From positions 1 through 59,191 of IMG/VR virus record IMGVR_UViG_3300042889_001673: a stretch of DNA of 59,191 nt. The stretch is one strand, 5' to 3'. A program made the position numbers and the translations under genes. Source of the stretch: a virus. The notes under the pieces were generated by a model. It did no database searches. It worked only from the letters and a program-made list of their open reading frames with translations, and was not told the DNA's origin. Positions 1 to 59,191 of the stretch are shown here, in pieces (position 1 is the stretch's first letter; every line of letters begins with the position of its first letter).

Positions 1-1715
1 CACATAGTGGCAGTATTGTGTCGGTATCGGGCAGTTTAACTGTAACAGGCAGTTTAAATGTAACCGGCGGAATGACAGGATCGTTTCAGGGTGTAGCAAC
101 AACCGCATCCTACGTATTGAATGCGGTTAGTGCATCATTCGCTACTACAGCATCATATGCTGTATCAGCATCTGTAGCAACTAATGCTGTTACTGCATCC
201 TACGTATTGAATGCGGTTAGTGCATCGTTTGCAACAACCGCCGTAACATCATCGTTTGCAAATGCATTTACAGTAGCAGGTACATTAACAGCGCAAACGC
301 TAGTAGTACAAACGATTACTTCGTCCGTGCTGTATAGTAGTGGATCTAACATATTTGGAAATTCATTAAGCAATACACAGACGTTTACTGGTAGTGTTGG
401 GATAACTGGTAGCGTTGCTATTATACCTTCTGCATTTACAGTTGGTTCTGCTACCGCTGTAGATGCAAATTCATTAACTATACAATCTGCTAATAGTAAC
501 TATTTATTAAGATTTAAAAGTGCTGCTAATGTAAGTTTAGGTGGATTCTATTATGATGGAACAAACTTCATAGCAGATGGTCCAAGTTGGAAATTTGGCA
601 ATGCTGCAATATTTAATAGTAGTGTGAGTATAGGAGGGTATTTAACAGGAACAGGGGTTAACCCAGGAGGACTTGGTGGAAGTAGATACCTTATTGACTT
701 TTCAGGTAATACTTCAAGGATTTTTTCTTATGGTATTAATAATGCTACAAATGGTGCATTTTTATTTAATTCTCAAAGAAGCGATGGTACAAATAGTATA
801 GATTTTTTAACTATAGCCTCTACAGGAGCAGCTACATTTAATACTTCAGCAACTACTGCATTATCAGTTATAAGTTCAGGAACTGCAAGTGGATTAGAAT
901 TAAAAAATACAGGTAGTACTGCCTCAAATTGGATTATTCAAAGTGATGGTGGAGCAGTAGCAGGTCAAGCTGCATTAAGGTTTTATTCATTAACTGCATC
1001 TGCTTATAGAATGTCAATAGATGGTTCAGGCAATGTAGGAATAGGAACTACAAGTCCAAGTAGTTTAGCTTCAGCAACTAATTTAATTGTAAGAGGAATA
1101 TCAGGTGGTACTACTGCGTTAATACAATCTTTATCTCTTGATGCAGGTTCTTCAGTTTCATTATATTCAGGAGCATCATCCGCAGATAACCCTGCTATTT
1201 TATTTCAAAAAGATTTAAGATTTGGCAGTGTAAGTGATGTTGGATTAGGAAGTTTTGCAGAAAGAATGCGTATTACAAGTGGTGGATATGTAATTTTAAA
1301 TAGTGTTGTATATGGTAATACTATTTCATCTTCACCTAGAACTGTATATATTGATGGTGCAGGAGGTTTGGGTGGCATTTCATCAATAAGAGAATCTAAA
1401 AAGAATATCGAAAATGTATCAAATGTAGATTGGTTATATAAATTAAACCCTGTTACTTTTAATTATCGAAAAAAAGATTCCACAGGTAATTTTACTGAAA
1501 ATATTTATAAAGATTTAAACTATGGTTTAATTGCTGAAGATACTGCACCAATAGCCGACTTTTTAATTAATTATAATGATAAAGAGGACGGTTCAAAAGA
1601 AATGGTTGGTATTGAATATTCAAGACTAATTACACCAATGTTAAAAGCAATACAAGAACTATCAGCTAAAAACGAAGCATTAGAATCACGCATAACACAA
1701 TTAGAAAACAAATAA
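1..1715 (+). CDS. Tail fibre protein with C-terminal S74 chaperone domain (5' partial)
   Basis: This is a structural adhesion protein that probably forms a trimeric tail fibre. The reading frame is open to the left edge of the window (codons for HSGSI precede the GTG at 18), so that GTG is an internal Val and the true start is outside. The N-terminal 100 residues are ASYA/ATTASY and GSLTVTGS repeats, as in phage fibre shafts, followed by the TLTAQTLVVQTITSS segment shared with the next genes and a GNVGIGTTSP motif. The last ~110 residues are an S74 intramolecular chaperone (IRESKKN, then LNPVTFNY, YGLIAEDT and a terminal coiled coil). S74 domains fold the trimer and then cut themselves off at a Ser near their start. 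The fibre role is well supported; the receptor is unknown. Confidence 0.85.
   Translation, partial: HSGSIVSVSGSLTVTGSLNVTGGMTGSFQGVATTASYVLNAVSASFATTASYAVSASVATNAVTASYVLNAVSASFATTAVTSSFANAFTVAGTLTAQTLVVQTITSSVLYSSGSNIFGNSLSNTQTFTGSVGITGSVAIIPSAFTVGSATAVDANSLTIQSANSNYLLRFKSAANVSLGGFYYDGTNFIADGPSWKFGNAAIFNSSVSIGGYLTGTGVNPGGLGGSRYLIDFSGNTSRIFSYGINNATNGAFLFNSQRSDGTNSIDFLTIASTGAATFNTSATTALSVISSGTASGLELKNTGSTASNWIIQSDGGAVAGQAALRFYSLTASAYRMSIDGSGNVGIGTTSPSSLASATNLIVRGISGGTTALIQSLSLDAGSSVSLYSGASSADNPAILFQKDLRFGSVSDVGLGSFAERMRITSGGYVILNSVVYGNTISSSPRTVYIDGAGGLGGISSIRESKKNIENVSNVDWLYKLNPVTFNYRKKDSTGNFTENIYKDLNYGLIAEDTAPIADFLINYNDKEDGSKEMVGIEYSRLITPMLKAIQELSAKNEALESRITQLENK
105..226 (+). repeat. 32-bp direct repeat in fibre gene
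   Basis: Bases 105-136 and 195-226 are identical (32 nt, offset 90, in frame). They encode the ASYVLNAVSAS unit of the fibre shaft, so slippage or recombination here would change shaft length in whole-codon steps. Confidence 0.85.
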
Positions 1716-1718
1716 TAT

Positions 1719-4586
1719 ATGGGCAAAACATTCTCAACAGGACTTTTAACCGATGGCATCTCCCAAGATTCATCCAACAACATAGGAATTGGTGTCGCTC
1801 CTAGCGGCACAAATAAATTTGAAGTGTCCGGCTCAACAAAACTAAATGGCAATACTGCTATTACAGGCTCACTTAGTGTAACTGCTGGTATAACTGGATC
1901 ACTTCAAGGTACAGCATCATTCGCAACAACCGCATCTTATCTTACAGGATATATATCTCCCTTCCCCTATACAGGAAGTGCAGTTATATCGGGTAGTTTA
2001 ACTGTAACCGGATCCCTCAATACAACAGGATCATTAGGTGTGAATGGAGCTACTACAATTAATCTTGCTAATACTAATTACACTAATACCGGTGGAACCG
2101 GTTCTCATTTAATAATTAATAATCCTTCAACAACTGGTCAAAACGTAATTTCATCTTTAGTAAATGGCTCTGTAGTAGCCAAATGGAGAACGGATTATGT
2201 AGGTAATATTAGTTGGGTGGCTGGAGGTTCAGGAACTCATGATTTTTACACTGGAGGAGATTTCGGCACAGGCACTACAAAAATGTCCATTAAAAATAAT
2301 GGCAATACTCAAATAGGAGCTGCTGCTCTTAATACTACTTTAGTAGATAATGGATTTCGTTTAGAAGTGTTAGGCACAATGAAAGTAAGTGGTTCTACTA
2401 CTATTACAGGTTCACTTAATGTATTAGGTAGTGTAACATCTACTGGTACATTAACGGCACAAACGTTAGTAGTACAAACTATTACATCATCCGTGCTATA
2501 TAGTAGTGGATCGAATGTGTTTGGAAATTCATTATCGAATACACAAGTAATGACTGGGTCGGTTGGAATAACTGGGTCATTGGCTGTGGCAGGTACGGGT
2601 ACATTCTCTGGACAAATTAATTCAACAGTTGGAAATAATGGTGCTTTATTAAGTGCAACTACTGCAACAACAGGTTATCAATACATTGATATCATAACTA
2701 CAAGTGGTAGAACACAATTAATACAAGAATCAAGTGTAGCAGGAACTACTGTTACTAACTCAACTGCTTATGCTTCAATGTTTGGAAGTGCAGTTGCTAA
2801 AGATTTAATATTATTTACTAATGGAGCTGCAAGGATAACTATTAGTGGTAGTAATGGTAATGTAGGTATAGGAACTACTAGTAGTGCAGCAATATTAAGA
2901 CCATTAAGCATTAAACCTGCTTCTGACATACCACAATTATATTTAGTACAAAATAATAATGATGCAGGTGGATGGATGATGAGAGCAGGATTAGATGGGC
3001 ATTATCATTTAATTTCATATCAAGGAAGCGAATCTGAAAAATTTACAATAAGATATGATAATGGTAATGTAGGTATAGGTACTACAAGTCCTGATTGGTT
3101 ATTTAAAATAGAAAAAAATACTGCATCGGCAGGTGGAGGCCAATATCCAGCAATGGTAATTAATAATCCTAATGCAGCAGGTTATAGTGCAATGTATTTC
3201 TTTAATAATACAACAAATTGTGGTGGATTGGAATATAGCAATGCTTCAACAAATTTACTTTTAAATTCATTCGGTGCTTTAATATTTCAAACGACAAGTA
3301 GTATAGAAAGAATGCGTATTACAGGTGCTGGAAATGTAGGTATAGGTACTACAAGTCCAAGTGCATCTTTACATGTTCAAGGAGTAAATGCAACTAATAG
3401 AGGTCAGTTATCAATACAATCAAGTAATGCCTCAAACGCAGCAAGAGCAACTTGGTATTATGATACAACTTTACAAGGAGAAATAGGAACAACGAGTGGG
3501 AATTTTTATGCTTTAGCAGTAAATACTTTTTTATTCTATACAGGTGGCTCAGAAAGAATGAAAATTAGTTCTGATGGCAATTTTGATTATGGTGGATATG
3601 CTGTTCTAAGCACTAATAACGCAACATATAGACAAGCATTTTATGGTGGTATAGCCATTATGTGGAGAAATGCAGAAGATGCTTATATTGATTCTAATCA
3701 TACTTATGGCTCATCAAATACAAATGTCGCTTCTTATACATCTGCAAATGGAATTGGTAGATTTACTTTTGCGGGTGGAAATTTAACTTGGGATGCATAT
3801 AATGGTTCTGTAACAGCAGGTACTGCATACTCAATGACAAATGTATTTAATATATCTAAAGCAGGATATACTTACCTTGGTGATGGATTTAACGTAACAT
3901 CCCATAGAATAAATTTAAAAGTTGCTCAAGGATCAACTATATTAGTTATTAGTGGATATAGTACAGCAGCTAATGATACTGCTTTTTTCTATTCATCAGA
4001 TGGAACAAGTCCAAATGGTGCTGCAACTTCTATGGGGGTTACAAGAAATTCATCTACAAGTCGTTCAATAAATGCTAGTGGAACTATTAATGCATCAGGT
4101 GCGGATTACGCTGAATATATGACTAAAATAGTAGATGACGTTATTAATAAAGGAGATATTGTTGGAGTAAATACCAACGGTAAATTAACAAACATATTTA
4201 ATGATGCTAAATCATTTGTTGTTAAATCAACAGATCCATCGTATGTTGGAGGTGATATATGGGGTAATGAAGATACAATTGGTAAAAAACCTCAACAAAC
4301 TACAGACCAAACAGATGAAGAATTTGCACCAATACAAGCAGCATTTGAAGCTAAACTAGAAACTGCAAGAGCAAAAGTAGATCGTATATCATTCTCAGGT
4401 CAGGTACCTTGTAATGTAACAGGAGCAACTGTAGGAGACTACATCATCCCAATACAATTAGAAAACGGAAAAATAGGCGGACAAGCAGTAACCAACCCTA
4501 CATTTGAACAATACCAAATATCAGTTGGTAAAGTTTGGAAGATAATGGGAGATGGCAGAGCTTGGATCGCAGTAAAAATAGGATAA
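1719..4586 (+). CDS. Large tail fibre protein, G2-like C-terminal module
   Basis: This 955-residue fibre protein starts three bases after the previous stop. It has the same shaft vocabulary as its neighbours: GSLSVTAGITGSLQGTASFATTASY, SGSLTVTGSLN and the TLTAQTLVVQTITSS block. Four or more ERMRITGxGNVGIGTTSP repeats follow, typical of fibre stalks. The C-terminus is not S74: it carries SGADYAEYM, then KGDIVGVNTNGKL and a compact beta-rich end (about residues 790-955). That ADYAE motif is typical of the peptidase G2 autoproteolytic chaperone family, so this end probably helps trimer folding and may be cut off. The fibre role is firm; the G2 assignment is from motif recognition only. Confidence 0.8.
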   Translation: MGKTFSTGLLTDGISQDSSNNIGIGVAPSGTNKFEVSGSTKLNGNTAITGSLSVTAGITGSLQGTASFATTASYLTGYISPFPYTGSAVISGSLTVTGSLNTTGSLGVNGATTINLANTNYTNTGGTGSHLIINNPSTTGQNVISSLVNGSVVAKWRTDYVGNISWVAGGSGTHDFYTGGDFGTGTTKMSIKNNGNTQIGAAALNTTLVDNGFRLEVLGTMKVSGSTTITGSLNVLGSVTSTGTLTAQTLVVQTITSSVLYSSGSNVFGNSLSNTQVMTGSVGITGSLAVAGTGTFSGQINSTVGNNGALLSATTATTGYQYIDIITTSGRTQLIQESSVAGTTVTNSTAYASMFGSAVAKDLILFTNGAARITISGSNGNVGIGTTSSAAILRPLSIKPASDIPQLYLVQNNNDAGGWMMRAGLDGHYHLISYQGSESEKFTIRYDNGNVGIGTTSPDWLFKIEKNTASAGGGQYPAMVINNPNAAGYSAMYFFNNTTNCGGLEYSNASTNLLLNSFGALIFQTTSSIERMRITGAGNVGIGTTSPSASLHVQGVNATNRGQLSIQSSNASNAARATWYYDTTLQGEIGTTSGNFYALAVNTFLFYTGGSERMKISSDGNFDYGGYAVLSTNNATYRQAFYGGIAIMWRNAEDAYIDSNHTYGSSNTNVASYTSANGIGRFTFAGGNLTWDAYNGSVTAGTAYSMTNVFNISKAGYTYLGDGFNVTSHRINLKVAQGSTILVISGYSTAANDTAFFYSSDGTSPNGAATSMGVTRNSSTSRSINASGTINASGADYAEYMTKIVDDVINKGDIVGVNTNGKLTNIFNDAKSFVVKSTDPSYVGGDIWGNEDTIGKKPQQTTDQTDEEFAPIQAAFEAKLETARAKVDRISFSGQVPCNVTGATVGDYIIPIQLENGKIGGQAVTNPTFEQYQISVGKVWKIMGDGRAWIAVKIG
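1938..2024 (+). repeat. 87-bp repeat shared with fibre gene at 5980 (copy 1)
   Basis: This stretch is identical base for base to 6112-6198 (offset 4174). It encodes the YLTGYISPFPYTGSAVISGS shaft segment. Perfect identity between two otherwise diverged fibre genes points to recent recombination or gene conversion. Confidence 0.9.
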
Positions 4587-4615
4587 ACAAATAAACGAAC
4601 TAAAAAACAAATAAT

Positions 4616-4801
4616 ATGTATCAAGTACAAATGCAATTTATTCCTTTAAATGACAGTATCTGGGTTGCTCGCTTAACACCAGAAGATCCAATCTACCAAT
4701 ACGATAACGAAGCCGAAGCGCAAGCGAAAGCAGAAGAACTGCAGGCAGCGGACGAAACAGGTAGAAAATATCGTGTTCAACAGATCGCAATAGAAGCATA
4801 A
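4616..4801 (+). CDS. Small hypothetical protein
   Basis: The 61-residue acidic protein has no recognised family. An N-terminal strand-rich part (residues 1-28) leads into an Ala/Glu-rich helix (NEAEAQAKAEELQAADE). It lies between fibre genes, ends one base before the next start, and may be a virion accessory or assembly protein. That role is inferred from position only. Confidence 0.6.
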   Translation: MYQVQMQFIPLNDSIWVARLTPEDPIYQYDNEAEAQAKAEELQAADETGRKYRVQQIAIEA

Positions 4802-4802
4802 T

Positions 4803-5657
4803 ATGGCAATCAAAATTTACGGATATACTAGATTCGGACCGATGTCTATAGATGTACCAACAACGACAACTACGTCGACTACAACTAGTACAACGACAGC
4901 GGCACCTACAACAACAACTACGTCGACTACAACTAGTACGACAACGGCAGCATCTCCAATAATAGCAGAGGGATTAGTACTAAATTTAGATGCTAGTATT
5001 CCATCATCGTACCCAGGTAGCGGTACAACTTGGTATGACATAAGCGGAAATGGATTTAATGCTACTTTAACAAATGGCCCTACATATAGTGGTAGCAATG
5101 GTGGAGTAATAGTATTAGATGGTACAAATGATTGGGTATCAATTCCTGGTAATACAACAATATACAGCAGTAACTTTACATGGCAAACCTGGCATTATTT
5201 TAGAACAGGTGGTGATTATAATCTAGACGGGTTATTCTGGTCTGAAGCTGGAGTAAAGAATTTACTAACAGGATATCGATTTGCAGATACAATAAATCAA
5301 TTCTTCCGAATTGATACACAATCCGGATTATATCAATCTCCTTTAGTAGGAACCCAATACAATAATTTCTATACACCAGGAACAACACCATTAGTAGGTA
5401 GATGGGCTCTTACTACATTAGTAAAAAGTGGTACTAGTTTTACCTTATATTGGGATAATTCAATTAAATTATGGGATGTCACTATTACTGATTGGTCAAT
5501 AAGTAACACATCTCAAGCCATAGCATATGGTGCTAAAAATGATTCATCTTTTGCAAGTACACTGAATGCTGGAAGTATATTCATGTATAATAGAGCACTT
5601 TCAGAAGCAGAAATAACATCAAACTATAACTTAACTAAAACACGCTTCGGCTTATAA
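4803..5657 (+). CDS. LamG/concanavalin-like adhesin with Thr-rich linker
   Basis: This is a 284-residue virion-associated candidate adhesin. Residues 1-18 are a short head and residues 19-50 a Thr/Ser-rich linker made of two near-identical copies. The remaining ~230 residues look like a LamG/concanavalin jelly-roll: LVLNLDASIPSSYPG, WYDISGNG, VLDGTNDWV, and near the end IFMYNRALSEAEI. LamG domains bind glycans, and in phages they often sit on fibres or the capsid surface. It lies inside the fibre cluster, so a receptor- or mucus-binding role is plausible. The linker has the composition of a flexible or O-glycosylated stalk. Confidence 0.75.
   Translation: MAIKIYGYTRFGPMSIDVPTTTTTSTTTSTTTAAPTTTTTSTTTSTTTAASPIIAEGLVLNLDASIPSSYPGSGTTWYDISGNGFNATLTNGPTYSGSNGGVIVLDGTNDWVSIPGNTTIYSSNFTWQTWHYFRTGGDYNLDGLFWSEAGVKNLLTGYRFADTINQFFRIDTQSGLYQSPLVGTQYNNFYTPGTTPLVGRWALTTLVKSGTSFTLYWDNSIKLWDVTITDWSISNTSQAIAYGAKNDSSFASTLNAGSIFMYNRALSEAEITSNYNLTKTRFGL
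4866..4939 (+). repeat. Direct repeat encoding Thr-rich linker
   Basis: Bases 4866-4891 and 4914-4939 are identical (26 nt, offset 48) and both encode TTTSTTTSTT-type linker. Confidence 0.85.
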
Positions 5658-5661
5658 CATT

Positions 5662-5928
5662 ATGGAACTACAAGACTACGAACATAGAGAATTTATGATA
5701 TTTAATGTATCAGAATTAGATCAAATCGATTTCACTAAGGTACACGAAACATCAATCGATACAGTACGCAAATCAGTAGACGGAACTAAAACATTCGTTA
5801 AATGGGATGGCGTTATTCCAAAATGCGTAGCAGACCTTACTACGAAGGAAGGACCATATACATACGAGGAAATATTGGTTATATTAGCGACGGAAGAATG
5901 GACAATACCGTTGCCTCCACTTTCTTAA
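5662..5928 (+). CDS. Small hypothetical protein
   Basis: The 88-residue protein follows the LamG-like gene by four bases. It has no family that I recognise. The sequence contains FVKWDGVIPKCV and a proline-rich end (WTIPLPPLS). Proteins of this size directly after adhesin genes are often fibre-assembly or tail-tip accessories, but nothing in the sequence proves it here. Confidence 0.55.
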   Translation: MELQDYEHREFMIFNVSELDQIDFTKVHETSIDTVRKSVDGTKTFVKWDGVIPKCVADLTTKEGPYTYEEILVILATEEWTIPLPPLS

Positions 5929-5937
5929 TATTTATAT
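5927..5937 (+). promoter_or_regulatory. TATTTAT promoter-like motif
   Basis: AATATTTATAT lies 44 bases before the fibre gene at 5980. It is one of 13 intergenic copies in this window (see findings). Confidence 0.5.
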
Positions 5938-5946
5938 GAAACCCTC

Positions 5947-5970
5947 ACTCTGTGGACAGTGAAACAGAGT
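5947..5970 (+). promoter_or_regulatory. Leader hairpin before fibre gene
   Basis: ACTCTGT and ACAGAGT form a perfect 7-bp stem with a 10-base loop, between the promoter-like motif and the start codon at 5980. No T-run follows, so it is more likely a leader structure than a terminator. Confidence 0.35.
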
Positions 5971-5979
5971 ACAATATAA

Positions 5980-8391
5980 ATGCCAAATGAATTCTTAGCT
6001 AGAAACGGGCTTATCGCCCAGAACAACTCTACAATAACAGGATCGCTTAACGTAACCGGTGGTATAACTGGCTCATTACTAGGAACTGCATCATTCGCAG
6101 CAACAGCATCATATCTTACAGGATATATATCTCCCTTCCCCTATACAGGAAGTGCAGTTATATCGGGTAGTTTAACTGTAACCGGATCCCTCAATACATT
6201 AGGTAGTATTACATCTACAGGTACATTAACAGCACAAACGCTGGTAGTACAGACAGTAACATCATCTGTTAGCTTTATAACTGGATCTACACGTTTTGGA
6301 TCGTTAGTTGCTAACACGCACGTGTTTACAGGCAGTATGAGCGTTACAGGTTCTGTAACTGCAACTTCATTTGCAGGTAGCGGAGCTAATTTAACATCTA
6401 TTCCAAATGCCGCTTTATCTAACAGTACAATCTCAGGAATTGCTTTAGGTAGCAATTTAGCTACATTAACTATAAGTACTGGATTAAGTGGAACTTCATA
6501 TAATGGTTCTGGAGCTGTAACTATTGCTAATACAGGTGTAACTTCAAATGTTGCTGGCACTGGTATTTCAGTATCAGGAGCAACAGGTGCTGTTACTATC
6601 ACAAATAGTGGTGTAACTTCAATAGTAGCAGGAACTAATATTTCAATAAGTGGTGCAACAGGCGCAGTAACAATTACAAATGGTATTACAAATAATAACC
6701 AGTTAACGAATGGTGCTGGGTATATTACTAGCTATACAGAAACAGATACATTAGGATCTGTGACAAATAGAGGTAGTAGCACATCACAAAATATTACTTT
6801 TAGTAATGGAAGAAAAGGATTAATAGGTGTTTATGATGCTGCACAAACCCAAGCTATATTTGCTATGGGTATTGATTATATTTTAACAAATGGTGGGGCA
6901 TCAAGTACTATAGGTCCTCTATATGGTTTGGCCTGGTCTTATAATCCAGACTATGGAGGTGCTGGAAATAATCCTCAATCAAAAGCAGGATTAAACCATC
7001 AGCTATTACATATGCAAAATGGTGTTACTACTACAGCAATTGGTTCAGGAATATGGACAAGTGGAGCTATTTCAGCAGGTGGAACTATAACAGCAGTAGG
7101 AGGAGCAAGTGGTGGTTTCTTAAGTGCAACATATGCTTCAGGGTATAATAGAATTTGGGCATTTGGTAACGCAACACCTTATGGATTAGGTTATTATCAA
7201 GGAGGTACAGATTATATTGGTTTTCATTTTGGCAATACTGCGTCACCAGTATTTACTGTTAATTCAAGTGGAAATGGAAGTTTTACAGGTACTATTGGAG
7301 CATCTAACTTCAGTGGTACACATAGTGGCGCTTCATCAGGAACAAACACAGGAGACCAAACGAATATTAGTGGCTATTCAAATAGCACATATAATATAAA
7401 TTATAATGGTGGTCAAGCAGGTGGAATTACATTAAATGTAGGAACAAGTGGAGTGTATAGAACTGAAGGTGGCTCAGGCGGTACCAAAAGTTATGCACCA
7501 TTATTACATCTTGCTGCCTCAGATACTATGTGGCAAATACAAGCTGACTATGCTGGTGGTACTGACATTCAATGGAGAAGTGGCTATGCAGGAACTTGGT
7601 ATACTTGGTGGCATTTCTTACATAGTGGTAACTATACGTCATATTCTCCTTCTCTTACAGGTTCTGGTGCAAGTGGAACTTGGGGAATAAGTGTAACAGG
7701 TACAGCTAGTAACATCACAGCATACAGTATTAACCAAAATCTAGCAACTACTAGTAGTCCTACATTTGATTATGTAAATCTTTCTGTATTAGCAGGAAGT
7801 GCTTATGGTGCTTTAATGTACGCAAATAATGGAACATCATATTGTCAATGGAGATATGCAGGTAGTAAAAATGGATGGGCTGGATTTTCGTGTGGCTATA
7901 GTAATGTTAATGGAGTGATGTATGATTCTAGTGGTAATGGTGGTGTATATAAAGAAAGTGCAGGAAGATGGTATTTTTATTATAGTATAGGTAATGTTTG
8001 TTTCGGAATTAATGACTCTGCAACATCTTCAGCATATGGATTATATGTAACAGGATCAATATACACGACAGGTACTCTTACTCAAGCATCCGATATTCGT
8101 AAAAAAACAAATATAGCAACTATAGATAATGCTCTTGAAAAAATAATACAAATGAGAGGAGTATTCTTTACTAAGATTGGTGAAGAAGAAAAAGGTAGAC
8201 AAACAGGTGTTATTGCTCAAGAAATAAATGAAATATTACCTGAAGTTGTAATTCATGCTGCTGATGTTGATGAATATAGTGTGGCTTATGGGAATGTAGT
8301 TGGTATATTGATTGAAGGTATGAAAGAACTTAACGCAAAATTAGAGGCAGCAAACACACAAATTGAAAATTTAAAACAATTAATAAAATAA
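5980..8391 (+). CDS. Tail fibre protein with S74 chaperone domain
   Basis: This 803-residue fibre protein begins with the same shaft segments as the gene at 1719, then has glycine- and serine-rich repeats (ISVSGATGAVTITNSG occurs twice) and a middle region with SGASSGTNTGDQT, a common fibre motif. Residues ~700-803 are a classic S74 peptidase/chaperone: ASDIRKKTNI with the Ser-Lys pair, GRQTGVIAQEINEILPEVV, YGNVVGILIEGMKEL and a terminal coiled coil. S74 releases itself after trimer folding. It is preceded by a promoter-like motif and a leader hairpin, so it may start its own transcript. Confidence 0.88.
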   Translation: MPNEFLARNGLIAQNNSTITGSLNVTGGITGSLLGTASFAATASYLTGYISPFPYTGSAVISGSLTVTGSLNTLGSITSTGTLTAQTLVVQTVTSSVSFITGSTRFGSLVANTHVFTGSMSVTGSVTATSFAGSGANLTSIPNAALSNSTISGIALGSNLATLTISTGLSGTSYNGSGAVTIANTGVTSNVAGTGISVSGATGAVTITNSGVTSIVAGTNISISGATGAVTITNGITNNNQLTNGAGYITSYTETDTLGSVTNRGSSTSQNITFSNGRKGLIGVYDAAQTQAIFAMGIDYILTNGGASSTIGPLYGLAWSYNPDYGGAGNNPQSKAGLNHQLLHMQNGVTTTAIGSGIWTSGAISAGGTITAVGGASGGFLSATYASGYNRIWAFGNATPYGLGYYQGGTDYIGFHFGNTASPVFTVNSSGNGSFTGTIGASNFSGTHSGASSGTNTGDQTNISGYSNSTYNINYNGGQAGGITLNVGTSGVYRTEGGSGGTKSYAPLLHLAASDTMWQIQADYAGGTDIQWRSGYAGTWYTWWHFLHSGNYTSYSPSLTGSGASGTWGISVTGTASNITAYSINQNLATTSSPTFDYVNLSVLAGSAYGALMYANNGTSYCQWRYAGSKNGWAGFSCGYSNVNGVMYDSSGNGGVYKESAGRWYFYYSIGNVCFGINDSATSSAYGLYVTGSIYTTGTLTQASDIRKKTNIATIDNALEKIIQMRGVFFTKIGEEEKGRQTGVIAQEINEILPEVVIHAADVDEYSVAYGNVVGILIEGMKELNAKLEAANTQIENLKQLIK
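6112..6198 (+). repeat. 87-bp repeat shared with fibre gene at 1719 (copy 2)
   Basis: This is identical to 1938-2024 and encodes the same shaft segment. Confidence 0.9.
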
Positions 8392-8398
8392 ATAACAA

Positions 8399-8773
8399 AT
8401 GGAAATCAATTACAATTGGACAATTAACCCACTAGAAGCATACCCAACAGCTTCAAGTGAAACAGACGTAGTATTCTTAGCACATTGGCAGTTTCATGCT
8501 ACTACTGGTTCATATTCTGCATTATTAATAGGTGCACAATCGTTAATCTACTCTTCAGGATCCGCATTTACATCATTTAATGATTTAACGTTAGAGCAAG
8601 TAACGGGATGGGTTACTGAATCTATGGGTAGTGGTAGTGTAGGTAGAATGAAAGAAAATCTAGCTGCACAGATTGCAAACCAAATCCAACCACCATCAAT
8701 AACATTAACCTCACCATGGTTAAATACAACTACAACTAGTACGACAACTACAACTACTACTTTAGAAGGGTAA
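8399..8773 (+). CDS. Hypothetical virion protein with C-terminal Thr-rich tail
   Basis: The 124-residue protein lies seven bases after the fibre gene. The first ~108 residues read as a globular domain (WTINPLEAYPTASSETDVVF, LTLEQVTGWVTESM) with no family I can name. The last 16 residues are almost pure Thr (TTTTSTTTTTTTLEG), like the linkers in the proteins at 4803 and 44264. A terminal linker with no domain after it is odd. It may be a glycosylation tail or the remnant of a lost downstream adhesin domain. Confidence 0.65.
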   Translation: MEINYNWTINPLEAYPTASSETDVVFLAHWQFHATTGSYSALLIGAQSLIYSSGSAFTSFNDLTLEQVTGWVTESMGSGSVGRMKENLAAQIANQIQPPSITLTSPWLNTTTTSTTTTTTTLEG

Positions 8774-8802
8774 GAAAAATTTGGTTGGCTCCTAGATCTT
8801 GT

Positions 8803-8814
8803 ATATATTTATAT
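8803..8814 (+). promoter_or_regulatory. TATTTAT promoter-like motif
   Basis: ATATATTTATAT lies 22 bases before the start at 8835, in the gap after the fibre-associated gene. Confidence 0.5.
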
Positions 8815-8834
8815 CAAACAAAACAATATAAAAT

Positions 8835-9101
8835 ATGTTACTTATTATCTTAGTAGCCGTGATAATTATCGGCGCCATTATCGCTAATTATAAGAAAATT
8901 AAAGCGATTGTATCTTCAGTTGAAGCAAAAGTAGAACAGGTATCAGAAACCGTATCTCCAGTATTGCAAGATGTTGAGAAAATGATTGATCAAGCTGCAG
9001 CCGCTGCTCCTAAAAACGAAGTAATTGCTAAAGCAAAAAAGACAACAACTCAAGTAAAACAAGCAGTTCCTAAAATGAAAGCAAATAAAAAATCAAAATA
9101 A
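8835..9101 (+). CDS. Small membrane-anchored coiled-coil protein
   Basis: This 88-residue protein has one N-terminal membrane segment (residues 1-17, LLIILVAVIIIGAIIA) followed by a Lys/Glu/Gln-rich helix and a strongly basic tail (KMKANKKSK). The shape resembles YtxH-like proteins and some phage spanin or holin accessories. It opens the tail gene block behind a promoter-like motif. No function can be assigned from sequence. Confidence 0.6.
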   Translation: MLLIILVAVIIIGAIIANYKKIKAIVSSVEAKVEQVSETVSPVLQDVEKMIDQAAAAAPKNEVIAKAKKTTTQVKQAVPKMKANKKSK

Positions 9102-9106
9102 TAAAG

Positions 9107-9565
9107 ATGAAAACAGTTACATTATCATTAGGTAAAGTATTAGACCTAGACGCAGAATTAAATGGCGTTAAAAATCAACAAACAGGTGAACAATTGGTAG
9201 AGGGATTATTATTTCAAGAATTACCACTTATTATTAAGTATCACCTAGAAAAAGTAGTAAAACAAACAACCGAGCAAAAGACTCTCGTAGATAAACTACG
9301 TGAAGATCTTATTAAAAAGCACGGAGTACAAGACGGCGAAAACTTCAGTATTCCCTTATACACTAATGAAGTGAAGGATGCAGATGGCAAACTTATATCA
9401 GCCGATATGAATCCAGCATATATTACATTTAATGATGAATTTATTAAATTATTAGAACAATCAGTAGATATTAAAGTTAAAGAATTCACAATTGAAGACT
9501 TTAAAGATATTAAATCTAAAGATTATCCAAAAGTATTACTTTCATTATTGGACGACGAAGCATAA
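9107..9565 (+). CDS. Hypothetical protein in tail gene block
   Basis: The 152-residue acidic protein is without recognised motifs. Two helical stretches (residues ~45-75 and ~105-150) surround a beta-rich middle. It is followed with no gap by the zinc-finger gene at 9566, so the two are translated from one message. Its position between fibres and tail sheath suggests tail assembly, by context only. Confidence 0.6.
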   Translation: MKTVTLSLGKVLDLDAELNGVKNQQTGEQLVEGLLFQELPLIIKYHLEKVVKQTTEQKTLVDKLREDLIKKHGVQDGENFSIPLYTNEVKDADGKLISADMNPAYITFNDEFIKLLEQSVDIKVKEFTIEDFKDIKSKDYPKVLLSLLDDEA

Positions 9566-9808
9566 ATGTTAAAAATAGTAGAAATAGCTAAAGCATGGAT
9601 TGCGGCTGCAAATCCAACACCCGAACAAAAAGCACTAGCTGAAGAGCGTGCTGCTATATGTGGGGAATGTCCCCATAGAAACAATAGTTGGTATGTTAAA
9701 GACAATAAAGACATATGGACTTGCGGATTATGTGGATGTCCACTTAGCAAGAAATTGTTTACCCCTGCTGGTCCCGATGCATGTCCCGATAAAAGATGGA
9801 AGAAATAA
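9566..9808 (+). CDS. Small Cys-rich zinc-binding protein
   Basis: The 80-residue protein has six Cys: C32, C35, C53, C56, C58 and C73, in the order CGECPHR, TCGLCGCPL and DACPDKRW. This fits a two-site zinc knuckle or ribbon. Such small Cys-rich proteins recur before tail genes in T4-like phages of this kind, but their role is unknown. The start codon directly follows the previous stop. Confidence 0.65.
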   Translation: MLKIVEIAKAWIAAANPTPEQKALAEERAAICGECPHRNNSWYVKDNKDIWTCGLCGCPLSKKLFTPAGPDACPDKRWKK

Positions 9809-9823
9809 AATAAAATAAAGACT

Positions 9824-10099
9824 ATGTCAGAATCAATAAAACAGCTAACAGCTGAAGAACTACAAAGCATTAAAGATCTACAACAACAATACAATAAATT
9901 TGTATTTGAATTGGGTAGCATTGAAGCACAACTACAAGCGTTACTAGCTCAAAAGACACGTATCGAAACCGAAAAAGACAATATCGTTAGCGATATTACT
10001 AAATTAGGTGATAGAGAAAGAGAAGTAGTAACAGCACTACAAGAAAAATATGGCGTAGGGAACATTAATCCCGAGAGTGGTGAAATTACAGCATTTTAA
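9824..10099 (+). CDS. Small coiled-coil protein
   Basis: The 91-residue protein is helical for residues ~1-70, with heptad-like spacing and Gln/Glu/Lys richness (LQQQYNKFVFELGSIEAQLQALLAQK), followed by a short conserved-looking tail (YGVGNINPESGEITAF). Tail-end motifs of this type occur in small phage proteins of unknown role near tail and replication genes. No enzyme motif is seen. Confidence 0.6.
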   Translation: MSESIKQLTAEELQSIKDLQQQYNKFVFELGSIEAQLQALLAQKTRIETEKDNIVSDITKLGDREREVVTALQEKYGVGNINPESGEITAF

Positions 10100-10132
10100 T
10101 TAAAGGATCTCTGCGTTTTGTATGGTTTTATG

Positions 10133-10142
10133 GATATTTATT
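10133..10142 (+). promoter_or_regulatory. TATTTAT promoter-like motif
   Basis: GATATTTATT lies 43 bases before the tail sheath start. Confidence 0.45.
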
Positions 10143-10184
10143 GCTAGGTAATCCTAATAATAAAAATTTAAACAATTATACACA

Positions 10185-11885
10185 ATGTCAGAGATCATTC
10201 TTTCTCCTGGAGTATTCCAGATCGAATCAGACCAAAGTCTATACACACAAGCACCACAAGTACTTGGAGCTGCTATAGTAGGTCCAACTGTAAGTGGTCG
10301 TCCATTCGTACCAACTTACGTTACTACATACAGTCAATACTTATCACTATTTGGTGATGTATTTAAAAGTGGTAGTTACTATTACGAATATTTCACATCA
10401 CAAGCAGCAAGAGAATACTTTGCTAATGGTGGTCAAACATTGTTAGTTACTAGAATCGTTAGCGGTTCAGCTAATATTGGTACTTATGCGTCTTCTCCTG
10501 TATCAGCTAGTGTAAATACTTCATTTGAACTTGAAACATTAGCTTGGGGTAACCAAATGAATAGTGTAAGTGCGGAAGTTAGTGGCGCTTTAGCTAGTGG
10601 ATCAGCATATAATGTACGTTGGGAAGTAACTAACGTAAATACTGGCAGCAATGGTGGTACATTTACAATCGTAGTACGTCGTGGTGATGATAATCAAGCA
10701 CAAAAAAATATCTTAGAAACATGGGCAAACGTAAGTTTAGATCCAATGTTACCTAACTATATCTCTCGCGTTATTGGTGATTTAAAACCAGTATATGATG
10801 TTACTAATCAATTTGTAAATTTTTCAGGAAGTTTCTCAAACGCATCACAATACGTTCGTGTAAAATCAGTTACTACACCAAATGCAGATTCAATTGATAA
10901 TAATGGTAATTTCAAATCAGCTTCATATGCTCTTACTTTACCGTTAGTAGCAAGTGGTTCATTTAGTGGAGGAGTAGCTGACACATCAGCAACTAAACTA
11001 ATGAATGAAGATATTACAATTACAAACATTCAAGGTTTCCATCCAGATGACTATAATTTAGCATTTAATTTATTAACAAATAAAGATGAATATCAATTTA
11101 ATGTATTAATGGCACCAGGTGTTGGTTTAGATACAGCAGCGGCCGATAATATGATTTCAGTATGTGAAGGTAGAGGAGATGCAATTGCAATTACAGATGC
11201 TGGTAAATACAGTACTTCAATTGCAGGCGCAACTACAAACGCATCAGGTTTATCAAGCAACTACGCCGCAACTTACTACCCTTGGATTCAATTATTTTCT
11301 AATAACTTAGGTAGAGTAATATGGTGTCCTCCATCAACAGTAATTGGTGGTGTATTAGCATTCAACGACCAAGTAGGTGCTGAATGGTTTGCCCCAGCAG
11401 GTTTAAACAGAGGTGGTGTTCCATCAGTAATACGTGCAGAACGTAGATTACAACAAACAGACAGAGATACATTATACACAGGAAACGTTAACCCATTAGC
11501 TACATTCCCAGGAACTGGAGTTTGTGTTTGGGGTCAGAAAACATTACAACGTAAACCAACAGCATTAGATCGCGTAAACGTTCGTCGTTTATTGATTGCG
11601 TTGAAAGAATACATTGGTGGTGTTTCACGTAACTTGGTATTTGAACAAAATACAACTGTAACAAGAAATAGTTTCTTAGCTAGAGTTAATCCATACTTAG
11701 AATCAGTAGTACAACGTCAAGGTTTGTATGCTTACAAAGTAGTAATGGATGATACAAATAACACAGCTGATGTAGTAGATCGTAACCAATTGGTAGGTCA
11801 AATCTATATTCAACCAACAAAAACTGCTGAGTTTATTATCTTGAATTTCAACATATTACCAACTGGCGCTACATTCCCTGCATAG
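10185..11885 (+). CDS. gp18: Tail sheath protein (gp18-like)
   Basis: This is the contractile tail sheath, a 566-residue protein that polymerises around the tail tube and contracts to drive it through the host envelope. Supporting signs are the N-terminal SPGVFQIESDQS entry with AIVGPTVSGRPF, the inserted variable region, the conserved C-terminal core (ERRLQQTDRDTLY, VNVRRLLIALKEYIGG, FLARVNPYLESVVQRQGLY) and the terminal EFIILNFNILPTGATF, typical of the family. It is directly followed by the tube gene, as in T4. It is preceded by a promoter-like motif, as expected for a highly expressed late gene. Confidence 0.95.
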   Translation: MSEIILSPGVFQIESDQSLYTQAPQVLGAAIVGPTVSGRPFVPTYVTTYSQYLSLFGDVFKSGSYYYEYFTSQAAREYFANGGQTLLVTRIVSGSANIGTYASSPVSASVNTSFELETLAWGNQMNSVSAEVSGALASGSAYNVRWEVTNVNTGSNGGTFTIVVRRGDDNQAQKNILETWANVSLDPMLPNYISRVIGDLKPVYDVTNQFVNFSGSFSNASQYVRVKSVTTPNADSIDNNGNFKSASYALTLPLVASGSFSGGVADTSATKLMNEDITITNIQGFHPDDYNLAFNLLTNKDEYQFNVLMAPGVGLDTAAADNMISVCEGRGDAIAITDAGKYSTSIAGATTNASGLSSNYAATYYPWIQLFSNNLGRVIWCPPSTVIGGVLAFNDQVGAEWFAPAGLNRGGVPSVIRAERRLQQTDRDTLYTGNVNPLATFPGTGVCVWGQKTLQRKPTALDRVNVRRLLIALKEYIGGVSRNLVFEQNTTVTRNSFLARVNPYLESVVQRQGLYAYKVVMDDTNNTADVVDRNQLVGQIYIQPTKTAEFIILNFNILPTGATFPA

Positions 11886-11900
11886 GGGATGTAGTTCTTT

Positions 11901-11910
11901 AATATTTATT
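11901..11910 (+). promoter_or_regulatory. TATTTAT promoter-like motif
   Basis: AATATTTATT lies 25 bases before the tail tube start, giving the tube its own candidate promoter between sheath and tube. Confidence 0.5.
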
Positions 11911-11934
11911 AATAGATAAAAAACACAACATAAA

Positions 11935-12423
11935 ATGGCAGTATTAAATCCAAATGAAATCATGTTTACAGCGTTTGAACCTAAGGTTGCAAATCGCTTT
12001 ATCATGTATATAGACGGTATTCCCGCATACTTAATTAAGAAAGCTAATGCTCCTGGATTTGATGCCGGTGAGATCACATTAGATCACATCAACGTTTACC
12101 GTAAAATTAAGGGTAAAGTTAAATGGAACGACATAACAATGGAATTATATGATCCAATCACTCCAAGTGGTGCACAATCTGTAATGGAATGGGCTCGTTT
12201 GGCACATGAATCAGTAACAGGTCGTGATGGTTATTCTGATTTCTACAAGAAAGATCTTACATTAAACGTTTTAGGACCAGTAGGCGATATCGTTGGAGAG
12301 TGGATTATCAAAGGAGCTTATGTTAAAACAGCTACATTTGGTGATTATGATTGGGCTTCTGGTGATGCAGCTATTTCACTTAGTGTAACAGTTGCTATGG
12401 ATTATTGCGTATTGAATTTCTAG
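11935..12423 (+). CDS. gp19: Tail tube protein (gp19-like)
   Basis: This 162-residue protein forms the rigid inner tube of the contractile tail. It has the normal length for the gp19 family and the expected features: FEPKVANRFIMYIDGIPAYLIKKANAPGF at the start, the GKVKWNDITMELYDPI strand pair, and the basic-aromatic end with YDWASGDAAISLSVTVAMDYC. It sits next to the sheath gene and is followed by a terminator hairpin, so the sheath-tube unit is bounded. Confidence 0.95.
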   Translation: MAVLNPNEIMFTAFEPKVANRFIMYIDGIPAYLIKKANAPGFDAGEITLDHINVYRKIKGKVKWNDITMELYDPITPSGAQSVMEWARLAHESVTGRDGYSDFYKKDLTLNVLGPVGDIVGEWIIKGAYVKTATFGDYDWASGDAAISLSVTVAMDYCVLNF

Positions 12424-12442
12424 AATCTTATACAATTTTAAG

Positions 12443-12477
12443 AAAAGCGTTTACCTATTTGGTAAGCGCTTTCTTTC
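12443..12477 (+). terminator. Rho-independent terminator after tail tube gene
   Basis: AAAGCGTTTACC pairs with GGTAAGCGCTTT (12 bp with one G-U pair, loop TATTT), followed by a T-rich tract (TTTCTTTC). A promoter-like motif starts right after it. Confidence 0.8.
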
Positions 12478-12480
12478 TGC

Positions 12481-12492
12481 ATATATTTATAT
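12481..12492 (+). promoter_or_regulatory. TATTTAT promoter-like motif
   Basis: ATATATTTATAT follows the terminator and lies 25 bases before the start at 12516. Confidence 0.55.
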
Positions 12493-12515
12493 ACGAACAA
12501 AAATAAAATAAGTTT

Positions 12516-13274
12516 ATGGCTGAATTGAATTTACCAACAGAAATAGTTACATTACCATCAAAAGGTTTATTGTATCCTAAAGAATCACCACTTTCCAAAG
12601 GTGAAATTTCTATGAAATATATGACGGCTAAGGAAGAAGATATCCTTACCAACAGTAATTTCATTCGTCAAGGTACAGTAATAGATAAACTATTGCAAGC
12701 ACTAATCGTTACAAAAATCAACTACGATGAATTATTAATCGGCGATAAAAATGCTATACTTATCGCAGCTCGCATACTTGGATATGGTGCTGATTATTCG
12801 TTTAAATATACCAACGAACGCGGACAAGAAACAGAAATAAGTGTTGATTTATCAACATTAGATGAAAAACCAATAGACGAATCTTTATTTACAGCTGGTG
12901 TAAATGATTTTACTTTTAGTTTACCTAAATCAAGTAATACTATTACGTTTAAGTTATTAACACATGGTGATGAAAAGAAAATTGAAGCTGAAATTAAAGG
13001 ATTACAAAAAATTAATCCAAACAGTTCATCCGATGTAACAACTCGTATGAAATATATGATTACATCTATTAATGGTGATAGAGAAGCAAAAGCAGTACGC
13101 GATTTTGTAGATAATTACCTATTAGCACCAGACGCTAGAGCATTACGCGAATATTATAGCAAAGTACAACCAGATATTAACCTTAAGTTTATGCCTGACG
13201 ATGAAAATTATACAGGGGAGGGTATAGCGATTCCAATTTCGCTTAACTTTTTTTGGCCTGACTCCGGAGTATAG
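12516..13274 (+). CDS. gp26: Baseplate assembly protein, gp26-like (zero-frame product)
   Basis: This 252-residue protein belongs to the T4 gp26-like baseplate hub assembly family. It starts with the hallmark LPTEIVTLPSKGLLYP, then YMTAKEEDIL and a helical core. It ends IPISLNFFWPDSGV at 13274. In tail operons this slot, between tube and tape measure, usually holds assembly chaperones made in two forms by ribosomal frameshifting. Here the zero frame ends just after seven T bases, and a second frame without a start codon continues (see the next entry). A short leader with a promoter-like motif precedes it. Confidence 0.8.
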   Translation: MAELNLPTEIVTLPSKGLLYPKESPLSKGEISMKYMTAKEEDILTNSNFIRQGTVIDKLLQALIVTKINYDELLIGDKNAILIAARILGYGADYSFKYTNERGQETEISVDLSTLDEKPIDESLFTAGVNDFTFSLPKSSNTITFKLLTHGDEKKIEAEIKGLQKINPNSSSDVTTRMKYMITSINGDREAKAVRDFVDNYLLAPDARALREYYSKVQPDINLKFMPDDENYTGEGIAIPISLNFFWPDSGV

Positions 13275-13524
13275 ACCACATCTATTCAAACAAATACATG
13301 AAATTGTATTTCATGGTGGTGGAGGTTATGATTGGGAAACCGTTTATAATATGCCACTATGGTTGCGTCGTACTACATTTAATCTGTTAAATGAACATTT
13401 CACTAAACAGAATGAAGATGCTGAAAAGCAACAAAATATGCTAAAAAATAATAAATCTAGCAAAGATATAGTACGTCCCAACATTGCTAATCCAACATAT
13501 ACCGCGAAGGTCCCACGAAAGTAG
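13248..13524 (+). CDS. Frameshift extension of gp26-like protein (gp51-like end)
   Basis: From 13255 the +1 frame encodes 89 residues (GLTPEYRPHLFKQIHEIVFH, then YDWETVYNMPLWLRRTTF) and ends with TAG at 13522-13524. The VYNMPxWLRR core looks like the gp51/T-type partner found next to gp26-like genes. The frame is open from 13228 but has no ATG, GTG or TTG until 13351, which is inside the conserved core. It is therefore probably reached by a ribosomal shift at AAC-TTT-TTT-TGG (T-run 13248-13254): +1 or -2 gives a 340-residue-class fusion with the upstream frame. Loss of one T in sequencing would create the same picture and cannot be excluded. Confidence 0.7.
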
Positions 13525-13535
13525 GACCTTCCTTT
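13506..13535 (+). terminator. Terminator hairpin before tape-measure gene
   Basis: GAAGGTCC pairs with GGACCTTC. The inner part AC-GAAA-GT forms a GNRA-type tetraloop, and CTTTATA follows. It overlaps the stop codon of the frameshift frame. Confidence 0.65.
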
Positions 13536-13544
13536 ATATTTATA
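13535..13544 (+). promoter_or_regulatory. TATTTAT promoter-like motif
   Basis: TATATTTATA lies directly after the terminator hairpin and 18 bases before the tape-measure start. Confidence 0.55.
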
Positions 13545-13561
13545 CTATATACTAATACAAT

Positions 13562-15829
13562 ATGCCCGATCAATTAACACCCGAAGAAGAACAGAAACGA
13601 CTTGATATCATCCAAAAACAGGGTGTTGCTGTTAAAGACTTAGCTAGTACATACGAAAAATTAGAAAAAACTTTAGGAAGATTAACAGCAGAAGAAAAGG
13701 AGTCGTTAGATGTTGCAAAAGAATTACAAAGAGCATCAGTTAATCTTGAAAAAAGTGTACAAAATAGACTAGACAGATCAGGTTCAATTAAAAGTTTAGA
13801 AACATCTTTAAATCAATTAATAAAAGATCAAACACAAACATTAGCTACTCAAGCAAGTGTTACTGCTAAATTAGATAGTGATAGAGCTAAAGCAAATGCT
13901 TTATCTGCACAAGCCGCTGAAGCTGAAATTCGACAAAAAACCTCATTAAATACATTATTAGGAAAAACAGATGCCGCAATAAGACGAAGAAATAAAGCCG
14001 AAGATGAGGGTAATTCTAATCTTGTTGAACAACTAGAAACAGAAATTAGAGAAAATCAAAATATAATAGATCAAAACCAAAAAGATTTAAAATTAATAAT
14101 TCAAAAAAAAGATGCACAAGAGGCCTTAGTTAAGCAAATTGATCTAGCTAAACAAGCTCATGAAAATTTAATAGAACAACAAAAAGAAGAAATAGCTTTA
14201 GCAAAACAGGAATTAAAAATAAGAAATGGTATTGCTATGTTGGATTATGTAAATGAAAAATTCAGCACAAAGAAGATAGCTGAAATGTTTACTTTAGTAG
14301 GTCTATTTAAATTAATACTAGATTCAGCTTTACGTTTCAATGAAGTATCAGTAAAAACAAGTAAAAGTTTAGGGTATGGAGCCGATAATGCTGATAGAGT
14401 AACATCTAATTTAGTAGAAATAGCTCAAAACTCAAATAATATAAATGTTACCCTAAAAAGTGCAGGAGAGGCAATGAGCCAATTGAATGAGGCAACAGGA
14501 GGAGTAGCAGAATATTCAGCAGATGTCTTAAAGACACAAATAATGTTAACTAAGCAGTTAGGATTATCTGGAGAGGAAGCAGCCGGTATTTATAAATTCT
14601 CAGTATTAACGGGTAAATCATCGGAAAAAGTTAATGACGAGATGGTAGCTGCTTTTGTTAATACTAGAAATGCAGTTAAAGGGTCAGCAGATTTTAAAAC
14701 AACAATGGCCGCCGCTTCTAAAGTGTCAGGTCAGTTATCAGCAAACTTACAAAATAATCCCGGATTAATAACTAAAGCAGTTGTACAAGCACAAGCATTA
14801 GGTACTTCATTAGAACAAACAGCTGCTCAAGGTGCTTCTCTTTTAAATTTTGAATCATCTATTAGTAAAGAATTAGATGCTGAATTATTAACTGGTAAGC
14901 AGTTAAATCTTGAAAAAGCAAGAGCAGCCGCATTATCGGGTGACCAAATAACATTAGCAGAAGAATTAAATAAGAATGTAGGTACGTTATCTGACTACCA
15001 AAAAATGAATGTACTACAGCAAAATGCATTGGCGGATGCTGTAGGTTTAACTGCAGATCAATTATCAGATCAATTAAGAAAACAAAAAATAGCAACAGAA
15101 CAAGGTAAATCATTAGCACAAATTACTAAAGAAGAAGCACTTGAAGCTGAAAATAGGCAAGCAATACAAGATAAATTTAATGCCGCTATAGAAAAATTAC
15201 AAGACTTTATTGGGAATTTAGTAGCAGGTCCTCTTGGAAAAATGTTAGAAATAATAAGTAATATATTACCTCTTGTAACAAGTATAGGAGCAGTATTCTT
15301 AGCAATTACAGCGGCTCAAAAGTTAGGAGCAATGTATGAATCTCTTAAATTAGGATTTTTAGTAGCGGGAGAAGCAGCACTTGCTGGACAATTAACAACA
15401 CAAGGAGCTCTTAACATAGCAAAAGGAAAAGATTTAGCAACATCAATAGGTATAGCAGCCGCATGGGTAGTTGCTAATCCTTTTAAAGCAATATTAGGAT
15501 TAGCTTTAGCCGCTGGAGTAGGAGCATTAATATATAGCCAAATGGATGATGGTATGATAGGTCCAGGTGGAGAAACAATAGTATCTGGTCCAAAAGGTTC
15601 TATTCAATTAAATAAAGAGGATTCAATAGTAGCAGGTACTGATTTATTTGGTGGAAATAAAGGCGGCGAATCAATGCAAGGTCCATCAATAGATCTAACA
15701 CCAATGATAATGGCTATAAACGCCGTTAAAACATCAATAGATCGCCTATACGGTAAAGATTCATCAGTTCACATGGATGGTAAAAAAGTAGGTACCACAT
15801 TAGCTCAAGGTTCACATAAAGTAGCATAA
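13562..15829 (+). CDS. Tail tape-measure protein
   Basis: This 755-residue protein sets tail length and travels down the tube at injection. The first ~230 residues are long coiled coil rich in Glu, Lys and Gln. A helical middle follows, then a hydrophobic stretch at about residues 555-660 (LEIISNILPLVTSIGAVFLAI, later AILGLALAAGVGALIY), as expected for the membrane-inserting part of tape measures. The C-terminus has IGPGGETIVSGPKGSIQLNK and DSIVAGTDL, a tape-measure ending often seen in phages. Its place between the gp26/51-like genes and the baseplate genes is the T4 gp29 slot. It lies alone between a terminator with promoter motif and the next promoter motif. Confidence 0.85.
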   Translation: MPDQLTPEEEQKRLDIIQKQGVAVKDLASTYEKLEKTLGRLTAEEKESLDVAKELQRASVNLEKSVQNRLDRSGSIKSLETSLNQLIKDQTQTLATQASVTAKLDSDRAKANALSAQAAEAEIRQKTSLNTLLGKTDAAIRRRNKAEDEGNSNLVEQLETEIRENQNIIDQNQKDLKLIIQKKDAQEALVKQIDLAKQAHENLIEQQKEEIALAKQELKIRNGIAMLDYVNEKFSTKKIAEMFTLVGLFKLILDSALRFNEVSVKTSKSLGYGADNADRVTSNLVEIAQNSNNINVTLKSAGEAMSQLNEATGGVAEYSADVLKTQIMLTKQLGLSGEEAAGIYKFSVLTGKSSEKVNDEMVAAFVNTRNAVKGSADFKTTMAAASKVSGQLSANLQNNPGLITKAVVQAQALGTSLEQTAAQGASLLNFESSISKELDAELLTGKQLNLEKARAAALSGDQITLAEELNKNVGTLSDYQKMNVLQQNALADAVGLTADQLSDQLRKQKIATEQGKSLAQITKEEALEAENRQAIQDKFNAAIEKLQDFIGNLVAGPLGKMLEIISNILPLVTSIGAVFLAITAAQKLGAMYESLKLGFLVAGEAALAGQLTTQGALNIAKGKDLATSIGIAAAWVVANPFKAILGLALAAGVGALIYSQMDDGMIGPGGETIVSGPKGSIQLNKEDSIVAGTDLFGGNKGGESMQGPSIDLTPMIMAINAVKTSIDRLYGKDSSVHMDGKKVGTTLAQGSHKVA

Positions 15830-15835
15830 TACTTT

Positions 15836-15846
15836 AATATTTATAT
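15836..15846 (+). promoter_or_regulatory. TATTTAT promoter-like motif
   Basis: AATATTTATAT lies 24 bases before the start at 15869 and would serve the baseplate block. Confidence 0.5.
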
Positions 15847-15868
15847 CAAACAATAAAACAATATAATC

Positions 15869-16210
15869 ATGCCAATAATTGACCAATTATCAAAAAGCAC
15901 TTTAAGCTTAGTAGGTAACGGATTTAACGCACAACCAAATAGTGCTGCTTGGGGATACATAGATGCCTCATCAAATTTAGACCCAGCTGCTAGTAACTTA
16001 CAAAATACATACTCTGTAGATAGTATACCTAACGTTAGATTAAAAGATTTCAACAAAAACGGCGTAACTACAGTTAAAGCTGAATCTAGATTAGACGAAT
16101 TAGATCCTAACGCTCCAAAATTACAACCAAGAGGAGTAGTATCTCAAGCATACAAATCAAAAACAGGTCTTACATATAAAGACTTAGGACCAGCAGGCGG
16201 ACGTTACTAA
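15869..16210 (+). CDS. Hypothetical tail/baseplate protein
   Basis: The 113-residue protein has a Pro/Asn-rich, low-helix composition and ends YKDLGPAGGRY. I know no family for it. It is the first gene of the baseplate block, 10 bases before the next start, and likely a minor tail protein by position. No catalytic motif is seen. Confidence 0.6.
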   Translation: MPIIDQLSKSTLSLVGNGFNAQPNSAAWGYIDASSNLDPAASNLQNTYSVDSIPNVRLKDFNKNGVTTVKAESRLDELDPNAPKLQPRGVVSQAYKSKTGLTYKDLGPAGGRY

Positions 16211-16220
16211 TACTATATAA

Positions 16221-18602
16221 ATGGGTTCGTTATTAAAACTAAAAACAGATCTTAAATCCATTAAGTACGGTCACGATCGTGCTGATGGAGGAAGTAGTGG
16301 GCAACCATATATTAAAACTGACATCAACACTGTTGATAGAGGTATTAATAGGCTGAGATTTGGTAACTTCGACGAGGGATTAGTTAGAGGTGGAGTTATA
16401 GGCATGTTAAATTCATCAATTACTGATACGCTTCGTATTGGTAAATTTCTAACTGATACTCCAAAAGGTCCGTTATTCATTGTAAAGCAAGTTGGCTTAC
16501 AATTATCTAATCCACGTTTAGAATCAAAAGAAGTAAAAACAAATCGTTCTACTACTGGTGGAGGATTCATTACTAATGCTATTAACTTTGTAGCTAACGT
16601 AGCAGGTAAAATAGAAAATGCAGTAGGACCTACCCGCATTTACAACCTTGGTATTAATACATTAGCACAAGTACCTCTTAATGGTATTGGTGGTCATATT
16701 GTAAGACATGGTTTCTTACCTACGTCTGATCCAAATAAATACTACTCAGCCGTAGTTACACACAACAATGAAAATGGTACTAACAGATTAGAATTATTAG
16801 CTACTAAATTTCAACTTGGAGATAAAAAGACTAACCTTACTATAAGTAAAGATAAGATTAAATTACTTAATACTATTACAGATATTATAGGTAAATTTAC
16901 TGGAATTACTATTCCTGCTTTAAAACCTACTCAACTTACTATATCTAACTATATAGGAGGTCCTGGTTCGGTTTATGGTATTGGTAATACTCTTATTAGT
17001 AGAACTACTTTTACTGAAGATAAGTTTAAAGTTGACTTAGCCTTAAAACAAAGTAAGGCATTTTCCGGAAAAACAAGGGATAATAAAGGAGATCCTCAAG
17101 AAATAAAACAAATAGATAGATTCTTTGGAGTATCTAATATAGTTTCCTCCTCTTTATCAACATATTCCTTTGATCCATCAACTAAAAAAGGACCTATATC
17201 TAATAATGATAATAATATCCCAACAACGTTAAATGATAATCTAGCTAAGGAAAAGGATAAATTTATATTCCATCAACGCCCAGCGGATTTACCTACAGTA
17301 TCCAATGTTAGAGATATATCACTAAATGGTCCTTCAACATTTCCTGGAGCTTATACTAGAGAGGGTGATAAAACAAGTAATGTTCAAGTTTCATCTCCTA
17401 CATTAGTTTATGGTAGAGATTATAATAATATTAATACAAAGGTAGAAAATTTATCTTCTTCTTCACCTAATTTAGGAATATACACAAAAATAATTCATAA
17501 AACAGAAGATAATATAGGCAACCAACTTTTATATCCAACATCCCTTAAATCTCCAAAATACAAGAATAGCTACGGCCAGACTATTACTTTAAAAGGTAAA
17601 TGGACGACACTAACGCGTGAAACTAGAGTTGGTGCTGGAAGAAAAGATGAAGCTACTTTAACACCTATATTTGAAGATGAAATGGGAAGTCTTGAGGATG
17701 ATACTCCAATTCTAGTTACCGATTCTTCATATCCATATCAAAAGAAACTAGCAACTATAAGAGATTTAGTTAAATTTAGAATACAAGCTATAGATACTCA
17801 CAATCCTATGGGTAAAGCCATGTGGATGATATTTAGAGCATACTTAACTGCCTTTTCAGATGGTGTAGATGCAACATGGAGTCCAATTAAATATGCTGGT
17901 AGAGGAGATCAATTCTATATATATGATGGATTTACTAGAAAAATGAGTGTTAGCTTTAAAGTAGCAGCATTATCGGCTGAAGAAATGGAGCCAATGTATC
18001 AAAAATTAAATTATTTAATGAGTAACTTAATGCCTGATTACTCAGACCAAGGAGGTACATTGGGGGTATTAATGAAAGGACCACTTGTTAGAATGACCAT
18101 AGGTAACTATATTGATGGCCAATTATGTAAATTAGATTCAGTATCATATACAATACCACAAGATTCACCTTGGGAAATATCATTAGCAAGTCAAGATGGA
18201 AAACCTCTTGAATTAAATTTACCACATATTATAGAAGTACAATTAAGCTTTACTCCTATTGGTTCTCAAACTAGAGATAAAAATAGATTGTCAAGAAAAA
18301 CAGATGGTACATCTCATATAGCTCAAAACTGGAATTCTACTGGGCCAAATAAAAATATTGGAGGAGCTGAAAGAGAATATATTTACAAAGAAGAAATTCC
18401 TTCTCCTGTACCTCCTTCTCCTGTGCCACCAACACCAGAACCAGCACCAGATCCCGATCCAGTAATAGTTCCACCTCCGCTTCCTATAGTAACGTCAGAT
18501 TTTACTGGAAGAGGAGCTACATTTGAACGTTCTCAAAACAAAGAATCTCGACTTAAATCAGCAGATGATATATCATTAGAACTCCAAAATAGATATAAAT
18601 AA
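16221..18602 (+). CDS. Large baseplate/tail structural protein
   Basis: The 793-residue protein has no catalytic motif. The N-terminal ~230 residues (GSLLKLKTDLKSIKYGHDRA, VRGGVIGMLNSSITDTLRIGKFL) and a C-terminal domain at about 495-680 (PMGKAMWMIFRAYLTAFSDG, YTIPQDSPWEISLA, LPHIIEVQLSFTPIG) look conserved. A low-complexity Asn/Ser middle lies between them. Residues ~725-760 form a Pro-rich linker (SPVPPSPVPPTPEPAPDPDP). The place between tape measure and gp53-like genes, together with its size, suggests a baseplate wedge or hub component. I cannot match it to one T4 protein. Confidence 0.65.
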   Translation: MGSLLKLKTDLKSIKYGHDRADGGSSGQPYIKTDINTVDRGINRLRFGNFDEGLVRGGVIGMLNSSITDTLRIGKFLTDTPKGPLFIVKQVGLQLSNPRLESKEVKTNRSTTGGGFITNAINFVANVAGKIENAVGPTRIYNLGINTLAQVPLNGIGGHIVRHGFLPTSDPNKYYSAVVTHNNENGTNRLELLATKFQLGDKKTNLTISKDKIKLLNTITDIIGKFTGITIPALKPTQLTISNYIGGPGSVYGIGNTLISRTTFTEDKFKVDLALKQSKAFSGKTRDNKGDPQEIKQIDRFFGVSNIVSSSLSTYSFDPSTKKGPISNNDNNIPTTLNDNLAKEKDKFIFHQRPADLPTVSNVRDISLNGPSTFPGAYTREGDKTSNVQVSSPTLVYGRDYNNINTKVENLSSSSPNLGIYTKIIHKTEDNIGNQLLYPTSLKSPKYKNSYGQTITLKGKWTTLTRETRVGAGRKDEATLTPIFEDEMGSLEDDTPILVTDSSYPYQKKLATIRDLVKFRIQAIDTHNPMGKAMWMIFRAYLTAFSDGVDATWSPIKYAGRGDQFYIYDGFTRKMSVSFKVAALSAEEMEPMYQKLNYLMSNLMPDYSDQGGTLGVLMKGPLVRMTIGNYIDGQLCKLDSVSYTIPQDSPWEISLASQDGKPLELNLPHIIEVQLSFTPIGSQTRDKNRLSRKTDGTSHIAQNWNSTGPNKNIGGAEREYIYKEEIPSPVPPSPVPPTPEPAPDPDPVIVPPPLPIVTSDFTGRGATFERSQNKESRLKSADDISLELQNRYK

Positions 18603-18908
18603 ATGACACGCTACGACAATACTACAATATTAAAAACATCGGATAATAAACCGTATTACAAGAGTAAAATTTACCCTACAATACCTTTATCTGAAAGTGA
18701 TGTGTATGTTATTACAACAATAGGAGACAGACTTGATTATATGGCTTATACTTATTATCGTGACTCGGAATTATATTGGATTATATCAATAGCAAACAAT
18801 AATGTAACTAAAGGTTCATTATTCCCAATACCCGGAACACAAATGAGGATACCATCTAATGTATCAAGTGTATTAAGTTTATTTAATAAATTCAATAAGG
18901 TGAAATAA
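18603..18908 (+). CDS. gp53: Baseplate wedge protein, gp53/LysM-like
   Basis: This 101-residue protein carries a LysM-like fold signature: VITTIGDRLDYMAYTYYRDS, LYWIISIANN, then SLFPIPGTQMRIP. This pattern (gDrld.lAyryYgds..WwiIa.aN, PG..lriP) is typical of the gp53 baseplate wedge family and of small LysM tail proteins that bind peptidoglycan or pin the tube to the wedge. The start codon directly follows the previous stop, and it overlaps the leader of the next gene, so these baseplate genes are co-translated. Confidence 0.8.
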   Translation: MTRYDNTTILKTSDNKPYYKSKIYPTIPLSESDVYVITTIGDRLDYMAYTYYRDSELYWIISIANNNVTKGSLFPIPGTQMRIPSNVSSVLSLFNKFNKVK

Positions 18909-18912
18909 TGTT

Positions 18913-21900
18913 ATGTCAATATTTAAAGGAACATTCAATAAAAGTATTAAAGATCAGTTAGAGATACGTCAAAAAGCAATAAACGACCGTACACCTCAGA
19001 ACCTATCATATATGAATTCACGTAACGCGTGGATTAGATTATCATCATCTGTAAATACATTCACTGGAGGTATTACTGATAAAACAACATTAGAAGAATT
19101 AAATGATGATGGAAAATATGATAACAAATTAGCTAAACAATACGTTTTACAAGGTGGAATCTTAAATGATAATAAATTACGAGCAGGATTAGGTGATTTC
19201 TCAAATGCATATAGCAATAAAGCATCAGATGGAACAGCGTATCGCTTAGGTATTCGCCCTATGCCTGGTATTACTAACATAGATGTTAAGTCTAAAGGTG
19301 CATATGGCTCACTACGAGAAGCAACAGTAAACTTTCAATGTTGGGACATTAAACAATTAGAAGAATTAGAATTACTCTATATGCGCCCTGGATATAGTGT
19401 ACTATTAGAATGGGGATGGACTCCATTTTTAGATAATAATAATAAGTATAATACTCGTGTAGAATATACAGATATTATAGATACAGCTCATAATAAAGAA
19501 GAATTATTTAGATTACAATATGCTAAGTCAGCAGATGGTAATTATGTGAATGAAAAGGGTGAAAAACAAACAACAAAAGGATACCAAGGCAACTACGATG
19601 CTATGTATGGTACCATTAAAAACTATGGTTGGACTGCTAGAATGGATGGTGGATATGATTGTCATACCTCAATTATATCTATGGGAGAAATCATGGAATC
19701 CTTAAAAATAAATTATTCTCCTCTAGACAATAAAACTCAAATTTCAACTAAAGGATTAATAACTAAAAATGTAGTCTCAGACCCCCCCTCTGCTATATCT
19801 ACTGCTTTTATGCCTTACCTATCTGAAGCATATAACCAGAATATATTAGCAGGATTATTCTATGAATTATGGGAAATAGGACAACAACTTGGAGGAACTA
19901 CAGGGTTTGCTCAATTCTCAGACAAAACAGGTAACTCATATAGTTTAACAGATACTTCTAAAACTACAGGAAATAAATATGAACTTTTTCGTTTATCTCT
20001 TAATATAAAAGGAGGTGCAAGTGAAGCTGATAATAGAGGAAATATAGGAAAAACAGATGAACAAATATATATTACTTTAGAATCCTTAGTTAATGTACTT
20101 AACAATTATGTTCTATTACAAGACACTGATAAAAAAACCCCAATATCATCACTATCAGTATTAGAATCAGATATTACTAATGTTGGGGTAACACCTGATA
20201 ACGTCACAGGAGAAGGGTATTTACTAGCATTAGCTCACCCATTACAGATATCAGTTGACCCAACAGTATGTCTTATTAAAAACCAACTATGGGCAGATGG
20301 AATTGATATTAAATTATTGACTCCGGGAGCTGTAGATCCTAATATAGGAGATGTAGTGATAAAATACGGTAAACAACTAAATAATGATTATGATGCAGCT
20401 TGGTGGAAAGAATTAGCTAAAAGAATAAATGCTGCTGATACAAATGCAAACTCCGATAGTATACAAAAATTAATAGATTATGTTCAAGAATCAGTAGGAA
20501 CCGGACCCTCTAGTACAGAAGAATTAAAAGAAATACAAAGAAGATTTATAGAAATTAAAGCTAATCCTAGAACAGAACCAGGCAAATATGTAGTAAGTAC
20601 TTTAGCTGCGGGAATTATACCATTTACAATAACATTAGCAGAATATGATAGTTTTTATGATTTATTAGATGAAGGATTAAACTCAGCAGTAGATATAGGA
20701 AGAGCTATAGGAAGTAGAGATAAACAAGGAAAAAAGGTAGTAGGATCTGATTTTGCTATTGAAGCTGCATCAAAAGATCCTAAATTAGTTACTGATAAGC
20801 AATTAGCCGCTAAATCAAAACAACTACAAAATCAAAAAGATAAAGGATCAGCAGGTACTAAAATTCTACAACATCTTAAATTACCATATTTTACAAATAA
20901 TAAATGGCAGGATGAATTAGGTATAATAGGAAATATATATATTAATCTAAATATGTTATATAATCTTATTGTAAGTAAAGATTTAGCAGCTCAAGATCCT
21001 AAAGAAAAAAACGATGTTGCCTTATATGATTTTATAAAAAATATTTTAAAGAAAATTTCTTCTGCAACGGGTGATGTAAATAATTTAGAACTATTTATAG
21101 ATCCTGTAGATGGTATAGCTAGAATAATTGATATAAATTATGCTGATAGAAAAGATAATCCAAATTCAAAGTATGAAAATATAGTTGAAATTCAAGTTCA
21201 AAACTTAAACTCAGTAGTAAGATCATACAAAATAGAATCACAAATATTTCCAGACCAAACTGCGACAATAGCTATTGGTTCACAAGTAAAAGGAGGAGCA
21301 TTAGGACAAGATAATAATACATTAGTAGATTTTAATAGAGGGATAATAGATAGAATTGTACCTAGAAAAGATACTCCTACTTCACCACCAAAATTAGATA
21401 CTCCTCAATCTAATCTTACAACATTATTAGAATCTTTAGGAGTAATATTTACTTTCTTTACAGATCTAGATCCGGAAGCTCATAAAACCGGTTTATTAAA
21501 TGATGGAGATTATGATGTAGATGAAGCAGGTAAATACCAAAACTCATTAAAAGATTTGATAAATTTCTTTAAAGCAATAAGTACATCCCGTACAAAAAAT
21601 AAAGCAATTATACCTACTAAAGTATCATTAGTAATGGATGGTATAGGAGGAATAGTAATAGGAAATCTATTTAGACTTCCTTCAGATGTATTACCTAAAG
21701 GATATAGAGGAAGAGAAAATGAAGGAGGAAATAAAATAGGGTATGCAGTTACTGGTTTAGGACATTCAATACAAAATAACGATTGGATAACTAATATAGA
21801 TGCTCAATTTATGATACTAGATGATCCAAAAAAAGGAATTGATGGTATCCCTATTGATTTTGGTAATATAACAATAGTTACTACTGGTCAAGAAGCTAGT

Positions 21901-22398
21901 TTATCTCCTACCACCCAAGGCATTACCTCTCCAACAGGGGGAACAACAAAGATAATTAATGGAGTAGCAAGAAAAAATGGAGACATAGAGGATTTACTAG
22001 TACCAATGAGATCAGATATATATATCAGACATTGGAGTTCAGTATGTCAAAGTGATAAAAAACGTATAAGACTTCAAGCAGCAGCGATGCAAAATTTAGA
22101 AAAAATGCTAACAGACGCTTATACAGCGGGGATATATATTAAAGTAAATTCATCATACAGAACATATGAGGACCAAGTAAGAATAAAAAATCTGGCTGCT
22201 GGAATACCAGCTGCTGAACCTGGTAATTCAAATCATGGATTTGGATTAGCTGTAGATTTATCAAATTCGGATGGTGGTAGAATTAATCCAATATCTACTC
22301 CAAAAGAATGGAAATGGATTCAAGATAATAAAGCAAAATATGGCTTTGAAAATATCAATACCACCACAGAATCACATCATTATAATTATATAAAATAA
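18913..22398 (+). CDS. Baseplate hub-like protein with C-terminal M15 peptidase
   Basis: This 1161-residue tail-tip protein has two parts. The first ~1000 residues are structural, with GSLREATVNFQCWDI and LLYMRPGYSVLLEWGW near residues 130-175, a pattern found in hub proteins of contractile tails. The last ~90 residues are an M15 (VanY/endolysin type) D-Ala-D-Ala peptidase: VNSSYRTYEDQ, SNHGFGLAVDLS (zinc His and Asp) and ESHHYNYI (catalytic Glu and zinc His). It would cut peptide crosslinks of the cell wall as the tube enters. T4 uses a lysozyme (gp5) in this slot, so here a peptidase appears to replace it. A Thr/Gly-rich linker (SPTTQGITSPTGGTT) separates the parts. Confidence 0.8.
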   Translation: MSIFKGTFNKSIKDQLEIRQKAINDRTPQNLSYMNSRNAWIRLSSSVNTFTGGITDKTTLEELNDDGKYDNKLAKQYVLQGGILNDNKLRAGLGDFSNAYSNKASDGTAYRLGIRPMPGITNIDVKSKGAYGSLREATVNFQCWDIKQLEELELLYMRPGYSVLLEWGWTPFLDNNNKYNTRVEYTDIIDTAHNKEELFRLQYAKSADGNYVNEKGEKQTTKGYQGNYDAMYGTIKNYGWTARMDGGYDCHTSIISMGEIMESLKINYSPLDNKTQISTKGLITKNVVSDPPSAISTAFMPYLSEAYNQNILAGLFYELWEIGQQLGGTTGFAQFSDKTGNSYSLTDTSKTTGNKYELFRLSLNIKGGASEADNRGNIGKTDEQIYITLESLVNVLNNYVLLQDTDKKTPISSLSVLESDITNVGVTPDNVTGEGYLLALAHPLQISVDPTVCLIKNQLWADGIDIKLLTPGAVDPNIGDVVIKYGKQLNNDYDAAWWKELAKRINAADTNANSDSIQKLIDYVQESVGTGPSSTEELKEIQRRFIEIKANPRTEPGKYVVSTLAAGIIPFTITLAEYDSFYDLLDEGLNSAVDIGRAIGSRDKQGKKVVGSDFAIEAASKDPKLVTDKQLAAKSKQLQNQKDKGSAGTKILQHLKLPYFTNNKWQDELGIIGNIYINLNMLYNLIVSKDLAAQDPKEKNDVALYDFIKNILKKISSATGDVNNLELFIDPVDGIARIIDINYADRKDNPNSKYENIVEIQVQNLNSVVRSYKIESQIFPDQTATIAIGSQVKGGALGQDNNTLVDFNRGIIDRIVPRKDTPTSPPKLDTPQSNLTTLLESLGVIFTFFTDLDPEAHKTGLLNDGDYDVDEAGKYQNSLKDLINFFKAISTSRTKNKAIIPTKVSLVMDGIGGIVIGNLFRLPSDVLPKGYRGRENEGGNKIGYAVTGLGHSIQNNDWITNIDAQFMILDDPKKGIDGIPIDFGNITIVTTGQEASLSPTTQGITSPTGGTTKIINGVARKNGDIEDLLVPMRSDIYIRHWSSVCQSDKKRIRLQAAAMQNLEKMLTDAYTAGIYIKVNSSYRTYEDQVRIKNLAAGIPAAEPGNSNHGFGLAVDLSNSDGGRINPISTPKEWKWIQDNKAKYGFENINTTTESHHYNYIK

Positions 22399-22919
22399 TG
22401 TCACTAAGAATACCAGCTAACCAAATTGTAAAAAGTAAATATACTATCGGAAAAGAGTATATGTTTGAAAATACTTATAGAGAGTATCAAGGATATTATT
22501 ATGAAACAAAGGGTAAATTATTTGCAGGTAAAGAATTTAATATTAATGCTCCCGTATTAGTAAAAATAAATTTTCTTAATACCACTCCTTTACGAACAAA
22601 TCCCGCTACATTTGTGTATGGAATAATATCTGGAATAAAATTAAATAGTGCTGTTCCACCTTCTTTTATATTTCAATATAATTCTAATACTAGATATTTT
22701 TCATATCAACTTACTAAAAAATTAATTAAAGAAATAGATAAAGATACTTTTACTAATTTTCAATCTAATCCTTTATATGTTATAGTATCGTTAAGTTATG
22801 CTGGAAAATTTAAAGATAGTGAATTAAAAGAAGCAGAGAAGAAAATTCCAGGTATAACTACTTATGTAAATACTTCTTATACAAATCCTTCTATAGAAGA
22901 AAGTGGTTTGATAGGCTAA
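22398..22919 (+). CDS. Hypothetical tail-associated protein
   Basis: The 173-residue protein overlaps the hub gene stop by one base (TAATG), so it is translationally coupled. It is beta-rich with no catalytic motif (YREYQGYYYETKGKLFAG, FQYNSNTRYFSYQLTKKLIK). The coupling suggests a tail-tip partner of the hub. I do not recognise the family. Confidence 0.6.
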   Translation: MSLRIPANQIVKSKYTIGKEYMFENTYREYQGYYYETKGKLFAGKEFNINAPVLVKINFLNTTPLRTNPATFVYGIISGIKLNSAVPPSFIFQYNSNTRYFSYQLTKKLIKEIDKDTFTNFQSNPLYVIVSLSYAGKFKDSELKEAEKKIPGITTYVNTSYTNPSIEESGLIG

Positions 22920-22960
22920 ATTTCCTTTCATATCTTAAAGCAAACAAAAGGTTATGAAAT

Positions 22961-24256
22961 ATGTTCTACATTATTGAAAGAAAAGACCAACTAGACCAAT
23001 TAGGTCCGTTCAAAGATTGCTTTGTAAAGTTTATTCAAGGGAATGACAACTACCACCCTAAATTAAGTCCATTAAGTTTAATTTATGTTAGAGATACATC
23101 TGAACATAAAGGATACATTCTATGCTTAAACCACAATGAATCCTTTTCATTAGAAACTAAAGACGTATTTGATTGGTTATTGAATAAAACCGAACGCTTA
23201 TTCGTATTGAATAAGAAAGAAGCATTATATTCGTTTCCACACGAACACAAATTATTCGATATTGAATTCCTTAAACTTCCGGACCTAACAGCGTCACACC
23301 GCGTACCAGCAATTACATACTACTACAAAAATCACACTAACTTACCGAATGTTAATTGCTTAATTCCAATTAGTAAACATTACGAAGAAAACGAAAACGT
23401 ATTTAATGTAATACTACCTATAATTCGTAGTTACCGAGCAAATAACGCCGTTTATGCGTTTAATAACGGCCCTTTAACGCGCGTATTTCACGAAATAGAA
23501 TCACAAGGTATACAAGTAGATAAAAAATGCTTCGTGGATTGCTATGGTGAGGAATTAAAATACCCTCAATTTAACCTTAGCAAAAGCAAAATATACAGCC
23601 AATACAATTTACAAACACTAACAGGCAGACCTTCAAACACATACAACAGTATTAACTTCGCAGCATTAAATAAAACAAGCGGCGAACGTTTATGCTATAA
23701 GCCCGCAAATGATACGTTTGTAGAATTCGATATGCAAGGATATCATCCACGCTTAATAGCTGAATTGATTGGATTTGAATTTAATGATAAAAACACATAC
23801 GAGACATTAGGAGAATTATTAGGTGTCAGTACTCAAGAAGCTAAGGAACTAACATTCAAACAATTGTATGGAGGTGTATGGGATGAATATAGAAACAAAC
23901 CATTCTTCAAAGATATCGTAGCGTTAACCGATGGTATATGGGAAGAATACCAATATGGGGGGCGATATTCGACAGAAAATCGAATATTTATATCTGACCG
24001 TGAGATGACGCAATCCAAATTGCTGAATTACATCGTTCAAAGTATGGAAACGTCAACTAACGTTAAGATGTTGATAGGTATATTGGATTATTTAAAAGAT
24101 AAACAAACAAAAATAGTACTGTATACTTATGATGCATTCTTATTCGATTATGCTGAATCAGACGGAAAACAAACGCTAATAGATATAAAACAGTTAATTA
24201 AATACCCAGTGAACATTAAAATGGGTAAATCTTATCACGAACTAAACAAAATATAA
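22961..24256 (+). CDS. Divergent family A DNA polymerase-like protein
   Basis: This 431-residue protein keeps the palm and fingers motifs of Pol I-type enzymes: TGRPSNTYNSINFAAL (T-box like), motif A VEFDMQGYHPRLIAEL with D257, motif B AKELTFKQLYGG with K295, F299 and Y303, a NYIVQSMETS helix, and motif C LYTYDAF with D391. The family normally has HDE in motif C and FG in motif B; here these are YDA and FK. The O-helix Arg expected four residues before K295 is Thr. No 3'-5' or 5'-3' exonuclease domain is recognised in the first 200 residues. The phage also has a replicative family B polymerase at 45015, so this one is probably for repair or gap filling, or has lost activity. Confidence 0.7.
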   Translation: MFYIIERKDQLDQLGPFKDCFVKFIQGNDNYHPKLSPLSLIYVRDTSEHKGYILCLNHNESFSLETKDVFDWLLNKTERLFVLNKKEALYSFPHEHKLFDIEFLKLPDLTASHRVPAITYYYKNHTNLPNVNCLIPISKHYEENENVFNVILPIIRSYRANNAVYAFNNGPLTRVFHEIESQGIQVDKKCFVDCYGEELKYPQFNLSKSKIYSQYNLQTLTGRPSNTYNSINFAALNKTSGERLCYKPANDTFVEFDMQGYHPRLIAELIGFEFNDKNTYETLGELLGVSTQEAKELTFKQLYGGVWDEYRNKPFFKDIVALTDGIWEEYQYGGRYSTENRIFISDREMTQSKLLNYIVQSMETSTNVKMLIGILDYLKDKQTKIVLYTYDAFLFDYAESDGKQTLIDIKQLIKYPVNIKMGKSYHELNKI

Positions 24257-24723
24257 TGGACAGTAAGATATCATTAGTAAACAATCCTAACATATTTATG
24301 GGTAATGAATGGTCACCCAACACAGACTTAATGAACAAATTATTTTGTACTTTTACATTACTGATTGATTTAGAGGAAACAGTAACAACAATTAATCGCA
24401 GATACTCAATATTATTCGGTAAAATATTTATACTTGAATCACCTCAAAGTGATGAATTGATATGCACATACAATATTGATACCAATAATGTATCAGCAGA
24501 ACCAATGCCTAATACTATCTTATTACATCGTAAGAAAGAATCTAATACATTATATACTATCAATGCCCTCAATACATTGATTATGTCATTGAATGAAGGT
24601 AGATTAGATAAAAACTATATGGTGAATTGGCAGGATTATAAGAATAGTATATTACTAACTAATGGCCCTGATTTAAGAAAATTAGATACAGCAATACATA
24701 AGATAATAGATTTCAATAAATAA
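24256..24723 (+). CDS. Hypothetical protein coupled to polymerase-like gene
   Basis: The 155-residue protein overlaps the polymerase-like gene by one base (TAATG) and is therefore probably co-translated with it. No known motif is seen. A helical C-terminus (LNTLIMSLNEGRLDKNYMVNWQDYKN) contrasts with a beta-rich N-terminus. It may be a partner of the polymerase-like protein, inferred from coupling only. Confidence 0.55.
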   Translation: MDSKISLVNNPNIFMGNEWSPNTDLMNKLFCTFTLLIDLEETVTTINRRYSILFGKIFILESPQSDELICTYNIDTNNVSAEPMPNTILLHRKKESNTLYTINALNTLIMSLNEGRLDKNYMVNWQDYKNSILLTNGPDLRKLDTAIHKIIDFNK

Positions 24724-24794
24724 TCTTCGTAAGAAGAGTTTTGAAAATCAAAATAAGAATCATAGATTCAACCTATATTGTGTTCATAGAACAC
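24724..24794 (+). promoter_or_regulatory. Three tandem hairpins in the SSB leader
   Basis: The 93-base gap before the SSB gene holds three perfect hairpins: TCTTC-GTAA-GAAGA (24724-24737), GAATC-ATA-GATTC (24757-24769) and GTGTTC-ATA-GAACAC (24780-24794). The last two present the same apical TC-ATA-GA sequence. T4 gp32 represses its own translation by binding a structured leader, so these are a candidate autoregulatory site. The first hairpin is followed by GTTTTG and could also be a weak terminator. Confidence 0.5.
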
Positions 24795-24816
24795 CTAACA
24801 ATTAAACCCAATTAAC

Positions 24817-25653
24817 ATGGACTTAAGTCTCATCAAGCAGAAGTTGACCGCTTCTCAAAATAAAGGTCAAAAGAAAACATACGAAAAGATCGATTACTCA
24901 AAGATCTTCTGGAAACCAAAACCAGGTAAACATCAAGTTCGTATTCTACCTTCAAAATTCAACAAAGCCGATCCATTCCGCGAAGTGTATTTCCACTATG
25001 GTTTCTCTAAAGGACCTATCTTGGCATTAACTAACTGGGATGAAAAAGATCCAATCGCTGAATTTGCAAAATCACTACGCAAATCATCAGACAAAGAAGA
25101 TTGGCAGTTAGCATCAAAAATCAGTCCTAAATTACGTTATTTCGTTCCTGTAGTAGTACGTGGCGAAGAAGCAGCAGGTGCTCGTTTATGGGAATTTGGT
25201 AAATTGATCTATGACCAACTCTTAGGTATTGCTAATGACGAAGATTATGGTGATTTTACAGACATTACAGACGGTCGTGACTTTACAGTTGAAGCTGTTG
25301 AAGAAGCAGTAATGGGTAGAAAAGGTATTAAATGCACACTCCGCGTTAAACCTAAAACAACTACAATTTCAGATGACGCCGCATTCGTAACTAATGTATT
25401 AGAAAATCAACCCGATATTCTTAGCATTAACAAACGTTACACATTTGATGAATTGAAAGATTTATTAGATAAGTGGTTAAATCCTGAAGATGAAGAAACA
25501 ACTGAGACTCCAATCGCTTCTAAAACAGAAGATGAAGAGGAAGAAGATGATTTCTTAAAGGAAATGAACAAGCCGGTAGAACAAACCTACAAACTTGATA
25601 CCAACGCAGCAAAAACGTCCAACGCTGACAAATTCGACGATTTATTTAACTAG
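24817..25653 (+). CDS. gp32: Single-stranded DNA-binding protein (gp32-like)
   Basis: This 278-residue protein coats single-stranded DNA during replication and recombination and recruits UvsX and the polymerase. It has a basic N-terminal arm (KLTASQNKGQKKTYEK, the LAST-like region), an OB-fold core beginning FWKPKPGKHQVRILP, and a long acidic C-terminal tail (EDEEEEDDFLKEMN) ending DKFDDLFN, as in SSBs that recruit partners through an acidic tip. The zinc-binding Cys/His cluster of T4 gp32 is not visible. The gene is followed by uvsX and preceded by tandem leader hairpins. Confidence 0.9.
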   Translation: MDLSLIKQKLTASQNKGQKKTYEKIDYSKIFWKPKPGKHQVRILPSKFNKADPFREVYFHYGFSKGPILALTNWDEKDPIAEFAKSLRKSSDKEDWQLASKISPKLRYFVPVVVRGEEAAGARLWEFGKLIYDQLLGIANDEDYGDFTDITDGRDFTVEAVEEAVMGRKGIKCTLRVKPKTTTISDDAAFVTNVLENQPDILSINKRYTFDELKDLLDKWLNPEDEETTETPIASKTEDEEEEDDFLKEMNKPVEQTYKLDTNAAKTSNADKFDDLFN

Positions 25654-25665
25654 TAAAATCAAGTT

Positions 25666-26769
25666 ATGGCCAAAGCAAAAACGGGAGAGACACTCTCAAG
25701 TGTAATATCCAAATCAATTAACTCTAAGGATGGCTTTAATTTAGATAATTTTAAAAAATCTAAATTTCTAGACCAATCCGTTAAGTTTAAAAAACAAAGA
25801 TGGGTTCCATTCTCTCCTGCATTACAGGAAGCATTAGGAATCCCAGGAATACCATTAGGTGGAGTAACATTACTTCGTGGCCATTCAAACACAGGAAAAT
25901 CTACAACATTATCTGAAATAGCAGCTAATGCTCAACAGATGGGAGTACTACCTGTATACATTATCACTGAGATGAAACATGATTGGGATTTCCCAAGAAA
26001 GTTAGGATTTCAGATGGAAGAGGTAGTAGATGAAGAAACTGGAGAAGTTACCAACTATAAAGGATTCTTCATGTACGTAGATAGAGGTTCCTTAAATAGC
26101 ATTGAGGATATGGCTGGATTTATAGCTGATCTTCTAAACGAACAAGCACAGGGTAAATTACCATACGATTTATTATTCTTAATTGATAGTATTGGTTCCA
26201 TCCCATGTAAAATGAGTATAGAAGCTAACAACAATAATCCTCAATGGAATGCAGGCGCGTATAGTCAACAATTTGGTAATTTCATTAACCAAAGAATTAC
26301 ACTATCACGTAAAGAAACACAACCTTACACTAATTCTATAGTAGCAGTAAATAAAGTATGGGTATCACCAGCCGAAACTAGGTTCTCGCAACCTAAAATG
26401 AGAAATAAAGGTGGAGATACAATGTTCTATGATGCTTCATTAGTATTAACATTTGGTAATATTACCAACTCAGGTGTAAGCAAAATCAAAGCTACTAAGA
26501 ACGGAAAAGAAGTAGAATTCGCAACCCGAACTAAAGTAAGCTGCGACAAGAATCACGTTACTGGAATCACTACTAAGTCAACTATAGTAATGACACCTCA
26601 TGGATTTATAGAAGATGAACCTAAAGCTATTGACAAATACAAAAAAGAGCATAGCAATGAATGGTCAGCAATTCTAGGAACTACAGGTGAAATTAAAATT
26701 GTAGAAGATAACTCAGAATGGGAAGAAGATAACAAAAACATTCCCGTAATAGGAGTAGAGGAAAACTAG
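25666..26769 (+). CDS. uvsX: UvsX recombinase (RecA-like)
   Basis: This 367-residue RecA-family strand-exchange ATPase drives recombination-dependent replication. Walker A is GHSNTGKST (residues 72-80), Walker B is LLFLIDSIGSI near residue 170, and the DNA-binding loop region includes FINQRITLSRKE. The N-terminal INSKDGFNLDNFKKSKF and the FSPALQEALGIPGIPLGGVTLL segment before Walker A fit the UvsX branch rather than bacterial RecA. It lies 12 bases after the SSB gene, as expected for an ssb-uvsX unit. Confidence 0.92.
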   Translation: MAKAKTGETLSSVISKSINSKDGFNLDNFKKSKFLDQSVKFKKQRWVPFSPALQEALGIPGIPLGGVTLLRGHSNTGKSTTLSEIAANAQQMGVLPVYIITEMKHDWDFPRKLGFQMEEVVDEETGEVTNYKGFFMYVDRGSLNSIEDMAGFIADLLNEQAQGKLPYDLLFLIDSIGSIPCKMSIEANNNNPQWNAGAYSQQFGNFINQRITLSRKETQPYTNSIVAVNKVWVSPAETRFSQPKMRNKGGDTMFYDASLVLTFGNITNSGVSKIKATKNGKEVEFATRTKVSCDKNHVTGITTKSTIVMTPHGFIEDEPKAIDKYKKEHSNEWSAILGTTGEIKIVEDNSEWEEDNKNIPVIGVEEN

Positions 26770-26770
26770 T

Positions 26771-27796
26771 ATGAAAAACAAATATGCCAATATGTTGGCT
26801 AAGGTAAATAATGATCAACGCGGAGTCCAAGACTCCGTTTTGATTCTGGATGGCTTAAATACATTCTTAAGAGCATTTACTATGATCAATCACATTAACC
26901 CTGAAGGCCATCATGTCGGTGGTCTGACGGGTTTCTTAAAATCTTTAGGCTACGCTATCAAAATGATAGACCCCACAAAGGTGATTATAGTATTTGATGG
27001 TGTTGGAGGTTCCAACAGTAGACGAAATTTATTCCCTAATTATAAAGCTAATAGGAATACAAGCCGAATGACTAATTATGCTATCTTCTCTAGTAAAGAA
27101 GACGAGAGAGAAGCAATAAATAATCAAATGGCAAGATTAATAAATTATCTTCAATGTCTACCAGTATCTATGATCTGTGTAGATGGAATTGAAGCGGATG
27201 ACACAATAGGATATCTAGTAGGTAAATTTGAGAAATTTGAATCTACTAAAGAAGTAGTAATAATGTCTGCTGATAAAGATTTCCTTCAATTAGTAAGTGA
27301 TAAAGTAAAAGTATATTCACCTACTAAAAAGAAAATGTATAAACCATCCGATGTATTAGAAGAATATAAAGTCAGCAGCATCAATTTCATCAACTATAAA
27401 GTATTAATGGGAGATGTCTCAGATAATATACCAGGTATAAATGGATTAGGACCTAAAAAACTATTCAAAATGTTTCCTGAATTAGCAACCGACACTCCAT
27501 TAACAGTAGAAGGTATAATAAATAAAGCTACTGAGAAAATAGGTGAACATGACTTATACGCTCGCATAGTAGAAAGAAAACGCCAATTAGAAATTAACAA
27601 TCAATTGATGAATCTAAAGACAGTTCCTATATCGCAAGGTAACGAGGAACAAATTAAAGACAGCTTCAACTCACAGTATAAATTGAATTCACATGCTTTT
27701 ATGAGTATGTATACTGCTGATAAGTTAGGCGAAAGCATACCGAATACACCTACTTGGTTAAATCAAGTATTTGGTTCTCTAGATTCTTCTAAATAA
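26771..27796 (+). CDS. 5'-3' exonuclease / RNase H (FEN-like)
   Basis: This 341-residue structure-specific nuclease would remove RNA primers and flaps from Okazaki fragments, like T4 RNase H. The metal-binding Asp motifs are in order: ILDGLNTFLRAF, VFDGVGGSNSRRNLFPNYK, VDGIEADDTIGYL, MSADKDFLQLV and GDVSDNIPGINGLGPKK with the helix-hairpin-helix. The length fits the phage FEN family. It starts one base after the uvsX stop. Its downstream neighbour is a homing endonuclease. Confidence 0.9.
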   Translation: MKNKYANMLAKVNNDQRGVQDSVLILDGLNTFLRAFTMINHINPEGHHVGGLTGFLKSLGYAIKMIDPTKVIIVFDGVGGSNSRRNLFPNYKANRNTSRMTNYAIFSSKEDEREAINNQMARLINYLQCLPVSMICVDGIEADDTIGYLVGKFEKFESTKEVVIMSADKDFLQLVSDKVKVYSPTKKKMYKPSDVLEEYKVSSINFINYKVLMGDVSDNIPGINGLGPKKLFKMFPELATDTPLTVEGIINKATEKIGEHDLYARIVERKRQLEINNQLMNLKTVPISQGNEEQIKDSFNSQYKLNSHAFMSMYTADKLGESIPNTPTWLNQVFGSLDSSK

Positions 27797-27831
27797 ATTT
27801 AAACGACTAATTTAATTTATCTAGTATGATC

Positions 27832-27841
27832 ATATATTTAT
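27832..27841 (+). promoter_or_regulatory. TATTTAT promoter-like motif
   Basis: ATATATTTAT lies 13 bases before the homing endonuclease start at 27855, in a 58-base gap. Confidence 0.5.
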
Positions 27842-27854
27842 TATAAATAATATT

Positions 27855-28544
27855 ATGGTAATATATCAAACTATAAATCTTATTACTAATATAAAGTATA
27901 TAGGTAAAGATAAAAATGATAATCCCAATTATATTGGATCTGGTACTAATTTAAAAATAGCTATTAAAAAATATGGTAAATATAACTTTAAAAAAGAAAT
28001 AATAGAATATTGTAACAGTATTGATCATCTTATAGAACGAGAAACATATTGGTTAAATTATTATGACGTAGAAAATAATCCTAACTTCTACAATAAAACA
28101 AACAAACCATTCGGCAACTCAGGACTATCAGAGGAAACAAAACAAAAAATCAAAGAATCAGCTAAAAAACGTATATGGAATCCTGAGTGGGGTAAATTAA
28201 GTGGACAAGCTAGAATAGGATTAAAACGAGATACTAAAAATGGAAATGAACATGGTAATTACGGTAAAGTAAAATCACAAGAACATATAACTAATATGTC
28301 TTTATCTAAGCTAGGTAAAACTCATACTCCTGAATGGTGTTTAAAAATTAAAAATAATAGACAAAAATGTATAGAAGTTAAATCTAGACCTATACAGCAA
28401 TTAGATAGAAACAACAATATTATTCAAGAATTTAAATCTATATCTGAAGCAAAAAAAATAACAGGTATCAGTGGTATTTCAGATGTAGTAAGAGGAGCTA
28501 CAAAAACAGCAGGAAATTTTAAATGGAAATATATTAATAAATAG
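27855..28544 (+). CDS. GIY-YIG homing endonuclease with NUMOD/IENR domains
   Basis: This 229-residue selfish DNA endonuclease is inserted between the exonuclease and helicase genes. The N-terminal GIY-YIG-type catalytic module reads VIYQTINLITNIKYIGKD, with the later KYGKYNFKKEIIE and the LIERETYWLNYY Glu segment. A NUMOD3-like helix (SEETKQKIKESAKKR) and a C-terminal DNA-recognition repeat (QLDRNNNIIQEFKSISEAKK) follow. Such genes copy themselves into homologous sites lacking them by double-strand-break repair. It carries its own promoter-like motif. The base composition is more AT-rich than its neighbours. Confidence 0.85.
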   Translation: MVIYQTINLITNIKYIGKDKNDNPNYIGSGTNLKIAIKKYGKYNFKKEIIEYCNSIDHLIERETYWLNYYDVENNPNFYNKTNKPFGNSGLSEETKQKIKESAKKRIWNPEWGKLSGQARIGLKRDTKNGNEHGNYGKVKSQEHITNMSLSKLGKTHTPEWCLKIKNNRQKCIEVKSRPIQQLDRNNNIIQEFKSISEAKKITGISGISDVVRGATKTAGNFKWKYINK

Positions 28545-28555
28545 GTTTTAAAATA

Positions 28556-28563
28556 AAGGAGGT
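28556..28563 (+). promoter_or_regulatory. Strong Shine-Dalgarno sequence before helicase
   Basis: AAGGAGGT is the clearest ribosome-binding site in the window, where most genes have none. The spacing to the first plausible start (TTG at 28577) is 13 bases, longer than usual. Confidence 0.5.
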
Positions 28564-28576
28564 AACTATCGCAACA

Positions 28577-29944
28577 TTGAACAAATTGAATGCATATGGT
28601 AATGCATTCCAAATTAAAGTATTAGGTGCATTATTAACACAACGAGATTTCCTATTAAATATAGCAGATTCATTAGACAGTGAGTACTTTGAATCACAAG
28701 CACACAAATGGGTGATAGAATATATTATTAAATACTTCAGCCAATACCATACTTATCCTACAATAGAAACATTAGCAATTGAAATTAAAAAGATCGATAA
28801 TGAAGTACTAAGAATATCACTTACAGATTCAATACGTGAAGCATATAAAATGTCTGATGTAAGTGATTTAGAATGGGTAGAGAAGGAATTTAGTGATTTC
28901 TGTAAGAACCAGCAAATGAAAAAAGCGATTATGACATCAGTAGACCTACTAAACTTAGGCGACTATGATGGAATTAGAGGCTTAATTAACGATGCTATGA
29001 AAGCGGGTGAAGAAAAAAACATAGGTCACATATACGAAACCGATGTTGAATCTAGATATAGAAAAGACGATAGAAACGTCATTCCATTCCCTTGGAAAAC
29101 ATTTAATGAACTAACACAAGGTGGATACGGTAAAGGAGATCTAGTATTACTATTCGGTAATCCAGGTGGAGGTAAATCATGGGGTGTAATTGCAATGGGA
29201 GCGTATGCCGCCGCATTAGGATTTAACGTAGTGCATTACACATTAGAATTATCAGAAGGATATGTAGGTAAACGTTATGATGCAGTATTCTCAGGTGTAG
29301 ATGTAGATAAATTAGACAATCATCGCAACGATGTAAACGAAGCAATCGCTAAAATAAAAGGTAAAATCGTTATTAAAGAGTATGCACCAAAACGTGCATC
29401 ATTAGATACAATCGAAGCACATCTACAACAACTAGAACATCAAAACGAATTTAAACCCGATATGATCATTATTGACTACTTAGATCTATTAAGAACTAAA
29501 GGTAGAAAAGAACGTAAAGACGAAATTGATGACGTTTATACTGATGCTAAAGGAATGGCTAAAGAATTAGGAATACCTGTAGTATCACCATCACAAGCAA
29601 ATAGAACAGGCGCAGATAAGGATATACTTCAAGCGGAAAATGCTGCTGGCTCATATGATAAAATAATGATTGGAGATATCATTATATCGCTTGCACGTGG
29701 CAGAAAAGATAAGGTAAACGGTACTGGTAATTGGCATTTCATTAAAAATAGATACGGCGCTGATGGATTAACATTCGGCTCTCACATCAACACAGCTAAC
29801 GGCTATATAGATATAAATGAACAACCTAGAGATGATGAAGAACATGATGCTAAACAAACTAAAGCATCTAGTTATTCAGACGTAGGAGTAGAAGATCGTT
29901 ACGTTCTTCGAAGTAAGTTCATGAAATTAGAAAATGAAGCATAG
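28577..29944 (+). CDS. gp41: Replicative DNA helicase (DnaB/gp41-like)
   Basis: This 455-residue hexameric helicase unwinds DNA ahead of the fork. The N-terminal domain (FQIKVLGALLTQRDFL, LDSEYFESQAHKWV) is followed by the RecA-like motor: Walker A LLFGNPGGGKSWG near residue 195, Walker B MIIIDYLDLLRT, and the sensor VVSPSQANRTG. There is no ATG near the start. TTG at 28577 (or TTG at 28586) is the best candidate, and the frame is open back to 28541. A homing endonuclease gene ends 32 bases upstream, which may have altered the start region. Confidence 0.9.
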   Translation: MNKLNAYGNAFQIKVLGALLTQRDFLLNIADSLDSEYFESQAHKWVIEYIIKYFSQYHTYPTIETLAIEIKKIDNEVLRISLTDSIREAYKMSDVSDLEWVEKEFSDFCKNQQMKKAIMTSVDLLNLGDYDGIRGLINDAMKAGEEKNIGHIYETDVESRYRKDDRNVIPFPWKTFNELTQGGYGKGDLVLLFGNPGGGKSWGVIAMGAYAAALGFNVVHYTLELSEGYVGKRYDAVFSGVDVDKLDNHRNDVNEAIAKIKGKIVIKEYAPKRASLDTIEAHLQQLEHQNEFKPDMIIIDYLDLLRTKGRKERKDEIDDVYTDAKGMAKELGIPVVSPSQANRTGADKDILQAENAAGSYDKIMIGDIIISLARGRKDKVNGTGNWHFIKNRYGADGLTFGSHINTANGYIDINEQPRDDEEHDAKQTKASSYSDVGVEDRYVLRSKFMKLENEA

Positions 29945-29951
29945 TATATAC

Positions 29952-29962
29952 TATATTTATAA
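29952..29962 (+). promoter_or_regulatory. TATTTAT promoter-like motif
   Basis: TATATTTATAA lies 19 bases before the thioredoxin start. Confidence 0.5.
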
Positions 29963-29979
29963 CTACAACAATTAAATTT

Positions 29980-30237
29980 ATGATAACAGTTAAAAGATTT
30001 ACGGCCGCTTGGTGCAGTCCGTGTAAGCAGCTTGCTCCAATTATGGGACAAGTACAATCCGAGATGTCAAATATCGATTTTCAAACCATAGACGTAGATG
30101 CTAGTCCTGACTTAGCAGTGAAATATAATGTATCTTCTATCCCAGCTTTAATATTTGAGAAGGATGGGCAAGAAGTAAAGCGTATCTTAGGCGTACAATC
30201 AAAATCAACATTAATTTCAATTTTAAACTCACTTTAA
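29980..30237 (+). CDS. Thioredoxin
   Basis: This 85-residue thioredoxin-fold protein has the redox site WCSPC (C12, C15) and the cis-Pro loop SSIPALIF. It most likely reduces the ribonucleotide reductase encoded immediately downstream: its stop overlaps the nrdB start by one base, so the two are coupled. The length is short compared with bacterial thioredoxin (~105), as is common in phages. Confidence 0.93.
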   Translation: MITVKRFTAAWCSPCKQLAPIMGQVQSEMSNIDFQTIDVDASPDLAVKYNVSSIPALIFEKDGQEVKRILGVQSKSTLISILNSL

Positions 30238-31187
30238 TGATCACTGAACCACGTTTATTCTACAAACCATTTGAATATCAAGAAGCATTTAATTTCTATA
30301 AAGACCAACATAGAGTACATTGGTTAGCTGATGAAGTTCCATTAGCATCTGATCTTAATGATTGGAAACAAAAACTAACCGAATCTGAAAAGAACTTAAT
30401 CGGTAATATTTTAAAATCATTTGCTCAAACAGAAGTACACGTAAACGATTACTGGTCTACTAAAGTATCATTATGGTTTCCAAAACCAGAGATACAAGCA
30501 ATGGCTCGTGTATTTGCTGACTTTGAAAGTATACATGCTGAAGCATATGCCCGTTTAAATGAAGAATTAGGGTTAGATGATTTTGAAGCATTTATGGAAG
30601 ACGAATCATCAAAAGCAAAAATTGACCGTTTACTAGAAGTACCAGGAGATAATATAGCAGAAAAAGCACTATCATTAGCTATCTTCTCAGCGTTTACTGA
30701 AGGTGTAAATTTATTCTCTTCATTCGCTATATTAATGTCTTTCCAATTAAGAAACTTAATGAAAGGAACAGGACAAATAGTAGAGTGGAGTGTTAGAGAT
30801 GAGTCATTACATTCAAGAGCAGGATGTTGGTTATTTAATAAACTATTAGAAGAACAACCTGAACTTAATACACCCGAAATGAGAGATAATGTTATTGAAG
30901 CATGTAACATATCAGTTAAATTAGAATTTGACTTTATTGATAAAGCATTTGAAATGGGTGCTGTTGAAGGATTAAATGTAGATCAATTAAAGAACTTCAT
31001 TAAAGCTAGAGCAAACGAAAAAATGATTGAATTAGGTTATAATGCAATATACAACGACATTGACCCTAACCTATTAAAACAAATGGATTGGTTCGGTCAT
31101 CTAACAAGTGGTAAAACACATCAAGACTTCTTCGCAGGCCGCGTAACAAATTATTCCAAATCAGCTGCTGATTGGTCTGACCTTTAA
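30237..31187 (+). CDS. nrdB: Class I ribonucleotide reductase, beta subunit
   Basis: This 316-residue radical-carrying subunit makes dNTPs together with the alpha subunit at 31799. The metal ligands are all visible: E66 (in AQTEVH, in place of the usual Asp), E97 and H100 (FESIH), E155 (FTEGVNLF), E189 and H192 (RDESLH). The radical Tyr is Y104, four residues after H100, so it looks like an ordinary tyrosyl-radical enzyme rather than a metal-free variant. The order trx-nrdB-HNH-nrdA shows an endonuclease gene inserted between the two reductase genes. Confidence 0.93.
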   Translation: MITEPRLFYKPFEYQEAFNFYKDQHRVHWLADEVPLASDLNDWKQKLTESEKNLIGNILKSFAQTEVHVNDYWSTKVSLWFPKPEIQAMARVFADFESIHAEAYARLNEELGLDDFEAFMEDESSKAKIDRLLEVPGDNIAEKALSLAIFSAFTEGVNLFSSFAILMSFQLRNLMKGTGQIVEWSVRDESLHSRAGCWLFNKLLEEQPELNTPEMRDNVIEACNISVKLEFDFIDKAFEMGAVEGLNVDQLKNFIKARANEKMIELGYNAIYNDIDPNLLKQMDWFGHLTSGKTHQDFFAGRVTNYSKSAADWSDL

Positions 31188-31213
31188 AAAGTATCCAATG
31201 GGGACAATATTCT

Positions 31214-31225
31214 TATATATTTATT
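31214..31225 (+). promoter_or_regulatory. TATTTAT promoter-like motif
   Basis: TATATATTTATT lies 14 bases before the HNH endonuclease start. Confidence 0.5.
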
Positions 31226-31238
31226 GCAAATAACATAT

Positions 31239-31802
31239 ATGAAAAAATGCAATAAATGTTTAAAGGAATATCCATTAGATGGTTTTAGTAAATTTAAAAG
31301 AAATAAAGATGGATATATGTCATACTGCAAAGTATGCCACCGTGTTCAAGTTAAAGCTAATAGGAGTAAATATAAAGAATACGATAAAGAATACGCTAAA
31401 CTTCAATGGCCTAAAAATAAAGATAGAATTAGAGAAGAATACAGGGAGTATTTTAAAATATATAAACGTGAACGTAGAAAAGATCCTATATTTAGATTAA
31501 AAGAAAATATGCGTAATTACTTCTATCAATCTTTCATAAAGAATAGAAATGCTAAGCGTGATTCCATTTTAAGCTATATAGGATGTTCATTCGATGATTT
31601 AAAAATATACTTAGAAAATAGTTTCGATGAAAATATGTCTTGGGAAAACTATGGTTCATATTGGGAAATAGACCATAAAGATCCTATATTTAACTTCTCC
31701 ACATCGGAAGAAGATTTATATAAATGTTGGAATTATAGTAATTTACAACCCCTAACAATATCAGAAAATAGAATAAAACATAATAAAATACAAACAAAAT
31801 GA
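31239..31802 (+). CDS. HNH homing endonuclease between nrdB and nrdA
   Basis: This 187-residue endonuclease has an N-terminal zinc ribbon (KKCNKCLKEYPLDGF, YCKVCHRVQ), a basic linker, and a C-terminal HNH domain: YWEIDHKDPIFNF, then CWNYSNLQPLTISENRIKHN. I start it at ATG 31239 because the upstream TTG at 31224 overlaps the promoter-like motif. Its stop overlaps the nrdA start (ATGA). It is a selfish gene sitting in a conserved reductase operon. Confidence 0.85.
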   Translation: MKKCNKCLKEYPLDGFSKFKRNKDGYMSYCKVCHRVQVKANRSKYKEYDKEYAKLQWPKNKDRIREEYREYFKIYKRERRKDPIFRLKENMRNYFYQSFIKNRNAKRDSILSYIGCSFDDLKIYLENSFDENMSWENYGSYWEIDHKDPIFNFSTSEEDLYKCWNYSNLQPLTISENRIKHNKIQTK

Positions 31803-33523
31803 GTATAAATACGGATATTAGTAAGTGGGTTAAAGGAAAAGATTATCCTGAGTTTATGGATGAAATAGCAATAAGTATGATTTCAAAAGGATATTTACTT
31901 CCAGACGAAAACGTATTTGACGCCTATAAGAGAGTAAGTAAAGCAGCATCACGCAGATTAAGACGTAAAGATCTACAAGCATACTTTAACGAAGCAATAG
32001 TAAAAAATTGGCTATGTTTAGCATCACCAGTACTATCAAATTTAGGTACTGAACGTGGAATGCCAATTTCATGTTTTGGAATTGACGTTGGTGATTCTAT
32101 TGAAGGAATTGCTGATGCAAATTCAGAATTAATGAGATTATCATCTCAAGGTGGTGGAGTGGGAATTGGAGTATCTCGCATTAGAGGTAGAGGTAAACAT
32201 ATTAGAGATAATGGCACCTCAGAAGGTGTAGTTCCATGGTGTAAAATATATGACTCAACTATCCTAGCAACTAATCAAGGTTCAGTTAGAAGAGGAGCGG
32301 CATCAGTTAATTTATCTATTAATCATCCTGACATTGAAGAATTCCTAGGAATCCGTAGACCAAAAGGTGATGTTAATCGTCAATGTTTAAACTTACACCA
32401 ATGTGTAGTGATTGATGATACATTCATGGATAAATTAGAAAATAAAGACGAACGCTCAATGCGTTTATGGGGCGAAATATTAAAAACACGTCTTGAAACA
32501 GGTGAACCTTATATCATGTTTGAAGATAACGTCAATAAAGCTAATCCTGAAGGATATAAGAAACTAAATCTACACGTTTCAATGACAAACATATGTAGTG
32601 AGATTTCACTATACACAGATGAATTACATTCATTCATATGTTGCCTATCATCATTGAATCTAGCACGTTGGGATGAATGGAAAGGTTATAAGTTTGAAAA
32701 TGGAATGACACTACCAGAACTAACATGTTGGTTTCTAGAAGGTGTATTACAAGAATTCATTGATAGAGCTAAGAACATTAAATTTATGGAAAACACAGTT
32801 CGCTCAGCATCTAAAGGTAGAGCAATTGGAATTGGCGTTTTAGGATGGCATACATTACTACAATCAAAGAATTTACCATTTGTAGGAATACAAGCATCCT
32901 CATTAACAAGAATTATTTCTGAATTTATTGAGACAGAAGCATTAAAAGCATCTAGAGATCAAGCTGAAATGTATGGTGAACCAGAGTGGTGTAGAGGTAC
33001 TGGGTTAAGACATTCGCATCATTTAGCAATTGCTCCAACAGTATCAAACGCTCATATTTCAGGTGGTGTATCTCCATCAATTGAACCTATTCCTGCTAAC
33101 GTATATAATCTTAAAACCGCTAAAGGAGTATTCATCAAACGAAATAAAATACTAGAAACATTATTAGAGAGTAAGGGATACAATATTGATAGCGTTTGGG
33201 ATCAAATCTTAAAAGATCAAGGATCAGTAATCAACGTTCCTAGCTATATCCTAACAGACGAAGAAAAATCAGTATTCTTAACGTTTAAGGAAATTAATCA
33301 ATTAGAAATAGTAAAACAAAACGCTATTAGACAAGAATACATTGATCAAGCTATATCATTAAACCTATGCTTTGACCCTAATGATACACCAAAATGGATA
33401 TCTCAAGTACACAAAGAAGCACATAAAGCAGGAATTAAAACATTATACTACCTACGCACTGAATCAGTATTAAGAGGAGATAACTTACAAAGACTATCAG
33501 AGTGTGTATCTTGTGAAGGATAG
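31799..33523 (+). CDS. nrdA: Class I ribonucleotide reductase, alpha subunit
   Basis: This 574-residue catalytic subunit reduces ribonucleotides. Key residues are present: C92 (PISCFG) and C281/C282 (FICCLSS) for the redox pair, N264-C266-E268 (TNICSE) for the active site, Y550-Y551 (TLYYLRT) for radical transfer, and a C-terminal C569/C572 pair (CVSCEG) that thioredoxin reduces. The protein is short because the N-terminal ATP cone is missing, so dATP inhibition should be absent. This is common in phage enzymes and favours high dNTP supply. Confidence 0.93.
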   Translation: MSINTDISKWVKGKDYPEFMDEIAISMISKGYLLPDENVFDAYKRVSKAASRRLRRKDLQAYFNEAIVKNWLCLASPVLSNLGTERGMPISCFGIDVGDSIEGIADANSELMRLSSQGGGVGIGVSRIRGRGKHIRDNGTSEGVVPWCKIYDSTILATNQGSVRRGAASVNLSINHPDIEEFLGIRRPKGDVNRQCLNLHQCVVIDDTFMDKLENKDERSMRLWGEILKTRLETGEPYIMFEDNVNKANPEGYKKLNLHVSMTNICSEISLYTDELHSFICCLSSLNLARWDEWKGYKFENGMTLPELTCWFLEGVLQEFIDRAKNIKFMENTVRSASKGRAIGIGVLGWHTLLQSKNLPFVGIQASSLTRIISEFIETEALKASRDQAEMYGEPEWCRGTGLRHSHHLAIAPTVSNAHISGGVSPSIEPIPANVYNLKTAKGVFIKRNKILETLLESKGYNIDSVWDQILKDQGSVINVPSYILTDEEKSVFLTFKEINQLEIVKQNAIRQEYIDQAISLNLCFDPNDTPKWISQVHKEAHKAGIKTLYYLRTESVLRGDNLQRLSECVSCEG

Positions 33524-33541
33524 CGGGCCTTTAGTATCTTC

Positions 33542-33552
33542 ATATATTTATT
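33542..33552 (+). promoter_or_regulatory. TATTTAT promoter-like motif
   Basis: ATATATTTATT lies 14 bases before the endonuclease start at 33566. Confidence 0.5.
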
Positions 33553-33565
33553 GGAAACAATAATT

Positions 33566-34201
33566 ATGATAGGAATATACAAAATTACAAATCCAAGAGG
33601 TGAAGTTTATGTGGGATTGTCAAAGAATATAGAATTGCGATGGCAATCCCATAAAAATTTCCAATTCCATAAAAACAATAAATTAAAAGAATCTTTACTA
33701 CGAGATAATATTGAACTTCATATATTTGAAGTAATTGAAGAAGTAGATATATCGGATTTAAGACAATATGAAGCTAATGCTTTACTTCGAAAACGAGAAA
33801 GGTATTGGATTAATAAATTAAATTCATTCAATATAGGACTAAATGAAAACGGTGGTGGTAGTGGATGCGGTTCCCATACAGACGAATCTAAACAAAAGAT
33901 TTCTCAATCTTTAAAGGGTAAACCAAAACCATTAGACTTCGGAGCTAAAAGAAAAAAATGGCAACATACGGACGAGTGGAAGGAAAAAGTAAAATCAGCT
34001 CCTAGATGCCCTGTACTAATGCTTAAAGATAATATAATAGTTCAAGAATTTCCAAATCAACAATCCGCAGCTGATCATTTAGGAGTAAGAAAACAAGCAA
34101 TATGGAATATGTTAAACGGATTTAAAAATAGAAATGGTGTTCCTATCATCCAAGTAAGAGGATACACATTTAAATATAAAGAAAAAAATAGTATAAAATG
34201 A
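33566..34201 (+). CDS. GIY-YIG homing endonuclease after nrdA
   Basis: This 211-residue endonuclease has a canonical N-terminus, IGIYKITNPRGEVYVGLSKN, then the conserved Arg (LRWQSHKN) and Glu (RERYWINKLNS) positions. NUMOD3-like helices (TDESKQKISQSLKGK) and a C-terminal helix-turn-helix repeat (VQEFPNQQSAADHLGVRKQ) follow. I use ATG 33566 rather than TTG 33551, which lies in the promoter-like motif. It is the third homing gene within 6 kb and flanks nrdA on the right, as the HNH gene does on the left. Confidence 0.88.
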   Translation: MIGIYKITNPRGEVYVGLSKNIELRWQSHKNFQFHKNNKLKESLLRDNIELHIFEVIEEVDISDLRQYEANALLRKRERYWINKLNSFNIGLNENGGGSGCGSHTDESKQKISQSLKGKPKPLDFGAKRKKWQHTDEWKEKVKSAPRCPVLMLKDNIIVQEFPNQQSAADHLGVRKQAIWNMLNGFKNRNGVPIIQVRGYTFKYKEKNSIK

Positions 34202-34344
34202 AAAAACAATTTAAAAAACAACTAACAGAAGTTGAATCAACTGAATTAGACAAAAAAATCCAAGATAGATGGATTAGTATTAATAAAATGAAACAACTTT
34301 TAAAATTAAAAGGATATGATAAGTCTAGTAGAACTTCTAAATGA
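34198..34344 (+). CDS. Very small hypothetical protein
   Basis: The 48-residue basic helical peptide (KKQFKKQLTEVESTELDKK) overlaps the endonuclease stop by ATGA and the next start by 29 bases. Such overlaps favour real translation. There is no recognised family. It opens the accessory small-gene region. Confidence 0.45.
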   Translation: MKKQFKKQLTEVESTELDKKIQDRWISINKMKQLLKLKGYDKSSRTSK

Positions 34345-34573
34345 AATAAAAGCTTCTAAATATATTGATATTATAGAAAATTTATTACTTAAAATTAACT
34401 GGAATCAATTTCAAGAATTCCAGTCTATTCATGATACTGCTCTGAGTATAGTAGATGATATTAATAATATCCATAATTATGAAGGTGAAAGTGCTATTAA
34501 ACATTTAGAAGAAATAAAAAAACAAGCTAATGATGTAATATATATTTTAAATAATCTGTTAGAAAATCAATAG
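34316..34573 (+). CDS. Small helical hypothetical protein
   Basis: The 85-residue acidic all-helical protein (LVELLNEIKASKYIDIIENL, IKHLEEIKKQANDVIYI) overlaps the previous small gene by 29 bases. It has no known motif. AT-rich wobble use is similar to the homing genes upstream, which might mean it travelled with them. Confidence 0.5.
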   Translation: MISLVELLNEIKASKYIDIIENLLLKINWNQFQEFQSIHDTALSIVDDINNIHNYEGESAIKHLEEIKKQANDVIYILNNLLENQ

Positions 34574-34618
34574 TATAAAATAATAGGAATGGCAAAATAA
34601 AAATCTTAAATTTACACT

Positions 34619-34780
34619 ATGGATTTAGAGCAAATAAAAATAGAAGTAGAAAAAATAAAGGAACTAGATTTAAAATCGATATCTCCTGAAAAAGTAGATG
34701 AACTAATAGAAAAACTACTTGGGATGCTAGACACTACAGAACAACACCTATCACAACTTAAAATAGACGATCATGAATAA
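34619..34780 (+). CDS. Very small helical hypothetical protein
   Basis: The 53-residue acidic peptide (MDLEQIKIEVEKIKELDLKS) has an ATG in a 45-base gap and overlaps the next start by 8 bases. Amphipathic helix spacing is visible, but there is no family. I list it because of the packing and overlap pattern. Confidence 0.45.
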   Translation: MDLEQIKIEVEKIKELDLKSISPEKVDELIEKLLGMLDTTEQHLSQLKIDDHE

Positions 34781-34979
34781 TACAATAGAAAGTATAATAC
34801 ACATTTTAGGTCTATTAATGTTAATAGTTGTATTATTAGGATTTCCATTAATGATTCTATGGAATTGGCTGATGCCAGCAATATTTGGACTTCCAGAAAT
34901 TGGATTCTGGCAAGCAATTGGACTTAATTTATTATCAGCAATATTAATTAAACCATCAATTAAAATAAATAAAGACTAA
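34773..34979 (+). CDS. Small membrane protein
   Basis: The 68-residue protein has two hydrophobic segments, residues ~8-33 (IHILGLLMLIVVLLGFPLMIL) and ~45-60 (FWQAIGLNLLSAILI), with NWLMPAIFGLPEI between them. It is a likely inner-membrane protein. It lies directly before the lipoprotein gene (4-base gap), so the two may act together at the envelope. Confidence 0.6.
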   Translation: MNNTIESIIHILGLLMLIVVLLGFPLMILWNWLMPAIFGLPEIGFWQAIGLNLLSAILIKPSIKINKD

Positions 34980-34983
34980 AGTT

Positions 34984-35652
34984 ATGAAAAAAGGTTATGC
35001 AGTATTAATTATCTCACTACTAACACTACTTAGTTGTAGAAAAAGTAATGATCCCTATCCATTTGCAAATAGCAAACGAACTAAATTAGTAATGAATTAT
35101 CCAAAAGATAATAATGGATATTACAGAGTACCAATTGATTCTTCAACTAATACAAATAGATTCGTTATATATGCTGAAGCTGCTAAACTAATTCCATTCT
35201 ACTGGTATAATAAAGTATCAGTGATGTCTGTTAGATTTGATTGTAATACTTACTATATATTAGGATCACTAAGTGATACTCTAGTAGTTCATATTCCATT
35301 ATATAGTCCCTTTAGCAGTTTATACAGTAGTCCATACTTTAATGTACCAATACCCGTTAAAAATAAAACCGTAGTACTAAGTCAATATGCAAATAGCATT
35401 GTTGAAATGGTACAGGAAACAAGTATATATCTTAAAGAATATGATCCAGGTAATTCATATAAACAAGCTGATGAATACAAACCAGAAGAGGGAATGTATT
35501 GGAGTAAACGTATCGTGGGACCTATACCTGGATATTTTAAAGGAGATACAATAATAGTATATTCTAAGACAGAATGGGATGCCGGAAATTATACTTACGA
35601 GCACCCAGATGAAACTACCAAAATAGATAGCGTAAAAATAATATTTAAATAA
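34984..35652 (+). CDS. Phage-encoded lipoprotein
   Basis: The 222-residue protein begins with a lipoprotein signal: MKKGYAVLIISLLTLLSC, with lipobox LLSC at C18, so it should be acylated and placed in the envelope. The mature part is beta-rich and Tyr-rich (YWYNKVSVMSVRFDC, YYILGSLSDTLVVHIPLY), with no enzyme motif. Phage lipoproteins made after infection commonly block superinfection by other phages. That is the best guess here, but a virion or host-takeover role is possible. Confidence 0.65.
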   Translation: MKKGYAVLIISLLTLLSCRKSNDPYPFANSKRTKLVMNYPKDNNGYYRVPIDSSTNTNRFVIYAEAAKLIPFYWYNKVSVMSVRFDCNTYYILGSLSDTLVVHIPLYSPFSSLYSSPYFNVPIPVKNKTVVLSQYANSIVEMVQETSIYLKEYDPGNSYKQADEYKPEEGMYWSKRIVGPIPGYFKGDTIIVYSKTEWDAGNYTYEHPDETTKIDSVKIIFK

Positions 35653-35653
35653 T

Positions 35654-36115
35654 ATGAGTAAATTTCAATCAACAAAATTATTCGACGGATTCAGTTGTGT
35701 ATTCCGTCAATGGAAAGCAGAAGGTACACATTGTCGTTTCCTTCATGGATATGGAATATCATTTAGAGTATGGTTCGAAGGAGAATTAGACGAACGTAAT
35801 TGGGTTTGGGATTTTGGAGGAATGAAGCGCGCTAACGGAACTATAGATGGGATGAATCCTAAAGCGTGGATGGATTATATGTTCGACCATACAACTATAG
35901 TAGCAGAAGATGATCCAGGATTAGCGGGATTTAAAACAATGGATCAAATAGGTATAGTCCAATTAAGAGTAATTCCAGCAGTTGGAGCAGAACAATTTGC
36001 AAAATATATCTTTGAAAAACTAAATACATTCGTTCAAGAAGAAACAGAAGATAGAGTTAAAGTTATAAGAGTAGAATTTATGGAGCACAGTAAGAATACT
36101 GCTATTTATGAATAA
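35654..36115 (+). CDS. queD: QueD-like 6-carboxytetrahydropterin synthase
   Basis: This 153-residue protein of the PTPS/QueD superfamily would turn dihydroneopterin triphosphate into 6-carboxytetrahydropterin, step two of preQ0 synthesis. The catalytic-Cys region GTHCRFLHGYGISF (C27, H31), the strand FRVWFEGELDERNWVWDFG, the FDHTTIVAEDDP motif and the terminal VEFMEH Glu are visible. Of the three zinc His in E. coli QueD, two positions read Phe17 and Tyr33 here, so the metal site must differ. The neighbours dpdA, queC, queE and folE support the pathway role. Confidence 0.82.
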   Translation: MSKFQSTKLFDGFSCVFRQWKAEGTHCRFLHGYGISFRVWFEGELDERNWVWDFGGMKRANGTIDGMNPKAWMDYMFDHTTIVAEDDPGLAGFKTMDQIGIVQLRVIPAVGAEQFAKYIFEKLNTFVQEETEDRVKVIRVEFMEHSKNTAIYE

Positions 36116-36386
36116 AAAGTTTGAAAAAAATTACGAAAAGTCACGTCGCAAGATACTTCGTGAAGAATATGAAAAAAATAATCCTCGTATTCCAACAGAA
36201 GACGAATTATTAGAAAATAATAGTTATTGGGATATTGATTACTTAGAAGAAGCAAACAAAAAAACTAACCAAGGTATTAAGTATTGGAAAGATAGATATA
36301 ATACTGCCTCGGGTAATATGGGAAAATGGTATTGTCAAATACGAATTGATTTATTAAAGAAAAAATTAAAACACTATGAAAATTAG
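36108..36386 (+). CDS. Small hypothetical protein between queD and dpdA
   Basis: The 92-residue, highly charged, Lys- and Glu-rich helical protein (NYEKSRRKILREEYEKN) overlaps queD by 8 bases and dpdA by 11 bases. The double overlap places it firmly within the 7-deazaguanine transcript. No domain is recognised. It could be a partner of the modification enzymes. Confidence 0.55.
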   Translation: MNKKFEKNYEKSRRKILREEYEKNNPRIPTEDELLENNSYWDIDYLEEANKKTNQGIKYWKDRYNTASGNMGKWYCQIRIDLLKKKLKHYEN

Positions 36387-37161
36387 TCACGAGCTTCCCT
36401 TATGCTTCATGCATTACAGTACTAAATGGAATGATTATGAATATTGCCTTCCTCATTTAGTAGACGAATATGATCAATATAGAATACATTTTCAACTAGC
36501 TCGTATCTATAAACGCTTCATTATAATGGATAATGGATTATTTGAAGGAGTAAAACACACACAAAAAGATCTATTATCTAAAATAAATCTAATACGACCA
36601 AACATATTCATAGTACCAGATGCTTGGAATGATTCAACTCAAACAATAGTGAATGCTAAGAGTTGGATGAAAAATAATAGAGCTAAAATATCAGATGAAG
36701 TTGAATTAATGGCGGTATTACAAGGTAATACCTTAGCTGAATTACTAACAACATATCAAACGCTAGTAGATTTAGGATATAAACACATAGCATTTAATCA
36801 TTCTAGTATTGCATATCAAGATATGTATCCTAACATTGAACCTCTTAAAGCATCAATGTATGGTAGAATGGAATTAATTAGAAAACTAGTAGAAATGAAA
36901 GCTATAGTTAACTCAAATTACCACCATTTATTAGGATGTTCATTACCACAGGAATTTATGGGATATAAAGATTGGAAATTTATTAAATCAGTAGATACGT
37001 CTAATCCTATCCTAGTAGGGGCTGAAGGTAAACGCTACACAGATAGTGGTTTAAATTGGAAACCTAAAGAAAAACTAGAATATTACTTTGAGAAAGATTT
37101 GAGTGGGCAAAAAGAAGATATTATGTTTAACGTGCAAAAATTTAAGCAATTTATAAAATAA
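36376..37161 (+). CDS. dpdA: DpdA-like DNA guanine transglycosylase
   Basis: This 261-residue protein has the shape of the phage DpdA branch of tRNA-guanine transglycosylases, which swap guanine in DNA for preQ0 or a derivative. Markers are MDNGLFEG (D52), FIVPDAWNDSTQT (D82), LMAVLQGNTLAEL (the QG loop), YKHIAFNHSS, HHLLGCSLPQEF and the candidate nucleophile segment SVDTSNP (D207). It is shorter than tRNA-TGT (~370) and lacks its zinc Cys cluster, as expected for phage DpdA. It is flanked by queD and queC. The assignment is by motif and context, with no experiment. Confidence 0.78.
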   Translation: MKISHELPLCFMHYSTKWNDYEYCLPHLVDEYDQYRIHFQLARIYKRFIIMDNGLFEGVKHTQKDLLSKINLIRPNIFIVPDAWNDSTQTIVNAKSWMKNNRAKISDEVELMAVLQGNTLAELLTTYQTLVDLGYKHIAFNHSSIAYQDMYPNIEPLKASMYGRMELIRKLVEMKAIVNSNYHHLLGCSLPQEFMGYKDWKFIKSVDTSNPILVGAEGKRYTDSGLNWKPKEKLEYYFEKDLSGQKEDIMFNVQKFKQFIK

Positions 37162-37166
37162 AAGTT

Positions 37167-37445
37167 ATGGAAAGAATGATATCATTATTTGATTATTTAG
37201 GCTATGCAGCAGGAAATGAATTAGGACAAAACGTAGCTGACTATGCTAAAATTAGAAAAGTAAAATGTGGAATGCGTTCTGTATCTACTCTTAAATATAA
37301 AGGACCCGTTATGTTATATACTAAGGAATTTATAGATGAATATTTCGCAGTAGAAAAATTATTTAATGGTAAAGATTATACAGAGATTAATACCGAATTA
37401 ACAGAAGATAGTTTTAAAGCAGCAGCAGTAGAGTCAGTATATTAA
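37167..37445 (+). CDS. Small hypothetical protein in deazaguanine cluster
   Basis: The 92-residue protein lies 5 bases after dpdA and before queC. It begins MERMISLFDYLGYAAG and contains AKIRKVKCGMRSVS. I do not recognise the family. Proximity suggests co-expression with the modification genes. Confidence 0.55.
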   Translation: MERMISLFDYLGYAAGNELGQNVADYAKIRKVKCGMRSVSTLKYKGPVMLYTKEFIDEYFAVEKLFNGKDYTEINTELTEDSFKAAAVESVY

Positions 37446-37502
37446 TAAAGGTTTGCAACTCCATAACCTATAATACCGGAGTATACAATTTAATTATTTA
37501 AA

Positions 37503-38390
37503 ATGAAAAAACAAGCAGTATTAAGTTTATCTGGTGGAATGGATTCATCCACACTATTACTTCACCTATTAGCTGAAGGTTATCAGGTAACAGCATTAGG
37601 ATTCGACTACGGACAAAAACACAAAGTAGAATTAGAGCGTGCTACTGAATTAGTAGAGTATCTAAATACTAACAGATTAACACACACAGATCATGTTCCT
37701 GGAGGGTTTGTTCAAGCATTTCCTGTAGTAAAATTTCAAATCATCAAATTAGATGGCTTATCTCAACTATTAAACTCAGCTTTAGTAGAAGGTGGTGCTG
37801 ATGTGCCAGAAGGACACTACGAACAAGACAACATGAAAGAAACAGTTGTTCCTAATCGTAATAAAATATTCAGTTCATTAATTCAAGCAGTAGCATTATC
37901 ACTTGCAACAAAAAATATTGGTGATGATTGTACTATAGGACAAGAAGTAAAAATTGCATTAGGAATTCACGCTGGTGATCATGCTATTTATCCTGACTGC
38001 AGACAAGAATTTAGAGATGCAGATATGGAAGCATTTAAATTAGGTAACTGGGATAGTGAATTAGTATCATTCTATACTCCATACCTAGATACTGATAAAT
38101 TCGGTATATTACAAGATGGATTAGCAGCATGTAATAAATTAGGGCTTGACTTTGATGAAGTATATAAGCGCACAAACACATCTTATAAACCAATTAAATT
38201 ATCAAATGGTATATGGCTATCTGATTATAAATCAGCATCATCAGTAGAGCGTGTAGAAGCATTTATTAAATTAGGTAGACCAGACCCTGTACAATATGGT
38301 GAAATATTAAAAGGTAATGGAATAAGAATAGTGAAATGGGCAGAAGTAAGAGCAGCCGTAAAAGAAGTACTAGACGCACAAAAATCGTAA
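37503..38390 (+). CDS. queC: QueC-like 7-cyano-7-deazaguanine (preQ0) synthase
   Basis: This 295-residue ATP-dependent ligase would turn 7-carboxy-7-deazaguanine into preQ0. The N-terminal PP-loop is SLSGGMDSSTLLLHLL, followed by ALGFDYGQKH, and then by EQDNMKETVVPNRNKIF and HAGDHAIYPDCRQEF, both typical of QueC. The C-terminal zinc cluster of four Cys in E. coli QueC is absent: the matching segment reads SDYKSASSVERVEAF. The protein is longer than E. coli QueC (231). It is central to the preQ0 cluster. Confidence 0.88.
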   Translation: MKKQAVLSLSGGMDSSTLLLHLLAEGYQVTALGFDYGQKHKVELERATELVEYLNTNRLTHTDHVPGGFVQAFPVVKFQIIKLDGLSQLLNSALVEGGADVPEGHYEQDNMKETVVPNRNKIFSSLIQAVALSLATKNIGDDCTIGQEVKIALGIHAGDHAIYPDCRQEFRDADMEAFKLGNWDSELVSFYTPYLDTDKFGILQDGLAACNKLGLDFDEVYKRTNTSYKPIKLSNGIWLSDYKSASSVERVEAFIKLGRPDPVQYGEILKGNGIRIVKWAEVRAAVKEVLDAQKS

Positions 38391-38411
38391 ACAAAAATCA
38401 AATATACAGTT

Positions 38412-38642
38412 ATGAGTTATCAAACAAAAGTTCGTGCTAATTACATGAACAGAACAGCAAAGTTAGCCTTCTTTAAAGCCCGTAAACGCACAGGCGACGT
38501 TACTAAAGTAGCAGAAACAGTAGGTTATTCAATTAGTCACGTATCTAATACAATTAGTGGTACTAGGAGAATTAACAATACAATTGCAAATGCAATGTAT
38601 TCACTAACACGCAGACGCATCAAAAACAGTGAGTTAGCATAA
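38412..38642 (+). CDS. Small helix-turn-helix DNA-binding protein
   Basis: The 76-residue basic protein has a helix-turn-helix at residues ~28-60 (DVTKVAETVGYSISHVSNTI, then SGTRRINNTIANAM), like Xre-type or phage Cro-type regulators. It lies right after queC and is followed by a strong terminator, so it closes the queD-dpdA-queC message. It could regulate this cluster or host genes. The target is unknown. Confidence 0.65.
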   Translation: MSYQTKVRANYMNRTAKLAFFKARKRTGDVTKVAETVGYSISHVSNTISGTRRINNTIANAMYSLTRRRIKNSELA

Positions 38643-38656
38643 GCTAATCCATACCC

Positions 38657-38696
38657 AAGATCTCAGTTGCCCTGTAAGGCAATTGGGATCTTTTTT
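38657..38696 (+). terminator. Strong Rho-independent terminator
   Basis: AAGATCTCAGTTGCC pairs with GGCAATTGGGATCTT (15 bp with two G-U pairs, loop CTGTAA) and is followed by TTTTTT. It is the longest terminator stem in the window and separates queC-HTH from the next small genes. Confidence 0.88.
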
Positions 38697-38708
38697 AAAC
38701 TTAACATT

Positions 38709-38834
38709 ATGATAGAATTTATAGAACATACCTTAGGATTATGTGGAGAAAAACATTTTAGTATTGCAGCAGTAATATTGGATTGGCAAAACTTTAGCCC
38801 TATATTAAACTATATTAAATCATTATTCAAATAA
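38709..38834 (+). CDS. Very small hypothetical protein
   Basis: This 41-residue peptide (MIEFIEHTLGLCGEKHFSIA, then AVILDWQNFSPILNYIKSLFK) fills the gap after the terminator, four bases before the next ATG. A hydrophobic middle suggests a membrane-associated peptide. No known function. Confidence 0.5.
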   Translation: MIEFIEHTLGLCGEKHFSIAAVILDWQNFSPILNYIKSLFK

Positions 38835-38837
38835 AAC

Positions 38838-38996
38838 ATGGAGGACAAACATATGAAGTGTATTAAAAGTAATAAAACCGGAAACATCATCCGAGTAAGT
38901 AATCAACAAGCAGATCAAACTGTAGGTAGGGAATGGAAATTCGTATCTAAATCAGAATGGAAGAATAAAGATAAAGTTGAAAAAAGTAACGTATGA
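38838..38996 (+). CDS. Very small hypothetical protein
   Basis: This 52-residue basic peptide has an alternative start at ATG 38853, eight bases after a good GGAGG site (38840-38844). That would give 47 residues (MKCIKSNKTGNIIRVSNQQA). Its stop overlaps the next start (ATGA). The shorter form may be the true one. It contains a Trp-rich end (GREWKFVSKSEWKNKDK). No family recognised. Confidence 0.5.
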   Translation: MEDKHMKCIKSNKTGNIIRVSNQQADQTVGREWKFVSKSEWKNKDKVEKSNV

Positions 38997-39250
38997 GTTA
39001 TATAGTTAAGTTTATACTAGTAATGTTTGTTACGATAGTAGCAGATGTTTGTTGGACCTACTATTTTCTAAATGTAGAAGAACGTAAGCCAATGGCTGCA
39101 GGTATTTGGTCAGCACTTATTATAGTAGCGAGTGCTTTTATAACAACTAGCTATGTAGCAGATAGATCATTAGTACCAGCAGCAGTTCTAGGAGCATTTA
39201 TAGGAACTGCAGGTACAGTATATTATAAAAAGAAAAAAGAAAATAAATGA
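38993..39250 (+). CDS. Small three-helix membrane protein upstream of queE
   Basis: The 85-residue membrane protein has segments ~4-24 (IVKFILVMFVTIVADVCWTY), ~35-55 (MAAGIWSALIIVASAFITTS) and ~62-78 (PAAVLGAFIGTAGTVYY), then a basic tail (KKKKENK). The pattern recurs in small phage membrane proteins of unknown role. Its stop overlaps the queE start (ATGA), so it is co-translated with queE. A precursor transporter or holin-like role is possible but unproven. Confidence 0.6.
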   Translation: MSYIVKFILVMFVTIVADVCWTYYFLNVEERKPMAAGIWSALIIVASAFITTSYVADRSLVPAAVLGAFIGTAGTVYYKKKKENK

Positions 39251-40149
39251 GTAAAATAGAATCAAATAAGCTACTAATCAGTAGCGACTTCTATTCCGTC
39301 CAAGGAGAGGGAATAAGCAGTGGAATACCATCATACTTCGTTCGTTTAGGATTATGTAATCTAACTTGCGGTATGTCTAGACCATTCACTAATAACCTAT
39401 TAAAAGAAGCAGCATTAGCTGATGGTGAAATATTCAAAGGTGATTTAGAATTAGAAGGTAAAGCAACTTGGACTTGTGATAGTACATCTCAGTGGTTATG
39501 GAGAGGAGTAAATCAAGACTTTCAATATCTAATTGATCAATGGAAAGAACAAGGTATATATGATGATATTTTAAATGGTAATATCCATATCATTTGGACA
39601 GGTGGTGAACCAACAATTAAAGGACATCAAGTAGCTATTGCCGGTTTTATTAAATATTGGGCTAATTATGTAGAAGATAATAAAGAAGGAGATACAGAAG
39701 TTCATACATTTGATCGTGAAACAAATATGCATTCTATTCATTACAAACCAGTGAATTCATTTCATGAGATAGAAACAAATGGTACAAACTATATTGAAGA
39801 GTATTTATTCGGTAAACTAAATCAAATCAACTGTTCACCTAAGTTATCTAATTCAGGTATGACAGCTAAACAAAGAATAGTACCTGAAGCAATAGAGCGC
39901 ATTAAACAACATTCCAATTATCAATTTAAATTTGTAATCAGTAATGAAGAAGATGTTGAAGAATTATTTCGTGACTTTGTCGTACCATTTAGCATACCTC
40001 TTAAGAATGTAGTTTGTATGCCAGGACTAGATAGTCAAACCGACTTTCATGAGCGTACTCAATTCGTATTGGAAATGGCTAAAAAATATAAATTTAGAGG
40101 ATTAACAAGATTACACATCTCAGCTTGGGATAAAACACTAAACGTATAA
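39247..40149 (+). CDS. queE: QueE-like 7-carboxy-7-deazaguanine synthase (radical SAM)
   Basis: This 300-residue radical SAM enzyme would make 7-carboxy-7-deazaguanine from 6-carboxytetrahydropterin. N-terminal FYSVQGEGISSGIPSYFVRL and the SAM-binding IIWTGGEPT are typical of QueE. The cluster Cys are C37 and C41 (GLCNLTCG) and C77 (WTCDST). Normally C-x3-C-x2-C is contiguous, but here 35 residues separate the second and third Cys, as in some divergent QueE forms. The C-terminal FKFVISNEEDVEELF and the VCMPG segment fit the family. It ends in a repeated junction sequence. Confidence 0.85.
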   Translation: MSKIESNKLLISSDFYSVQGEGISSGIPSYFVRLGLCNLTCGMSRPFTNNLLKEAALADGEIFKGDLELEGKATWTCDSTSQWLWRGVNQDFQYLIDQWKEQGIYDDILNGNIHIIWTGGEPTIKGHQVAIAGFIKYWANYVEDNKEGDTEVHTFDRETNMHSIHYKPVNSFHEIETNGTNYIEEYLFGKLNQINCSPKLSNSGMTAKQRIVPEAIERIKQHSNYQFKFVISNEEDVEELFRDFVVPFSIPLKNVVCMPGLDSQTDFHERTQFVLEMAKKYKFRGLTRLHISAWDKTLNV

Positions 40150-40153
40150 TATG
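40132..40153 (+). repeat. Junction repeat, copy 1
   Basis: AAAACACTAAACGTATAATATG spans the end of queE and the start at 40151. The same sequence recurs at 40372 and 40604, each time across a gene junction. Confidence 0.8.
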
Positions 40154-40381
40154 AAAACACAAAAATTAGAGGTTACACCTCTTTACGATCCAAAAACACT
40201 TCAGCCTTCAAACTACATAGTTAGTAGAAAAGTTCCTGATACTTTACCATTGAATGAATTAATTGATCCTAATTACGGGAAACAATTTAATGCTATCTTT
40301 ATGGGAACTGAAGAGGAATGTTTAGAATTTGTTGAGAAATACGGCATTACAGATTCTTCAAACATTTTGGTAAAACATTAA
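40151..40381 (+). CDS. Small hypothetical protein bounded by junction repeats
   Basis: The 76-residue protein starts inside junction repeat 1 and ends inside repeat 2 (its stop TAA is part of ATTAAACG). It contains TPLYDPKTLQPSNYIVSRKV and a Glu-rich C-terminal part (TEEECLEFVEKYG). No family recognised. Being framed by identical repeats, it looks like a gene cassette. Confidence 0.55.
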   Translation: MKTQKLEVTPLYDPKTLQPSNYIVSRKVPDTLPLNELIDPNYGKQFNAIFMGTEEECLEFVEKYGITDSSNILVKH

Positions 40382-40393
40382 ACGTATAATATG
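40372..40393 (+). repeat. Junction repeat, copy 2
   Basis: AAAACATTAAACGTATAATATG differs from copy 1 at one position and holds the start of the gene at 40391. Confidence 0.8.
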
Positions 40394-40621
40394 ACACAAG
40401 AAGAATTAGATTATAGACGTAAAAGAGCAACTAAAGTAGCAGCAAAAGATATTATTGAGGAAGGTATAAATAGATATGTTAATGACGGTATTAGATTTGG
40501 ATTCTTTAGTGTTGATGATGATCCAAAACAAATAATAGCAAATGTTATTGACAGATTAATTGAATACGAAGAATATGAATGGGCAAGTGCATTAGAAAAA
40601 TATAAAACATTAAACGTATAA
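40391..40621 (+). CDS. Small hypothetical protein bounded by junction repeats
   Basis: The 76-residue helical acidic protein (EELDYRRKRATKVAAKDIIE, VIDRLIEYEEYEWASALEKY) ends KTLNV, the same four last residues (TLNV) as queE, because the junction repeat encodes both ends. No domain known. Confidence 0.55.
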   Translation: MTQEELDYRRKRATKVAAKDIIEEGINRYVNDGIRFGFFSVDDDPKQIIANVIDRLIEYEEYEWASALEKYKTLNV

Positions 40622-40623
40622 TG
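40604..40623 (+). repeat. Junction repeat, copy 3
   Basis: AAAACATTAAACGTATAATG is the same repeat lacking the last AT. It holds the start of the Tat-signal gene at 40621. Confidence 0.8.
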
Positions 40624-40848
40624 AATAATAGAAGAGATTTCTTAAAGATGTTTACTATGGCTTCAATAGCTGTAGTAGCACCTATTCCCAAAATATTATA
40701 TGCTCCTGAAAGATTAACTATACCTTTAATAACAGGTGATGGTGATATGATATATGGAGTAAATGGAGTAGAGCGAATGAGAATATATGCTAATGGAAAC
40801 GTTGGAATAGGTTGTATTAATCCTTCTTATGAACTTAAAATAAAATAA
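40621..40848 (+). CDS. Mini-protein with Tat signal fused to a tail-fibre repeat
   Basis: This 75-residue protein joins two unrelated parts. Residues 1-28 form a twin-arginine signal: NNRRDFLK (consensus RRxFLK), a hydrophobic stretch FTMASIAVVAP and a possible cleavage site ILYA. Residues ~46-75 (VNGVERMRIYANGNVGIG, then CINPSYELKIK) copy the ERMRITGxGNVGIGTTSPSASLHV repeat of the fibre gene at 1719. It would be exported by the host Tat system as a folded fibre fragment. It starts within junction repeat 3. A role in receptor masking or superinfection exclusion is speculation. Confidence 0.65.
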   Translation: MNNRRDFLKMFTMASIAVVAPIPKILYAPERLTIPLITGDGDMIYGVNGVERMRIYANGNVGIGCINPSYELKIK

Positions 40849-40849
40849 T

Positions 40850-41017
40850 ATGACGATCAATAAAGACGAACTATTTAAACTCTATATGGAGTGGGTCAAT
40901 AAAGTAACTGAAGAATGTGATTGGAAAACTTCATTTGGCCCAGAAGAGATCGTACATTCAATAGCAACAATATTAGAACAAAATCCCCAACTAATAAATA
41001 ATGAAGTTACTAACTAA
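40850..41017 (+). CDS. Very small hypothetical protein
   Basis: This 55-residue acidic helical protein (DELFKLYMEWVNKVTEECDW, FGPEEIVHSIATILEQNPQL) overlaps the folE start by 17 bases, so it is coupled to folE. No known family. Confidence 0.5.
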   Translation: MTINKDELFKLYMEWVNKVTEECDWKTSFGPEEIVHSIATILEQNPQLINNEVTN

Positions 41018-41633
41018 ATCAAACGGTAGTCTATCCCGTACACCAGAAGAAATAGAACAAATGATCAATAATGCTACAATAGCATACGCTAACTTCCTTA
41101 CAGCAGTTGGATTTGACTATACAGCAGATAGACAAACCGAAGATACACCTCGTCGTGTAGCTAAAGCATGGCTTAAGGACCTAATTGTAGGATCCGTAAC
41201 AAACGAACCAAACATCACTACATTCCCTAATGATGAAGGATATGATGGATTAGTAATCCAATCAGGTATTCCTATCACTAGTATGTGTGCACATCACAAC
41301 CTAGCATTTACTGGATTCGCTACAGTAGCATACGTTCCAGGTGAAAATGTAATCGGATTGTCAAAATTAAATCGTATCGTTGAGTGGTTCGCTCGCAGAC
41401 CACAAATGCAAGAATCATTAACACAACAAATACATGATTATCTTGCTAGCAAGATGGACTGTAAATCAGTAGCAGTAAGTATCGCTTGTAAACATACATG
41501 CTGCTCACATAGAGGTATTAAACACGCCTCAGTAATGTCAACAAATAAATTCAGTGGAGTATTTATGGAAAAAGATAATTTAATCCGTGAAGAATTACTA
41601 TCAGCAATTGAAATGAACGGAACTAAATTCTAA
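41001..41633 (+). CDS. folE: GTP cyclohydrolase I
   Basis: This 210-residue zinc enzyme opens the GTP ring to give dihydroneopterin triphosphate, the first step toward preQ0 (and folate). Zinc ligands C96, H98 or H99 (CAHH, normally CEHH) and C167/C168 (KHTCCSHRGI) are present. The signature VIGLSKLNRIVEWFARRPQMQESLTQQI is complete. With queD, queE and queC nearby, the phage can make preQ0 from the host GTP pool. A tRNA-only or folate role is less likely given dpdA. Confidence 0.93.
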   Translation: MKLLTKSNGSLSRTPEEIEQMINNATIAYANFLTAVGFDYTADRQTEDTPRRVAKAWLKDLIVGSVTNEPNITTFPNDEGYDGLVIQSGIPITSMCAHHNLAFTGFATVAYVPGENVIGLSKLNRIVEWFARRPQMQESLTQQIHDYLASKMDCKSVAVSIACKHTCCSHRGIKHASVMSTNKFSGVFMEKDNLIREELLSAIEMNGTKF

Positions 41634-41635
41634 TT

Positions 41636-42055
41636 ATGACAAAAAAATACTACAGCTGGGAAGAAATAGACGAATGTATGGAAATGTTATCTTTGGATAT
41701 TATGAAAAGTGGAGTTAACTTCAATAAAATATATGGTATACAAAGAGGCGGTTTAATTCCTGCAGTAATGTTATCTCATATACTAAATACTCCTATATCG
41801 GATATAATAGATTCCTATACACTAGTAGTAGATGATATTTGCGATACTGGAGAAACACTAAAATTCTATTCAGAACAAAAGTGTCCAACAGCTACTATCC
41901 ATTATAAACGCTCAGCAATCGTTGAACCTACGTTTTGGAGAGAAATAGCTGAAGAAGATATATGGTACTGTTACCCTTGGGAGAGAAAAGATTCAAAAAC
42001 AATTGCTGACTATAAAATATACAATGACACAAGAAGAAAAAGATTTAATACTTGA
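41636..42055 (+). CDS. Phosphoribosyltransferase
   Basis: This 139-residue type I PRTase has the PRPP-binding motif TLVVDDICDTGETL and the upstream RGG loop (YGIQRGGLIPAVMLSH). The terminal WYCYPWE segment resembles xanthine-guanine PRTases. It lies two bases after folE, so it may recycle guanine bases released by DpdA exchange into GMP, or act on a deazaguanine base. That link is inference. Ordinary purine salvage is the alternative. Confidence 0.78.
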   Translation: MTKKYYSWEEIDECMEMLSLDIMKSGVNFNKIYGIQRGGLIPAVMLSHILNTPISDIIDSYTLVVDDICDTGETLKFYSEQKCPTATIHYKRSAIVEPTFWREIAEEDIWYCYPWERKDSKTIADYKIYNDTRRKRFNT

Positions 42056-42158
42056 TATTGATTTTGAATGTGCTAAACTTGAAGATGTACTACACGGAGA
42101 GGAAGGTAAAGCAATAACATACATAAGAATATTAATATTAAACCTCTTAAAAAAATAA
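42024..42158 (+). CDS. Very small hypothetical protein
   Basis: This 44-residue acidic peptide (MTQEEKDLILDIDFECAKLE) overlaps the PRTase gene end by 32 bases and ends two bases before the next ATG. No function can be inferred. The start motif MTQEE matches that of the gene at 40391. Confidence 0.4.
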   Translation: MTQEEKDLILDIDFECAKLEDVLHGEEGKAITYIRILILNLLKK

Positions 42159-42160
42159 AT

Positions 42161-42322
42161 ATGCAACCTAAAGAATCAAAATCAAATAAACATTTCCAAA
42201 TCAGCCTAGTTAAATCAACTATACGGATATTAGCAGGAATAGCTCTAGTATTAGGTAATATTCCATTAGCTGGAGTAGCTTTAATAATAGCAGAAATATT
42301 AGGGATCGCTGAAGAACTATAA
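42161..42322 (+). CDS. Small membrane protein
   Basis: The 53-residue protein has a basic N-terminus (QPKESKSNKHFQISLVKS) and one hydrophobic segment of about 25 residues (RILAGIALVLGNIPLAGVAL, IIAEILG). It is probably an inner-membrane peptide. I see no holin- or lysis-specific motif. Confidence 0.5.
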   Translation: MQPKESKSNKHFQISLVKSTIRILAGIALVLGNIPLAGVALIIAEILGIAEEL

Positions 42323-42331
42323 AAATAAAAT

Positions 42332-42865
42332 ATGTTAAACGCAAAACAAATATTAGAAGAAGGATTATTACAATTAGAAACAGCACAAGGTAAGCCAGCA
42401 CAAGTTGGATACGATCTATCACTTAAAGCAGTAAGTAAAATTGGCTCTAGTATAGTTGTAGGAGGAACTTTTAATAAATATGCTAAAATCGGTAAAGTAT
42501 TAAAAGATAAAACTGAATTAACTACTTATATTCCAATTGAAACTATTAATCTAGATGGAGATAAGGGATGGTTACTATACGAAGGTGTATATGACATTAC
42601 ATTTCACGAAGGATGTAAAATACCAGAAAATCGAGTAGCATTCATTAAACAACGCTCATCTCTCTACCGCAATGGTGCTATAATCAATAGCCCTGTATTT
42701 GATCCCGGCTTTGAAACAGCAAATATGGGTACTATATTATACGTACATGAAACAATATTTATTGAAGAAAATGCACGTGTAGCACAGATATACTTCCACG
42801 AATGCAATGGCGCTGATCTATACAACGGACAGTGGCAAAACGATAAGCAACGTAGCTCACTATAA
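42332..42865 (+). CDS. dUTPase/dCTP deaminase-like protein
   Basis: This 177-residue trimeric dUTPase-fold protein has AQVGYDLSLKAV near residue 24, the QRSSLYRNG motif at 107-115 (the R-S-S signature of dCTP deaminases) and SPVFDPGFE (120-128). It either deaminates dCTP or hydrolyses dUTP to supply dTTP precursors and keep uracil out of DNA. I cannot choose between the two from sequence. It is followed by a terminator. Confidence 0.8.
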   Translation: MLNAKQILEEGLLQLETAQGKPAQVGYDLSLKAVSKIGSSIVVGGTFNKYAKIGKVLKDKTELTTYIPIETINLDGDKGWLLYEGVYDITFHEGCKIPENRVAFIKQRSSLYRNGAIINSPVFDPGFETANMGTILYVHETIFIEENARVAQIYFHECNGADLYNGQWQNDKQRSSL

Positions 42866-42870
42866 TATTA

Positions 42871-42900
42871 ATAGCTCCTCATATCGAGGGGCTATCTTTC
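42871..42900 (+). terminator. Terminator after dUTPase-like gene
   Basis: ATAGCTCCTC pairs with GAGGGGCTAT (10 bp with one G-U pair, loop ATATC), followed by TCTTTCTCTT. A promoter-like motif begins at once. Confidence 0.78.
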
Positions 42901-42902
42901 TC

Positions 42903-42914
42903 TTATATTTATAT
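42903..42914 (+). promoter_or_regulatory. TATTTAT promoter-like motif
   Basis: TTATATTTATAT follows the terminator and lies 15 bases before the fibre gene at 42928. Confidence 0.55.
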
Positions 42915-42927
42915 GTAAATAACATAG

Positions 42928-44259
42928 ATGGCAATTGTATATCGCGTAACGAATGCTCCTAATACAGGAAGTTCATTCATTAAAAACACTACATTAACAT
43001 ACGCTGAAGGTGATGGTAACTTCGCTGTATTGGAAAATTTATCTTCCTCTTACGTCGCTTTTATCCGCTCGTATAATACGGGTTCATTTACTGGATCCTT
43101 TACAGGTTCACTTCTTGGAACGGCGTCATATGCTAACCACAGTAATAGCGCATCATATGCCGCTACATCGTCTTATGCAAAATATGCTGAAACATCATCA
43201 TATGCCACCTCATTCACTGTAGCTAATACATTAACTGCCCAAACAATAATAGTTCAAACTATTACTTCAAGTGTTGAATTCGTAACTGGATCTACAAGAT
43301 TTGGAAGTCTTATAGGTAATACTCATATATTTACAGGAAGTGTAAGTGTTAGTGGTAGCATAACAGGAACTAACGGAGTGGTTAATAATTTAACTGCATC
43401 TTGGGCTATATCTAGTTCGTATGCAAGTAATAGCGTTAGCGGTTCATATGCCATTTCCGCATCTTATTCAAATAATAGTACAAGTGCCTCTTATTCAAAT
43501 AATAGTACATCAGCATCTTATGCTTTAACTGCTTCATATTCAAACAACAGTACAAGTGCCTCTTATGCATTAACCTCTTCATATTCTAAATATGCTGAGA
43601 CATCATCATATGCTACTAGTTTTAGCGTAGCTAATAACTTAGTAGTAGGGGGTACAATAACAAGTGGTGGAACGGCAGTGGTATTAGGAAGTGGAACTAC
43701 AAACACCGTACCAAAGTTTACAGCAGCAAGTACAATAGGGGATAGTAATATAAAAGATAATGGAACTGTAGTAAGTATTAACGCCACAGCAGGTAGTTTT
43801 GGAGCACTTCAAGTTGGTAGCTACAATGGTAATATCTTAATGAATACCAATAATACATCTGCTGGTTTAATATTTCAAAATACTGATTCTTCTAATAAAC
43901 TGTGGGATTTCACATCCGCTGGTAATAACCTATCTTTTAATGAATCAAATATTGGTGTTGTAATGTTACTTCAAGCAGGAGGAAATGTAGGTATAAGACA
44001 ACCAAACCCAACAGCTGCACTTCATGTATCAGGAACAGTAAGATTTCCAGATTTAACATCAACATCAGGATTATCAAATATAGTAATGACTGATCTTTCA
44101 ACAGGACAACTTCACTACACAGCATCATCTATGTTTGTAACAAATATAAATGATACCTATGCAGCAACACCAGCAATAACAAACATAATCACTTTATCAG
44201 CAGCTGAATACAGTAGTATAGGAGCTCCTTCATCAAACACACTTTACGTGATAATATAA
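42928..44259 (+). CDS. Fibre protein with ASYA repeats
   Basis: This 443-residue fibre-like protein is in the middle of metabolic genes. It starts with a short anchor domain (IVYRVTNAPNTGSSFIKNTT). About 190 residues of shaft follow, with ASYSNNSTSAS tandem units and the LTAQTIIVQTITSSVEF block that also occurs in the genes at 18, 1719 and 5980. After a GGNVGIRQPNPTAALHV motif it ends in TLSAAEYSSIGAPSSNTLYV, a conserved short terminal domain. It lacks S74 or G2, so it may rely on another chaperone. A terminator and promoter-like motif set it apart from the upstream genes. Confidence 0.78.
   Translation: MAIVYRVTNAPNTGSSFIKNTTLTYAEGDGNFAVLENLSSSYVAFIRSYNTGSFTGSFTGSLLGTASYANHSNSASYAATSSYAKYAETSSYATSFTVANTLTAQTIIVQTITSSVEFVTGSTRFGSLIGNTHIFTGSVSVSGSITGTNGVVNNLTASWAISSSYASNSVSGSYAISASYSNNSTSASYSNNSTSASYALTASYSNNSTSASYALTSSYSKYAETSSYATSFSVANNLVVGGTITSGGTAVVLGSGTTNTVPKFTAASTIGDSNIKDNGTVVSINATAGSFGALQVGSYNGNILMNTNNTSAGLIFQNTDSSNKLWDFTSAGNNLSFNESNIGVVMLLQAGGNVGIRQPNPTAALHVSGTVRFPDLTSTSGLSNIVMTDLSTGQLHYTASSMFVTNINDTYAATPAITNIITLSAAEYSSIGAPSSNTLYVII
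43460..43590 (+). repeat. Tandem repeats in fibre shaft
   Basis: Near-identical units (TCTTATTCAAATAATAGTAC and variants, at 43462, 43489 and 43533) encode the NNSTSASYS/ASYALT shaft repeat. Unit loss or gain would stay in frame. Confidence 0.75.
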
Positions 44260-44263
44260 ATGT

Positions 44264-44962
44264 ATGGGTAGTTTAAAAGTAGGTACAACATTAAGGGATA
44301 CAATAGGTCAATTAAAATTAGGAAGTAGCAATGTAACAGCTATGTATAACGGTAGCGTACAAGTATTTCCATCAGCGACTACAACAACAACTAGCACAAC
44401 TACTACAACAACAACGGCAGCACCAACTACAACGACAACAACAACTACAACCACGGCAGCACCAACAACAACTACAACAACAACTACGACTACAACGGCT
44501 GCACCTACGACTACAACAACAACAACTGCGGCACCAACTACAACTACAACAACAACGGCTGCACCAACAACAACTAGTACAACTACAAGTACAACAACTG
44601 TTCCTCCATCAACTGTAGACGTTACTCTACAATATGATGGTTTAGCATGGGAAATTTACGCCTCAATACCTTTCTCATCCCCATCAACACTTGATGATTT
44701 AAATTTCTATGGAACAGCAACTGGTTATTCTTCAGCAGGATGTATTAATGTCACAAGCACGCAAGGCTTCTCAATTACTTTATTAGCAGGTAATACTTCG
44801 ACACATACTGAACTTGGAACAAACCCACCATTAGATTGGGAAAGTATGAAAGTTACAACATTGTATGTAGAGGGTGAATTAATAACTACTACTCCACAAA
44901 GTATAGTAGTAAACGGCCATACTTATATAATAACAGGATACGGAAATTGCTTTAACGCATAA
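44264..44962 (+). CDS. Virion protein with long poly-Thr stalk
   Basis: This 232-residue protein has an N-terminal domain (GSLKVGTTLRDTIGQLKLGS), then about 78 residues of (T)n-AAP repeats (roughly residues 38-115), then a C-terminal domain of about 115 residues (VTLQYDGLAWEIYASIPFSS, ending ITGYGNCFNA) of unknown family. Six TAAP-type units make a stalk like a mucin. It is coupled to the fibre gene (4-base gap) and closes with a terminator. It could be a decoration or adhesin whose stalk is glycosylated. Confidence 0.7.
   Translation: MGSLKVGTTLRDTIGQLKLGSSNVTAMYNGSVQVFPSATTTTTSTTTTTTTAAPTTTTTTTTTTAAPTTTTTTTTTTTAAPTTTTTTTAAPTTTTTTTAAPTTTSTTTSTTTVPPSTVDVTLQYDGLAWEIYASIPFSSPSTLDDLNFYGTATGYSSAGCINVTSTQGFSITLLAGNTSTHTELGTNPPLDWESMKVTTLYVEGELITTTPQSIVVNGHTYIITGYGNCFNA
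44378..44604 (+). repeat. ACA/ACT/ACG microsatellite-like repeat (poly-Thr stalk)
   Basis: About 225 bases of ACN codons with interspersed GCAGCACC units encode the Thr stalk. Short, imperfect units suggest expansion by slippage, tempered by codon mixing. Confidence 0.85.
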
Positions 44963-44980
44963 CATATAAAAATTTAAGTT

Positions 44981-45004
44981 GGGAACTGCAAAGTTCCCTT
45001 CTTA
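44981..45004 (+). terminator. Terminator before DNA polymerase gene
   Basis: GGGAACT pairs with AGTTCCC (7 bp, loop GCAA, a GNRA tetraloop), followed by TTCTT. Confidence 0.7.
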
Positions 45005-45014
45005 TATTTAATGT

Positions 45015-47603
45015 ATGTATCAATCAATATATTACGATCGTCCAACATACACTTACTATCTAAGAGATGATGAGAAAGGCTGGCTCGATTTTAAATACAC
45101 TCCAGAACTATACAAGATAACTCCAAATGGACCTCTAGAAACACTAGACGGTAAACGTGCTACACCTGTAGAAAAATACGAATGGAGAGATATTTCATTA
45201 TATGAGCAAGACGTTGATAAATGTACTCGCGTACTAATTGACCTATACAAAGACAGTGATGATGCTCCTAAATTTCAAAACATAGTATACTTTGATATTG
45301 AGTGTGAGATTGGAGGAACATTAACATCAGAATACATCAAAACAGCACCTATGAAGATGACTTCAGTTGCTATATATGATTCTACTACTAAAAAACACTA
45401 CTGCCTAATACTAGATGAAAAGCAACAACTTACATCTATAGAAGAAGAAAATAGACAAGTACAACCTTACCGCACTGAAGCAGATATGCTATCAGCATTT
45501 CTAGACTTATGGGAATATCTAGACCCAACCATCATTACAGGATGGAATAGTGGATTCTTCGATGTACCCTATCTATATTATAGATTATGCAACGTATTAG
45601 GTAAAGACCAAGCAATTCGTTTATCTCCAATTCGCAAATTTAACTTCACTGAATGGGATACATCTCAACCTATTGAAATAGGAGGTATTAATCATCTAGA
45701 TTACATGTTACTATTTAAAAAGTACATTGTAAAGCAAGAACCATCATATAAATTAAATGATGTAGGAGAAAAATACGTTAAATTAGGTAAAGTAGAATAC
45801 GAAGGCTCATTAGATAAACTATTCGTATCTGATATAAATAAATTCATTGAATATAATATTCGTGACGTTGAGATTATCATTGAATTAGAGAAGAAATTAA
45901 AGTTCATGGATTTAACAGTAGCAATCTGTCATCTATGTCATGTACCATATGAACAAATTTACCTATCAACAGTATTGAATGATGGAGCTATATTGACCTA
46001 TCTTAAACGTCAAGGTATAGTATCTCCAAATAAACCAACTACAATCAATCCAATACTGAAAGAAAGTAACAATGATGAATACGCAGGTGGATACTTAAAA
46101 GACCCAGTACCCGGACTATACGAATGGGTTATTGACTTAGACTTTACCTCCCTATACCCCTGCATCATCCGCTCACTCAATATTGGAATTGAAACACTAG
46201 TAGGTAGAATCGTAAATAATGGTAAATATGACAATCATTGGACATATGCTGAATTAAAGGAAATGGATCCTACTGACTTAGTAGTGATTGAAAGATTAAA
46301 TGAAGACTTTACCTTATCTCGCTCACAAGTAGCAGTAAGTAAGATATTGAACATGATAGAGGCAAACGCTTGGATTACAGCAGCATCAGGTGCAATATTT
46401 CAAACTACTAAATCATCAGTAGTATGTGAAGTATTAACTGATTGGTTCAATAAGCGTGTTGAATATAAAAACATGATGAAAGCAGCATATAAAGCTGGAG
46501 ATACAGTTAAATATGAATTCTACCATCGATTACAACACGCTTATAAGATTAAATTAAATGACGTTTATGGATGCTATGCTATCAACAGCTGGAGATACAC
46601 AGACGGACATAAAATAATATCCTCAGCAATTACATTAACAGGACAAAGACTAATCCAAGAATCAATCATATTTGTAAATAAGTGGTTAAATACACAATTA
46701 CAAACTGAAGGTAAAGATTACGTAGTAACATCCGATACCGATTCACTATTCGTTCAAGTTAAAGACTTAGCATTACGTCGTAATCCTGATCTAGCTACTG
46801 CTAGTAAAGAAGAATGGGTAACTAATATCTTAGAAATCACAACTGAAATACAAAAAGCAGCAAATGATTATATTTCTACCTTCGTTAGGAAAACATTTAA
46901 CATACTAGATAATAGAGAGCATTACTTAGAATTAAAACAAGAAGTAGTCATTGAACGAGGATACTTTGCAGGTAAACGTCGTTATGCGATGGCAATTGTA
47001 AATAAAGAAGGCCTACCTGTAGATGAAATGGTGATGATGGGATTAGATATGATGAAATCAAATATGCCTCCACTATACAAGAAATTTGGACACGGACTAT
47101 TAACAGAAATAATGGCTGGTAAACCCAAATCCGAAATTGATAAATGTATAGTAGATTTCAAAACATCACTAGATCAATTACCCTGGAGCGAGTTAGCAAG
47201 ACCAACAGGCGTTAAACAAATAAACTCATACATCGCTAAACGTCCATCACCAGGCGAAATATTCAGTGAATTTAAATTAAAAGCACCTATTAACACAAAG
47301 GCAGCAGTATATTATAATGATTTGCTAAAATTCAAGAAAGCGGATAAAACATTCACAAGATTCACAGAAGGCGATAAGATGAAATATGTATCATTGAAGC
47401 CCAATCCCTTTAACATTAACGTAATAGGTTTTACTGGATATAATGATCCTGAATTTATCACATCCTTCATAGATAAGTATGTAGATAGAGAGGATGCATT
47501 TAACTCAGTACTATTAAATAAGTTAACTGGCATATACAGTGATTTAGGTTGGGACTTCCCCGTATTAAACGCTAAAGTCTTAAAATTCTTTAAATTCAGC
47601 TAA
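45015..47603 (+). CDS. gp43: DNA polymerase, family B (gp43-like)
   Basis: This 862-residue replicative polymerase is close to T4 gp43 in length (898). The exonuclease domain has the ExoI motif YFDIECE (D94, E96) and ITGWNSGFFDVPY (ExoII). Polymerase motifs are DLDFTSLYPCII near residue 377, KIKLNDVYGCY near 512 (the K-x3-N-x2-YG pattern) and SDTDSLFVQV near 573. A GKRRYAMAIVNKEG segment follows. The C-terminal end (LNAKVLKFFKFS) may be the clamp-binding tail. The clamp gene is just downstream. Confidence 0.95.
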   Translation: MYQSIYYDRPTYTYYLRDDEKGWLDFKYTPELYKITPNGPLETLDGKRATPVEKYEWRDISLYEQDVDKCTRVLIDLYKDSDDAPKFQNIVYFDIECEIGGTLTSEYIKTAPMKMTSVAIYDSTTKKHYCLILDEKQQLTSIEEENRQVQPYRTEADMLSAFLDLWEYLDPTIITGWNSGFFDVPYLYYRLCNVLGKDQAIRLSPIRKFNFTEWDTSQPIEIGGINHLDYMLLFKKYIVKQEPSYKLNDVGEKYVKLGKVEYEGSLDKLFVSDINKFIEYNIRDVEIIIELEKKLKFMDLTVAICHLCHVPYEQIYLSTVLNDGAILTYLKRQGIVSPNKPTTINPILKESNNDEYAGGYLKDPVPGLYEWVIDLDFTSLYPCIIRSLNIGIETLVGRIVNNGKYDNHWTYAELKEMDPTDLVVIERLNEDFTLSRSQVAVSKILNMIEANAWITAASGAIFQTTKSSVVCEVLTDWFNKRVEYKNMMKAAYKAGDTVKYEFYHRLQHAYKIKLNDVYGCYAINSWRYTDGHKIISSAITLTGQRLIQESIIFVNKWLNTQLQTEGKDYVVTSDTDSLFVQVKDLALRRNPDLATASKEEWVTNILEITTEIQKAANDYISTFVRKTFNILDNREHYLELKQEVVIERGYFAGKRRYAMAIVNKEGLPVDEMVMMGLDMMKSNMPPLYKKFGHGLLTEIMAGKPKSEIDKCIVDFKTSLDQLPWSELARPTGVKQINSYIAKRPSPGEIFSEFKLKAPINTKAAVYYNDLLKFKKADKTFTRFTEGDKMKYVSLKPNPFNINVIGFTGYNDPEFITSFIDKYVDREDAFNSVLLNKLTGIYSDLGWDFPVLNAKVLKFFKFS

Positions 47604-47605
47604 CA

Positions 47606-47836
47606 ATGATCCGTCTAAACGAGAGTACCAAGCAAATAAGAGTAGATACAATTATTAAAATTATAGAGCAAGACGGTACTGAGGTGACGGCATTAGTAAC
47701 AGTATTGGTAGGGGTGAATAGAGTAAAAGAAGACAAATGGTATAACATATACAAAATTGCAAATACACTATTCAATAAAGATTTCATATTGGATAGACGG
47801 TTAACACCCAAGAAATCATGGTGGAAAATTTGGTAA
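47606..47836 (+). CDS. Small hypothetical protein between polymerase and clamp genes
   Basis: The 76-residue basic protein starts two bases after the polymerase stop. It begins MIRLNESTKQIRVDTIIKII and ends KKSWWKIW, a Trp-rich aromatic tail. No family recognised. Its position in the replisome block suggests a replication accessory role. Confidence 0.55.
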   Translation: MIRLNESTKQIRVDTIIKIIEQDGTEVTALVTVLVGVNRVKEDKWYNIYKIANTLFNKDFILDRRLTPKKSWWKIW

Positions 47837-47864
47837 ATCAAAATAAAAGTTATATATTTAAGTT

Positions 47865-48590
47865 ATGAAAAAGTTATATTTAGAAGACGTTATCGAAAAA
47901 TACTATCTAGGTGGATTAGTAGAGCGTGTTAAAATCAATATCAAAGACAAAACACTAACGACTAAATTCCTAGCTACTAAGAAAAATCTAGTAGGGACAA
48001 TTACAGCTCCCAACATCGAATTAGAAGATTGCGAATTTGGTATCTACGATACATCGCAACTACTAAAATTAATCGGTATTACAGATCATTTCCTAATGCT
48101 AAACGTTGAAAAGCATGGTAAAATAGCAAATAAGCTATTAATTGCAGACAACGAATTTAATCTAGAATATGCATTAGCCGATGTAATGCTAACTCCATCA
48201 GTACCCTCTATTGAAGAACCAGAATATGATATGATTGCTGATGTAGATACTGACTTCGTATCTCGCTTCCTAAAAGCAGCAAAAGCATTAAACACAGAAA
48301 TATTCATCGTTGAACAATCTACAGACGCTGAAGGTGAAAAAGCAATGAAGTTTACACTAGGTGGAACCGAAGGCTACACTAATAAAATTAACTTTACATT
48401 ACCAACACTAGTACATGGTAGAGTAGGTAAAATAACTAAATTTACATTAGTAGAATTCAATGAAATACTATTAGCAAACAAAGAATTTAAAGCAGGTAAA
48501 CTAAGCATTAGTGTAGATGGATTATTAAAACTAGAATTTATCAACGAAGAAGGAGTAACAGCTTCATATATTCTCGTCGGTAAGGAATAA
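47865..48590 (+). CDS. gp45: Sliding clamp (gp45-like)
   Basis: This 241-residue processivity clamp forms a ring on DNA that tethers the polymerase and, in T4, also activates late transcription. Family signs are the GTITAPNIELEDCEFGIYDT segment with SQLLKLIGIT, the acidic middle IEEPEYDMIADVDTDFVSRF and the terminal strand ASYILVGKE. Length fits gp45 (~228). It lies in the expected replisome order: polymerase, clamp, then clamp loader after the chaperonins. Its possible use with the phage promoter motif is an open question. Confidence 0.88.
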   Translation: MKKLYLEDVIEKYYLGGLVERVKINIKDKTLTTKFLATKKNLVGTITAPNIELEDCEFGIYDTSQLLKLIGITDHFLMLNVEKHGKIANKLLIADNEFNLEYALADVMLTPSVPSIEEPEYDMIADVDTDFVSRFLKAAKALNTEIFIVEQSTDAEGEKAMKFTLGGTEGYTNKINFTLPTLVHGRVGKITKFTLVEFNEILLANKEFKAGKLSISVDGLLKLEFINEEGVTASYILVGKE

Positions 48591-48643
48591 TCTTCATATA
48601 CGTATATACGCAAACACAAAGTTATAATAAATAAAAGTTACAA

Positions 48644-48934
48644 ATGACAATCAAACCGTTACACAACCACGTCGTGGTTAAACAAGTAGATGAAACCGAA
48701 ACAATGTATGGTAACATCATCGTACCAGATGCCGGTAAAGAAAAACCACTAATGGGTGAAATTATCGCTACAGGCCCCGGCATCATCAACATGAATGGAA
48801 TCTTAATTCCAAACACACTATTAGTAGGTCAAAAAGTAGTATTTCCATCATTTGGAGGACAACGCGTCTCTATAGGTGGAGAAGATTACCTAATCTACAA
48901 AGAACAAGACATATTCGCAATTCTAGAAGACTAA
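48644..48934 (+). CDS. groS: Co-chaperonin GroES
   Basis: The 96-residue GroES forms the lid of GroEL. IKPLHNHVVVKQVDETET, the mobile loop MYGNIIVPDAGKEKP, GEIIATGPG and VGQKVVFPSFGG are clear. T4-type phages normally bring only a GroES analogue (gp31); here it comes with a complete GroEL 11 bases downstream. Confidence 0.93.
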   Translation: MTIKPLHNHVVVKQVDETETMYGNIIVPDAGKEKPLMGEIIATGPGIINMNGILIPNTLLVGQKVVFPSFGGQRVSIGGEDYLIYKEQDIFAILED

Positions 48935-48945
48935 AACCAATATAA

Positions 48946-50577
48946 ATGAGTAAAATAATCAGTTTCGACCGCGAAGCAAAACAAAGGCTTCAAGCAGGTA
49001 TCGACAAAGTAAACAAAGCAGTATCCGTTACAATGGGTCCCTTCGGACGTAACGTATTAATTGAAAAAGAACATGGCCAAGTAGCATCCACTAAAGATGG
49101 AGTTACCGTTTCAAGAACCATTACATTGGAAGATCCAATTGAAAACATGGCGGCTACAGTAATTAAACAAGCAGCAGAGAAAACAGTAAGTGCAGCAGGT
49201 GATGGAACAACAACATCAACCGTATTAGCTCATTCAATCGCTTCACAAGCTCTAGATGCTACATCATACCCATCAACAAACGCAACTCAAGTAAAGCGTG
49301 GTATCGAACAAGCAGTTAAAGTAGTAGTAGCGGAATTAAAGAAAATGTCTCGCCCTATCGAAAGCGAAGATCAAATTAAACAAATCGCTACATTATCAGC
49401 TAATGGTGATGCTGAAATAGGTGAATTAGTAGCTACAGCATTAGATAAAGTAGGAAGAGACGGAGTCGTTACAGTAGAGGAATCGCGTACTGGGGAAACT
49501 AGTTTAGAAGTAGTAGAAGGTATGCAGTTTGATAGAGGTTACAAGTCACACTACATGGTAACAGACAACAACACAATGTCTGCTAACCTAACAGATGCAT
49601 TAGTATTATTAGTAGATGGTAGGATTTCAGCAGTGAAAGATCTATTACCGATTTTAGAATCAGTATCATCAGATAATAAATCATTATTGATTATAGCTGA
49701 AGATATTGATGGTGAAGCACTAGCAACATTAATTGTAAATAAGATGAGAGGTATTTTGAAGGTAGCAGCTGTTAAAGCACCTGACTTTGGAGAACGTCGC
49801 TTATTAATCTTAGAAGACATTGCAACCATCACAGGTGGAACAGTAGTATCACCTCAAAAGGGAATGAAATTAGATAAATTCAATAAAACCTGGTTTGGAT
49901 CTGCACGTACAATTACTGTAGGTAAGGATACAACTACAATTATTGATGGTAAAGGAGATACAACAGCAATCGAAACACGTGTATTAGAATTAAAAGCACA
50001 AATCGACAAATCAAGTTCACCATATGAAATTGAGAAACTACAAGAGCGCCTAGCTAAAATGATAGGTGGAGTAGCTATTATCAATGTAGGAGGAGGAACG
50101 GATATTGAGATGAAGGAAAAGAAAGATCGCCTTGATGATGCTCTACAAGCAACACAAGCGGCATTAGATGAAGGTATATTACCTGGAGCTGGAGTAGCAT
50201 TATTAAATGCTAGAAAAGCACTTAAAGCGGATTTAGATGGTAAAAATGATATATCTAAAGGAGTAGCAATAGTGTTTGCAGCTTGTGGAAAACCATTTAA
50301 ACAAATTCTAGAAAACGCAGGTGAAGATGCTAGTGAATGGTTAATGTCCTTAAACATACATAGCGAAAACCCAGATCTAGTACCTAATATTGCAAAAGGA
50401 GCAGCAGTAGATGCCTTTGAAGCAGGTATTATTGATCCTACTAAAGTAGTACGTTCAGCATTAGAAAATGCAGCTGCAGCAGCAGTAACATTACTAATGA
50501 CAGAATGTGTAATCCATGACAAACCTGATACTAAGAAAAAGGTAGAAGACTTTGGGATGGCAGAGATGGGAATGTAA
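48946..50577 (+). CDS. groL: Chaperonin GroEL
   Basis: This 543-residue ATP-driven folding chamber is full length. ATP site [15 protein letters not shown] and [19 protein letters not shown], the hinge and apical domain with [13 protein letters not shown], the helix segment [22 protein letters not shown] (with the ATPase Asp) and LPGAGVALL are intact. The C-terminus [10 protein letters not shown] has only a trace of the usual GGM repeats. Phage-encoded GroEL is rare. Together with GroES it can fold the phage's large capsid or tail proteins during host shutoff. Confidence 0.95.
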
Positions 50578-50603
50578 TTTCACAGTACAATAAAAATATA
50601 GTT

Positions 50604-51542
50604 ATGAAGCAGCACACACTCTGGATAGAGAAATATAGATCACAAACCCTAGAACAATATATCGGAAATGATGCGATCAAAGATCGCATCGCCGATTGTA
50701 TTGCTAAAAACGATATACCACACTTTATATTTAGTGGAACAGCAGGTACAGGTAAGACAACATTAGCTAAGCTAATAGTAAATAACATTAAATGTGATTA
50801 CCTATACTTGAATGCTAGTGATGAAAATGGAATTGACATCATTAGAGATAAAGTAAAAGGTTTCGCATCATCAGCCTCATTTAATCCACTTAAAGTGATT
50901 ATATTAGATGAAGCAGATTTCCTCACTCAACCTGCTCAAGCAGCACTTAGAAACATTATTGAAGAATATTCAATTAATACACGTTTTATCTTAACTTGTA
51001 ATTATATTGAGCGTTTAATTGAACCATTACAGTCCCGCTGTGAAATCAATATCCTAAAACCACCAACTAAAGGTGGAGTAGCTAAACATATCTGTACTAA
51101 TGTATTAGATGTTGAAAAGATAATGTATGAAATGAAGGATATAGCTCAGGTAGTAAATATGTTCTACCCTGATATTCGCTCCATTATTAAAGTACTACAA
51201 CAAAATACTATACTTGATCATTTATCAGGAGAAAATATATTAGTAATAGATAAAATAGATGATAACTGGTGTAAGCAACTCGTTCAAATACTAAATAAAC
51301 GCGATAAGGATGCTTGGTTTCAAATACGCCAACTTGTAGCAGATTCGCAAGTAGATGATTTTCAAATCGCTTATAGATATATGTTTGAACATATGCCTGA
51401 ATTTAGTTATGGAAACGATGCTAATCTATCAGTTATATTAGATGATTTCATTTGGAGGTCATCAGTAGTACCTGATAAAGAAATTAACTTCGCAGCAGCA
51501 ATCGCTAAAATATTAGACACAAACAAAAAACAAATATTATAA
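50604..51542 (+). CDS. gp44: Clamp loader ATPase (gp44-like)
   Basis: This 312-residue AAA+ clamp loader large subunit opens the clamp. EKYRSQTLEQYIG (SRC-type N-terminus), Walker A GTAGTGKTT (45-53), Walker B VIILDEADFLT, sensor 1 RFILTCNYIERLI and the LQSRCEI arginine-finger motif are all present. It is linked to gp62-like at 52047, as in T4. Confidence 0.94.
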   Translation: MKQHTLWIEKYRSQTLEQYIGNDAIKDRIADCIAKNDIPHFIFSGTAGTGKTTLAKLIVNNIKCDYLYLNASDENGIDIIRDKVKGFASSASFNPLKVIILDEADFLTQPAQAALRNIIEEYSINTRFILTCNYIERLIEPLQSRCEINILKPPTKGGVAKHICTNVLDVEKIMYEMKDIAQVVNMFYPDIRSIIKVLQQNTILDHLSGENILVIDKIDDNWCKQLVQILNKRDKDAWFQIRQLVADSQVDDFQIAYRYMFEHMPEFSYGNDANLSVILDDFIWRSSVVPDKEINFAAAIAKILDTNKKQIL

Positions 51543-51790
51543 TGGAACAACAACAGATGAATATTAGTCTAGATAAGACAACAGGAATATCATGTAATGA
51601 ATGTAAAGGTGAAGTATTTCAAGAAGGAGTGATGCTTAGAAAAGCATCTCGATTCTTAACAGGTACAGCACAAGACGCATTAGTACCAATTCAAGTATTC
51701 GTATGCGCTAAGTGTGGAAACGTAAATAATGAATTCCTACCTTTACAGTTAAGAACTGATGAAGTAGAAGTTATAGAAGAAAATAATTAA
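51542..51790 (+). CDS. Small zinc-ribbon protein
   Basis: The 82-residue protein has four Cys (C18, C21, C55, C58; SCNECKG and FVCAKCGN), a zinc ribbon with a 33-residue insert. It overlaps the clamp loader gene by one base. The type recurs next to clamp loader genes in related phages, so it may belong to replication or late transcription. Confidence 0.65.
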   Translation: MEQQQMNISLDKTTGISCNECKGEVFQEGVMLRKASRFLTGTAQDALVPIQVFVCAKCGNVNNEFLPLQLRTDEVEVIEENN

Positions 51791-51792
51791 CA

Positions 51793-52047
51793 ATGTTTAA
51801 TATATTCAAACAAATAAAACAACTTAAAATGAAAAAAGAAGAGTTAGAATTGGAAAGAGAACAAATGTTAGAAGTTATACAGAAATTAAATGTTGCTACT
51901 AAACAACAAGATGCTTATATTTCTCAATTACGAGAAAATTTAGATGAAGCAATTGCTCGAGTAAAATACTTAGCTGGACAGCTTGATATGAAAGAAGCAC
52001 AGAAAAAAGCATCAACCCAATTCAATGATAATAATAGAGATTATTAA
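51793..52047 (+). CDS. Small coiled-coil protein
   Basis: The 84-residue protein is nearly all coiled coil (KMKKEELELEREQMLEVIQK, QDAYISQLRENLDEAIARVK) with a disordered end. It sits between the clamp loader subunits and is coupled to the next start by one base. No specific function. Confidence 0.6.
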   Translation: MFNIFKQIKQLKMKKEELELEREQMLEVIQKLNVATKQQDAYISQLRENLDEAIARVKYLAGQLDMKEAQKKASTQFNDNNRDY

Positions 52048-52427
52048 TGTCAACAATATTTGACCATATTAAAAATATTACCACTAATAAGGGTCCGTAC
52101 CTGGGAGACGAGGGATGGAACAATTGGATGATCAATCGCTTCCTAAGTATGGACCCCGATTACTGTGAAGTAGTAAATATCGTTCAGAAGAATACCTGGC
52201 AGATGAAGGGAGAAAATCTATATAACTTATATAAAGATCTTATTCCTAAACAATACAAGTATCTTAAGTATATTAAGGCATCTAAAAAGGTAGATTATAA
52301 ACCTGAAGAGGTAGAAGCGGTACAAGTATACTTTGAAGTTAGTAAAAAAGAAGCTAAAGAATATATAAACATGCTTCCTAAAACTGAATTAGAAACAATC
52401 ACATCTCAAATACATGGCGAAATGTAA
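52047..52427 (+). CDS. gp62: Clamp loader small subunit (gp62-like)
   Basis: This 126-residue candidate gp62 is the partner of gp44. The pattern NWMINRFLSMDPDYCEVVN at the start and EVEAVQVYFEVSKKEAKEYI near the end fit gp62-type proteins, in which that end helix contacts the ATPase. It is shorter than T4 gp62 (187). The order gp44, two small genes, gp62 supports the call. Confidence 0.72.
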   Translation: MSTIFDHIKNITTNKGPYLGDEGWNNWMINRFLSMDPDYCEVVNIVQKNTWQMKGENLYNLYKDLIPKQYKYLKYIKASKKVDYKPEEVEAVQVYFEVSKKEAKEYINMLPKTELETITSQIHGEM

Positions 52428-52881
52428 TTTACATTCATGGGAAGGATCACCACAAGTAGACTATTGCTATCTGTGTGAACAAGAACAATATAAAATAAAT
52501 GTTATGAACAACAGTACAATAAATGTAAAATCAGCTATATCACAATCGCTGATGGAAGAACTAGTGTATGGTTCTCTCGATAAGAATTTAATGGCGGCTC
52601 TAGTTGAAGTAGCTACTCAGCTACCTAAAGACTCTATTACATGTGCAGTGATGGAAGATTTAAAACATAGAGCAGATCGTGGATTACAAAAATATAATAC
52701 CACACTAGGTGAAAATGATCATCAAAATATGCTACAACATGCATACGAAGAAGCTCTAGACATGGCTCAATACCTTAAGAAAGAGATCATTACTTTAAAT
52801 ACTATTCAAGACTTAGTTAAGAAACATCCCAACGACACTGAATTAGGAATGCTAATACGAAACAAATATGGCAAAGCCTAA
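52414..52881 (+). CDS. MazG-like nucleotide pyrophosphohydrolase-like protein
   Basis: This 155-residue protein has an N-terminal CxxC (YCYLCEQ) and a C-terminal all-alpha segment DLKHRADRGLQKYNTTLGE and LQHAYEEALDMAQYLKKEI. The latter matches dATP/dGTP-type pyrophosphohydrolases, with the metal-binding Glu/Asp in HAYEEALDMA. The enzyme could cut a dNTP to dNMP and shape the pool for a modified genome. The match is by motif only. Alternative starts (ATG 52504) would remove the CxxC part. Confidence 0.65.
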   Translation: MAKCNLHSWEGSPQVDYCYLCEQEQYKINVMNNSTINVKSAISQSLMEELVYGSLDKNLMAALVEVATQLPKDSITCAVMEDLKHRADRGLQKYNTTLGENDHQNMLQHAYEEALDMAQYLKKEIITLNTIQDLVKKHPNDTELGMLIRNKYGKA

Positions 52882-53812
52882 ACTAACAGAGATTGAATTA
52901 AGTATTAAGAAATATATTCCTCCTGAAGTAAACCCAGCATACCAACGCTCAGTATCTTATTCCCAATATTCTATGTGGGCTACTTGTCCTCATAGATGGG
53001 CAATGAAATACATTGAGAATAAAGAACCTTATCAGGCTAGTATCCACACCGTATTCGGAACGGCATTTCATGAAACATTACAAGAGTATCTCAAAATAAT
53101 GTATAATGAAAGTGGAGCTGCCTCTGATAAAATGGATTTAGAAGAATTATTCCAAGAACGATTTAGAGAAGTATATTCTAAAGAATATAAATCAGCTGGA
53201 GCTCACTTTAGTAGCCCTACTGAAATGAGAGATTTCTTCGATGATGCAAGAGCAATGCTAATCTGGATTCAAAAAAGAAGAAATAAAATATTCACTATCC
53301 GTAATGTAAGATTATTAGGAATAGAAATACCTTTACTACTTAAACTATCAAATAACCTATATTATAAAGCATTCGTTGACTTTGCAGTATATGACCTAGA
53401 TTTAAAAAAAGTTACTATATATGATATCAAAACATCAACGCGTGGATGGAGTGACGCTGAAAAAAGAGACGATAAAAAAACTGCTCAAATCTTACTATAC
53501 AAAGAGTATTTCGCAAGACAATACGGATTTGACGTTGAGCAAATCGAAGTCGAGTTCTTCATCGTTAAGCGAAAAATCTATGAAAAAGCTGAATACCCTA
53601 TTCCCCGGATTCAGTCATTTAGACCAGCTAGTGGAAAATCCAAAAGACGAAACGCAGTAGATAGCTTTCAAGACTTCATTAAAGATTGCTTCGATGAAAG
53701 TGGAAAACCACAAATAAAGTCTTACCTTAAAAATGTAGGTGAGAGTAGTTGTAAATGGTGTCCTTACAAAGATGATGTAAGTCTTTGCGATAAGAATGCG
53801 GTTTCCATATAG
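52868..53812 (+). CDS. Cas4/RecB-like PD-(D/E)XK nuclease
   Basis: This 314-residue nuclease has CPHRWAMKYI at C40, FGTAFHETLQEYL (the conserved His), GIEIPLLLKL, VDFAVYDLD, IYDIKTST (the D-x-K catalytic core) and QILLYKEY. The four cluster Cys (C40, C295, C298, C307; CKWCPYKDDVSLC) look like the iron-sulphur site of Cas4/AddB. No CRISPR array or Cas genes are present, so it is more likely a recombination or end-processing nuclease. Its neighbours are replication genes. Confidence 0.82.
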   Translation: MAKPKLTEIELSIKKYIPPEVNPAYQRSVSYSQYSMWATCPHRWAMKYIENKEPYQASIHTVFGTAFHETLQEYLKIMYNESGAASDKMDLEELFQERFREVYSKEYKSAGAHFSSPTEMRDFFDDARAMLIWIQKRRNKIFTIRNVRLLGIEIPLLLKLSNNLYYKAFVDFAVYDLDLKKVTIYDIKTSTRGWSDAEKRDDKKTAQILLYKEYFARQYGFDVEQIEVEFFIVKRKIYEKAEYPIPRIQSFRPASGKSKRRNAVDSFQDFIKDCFDESGKPQIKSYLKNVGESSCKWCPYKDDVSLCDKNAVSI

Positions 53813-53815
53813 ACG

Positions 53816-53828
53816 TATATATTTATAT
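53816..53828 (+). promoter_or_regulatory. TATTTAT promoter-like motif
   Basis: TATATATTTATAT lies 15 bases before the start at 53842. It is the last copy in the window and precedes the glycosylation block. Confidence 0.5.
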
Positions 53829-53841
53829 CAAATATAATATT

Positions 53842-54033
53842 ATGGCAAAGATGCAATTAACATCGGTAAAAATACCGGAAGACTTATTCGAACAATTTAA
53901 AATAGCATGTGTTAGATACAAATTCAGCGTACAAAAATTAACAGAACGCGGTATGTTTCTATATCTAACAGATGAAGAATGGAGAAAAACAATTCACAAT
54001 ACCCTAGACACACAATTAACAGGAAGTTTATAA
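53842..54033 (+). CDS. Small ribbon-helix-helix protein
   Basis: This 63-residue protein has TSVKIPEDLFEQFKIACVRY, the ribbon and first helix of an Arc/CopG-type DNA-binding fold, then a second helix SVQKLTERGMFLYL. It is probably a repressor acting on phage promoters. It has its own promoter-like motif, so it could regulate itself. Confidence 0.7.
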   Translation: MAKMQLTSVKIPEDLFEQFKIACVRYKFSVQKLTERGMFLYLTDEEWRKTIHNTLDTQLTGSL

Positions 54034-54052
54034 AATTTAAAACACGTTACGA

Positions 54053-55543
54053 ATGAAAGAAGGTTATATTGAGCAATCAAAACGTAAGAAAATCTTACTA
54101 CTATGTGATGATATTAGAATGACATCTGGTATCTCAACAATGGCGCGAGAAATGGTTATTGGAACTGCCCACCATTTTAATTGGGTAAATGTAGGTGGAG
54201 CTATTAATCACCCTGATCAAGGTAAACGCTTTGATATTAATGGTGATACCAATACCCATGCAGGAATATCAGATGCTAGTGTATATTTGTATCCTATTAA
54301 TGGATATGGAGATCCTACATTTCTAAAACAGATGATAGCATTAGAAAAACCAGATGCACTAATGATGTTTACTGATCCAAGATATTGGATTTGGTTGTTT
54401 CAAATGGAGCATGAAATAAGAAAGAAAATGCCTATTATATATTTAAATATATGGGACGATTTACCTTATCCCATGTATAATAAACCATACTATGAGTCAT
54501 GTGATGCCCTATTAGCAATCAGTAAACAAACTGAAAATCTAAATAGAGCAGTATTAGGACCAGAATTATCAGCTGAGAAAGTAATTAAATATGTTCCTCA
54601 TGGTATTAATGAAAGTATATTCTTTCCTATTACTACTGAACATACTGAATATTTATCCTTGCAAGAATTTAAAAAACAATTATATGGAAATAAATCGTAC
54701 GACTTTACTGTATTATATAATGCGCGTAACATCCGTCGTAAATCGGTTCCTGATTTAATGTTAGCTTGGAAGATATTCATTGATGAACTTCCAGAAGATA
54801 AAGCTAAAAAATGCGCTTTAGTATTACATACTCAAATCGCAGATGAAAATGGTACTGACTTACAAGCAGTAAAAGATATGCTATTTGGATATGAAGAGAA
54901 ATATAACATCATATTTGATCAGAATAAGTATCCTGCTAACATGATGAATTTACTCTATAATGCTACAGATGTGAATGCATTAGTTAGTAGTAATGAAGGT
55001 TGGGGATTATCATTAACAGAAGCAATGATGTGTGGTAAACCAATCATAGCAACAGTAACAGGCGGAATGCAAGACCAAATGCGTTTTGAAGATGAAAATG
55101 GTGAATGGGTTAAATTCACTGAAGAATTCGGTTCTAACCATAGAGGTAAATATAAAAAACATGGTAAATGGGCGTTTCCCGTATTCCCATCTAACCTATC
55201 AATTGTAGGTTCAATTCCAACCCCTTATATCTTTGATGATAGAGCAGAACCATTCGATATTGCTGAACAAATTCAAGAGGTATATGCCTTAAAAACAAAT
55301 CAAATCGAAGAGTATGGATCTCATACTAGAGGATTTCAAACATATGAAGAAGTTTGTAAAGCAGCTAGAGATTGGGTTACATCAGATGAATCAATGCAGT
55401 CAGCAAGATGGATGTGTAAGAATATAATTGATGGTATAGATGAAACATTCGCTAACTGGCAACCACGTCATTCATTTGAATTAATTCAAGTAGAAACTCC
55501 AAAACAACCAAAACATTACAATAAATACGTTATAGCAAAATAA
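54053..55543 (+). CDS. Glycosyltransferase, GT4-type
   Basis: This 496-residue GT-B fold enzyme has an N-terminal domain (LLLCDDIRMTSGISTMAREM) and the C-terminal donor-binding domain: VPHGINESIFFPI, VLYNARNIRRKSVPDLMLAW, NALVSSNEGWGLSLTEAMMC with the E-x7-E-type pair, then GKPIIATVTGGMQDQM. The sugar and acceptor are unknown. It opens a run of at least four sugar-transfer genes, which suggests a glycan built stepwise on DNA or on a virion protein. It is two bases from the next gene. Confidence 0.85.
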   Translation: MKEGYIEQSKRKKILLLCDDIRMTSGISTMAREMVIGTAHHFNWVNVGGAINHPDQGKRFDINGDTNTHAGISDASVYLYPINGYGDPTFLKQMIALEKPDALMMFTDPRYWIWLFQMEHEIRKKMPIIYLNIWDDLPYPMYNKPYYESCDALLAISKQTENLNRAVLGPELSAEKVIKYVPHGINESIFFPITTEHTEYLSLQEFKKQLYGNKSYDFTVLYNARNIRRKSVPDLMLAWKIFIDELPEDKAKKCALVLHTQIADENGTDLQAVKDMLFGYEEKYNIIFDQNKYPANMMNLLYNATDVNALVSSNEGWGLSLTEAMMCGKPIIATVTGGMQDQMRFEDENGEWVKFTEEFGSNHRGKYKKHGKWAFPVFPSNLSIVGSIPTPYIFDDRAEPFDIAEQIQEVYALKTNQIEEYGSHTRGFQTYEEVCKAARDWVTSDESMQSARWMCKNIIDGIDETFANWQPRHSFELIQVETPKQPKHYNKYVIAK

Positions 55544-55544
55544 T

Positions 55545-56855
55545 ATGAAACAATTAATCGTTATAAGTTGCCCAATAGACACATATAGTGGATATGGTGC
55601 TCGCGCAAGAGATATAGTTAAATCGCTTTTAAAGACGGATAAATACGAGGTAAAGATCCTATCACAACGATGGGGTAATACGCCTTTTGGATTTTTAAAA
55701 GCAGACAATGCTGAAGATAAACAGATATTAGACTGTATATTATCATCAAATGAATTACCAAAACAACCAGACATTTGGATTCAACACACAGTACCAAATG
55801 AATTCCAAGCAATAGGAAGATATAATATTGGTATTACAGCAGGAATTGAAACAACACTATGTGATATTTCTTGGATTGATGGAGTTAATAAAATGGATTT
55901 AACATTAGTATCCTCTGAACATGCTAAAAGAGTATTTGAAGTATCAGCATTTGAACAGAGAGATAAAGCTACTCAACAACTAATTAAAACTATTAAACTA
56001 GAAAAACCAGTTGACGTATTATTTGAAGGAGTAGACACTAGCATATACGAAAAAATAGATGCTATAAATGAGAGTCAAGTATGGGAAGTATTAGATACTA
56101 TTCAAGAAGATTTTAATTTCCTATATGTTGGACATTGGCTTCAAGGTGAATTAGGACAAGATAGAAAAGACACAGGTATGTTAGTTAAAACATTCCTTGA
56201 AACATTTAAAGGAAAAGGTAAAAAACCTGGACTAATTATGAAAACTTCTACTGCTACCTATTCTGTAATGGACCGAGATGAAATATTAGATAAAATTCAA
56301 AGATTAAGACTATTAGTAGGTGATCAAGATTTACCAAATATTTACTTGCTACATGGTGAATTAACAGATGGAGAAGTAAATGAACTATATAACCATCCTA
56401 AAGTAAAAGCACACGTATCATTTACTAAAGGTGAAGGATATGGCAGACCATTATTAGAAGCTACTATCAGCCAGAAACCAGTAATTGCTCCTAACTGGAG
56501 TGGACAAATTGATTTCTTAGATAAAGATATGTCTGTATTATTAGCGGGTGAAATAAAACAAATTCATCACTCCGCAGTAGTAAAAGATATGTTATTACCT
56601 GAAAGTGGATGGTTTACTGTTGATTATGAGAAAGCATCTGCTGTATTAACAGACGTTTATAAAAATTATAAAAAGTACATTGATGGGGCAAAGAAACAAG
56701 CTTATCGTTCACGTACAGAATTTAGTTTAGATAAAATGGCTGAAAAATTAAATTCAATAATTGATACAAAGATACCTAAACAAGTAGCACTTAAACTACC
56801 TCAGCTTAAAAAAATTGAATTACCTAAACTTAAAAAAGTAGATGATGCAGAGTAA
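55545..56855 (+). CDS. Glycosyltransferase, GT4-type
   Basis: This 436-residue GT-B enzyme begins CPIDTYSGYGARARDIVKSL (N-terminal glycine-rich loop), has LTLVSSEHAKRVFEVSAF and VDVLFEGVDTSIYEKI, and the donor motif HVSFTKGEGYGRPLLEATIS followed by KPVIAPNWSGQIDFL. It ends with a Lys/Pro-rich tail (LPQLKKIELPKLKKVDDAE), which could hold it to nucleic acid or a partner protein. Its DNA-like basic tail is worth noting but proves nothing. Confidence 0.85.
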   Translation: MKQLIVISCPIDTYSGYGARARDIVKSLLKTDKYEVKILSQRWGNTPFGFLKADNAEDKQILDCILSSNELPKQPDIWIQHTVPNEFQAIGRYNIGITAGIETTLCDISWIDGVNKMDLTLVSSEHAKRVFEVSAFEQRDKATQQLIKTIKLEKPVDVLFEGVDTSIYEKIDAINESQVWEVLDTIQEDFNFLYVGHWLQGELGQDRKDTGMLVKTFLETFKGKGKKPGLIMKTSTATYSVMDRDEILDKIQRLRLLVGDQDLPNIYLLHGELTDGEVNELYNHPKVKAHVSFTKGEGYGRPLLEATISQKPVIAPNWSGQIDFLDKDMSVLLAGEIKQIHHSAVVKDMLLPESGWFTVDYEKASAVLTDVYKNYKKYIDGAKKQAYRSRTEFSLDKMAEKLNSIIDTKIPKQVALKLPQLKKIELPKLKKVDDAE

Positions 56856-56899
56856 TACAGGAGCCGTAGTTTATACTTATCAAAATAACAACTTAAATT

Positions 56900-57292
56900 A
56901 TGAAAGAATTACTTACAGTATGTCCTAAATGCAGTTCAAATGCATGTAGTGAAATATCAAATGATAAATTAATTGTATGGAATTGTTTTGGATGTGGCTT
57001 CACATCCAATTCAACCCTTACAGAAAAAAATATAGAAACAACAGAGGAAGTATTACCTGAATTATATAAAGCACTTAGATTTAAAAGTGTTGAAGGATTA
57101 TATTGGTATCCTATGTCTGTAATATTAGAAAATAAAGCAATGGTATTTGCTGAAGGTAAAACCATTGAAGATTGGAAATGGTCTGCCATTCAATCTAAAG
57201 AAGATAAACCTGATATGTCTACTAAAAAAGAATATATAGAATCCGAGTTTATGGATGCGTTAGAATATATTGGTTACTTTAATCAAAAATAA
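56900..57292 (+). CDS. Small zinc-ribbon protein
   Basis: The 130-residue protein has an N-terminal zinc ribbon (C8, C11, C29, C32; VCPKCSS and WNCFGCGF), like TFIIS-type ribbons, and a C-terminal domain (LPELYKALRFKSVEGLYWYP, ENKAMVFAEGKTIEDWKWSA) without known family. It sits between glycosyltransferases, perhaps as a DNA-contacting partner. Confidence 0.62.
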   Translation: MKELLTVCPKCSSNACSEISNDKLIVWNCFGCGFTSNSTLTEKNIETTEEVLPELYKALRFKSVEGLYWYPMSVILENKAMVFAEGKTIEDWKWSAIQSKEDKPDMSTKKEYIESEFMDALEYIGYFNQK

Positions 57293-57294
57293 AT

Positions 57295-57921
57295 ATGCCT
57301 ACAATTAGTTATGCAATTACAGCCTGTAATGAACATGTTGAATTAGAACGTCTATTAAATCAATTAAACGAAAGTATTCGTCTTGAAGATGAGATAGTGG
57401 TTCAATTAGATATAACAGCTACTGCTGAAGTTAGGGCGGTAGCTGAACATTATAATGTAGGAGCTCAATATGAATACCATAGAGTATATGCTACACTAAA
57501 TAACGACTTCGCATCATTTAAAAATAATCTTAGCGAACATTGCACACGCGACTATATCTTTCAAATAGATGCAGATGAATATCCACACCCAGAACTAATT
57601 GAAAATTTACCTGCTCTTCTTGAACATAATCCTGAAATTGATGTATTTCTAGTTCCTAGAATTAATACAGTAGAGGGACTAACAGAAGAACATATTAGAA
57701 AGTGGGGATGGAATGTACAAAATAGTAGAGTTAATTTCCCAGACTACCAATGGAGAATATGGGTAAATAAGAAAAATATTAAATGGATAAATAAAGTTCA
57801 TGAACGATTAGATGGTTTTGGATTGTATTGTAATTTACCTCTAATAGATGAATTATGCCTATACCATCCAAAAGATATAATTAGACAAGAAAAACAAAAT
57901 AATTTTTATAACACACTATGA
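57295..57921 (+). CDS. Glycosyltransferase, GT2-type
   Basis: This 208-residue GT-A enzyme has ISYAITACNEHVELERLLNQ, EDEIVVQLDITATAEVRAVA and the metal-binding DxD in YIFQIDADEYP, then WRIWVNKKNIKWINKVHERL. This last region resembles bacterial GT2 enzymes of the WaaE/KdtX type. It would attach one sugar to an acceptor. The stop overlaps the next start (ATGA). Confidence 0.83.
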   Translation: MPTISYAITACNEHVELERLLNQLNESIRLEDEIVVQLDITATAEVRAVAEHYNVGAQYEYHRVYATLNNDFASFKNNLSEHCTRDYIFQIDADEYPHPELIENLPALLEHNPEIDVFLVPRINTVEGLTEEHIRKWGWNVQNSRVNFPDYQWRIWVNKKNIKWINKVHERLDGFGLYCNLPLIDELCLYHPKDIIRQEKQNNFYNTL

Positions 57922-58652
57922 ACTCAGAAATATTTAAAAATGAAGACGGCACTTTCATCATTTTTCCGAATGATGCTATTGCCCAACATATTAAAAGTGG
58001 TAGATTATGGGAACCTCATTTTAAGACTGTTATTTCTAATTTAATTGAACTAGGAAATACAGTCGTTGATTGCGGTGCTAATTTTGGATACAATGCTGTT
58101 TTAATGGGGAAAGAAATAGGACCCAATGGAATGCTTATAGCATTTGAACCACAAAGAATTATCCATCAACAACTGAATGGTAATTTAATATTAAATAACA
58201 TATTCAATGCAATTACTTTCCAAGCAGCCTTAGGAGATGGTTCTATATCATCAACTACTATGAGTTCTGTGAATTATGAACTACCTTGGGTAAACATTGG
58301 AGATACATCTGTGGGAAATGGTGGAGAAGAAGTAGCTGTTTACTCATTAGATAGCATCAATATGGTAAGTGTAGATTTTATCAAAATAGATGTTCAGGGA
58401 TATGAATTATTTACACTTCAAGGAGCTAAAGATACTTTAAGTAAATTTCAACCTGATCTATTTATTGAAATTGAACCACATCAACTAATTAAATTTGGTA
58501 TAAATGCAGACCAGTTATTAGATTATATTAAGTCATTTGGATATAAGATCTTTAAAATAAATAATGACTATCCTTGTGATCATATCTGTACAATAAACAA
58601 TCTAGATAAAATAGAAAAACTAAAAAATTTATTACCGTTATTAGAAGTATAA
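57918..58652 (+). CDS. FkbM-type methyltransferase
   Basis: This 244-residue SAM-dependent methyltransferase has the SAM loop VVDCGANFGYNAVLMG, FEPQRIIHQQLNGNL, DFIKIDVQGYELFTLQGAKD and FIEIEPHQ, the order of the FkbM family. FkbM enzymes methylate sugar hydroxyls in glycans, which fits the flanking glycosyltransferases. It overlaps the previous gene by 4 bases and the next by one. Confidence 0.85.
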   Translation: MNSEIFKNEDGTFIIFPNDAIAQHIKSGRLWEPHFKTVISNLIELGNTVVDCGANFGYNAVLMGKEIGPNGMLIAFEPQRIIHQQLNGNLILNNIFNAITFQAALGDGSISSTTMSSVNYELPWVNIGDTSVGNGGEEVAVYSLDSINMVSVDFIKIDVQGYELFTLQGAKDTLSKFQPDLFIEIEPHQLIKFGINADQLLDYIKSFGYKIFKINNDYPCDHICTINNLDKIEKLKNLLPLLEV

Positions 58653-59191
58653 TGAAAAAAGTTTTATTCTTTGATCCTCATTTAAATGAGAGGGGAACTA
58701 GTATTGCTACATATGACTATGCTTATTACAATGAAACTATTTTAGGAAATAAATCTATCATAGCATCTCTAACATCATCAGAATTAAAAAGTTATAATAA
58801 GTTTAATGATAGGTTTGAAGTTATTATGTGTAAGGACACAGCTGAATTATCTAATATTGAGTGTGATTACATGTATGTATTAAAATTTGGTACTAATGAT
58901 GGTGTATTACATAAAAATGCTAAGAATTTAGTTCATGTTGTGTTTCCATCATACGATCCTCATGGAGATGTATATGCTTACATTTCAAAATGGTTAGCTG
59001 AGGCTCATGGCAAAAACTCTCTATTTGTACCCCATATGGTTAATCTACCAGAGATTAAAGAAGATTTTAAAGATTTTTTTAAGATTAAAGATAAGTTAGT
59101 AGTTGGTTGGTATGGAGGTGATAATTTTGACATTTCATTTGCTCAACAAGCTGTTATAGAGGCTGCATCTAAAAGGAGTGATATTGTATTT
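58652..59191 (+). CDS. Glycosyltransferase-like protein (3' partial)
   Basis: This gene starts with ATG at 58652, one base overlapping the FkbM stop (TAATG), and stays open to the right edge (180 codons seen). It begins MKKVLFFDPHLNERGTSIAT, has YMYVLKFGTNDGVLH, then WYGGDNFDISFAQQAVIEAA. The FDPHLNERGTSIATYDYA start and the glycine pattern fit a GT-B sugar transferase or related protein. The C-terminal donor-binding half is outside the window. Confidence 0.65.
   Translation, partial: MKKVLFFDPHLNERGTSIATYDYAYYNETILGNKSIIASLTSSELKSYNKFNDRFEVIMCKDTAELSNIECDYMYVLKFGTNDGVLHKNAKNLVHVVFPSYDPHGDVYAYISKWLAEAHGKNSLFVPHMVNLPEIKEDFKDFFKIKDKLVVGWYGGDNFDISFAQQAVIEAASKRSDIVF

Follow-up and report, generated by a model that had tools for sequence, protein, structure and literature searches.

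The window analyzed here is an IMG/VR virus record of 59,191 bases from a T4-like phage, possibly a fragment of a larger genome. It carries genes for FolE, QueD, QueE, QueC and a 261-residue transglycosylase, all on the + strand between positions 35654 and 41633 (Table 1). An earlier sequence-only reading had placed these genes together and described them as coupled by overlaps; the open reading frames and their profile matches bear this out, with small ORFs overlapping queD and dpdA, queE, and folE (the last at 40850-41017). As genes missing from a possible fragment prove little by themselves, larger relatives were searched as well. Note that no pathway membership is claimed for the dCTP deaminase/dUTPase-like gene.

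Table 1. Genes of the cluster and its immediate surroundings in the window.
Feature	Position	Strand	Length (aa)	Match or basis
QueD-like (PTPS family)	35654..36115	+	153	PTPS, E 1.8e-15; phrog_2389, 3.9e-40
Protein overlapping queD and dpdA, function unassigned	36108..36386	+	92	
DpdA-type DNA guanine transglycosylase (putative), minimal TGT barrel	36376..37161	+	261	predicted fold
Protein immediately 3' of dpdA, candidate partner	37167..37445	+	92	
QueC without C(x)8CxxCxxC	37503..38390	+	295	PF06508, 6.5e-36
Hydrophobic protein (by eye), overlaps queE	38993..39250	+	85	
QueE-like radical SAM protein	39247..40149	+	300	phrog_2076, 4.1e-35
FolE, GTP cyclohydrolase I	41001..41633	+	210	GTP_cyclohydroI, 4.2e-48
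XGPRT-like protein, proposed guanine salvage	41636..42055	+	139	PRK09177 xanthine PRTase, 2.7e-11 (below its cut-off)
dCTP deaminase/dUTPase-like, 3' of the cluster	42332..42865	+		DCD, 1.6e-12; PRK02253, 1.8e-24 (below cut-off)

The cluster is not a chance assembly, since QueC, QueD and QueE recur in 73, 57 and 49 of 80 related viral contigs, respectively (many of these contigs end near dpdA), and dN/dS was below 0.5 in each gene pair tested, i.e., the genes are under purifying selection. The locus is a variant of the known 7-deazaguanine DNA modification cluster. The small ORFs are less widespread. The one between queD and dpdA is present at 31 of 80 window-type loci and at none of 83 others, and neither Pfam nor PHROG matches its product up to E 0.1. 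The one downstream of dpdA was found at 55/80 window-type and 8/83 other loci, with a sub-cut-off Pfam match only (0.01), and the gene for the 85-residue protein at 9/80 window-type loci. The likeness of the latter protein to a small membrane protein of phage nt-1 was judged by eye to be hydrophobicity only, and the TGT PHROG match (0.027) of a 76-residue HTH-like ORF (38412-38642) was regarded as noise. Megablast with 11.5 kb of the window gave no match among phage records.

The sequence-only reading had assigned the 261-residue protein to the TGT/DpdA superfamily and proposed profile searches as a check. These gave little: the NCBIfam DpdA model NF041059 matched with 12.2 bits (E 0.06), far below its curated cut-off of 200, and the PADLOC DpdA profile at 0.0019. 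No Pfam match was found, and the sole PHROG match was phrog_19058, 'unknown function' (3e-30). The homologue in Flavobacterium phage immuto matches neither the PADLOC nor the NCBIfam DpdA profiles. The DpdA2 type was likewise missed by PSI-BLAST with the DpdA of phage 9g, as described in PMC6884629. As a profile built from 42 relatives retrieved no TGT chain from the PDB sequences, only unrelated weak matches, fold comparison was used instead. The AlphaFold2 model (pLDDT 94.8) is a TGT/DpdA barrel with little beyond it. Foldseek matched it to 2pot (1.6e-8) and to DpdA 7ui4 (4.7e-8), with moderate TM-scores (0.56-0.65 by query length). VIA-align against arcTGT, TGT and DpdA 7ui4 gave Z-scores of 17-18 and an rmsd of about 3-3.4 over 228-233 residues; all 50 rows listed were TGT or DpdA, so that they do not show how unrelated barrels would score, and 939 of 1000 chains reached Z ≥ 8. 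Furthermore, the superfamily is marked by conserved Asp residues and DpdA also by a conserved His; here, 34 columns are invariant across 42 rows of relatives, D52, D82, H184 and D207 among them; these four and G187 align with DpdA of Escherichia phage CAjan, which is genetically required for modification (PMC6884629). With sequence profiles weak or silent, it is the predicted fold, the order of motifs and the genome context that place the protein in the TGT/DpdA superfamily, as had been proposed. All 18 matched records of homologues are about 32-35% identical to it over 98-99% of its length, the closest isolates being phage immuto and the Campylobacter phage CP220 group. We take this small type, common to immuto, CP220 and the window, to be the one named 'DpdA3' by Cui 2023, for which complete guanine replacement is reportedly characteristic; a literature search for that name returned no relevant paper.

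The same reading spoke of a complete preQ0 pathway and took its enzymes as ordinary. By gene count the pathway is complete, but three of its four enzymes are atypical: QueC and QueD have lost zinc ligands and QueE has a long spacer; the adjoining XGPRT-like gene had been missed. QueD keeps the equivalents of E. coli C27, H31, D70, H71 and E110 and has lost those of His 16 and 33, one of the three zinc histidines being kept. The catalytic Cys, Asp-His and Glu are present in the window and in 55/55 and 52/52 loci. Since the motif HCxxxHGY occurs in 107/107 loci, the His preceding the Cys could stand in as a ligand. At one locus (L080), the gene in this position upstream of dpdA codes instead for a canonical zinc QueD, as if zinc and HGY-type QueD were interchangeable. 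In QueE, all three cluster cysteines are present, arranged as CX3CX35C instead of the standard CX3CX2C, with a 35-residue spacer between the second and third; spacer length is variable also in HVTV-1, nt-1 and phiSM. The protein has no Pfam match up to E 0.1, and the NCBIfam QueE models match it at 9e-10 and weaker, below cut-off. FolE retains in the alignment the residues that we take to be its zinc ligands, which disfavors zinc scarcity as the driver of ligand loss in the other enzymes.

The unexpected part of the cluster is this loss of zinc-binding residues from two enzymes, and the existence of a QueC form, with a cellular branch, that lacks the zinc motif held to define the family. In the window QueC, the cysteines of C(x)8CxxCxxC are replaced by S, D, S and S, and all four are lost in 93/93 phage rows (92 loci and the window). 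By contrast, Y35, R99, Y131 and Y189, which are essential in E. coli QueC (PMC13329287), are kept in these rows, Y35 in 92 of the 93 and the other three in all. The motifs VPxRN and SGGxDS are found in 92/92 loci and YPDC in 90/92; YxQxHxxE of canonical QueC is present in the window and its relatives, and the QueC model matches the QueC structures 3bl5 and 2pg3. The zinc-less form is also the only full-length QueC in 17/17 genomes tested (one of them, G025, is probably a phage contig that ended up in a bacterial bin). A TGT match was found in 16 of the 17 (all except G027), and QueF in 9/9 bacteria that have only zinc-less QueC, among 16 genomes checked. Provided that these draft genomes are complete enough, the zinc-less QueC very probably makes preQ0, and the replaced cysteines point to an enzyme independent of zinc. 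However, PMC13329287 states that QueC requires zinc and defines the canonical enzyme by its zinc motif, and the zinc-less form might therefore give another product or depend on a different cofactor. Among the literature matches listed for zinc and QueC or QueD, a zinc-less QueC is reported in none of the titles and abstract openings, nor is it mentioned in the passages and sections of PMC13329287 that were examined.

Taken together, genes and models make a 7-deazaguanine DNA modification cluster of the small-DpdA type the probable reading, one that replaces guanine by a base of the preQ0 pathway. FolE, QueD and QueE would convert GTP to 7-carboxy-7-deazaguanine, which QueC, in spite of its missing zinc ribbon, would convert via ADG (7-amido-7-deazaguanine) to preQ0. 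The transglycosylase would then insert this base into phage DNA in exchange for guanine, probably at many guanine positions or at all of them. Guanine substitution in phage DNA is a known route to dodge restriction enzymes, and the swap is expected to block such enzymes here and so to protect the phage DNA. Each exchange would free one guanine, which the XGPRT-like protein probably salvages to GMP, replacing the GTP spent. The position of the gene next to folE suggests such recycling: a PRTase gene lies within 150 bases of folE at 19/34 window-type and 51/69 immuto-type loci. Salvage does not appear obligatory, as no PRTase was found at the other 15 of the 34 window-type loci with folE.

Regarding the base itself, QueF (over cut-off) and Formyl_trans_N were found in none of 14 window-related records of 106-183 kb, but in 2/2 immuto-type records. 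The ArcS domain (PF17884) was absent from the same 14 and from 17/17 related records (phage nt-1 was positive), and the window QueC carries no amidotransferase fusion. BLAST queries with the QueF of immuto, HVTV-1 and phiSM and the formyltransferase of immuto had no hit in the window, in records G003 and G004, or in the first 80,000 bases of G001. Sub-cut-off QueF matches in G000, G001 and G003-G005 are folE by place and frame (G002 has none). An unreduced base, preQ0 or ADG, is therefore the most likely product, in line with the earlier suggestion, made from the lack of queF and amidotransferase genes, that preQ0 may be the end product. Between the two, we favor preQ0, with some reserve. ADG as the DNA base, either as QueC stops at the amide or as a later enzyme hydrates preQ0, is a less probable but serious alternative: ADG is an intermediate of QueC (PMC13329287), requires no QueF, and replaces 100% of dG (as dADG) in the DNA of CP220 and CPt10 (PMC8306585), the DpdA of CP220 being about 33% identical to that of the window. 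However, loss of zinc does not track ADG. CP220 makes ADG with a four-cysteine QueC, whereas immuto-type phages combine zinc-less QueC with QueF, whose known substrate is preQ0, as do the nine bacteria mentioned above. The earlier reading of a DNA modification cluster is thus supported, but its statement that preQ0 or a derivative replaces "some" guanines may be too modest: by analogy with CP220, replacement may be extensive.

The route by which complete replacement is reached could also be different, although we consider this improbable: the small transglycosylase would act on free deoxynucleotides, a kinase would produce the triphosphate and the polymerase would insert it. Use of modified dGTP by the polymerase has been proposed for Campylobacter phages (PMC6884629), the transglycosylase has hardly any sequence outside the barrel, and a P-loop kinase is encoded directly 3' of dpdA in CP220 and near dpdA in immuto (32% identical). 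By direct protein query, a relative of this kinase was found in 11 of 12 window-related records larger than 100 kb, but tens of kilobases away from the cluster, and its role may be that of an ordinary dNMP kinase; the window and fragments G001 and G003 yielded no such relative. For the thymidylate kinase family PF02223, nothing exceeded the cut-off in 20/20 records (weaker matches in 13). Furthermore, the fold of the transglycosylase matches enzymes acting on polynucleotides, and Cui et al. 2023 reportedly concluded that base insertion is post-replicative.

A role of the cluster confined to raising queuosine in host tRNA is quite unlikely. Such a role has been proposed for phages with preQ0 genes but without DpdA (PMC6884629), and the genomes with zinc-less QueC, TGT and QueF imply that bacteria use these enzyme types for their tRNA. 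Here, a distinct small transglycosylase family is conserved next to the preQ0 genes, the DNA of the related phages CP220 and CPt10 is modified (PMC8306585), and QueF was not found in the large relatives. Finally, a QueC repurposed to deazaguanylate proteins, in the manner of Cap9 or QatC, is hardly credible. In its favor, Foldseek finds Cap9 (9nto), after QueC. Against it, Cap9 and QatC keep the cysteine motifs that the window QueC lacks, QatC is described as being without the YxQxHxxE, VPxRN and YPDC present here (PMC13329287), and the genes around are those of a base pathway with DpdA. By eye, no partner CD-NTase or QatABD genes were recognized among the cluster ORFs.

A further-reaching reading is, in our view, about as likely as not. 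In the 92 phage loci examined (probably hundreds of phages), a zinc-free QueC would be a working enzyme of the preQ0 pathway, and so would a QueD whose metal site has been dismantled or rebuilt; the QueC form would also work in Pirellulaceae, Poseidoniales, marine group III archaea and Fastidiosibacteraceae. QueC would then be able to do without the motif held to define it, the queuosine genes of one bacterial family may have come from phages, and in the phages complete guanine replacement may go together with guanine recycling by an XGPRT. The zinc-less QueC proteins represent a large natural set under purifying selection without the zinc motif yet with the residues shown to be essential (PMC13329287), and thus allow a direct test, by simple complementation, of what zinc does in nitrile formation. 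In addition, the cluster is a source of compact enzymes for exchanging bases in DNA, and the presence or absence of QueF and formyltransferase provides a clear genomic contrast for predicting the 7-deazaguanine of a phage.

Compared with known systems, the window QueC shares SGGxDS, YxQxHxxE, VPxRN, YPDC and Y189 with canonical QueC (cluster 1 of Libby 2026, PMC13329287), but not C(x)8CxxCxxC. The dG+ phages use Gat-QueC, ArcS or QueF-like proteins; the window has no QueF over cut-off and no QueC fusion, and the 17 related records have no ArcS domain. CAjan (DpdA, dPreQ0), which Hutinet 2019 places in a 'preQ0 or ADG' group, has the same five gene functions and likewise no amidotransferase; its DpdA, however, is longer and was not retrieved by the window DpdA, which matched 18 records, the zinc sites of its QueC and QueD are kept, and its QueE spacer is 2 residues. 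In CP220, the DpdA homologue is annotated as 'hypothetical protein' and no QueF exceeds the cut-off, as in the window, but the genes are scattered, the kinase adjoins dpdA, QueC has its four cysteines, and QueD has all three zinc histidines in one alignment (the first is misaligned in another). Phage immuto (vB_FspM_immuto_2-6A, NC_055915) differs from the window by QueF, formyltransferase and kinase genes near dpdA (none of the three was found in the window), by a queC about 10.5 kb from queD, and by a QueE spacer of 7 residues instead of 35. Nevertheless, it shares with the window a DpdA of 35% identity, a QueC that is 60% identical and also zinc-less, a QueD with the same HGY variant, and a PRTase gene adjoining folE.

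The sequence-only reading, a 7-deazaguanine DNA modification cluster composed of preQ0-pathway and DpdA-like genes, is borne out by plus-strand open reading frames with family matches, and the cluster is a real one of an already known kind. Its variant aspect, judged from the sequences, lies in QueC and QueD, which have lost canonical zinc ligands. Family searches confirm the identities of QueD, QueC and FolE; QueE is matched by PHROGs (the NCBIfam match is weak), and the only family match of the 261-residue transglycosylase is a PHROG of unknown function. Compared with at most five relatives, QueD, DpdA, QueC, QueE, FolE and DCD (dCTP deaminase/dUTPase-like) are in the purifying range (dN/dS 0 to 0.31), and the xanthine-guanine phosphoribosyltransferase-like gene (PRTase) reaches 0.46. 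In this IMG/VR virus record of 59,191 bases, tail genes of T4 type are apparent by eye and no tRNA genes were found.

Features of the window and their positions
Feature	Position	Strand	Remark
QueD, 261-aa transglycosylase, QueC, QueE, FolE genes	35654-41633	+	small overlapping genes in between
92-aa protein	37167-37445		immediately 3' of dpdA
Segment compared with locus L002	36376-40149		dpdA, QueC, QueE
GIY-YIG-like and HNH-like ORFs	33551-34201, 27855-28544, 31224-31802		adjoin ribonucleotide reductase and replication genes
GroES-like and GroEL-like genes	48644-50577		by eye
Thr-rich ORFs	44264-44962, 4803-5657		long low-complexity runs; TASYA-type repeats in neighbouring ORFs
Glycosyltransferase-like and FkbM-methyltransferase-like ORFs	54053-58652		near the right end; by eye

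The GIY-YIG-like and HNH-like ORFs look by eye like homing endonucleases, and groES and groEL are also found in Flavobacterium phage immuto, downstream of its cluster. Between the window and L002, a related IMG/VR locus, dpdA is near-identical (dS 0.01), as against dS of 0.29 for QueC and 0.43 for QueE, a contrast that reads as mosaic exchange within the cluster.

The AlphaFold2 model of the transglycosylase (42 homologues) has a mean pLDDT of 94.8, and TGT chains and DpdA 7ui4 take the top Foldseek ranks, with moderate TM-scores. VIA-align gave Z of 17-18 across 228-233 residues against archaeal TGT, bacterial TGT and DpdA; as only TGT and DpdA rows were listed, these values include no comparison with unrelated barrels. 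The 42-row alignment has 34 invariant columns, including D52, D82, H184 and D207, residues that have aligned counterparts in CAjan DpdA. DpdA sequence profiles match the protein weakly, below cut-off, and gave no match to its immuto homologue. Identity to the nearest isolates is 35% for immuto and about 32-34% for the Campylobacter CP220 group, and these two groups account for all 18 matching phage records. The CP220 homologue is annotated as hypothetical, and an excerpt of Hutinet 2019 (PMC6884629) assigns Campylobacter phages to a group without DpdA. The 92-aa protein, which belongs to no known family and whose relatives occur in 55 of the 80 window-type loci, is a possible partner of the transglycosylase.

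These window-type loci are the best 80 of at least 574 relatives (at least 599 matched stretches) in IMG/VR; the immuto query gave 98 relatives in 102 stretches, of which 80 were kept, and the CP220 query five relatives in 10 stretches. In the better window-type loci, QueD, QueC, QueE, FolE and often PRTase and DCD surround dpdA; the weaker ones (e.g., L086-L110) have DpdA 50-57% identical and a QueC often nearer that of immuto.

QueC was detected in 73 of 80 window-type and 25 of 83 other loci. The zinc motif of E. coli QueC consists of its last four cysteines (C188, C197, C200, C203); here S, D, S and S stand in their place in 69 of 71 rows (70 loci above 200 residues plus the window), the other two being unalignable at these positions. 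All four cysteines are lost in all 93 phage rows of 230-330 residues (68 window-type and 24 immuto-type loci plus the window, with 77 distinct sequences among the 92 loci). Nevertheless, Q37, H39, E42, V96, P97, R99, N100, Y131, K165 and Y189 are kept in 93/93 rows and Y35 in 92/93, and the motifs SGGxDS (92/92 loci), VPxRN (92/92) and YPDC (90/92) are present. According to Libby et al. 2026 (PMC13329287), zinc is required, C(x)8CxxCxxC is a hallmark of QueC, and Y35, R99, Y131 and Y189 are essential; note that its numbering departs from the MG1655 QueC used here at SGGxDS and L75 and agrees at the other residues. Thus, QueC retains its catalytic residues but has lost its zinc site. The QueC model (mean pLDDT 84.8, minimum near residues 90-110) has QueC structures as its best structural matches.

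Cellular genomes contain such QueC as well. Among the best 80 of 122 relatives (199 stretches) from genome_contigs, CxxCxxC is absent in 59 and present in 21, counts that are no census, as the scan patterns derive from the zinc-less alignment; four of the 59 are shorter than 230 residues and possibly cut, and several contigs (e.g., L207-L211) have the appearance of phage sequence placed in bacterial bins. In all 17 genomes tested (16 of 16 without G025, probably a binned phage contig), no full-length QueC other than the zinc-less one is present, additional matches being short and below 30 bits. TGT is present in 16 of the 17 and was not found in genome G027. Leaving out L221 (genome G025), QueF exceeds the cut-off in nine of 16 genomes, that is, in all nine bacteria and none of the seven archaea, all of which have a TGT match. 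Since preQ0 is both the substrate of QueF and the base that archaeal TGT inserts (PMC6884629), zinc-less QueC very probably makes preQ0.

In a tree of 50 QueC rows, zinc columns included, zinc-type QueC forms one side of a branch (support 93/88), which fits a single loss of the site, and Fastidiosibacteraceae rows are nested in the phage branch. Among the Fastidiosibacteraceae and Thiotrichales loci (L212, L214-L220), QueC of L212, L215, L217 and L219 falls in the phage branch, QueE of L212, L215, L216 and L219 groups with immuto-type phages, and QueD clusters with the phage type; phages and these bacteria may have swapped queuosine genes, in either direction.

In loci with QueD above 100 residues, the first zinc histidine is replaced by F, I or L and the third by Y (55/55 window-type, 52/52 immuto-type), the first substitution being alignment-dependent, as another alignment has a gap instead of F. 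HCxxxHGY occurs in 107/107 and HGH in 0/107, and the Cys, Asp-His and Glu are retained. As the queries were mostly of the variant type, canonical QueD was possibly missed; locus L080 carries one with all three histidines, its record's sole PTPS, at the equivalent position upstream of dpdA. In the four Fastidiosibacteraceae/Thiotrichales genomes searched, no PTPS other than the variant is present, and QueD of marine group III archaea lacks only the third histidine. Zinc-less QueC occurs together with canonical QueD in Poseidoniales, and phiSM has the opposite pairing, which shows that one loss can occur without the other.

FolE, dpdA, formyltransferase, kinase and QueF are consecutive in most immuto-type loci with sufficient flank, and both immuto-type whole records have QueF over cut-off and formyltransferase. 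Neither was found in 14 whole window-type records (106-183 kb, four of the weaker kind); ArcS was likewise absent from these 14, the window and the related records G001 and G003. The search detected ArcS in phage nt-1 (1/1), said to encode it in an excerpt of PMC6884629. QueF matches in the window and near relatives are FolE echoes, all below cut-off. Because the large relatives show no QueF, formyltransferase or ArcS domain, the end point is likely a base not reduced to preQ1.

A nucleotide-level route to modified DNA is a possible, though unlikely, alternative: a P-loop kinase lies directly 3' of dpdA in CP220 and near dpdA in immuto, and relatives occur, distant from the cluster, in 11 of 12 window-related records above 100 kb; searches of the window, G001, G003 and the related record G018 gave none. 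With base exchange, each event would free one guanine and each new base would cost one GTP, an expense that salvage would make good. The 139-aa protein 3' of folE is PRTase-like (2.7e-11, below cut-off); in 19 of 34 window-type loci the PRTase gene begins no more than 150 bases downstream of folE, and in 51 of 69 immuto-type loci it ends no more than 150 bases upstream of folE. We infer a role of this protein in guanine salvage, which would balance the GTP cost of the exchange.

For the window phage, we likewise infer the DNA base product and degree of replacement. DpdA3, a label that we take to fit this transglycosylase type, is used as a name only; Cui et al. 2023 reportedly found that this subfamily permits complete replacement. 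The QueE spacer from the second to the third cluster cysteine is 35 residues in 42 of 45 loci and seven in three; other phages have spacers of 2, 6, 7, 22 and 40. In CP220 and CPt10, according to an excerpt of PMC8306585, dADG, the deoxynucleoside of the QueC intermediate before preQ0, stands in place of 100% of dG.
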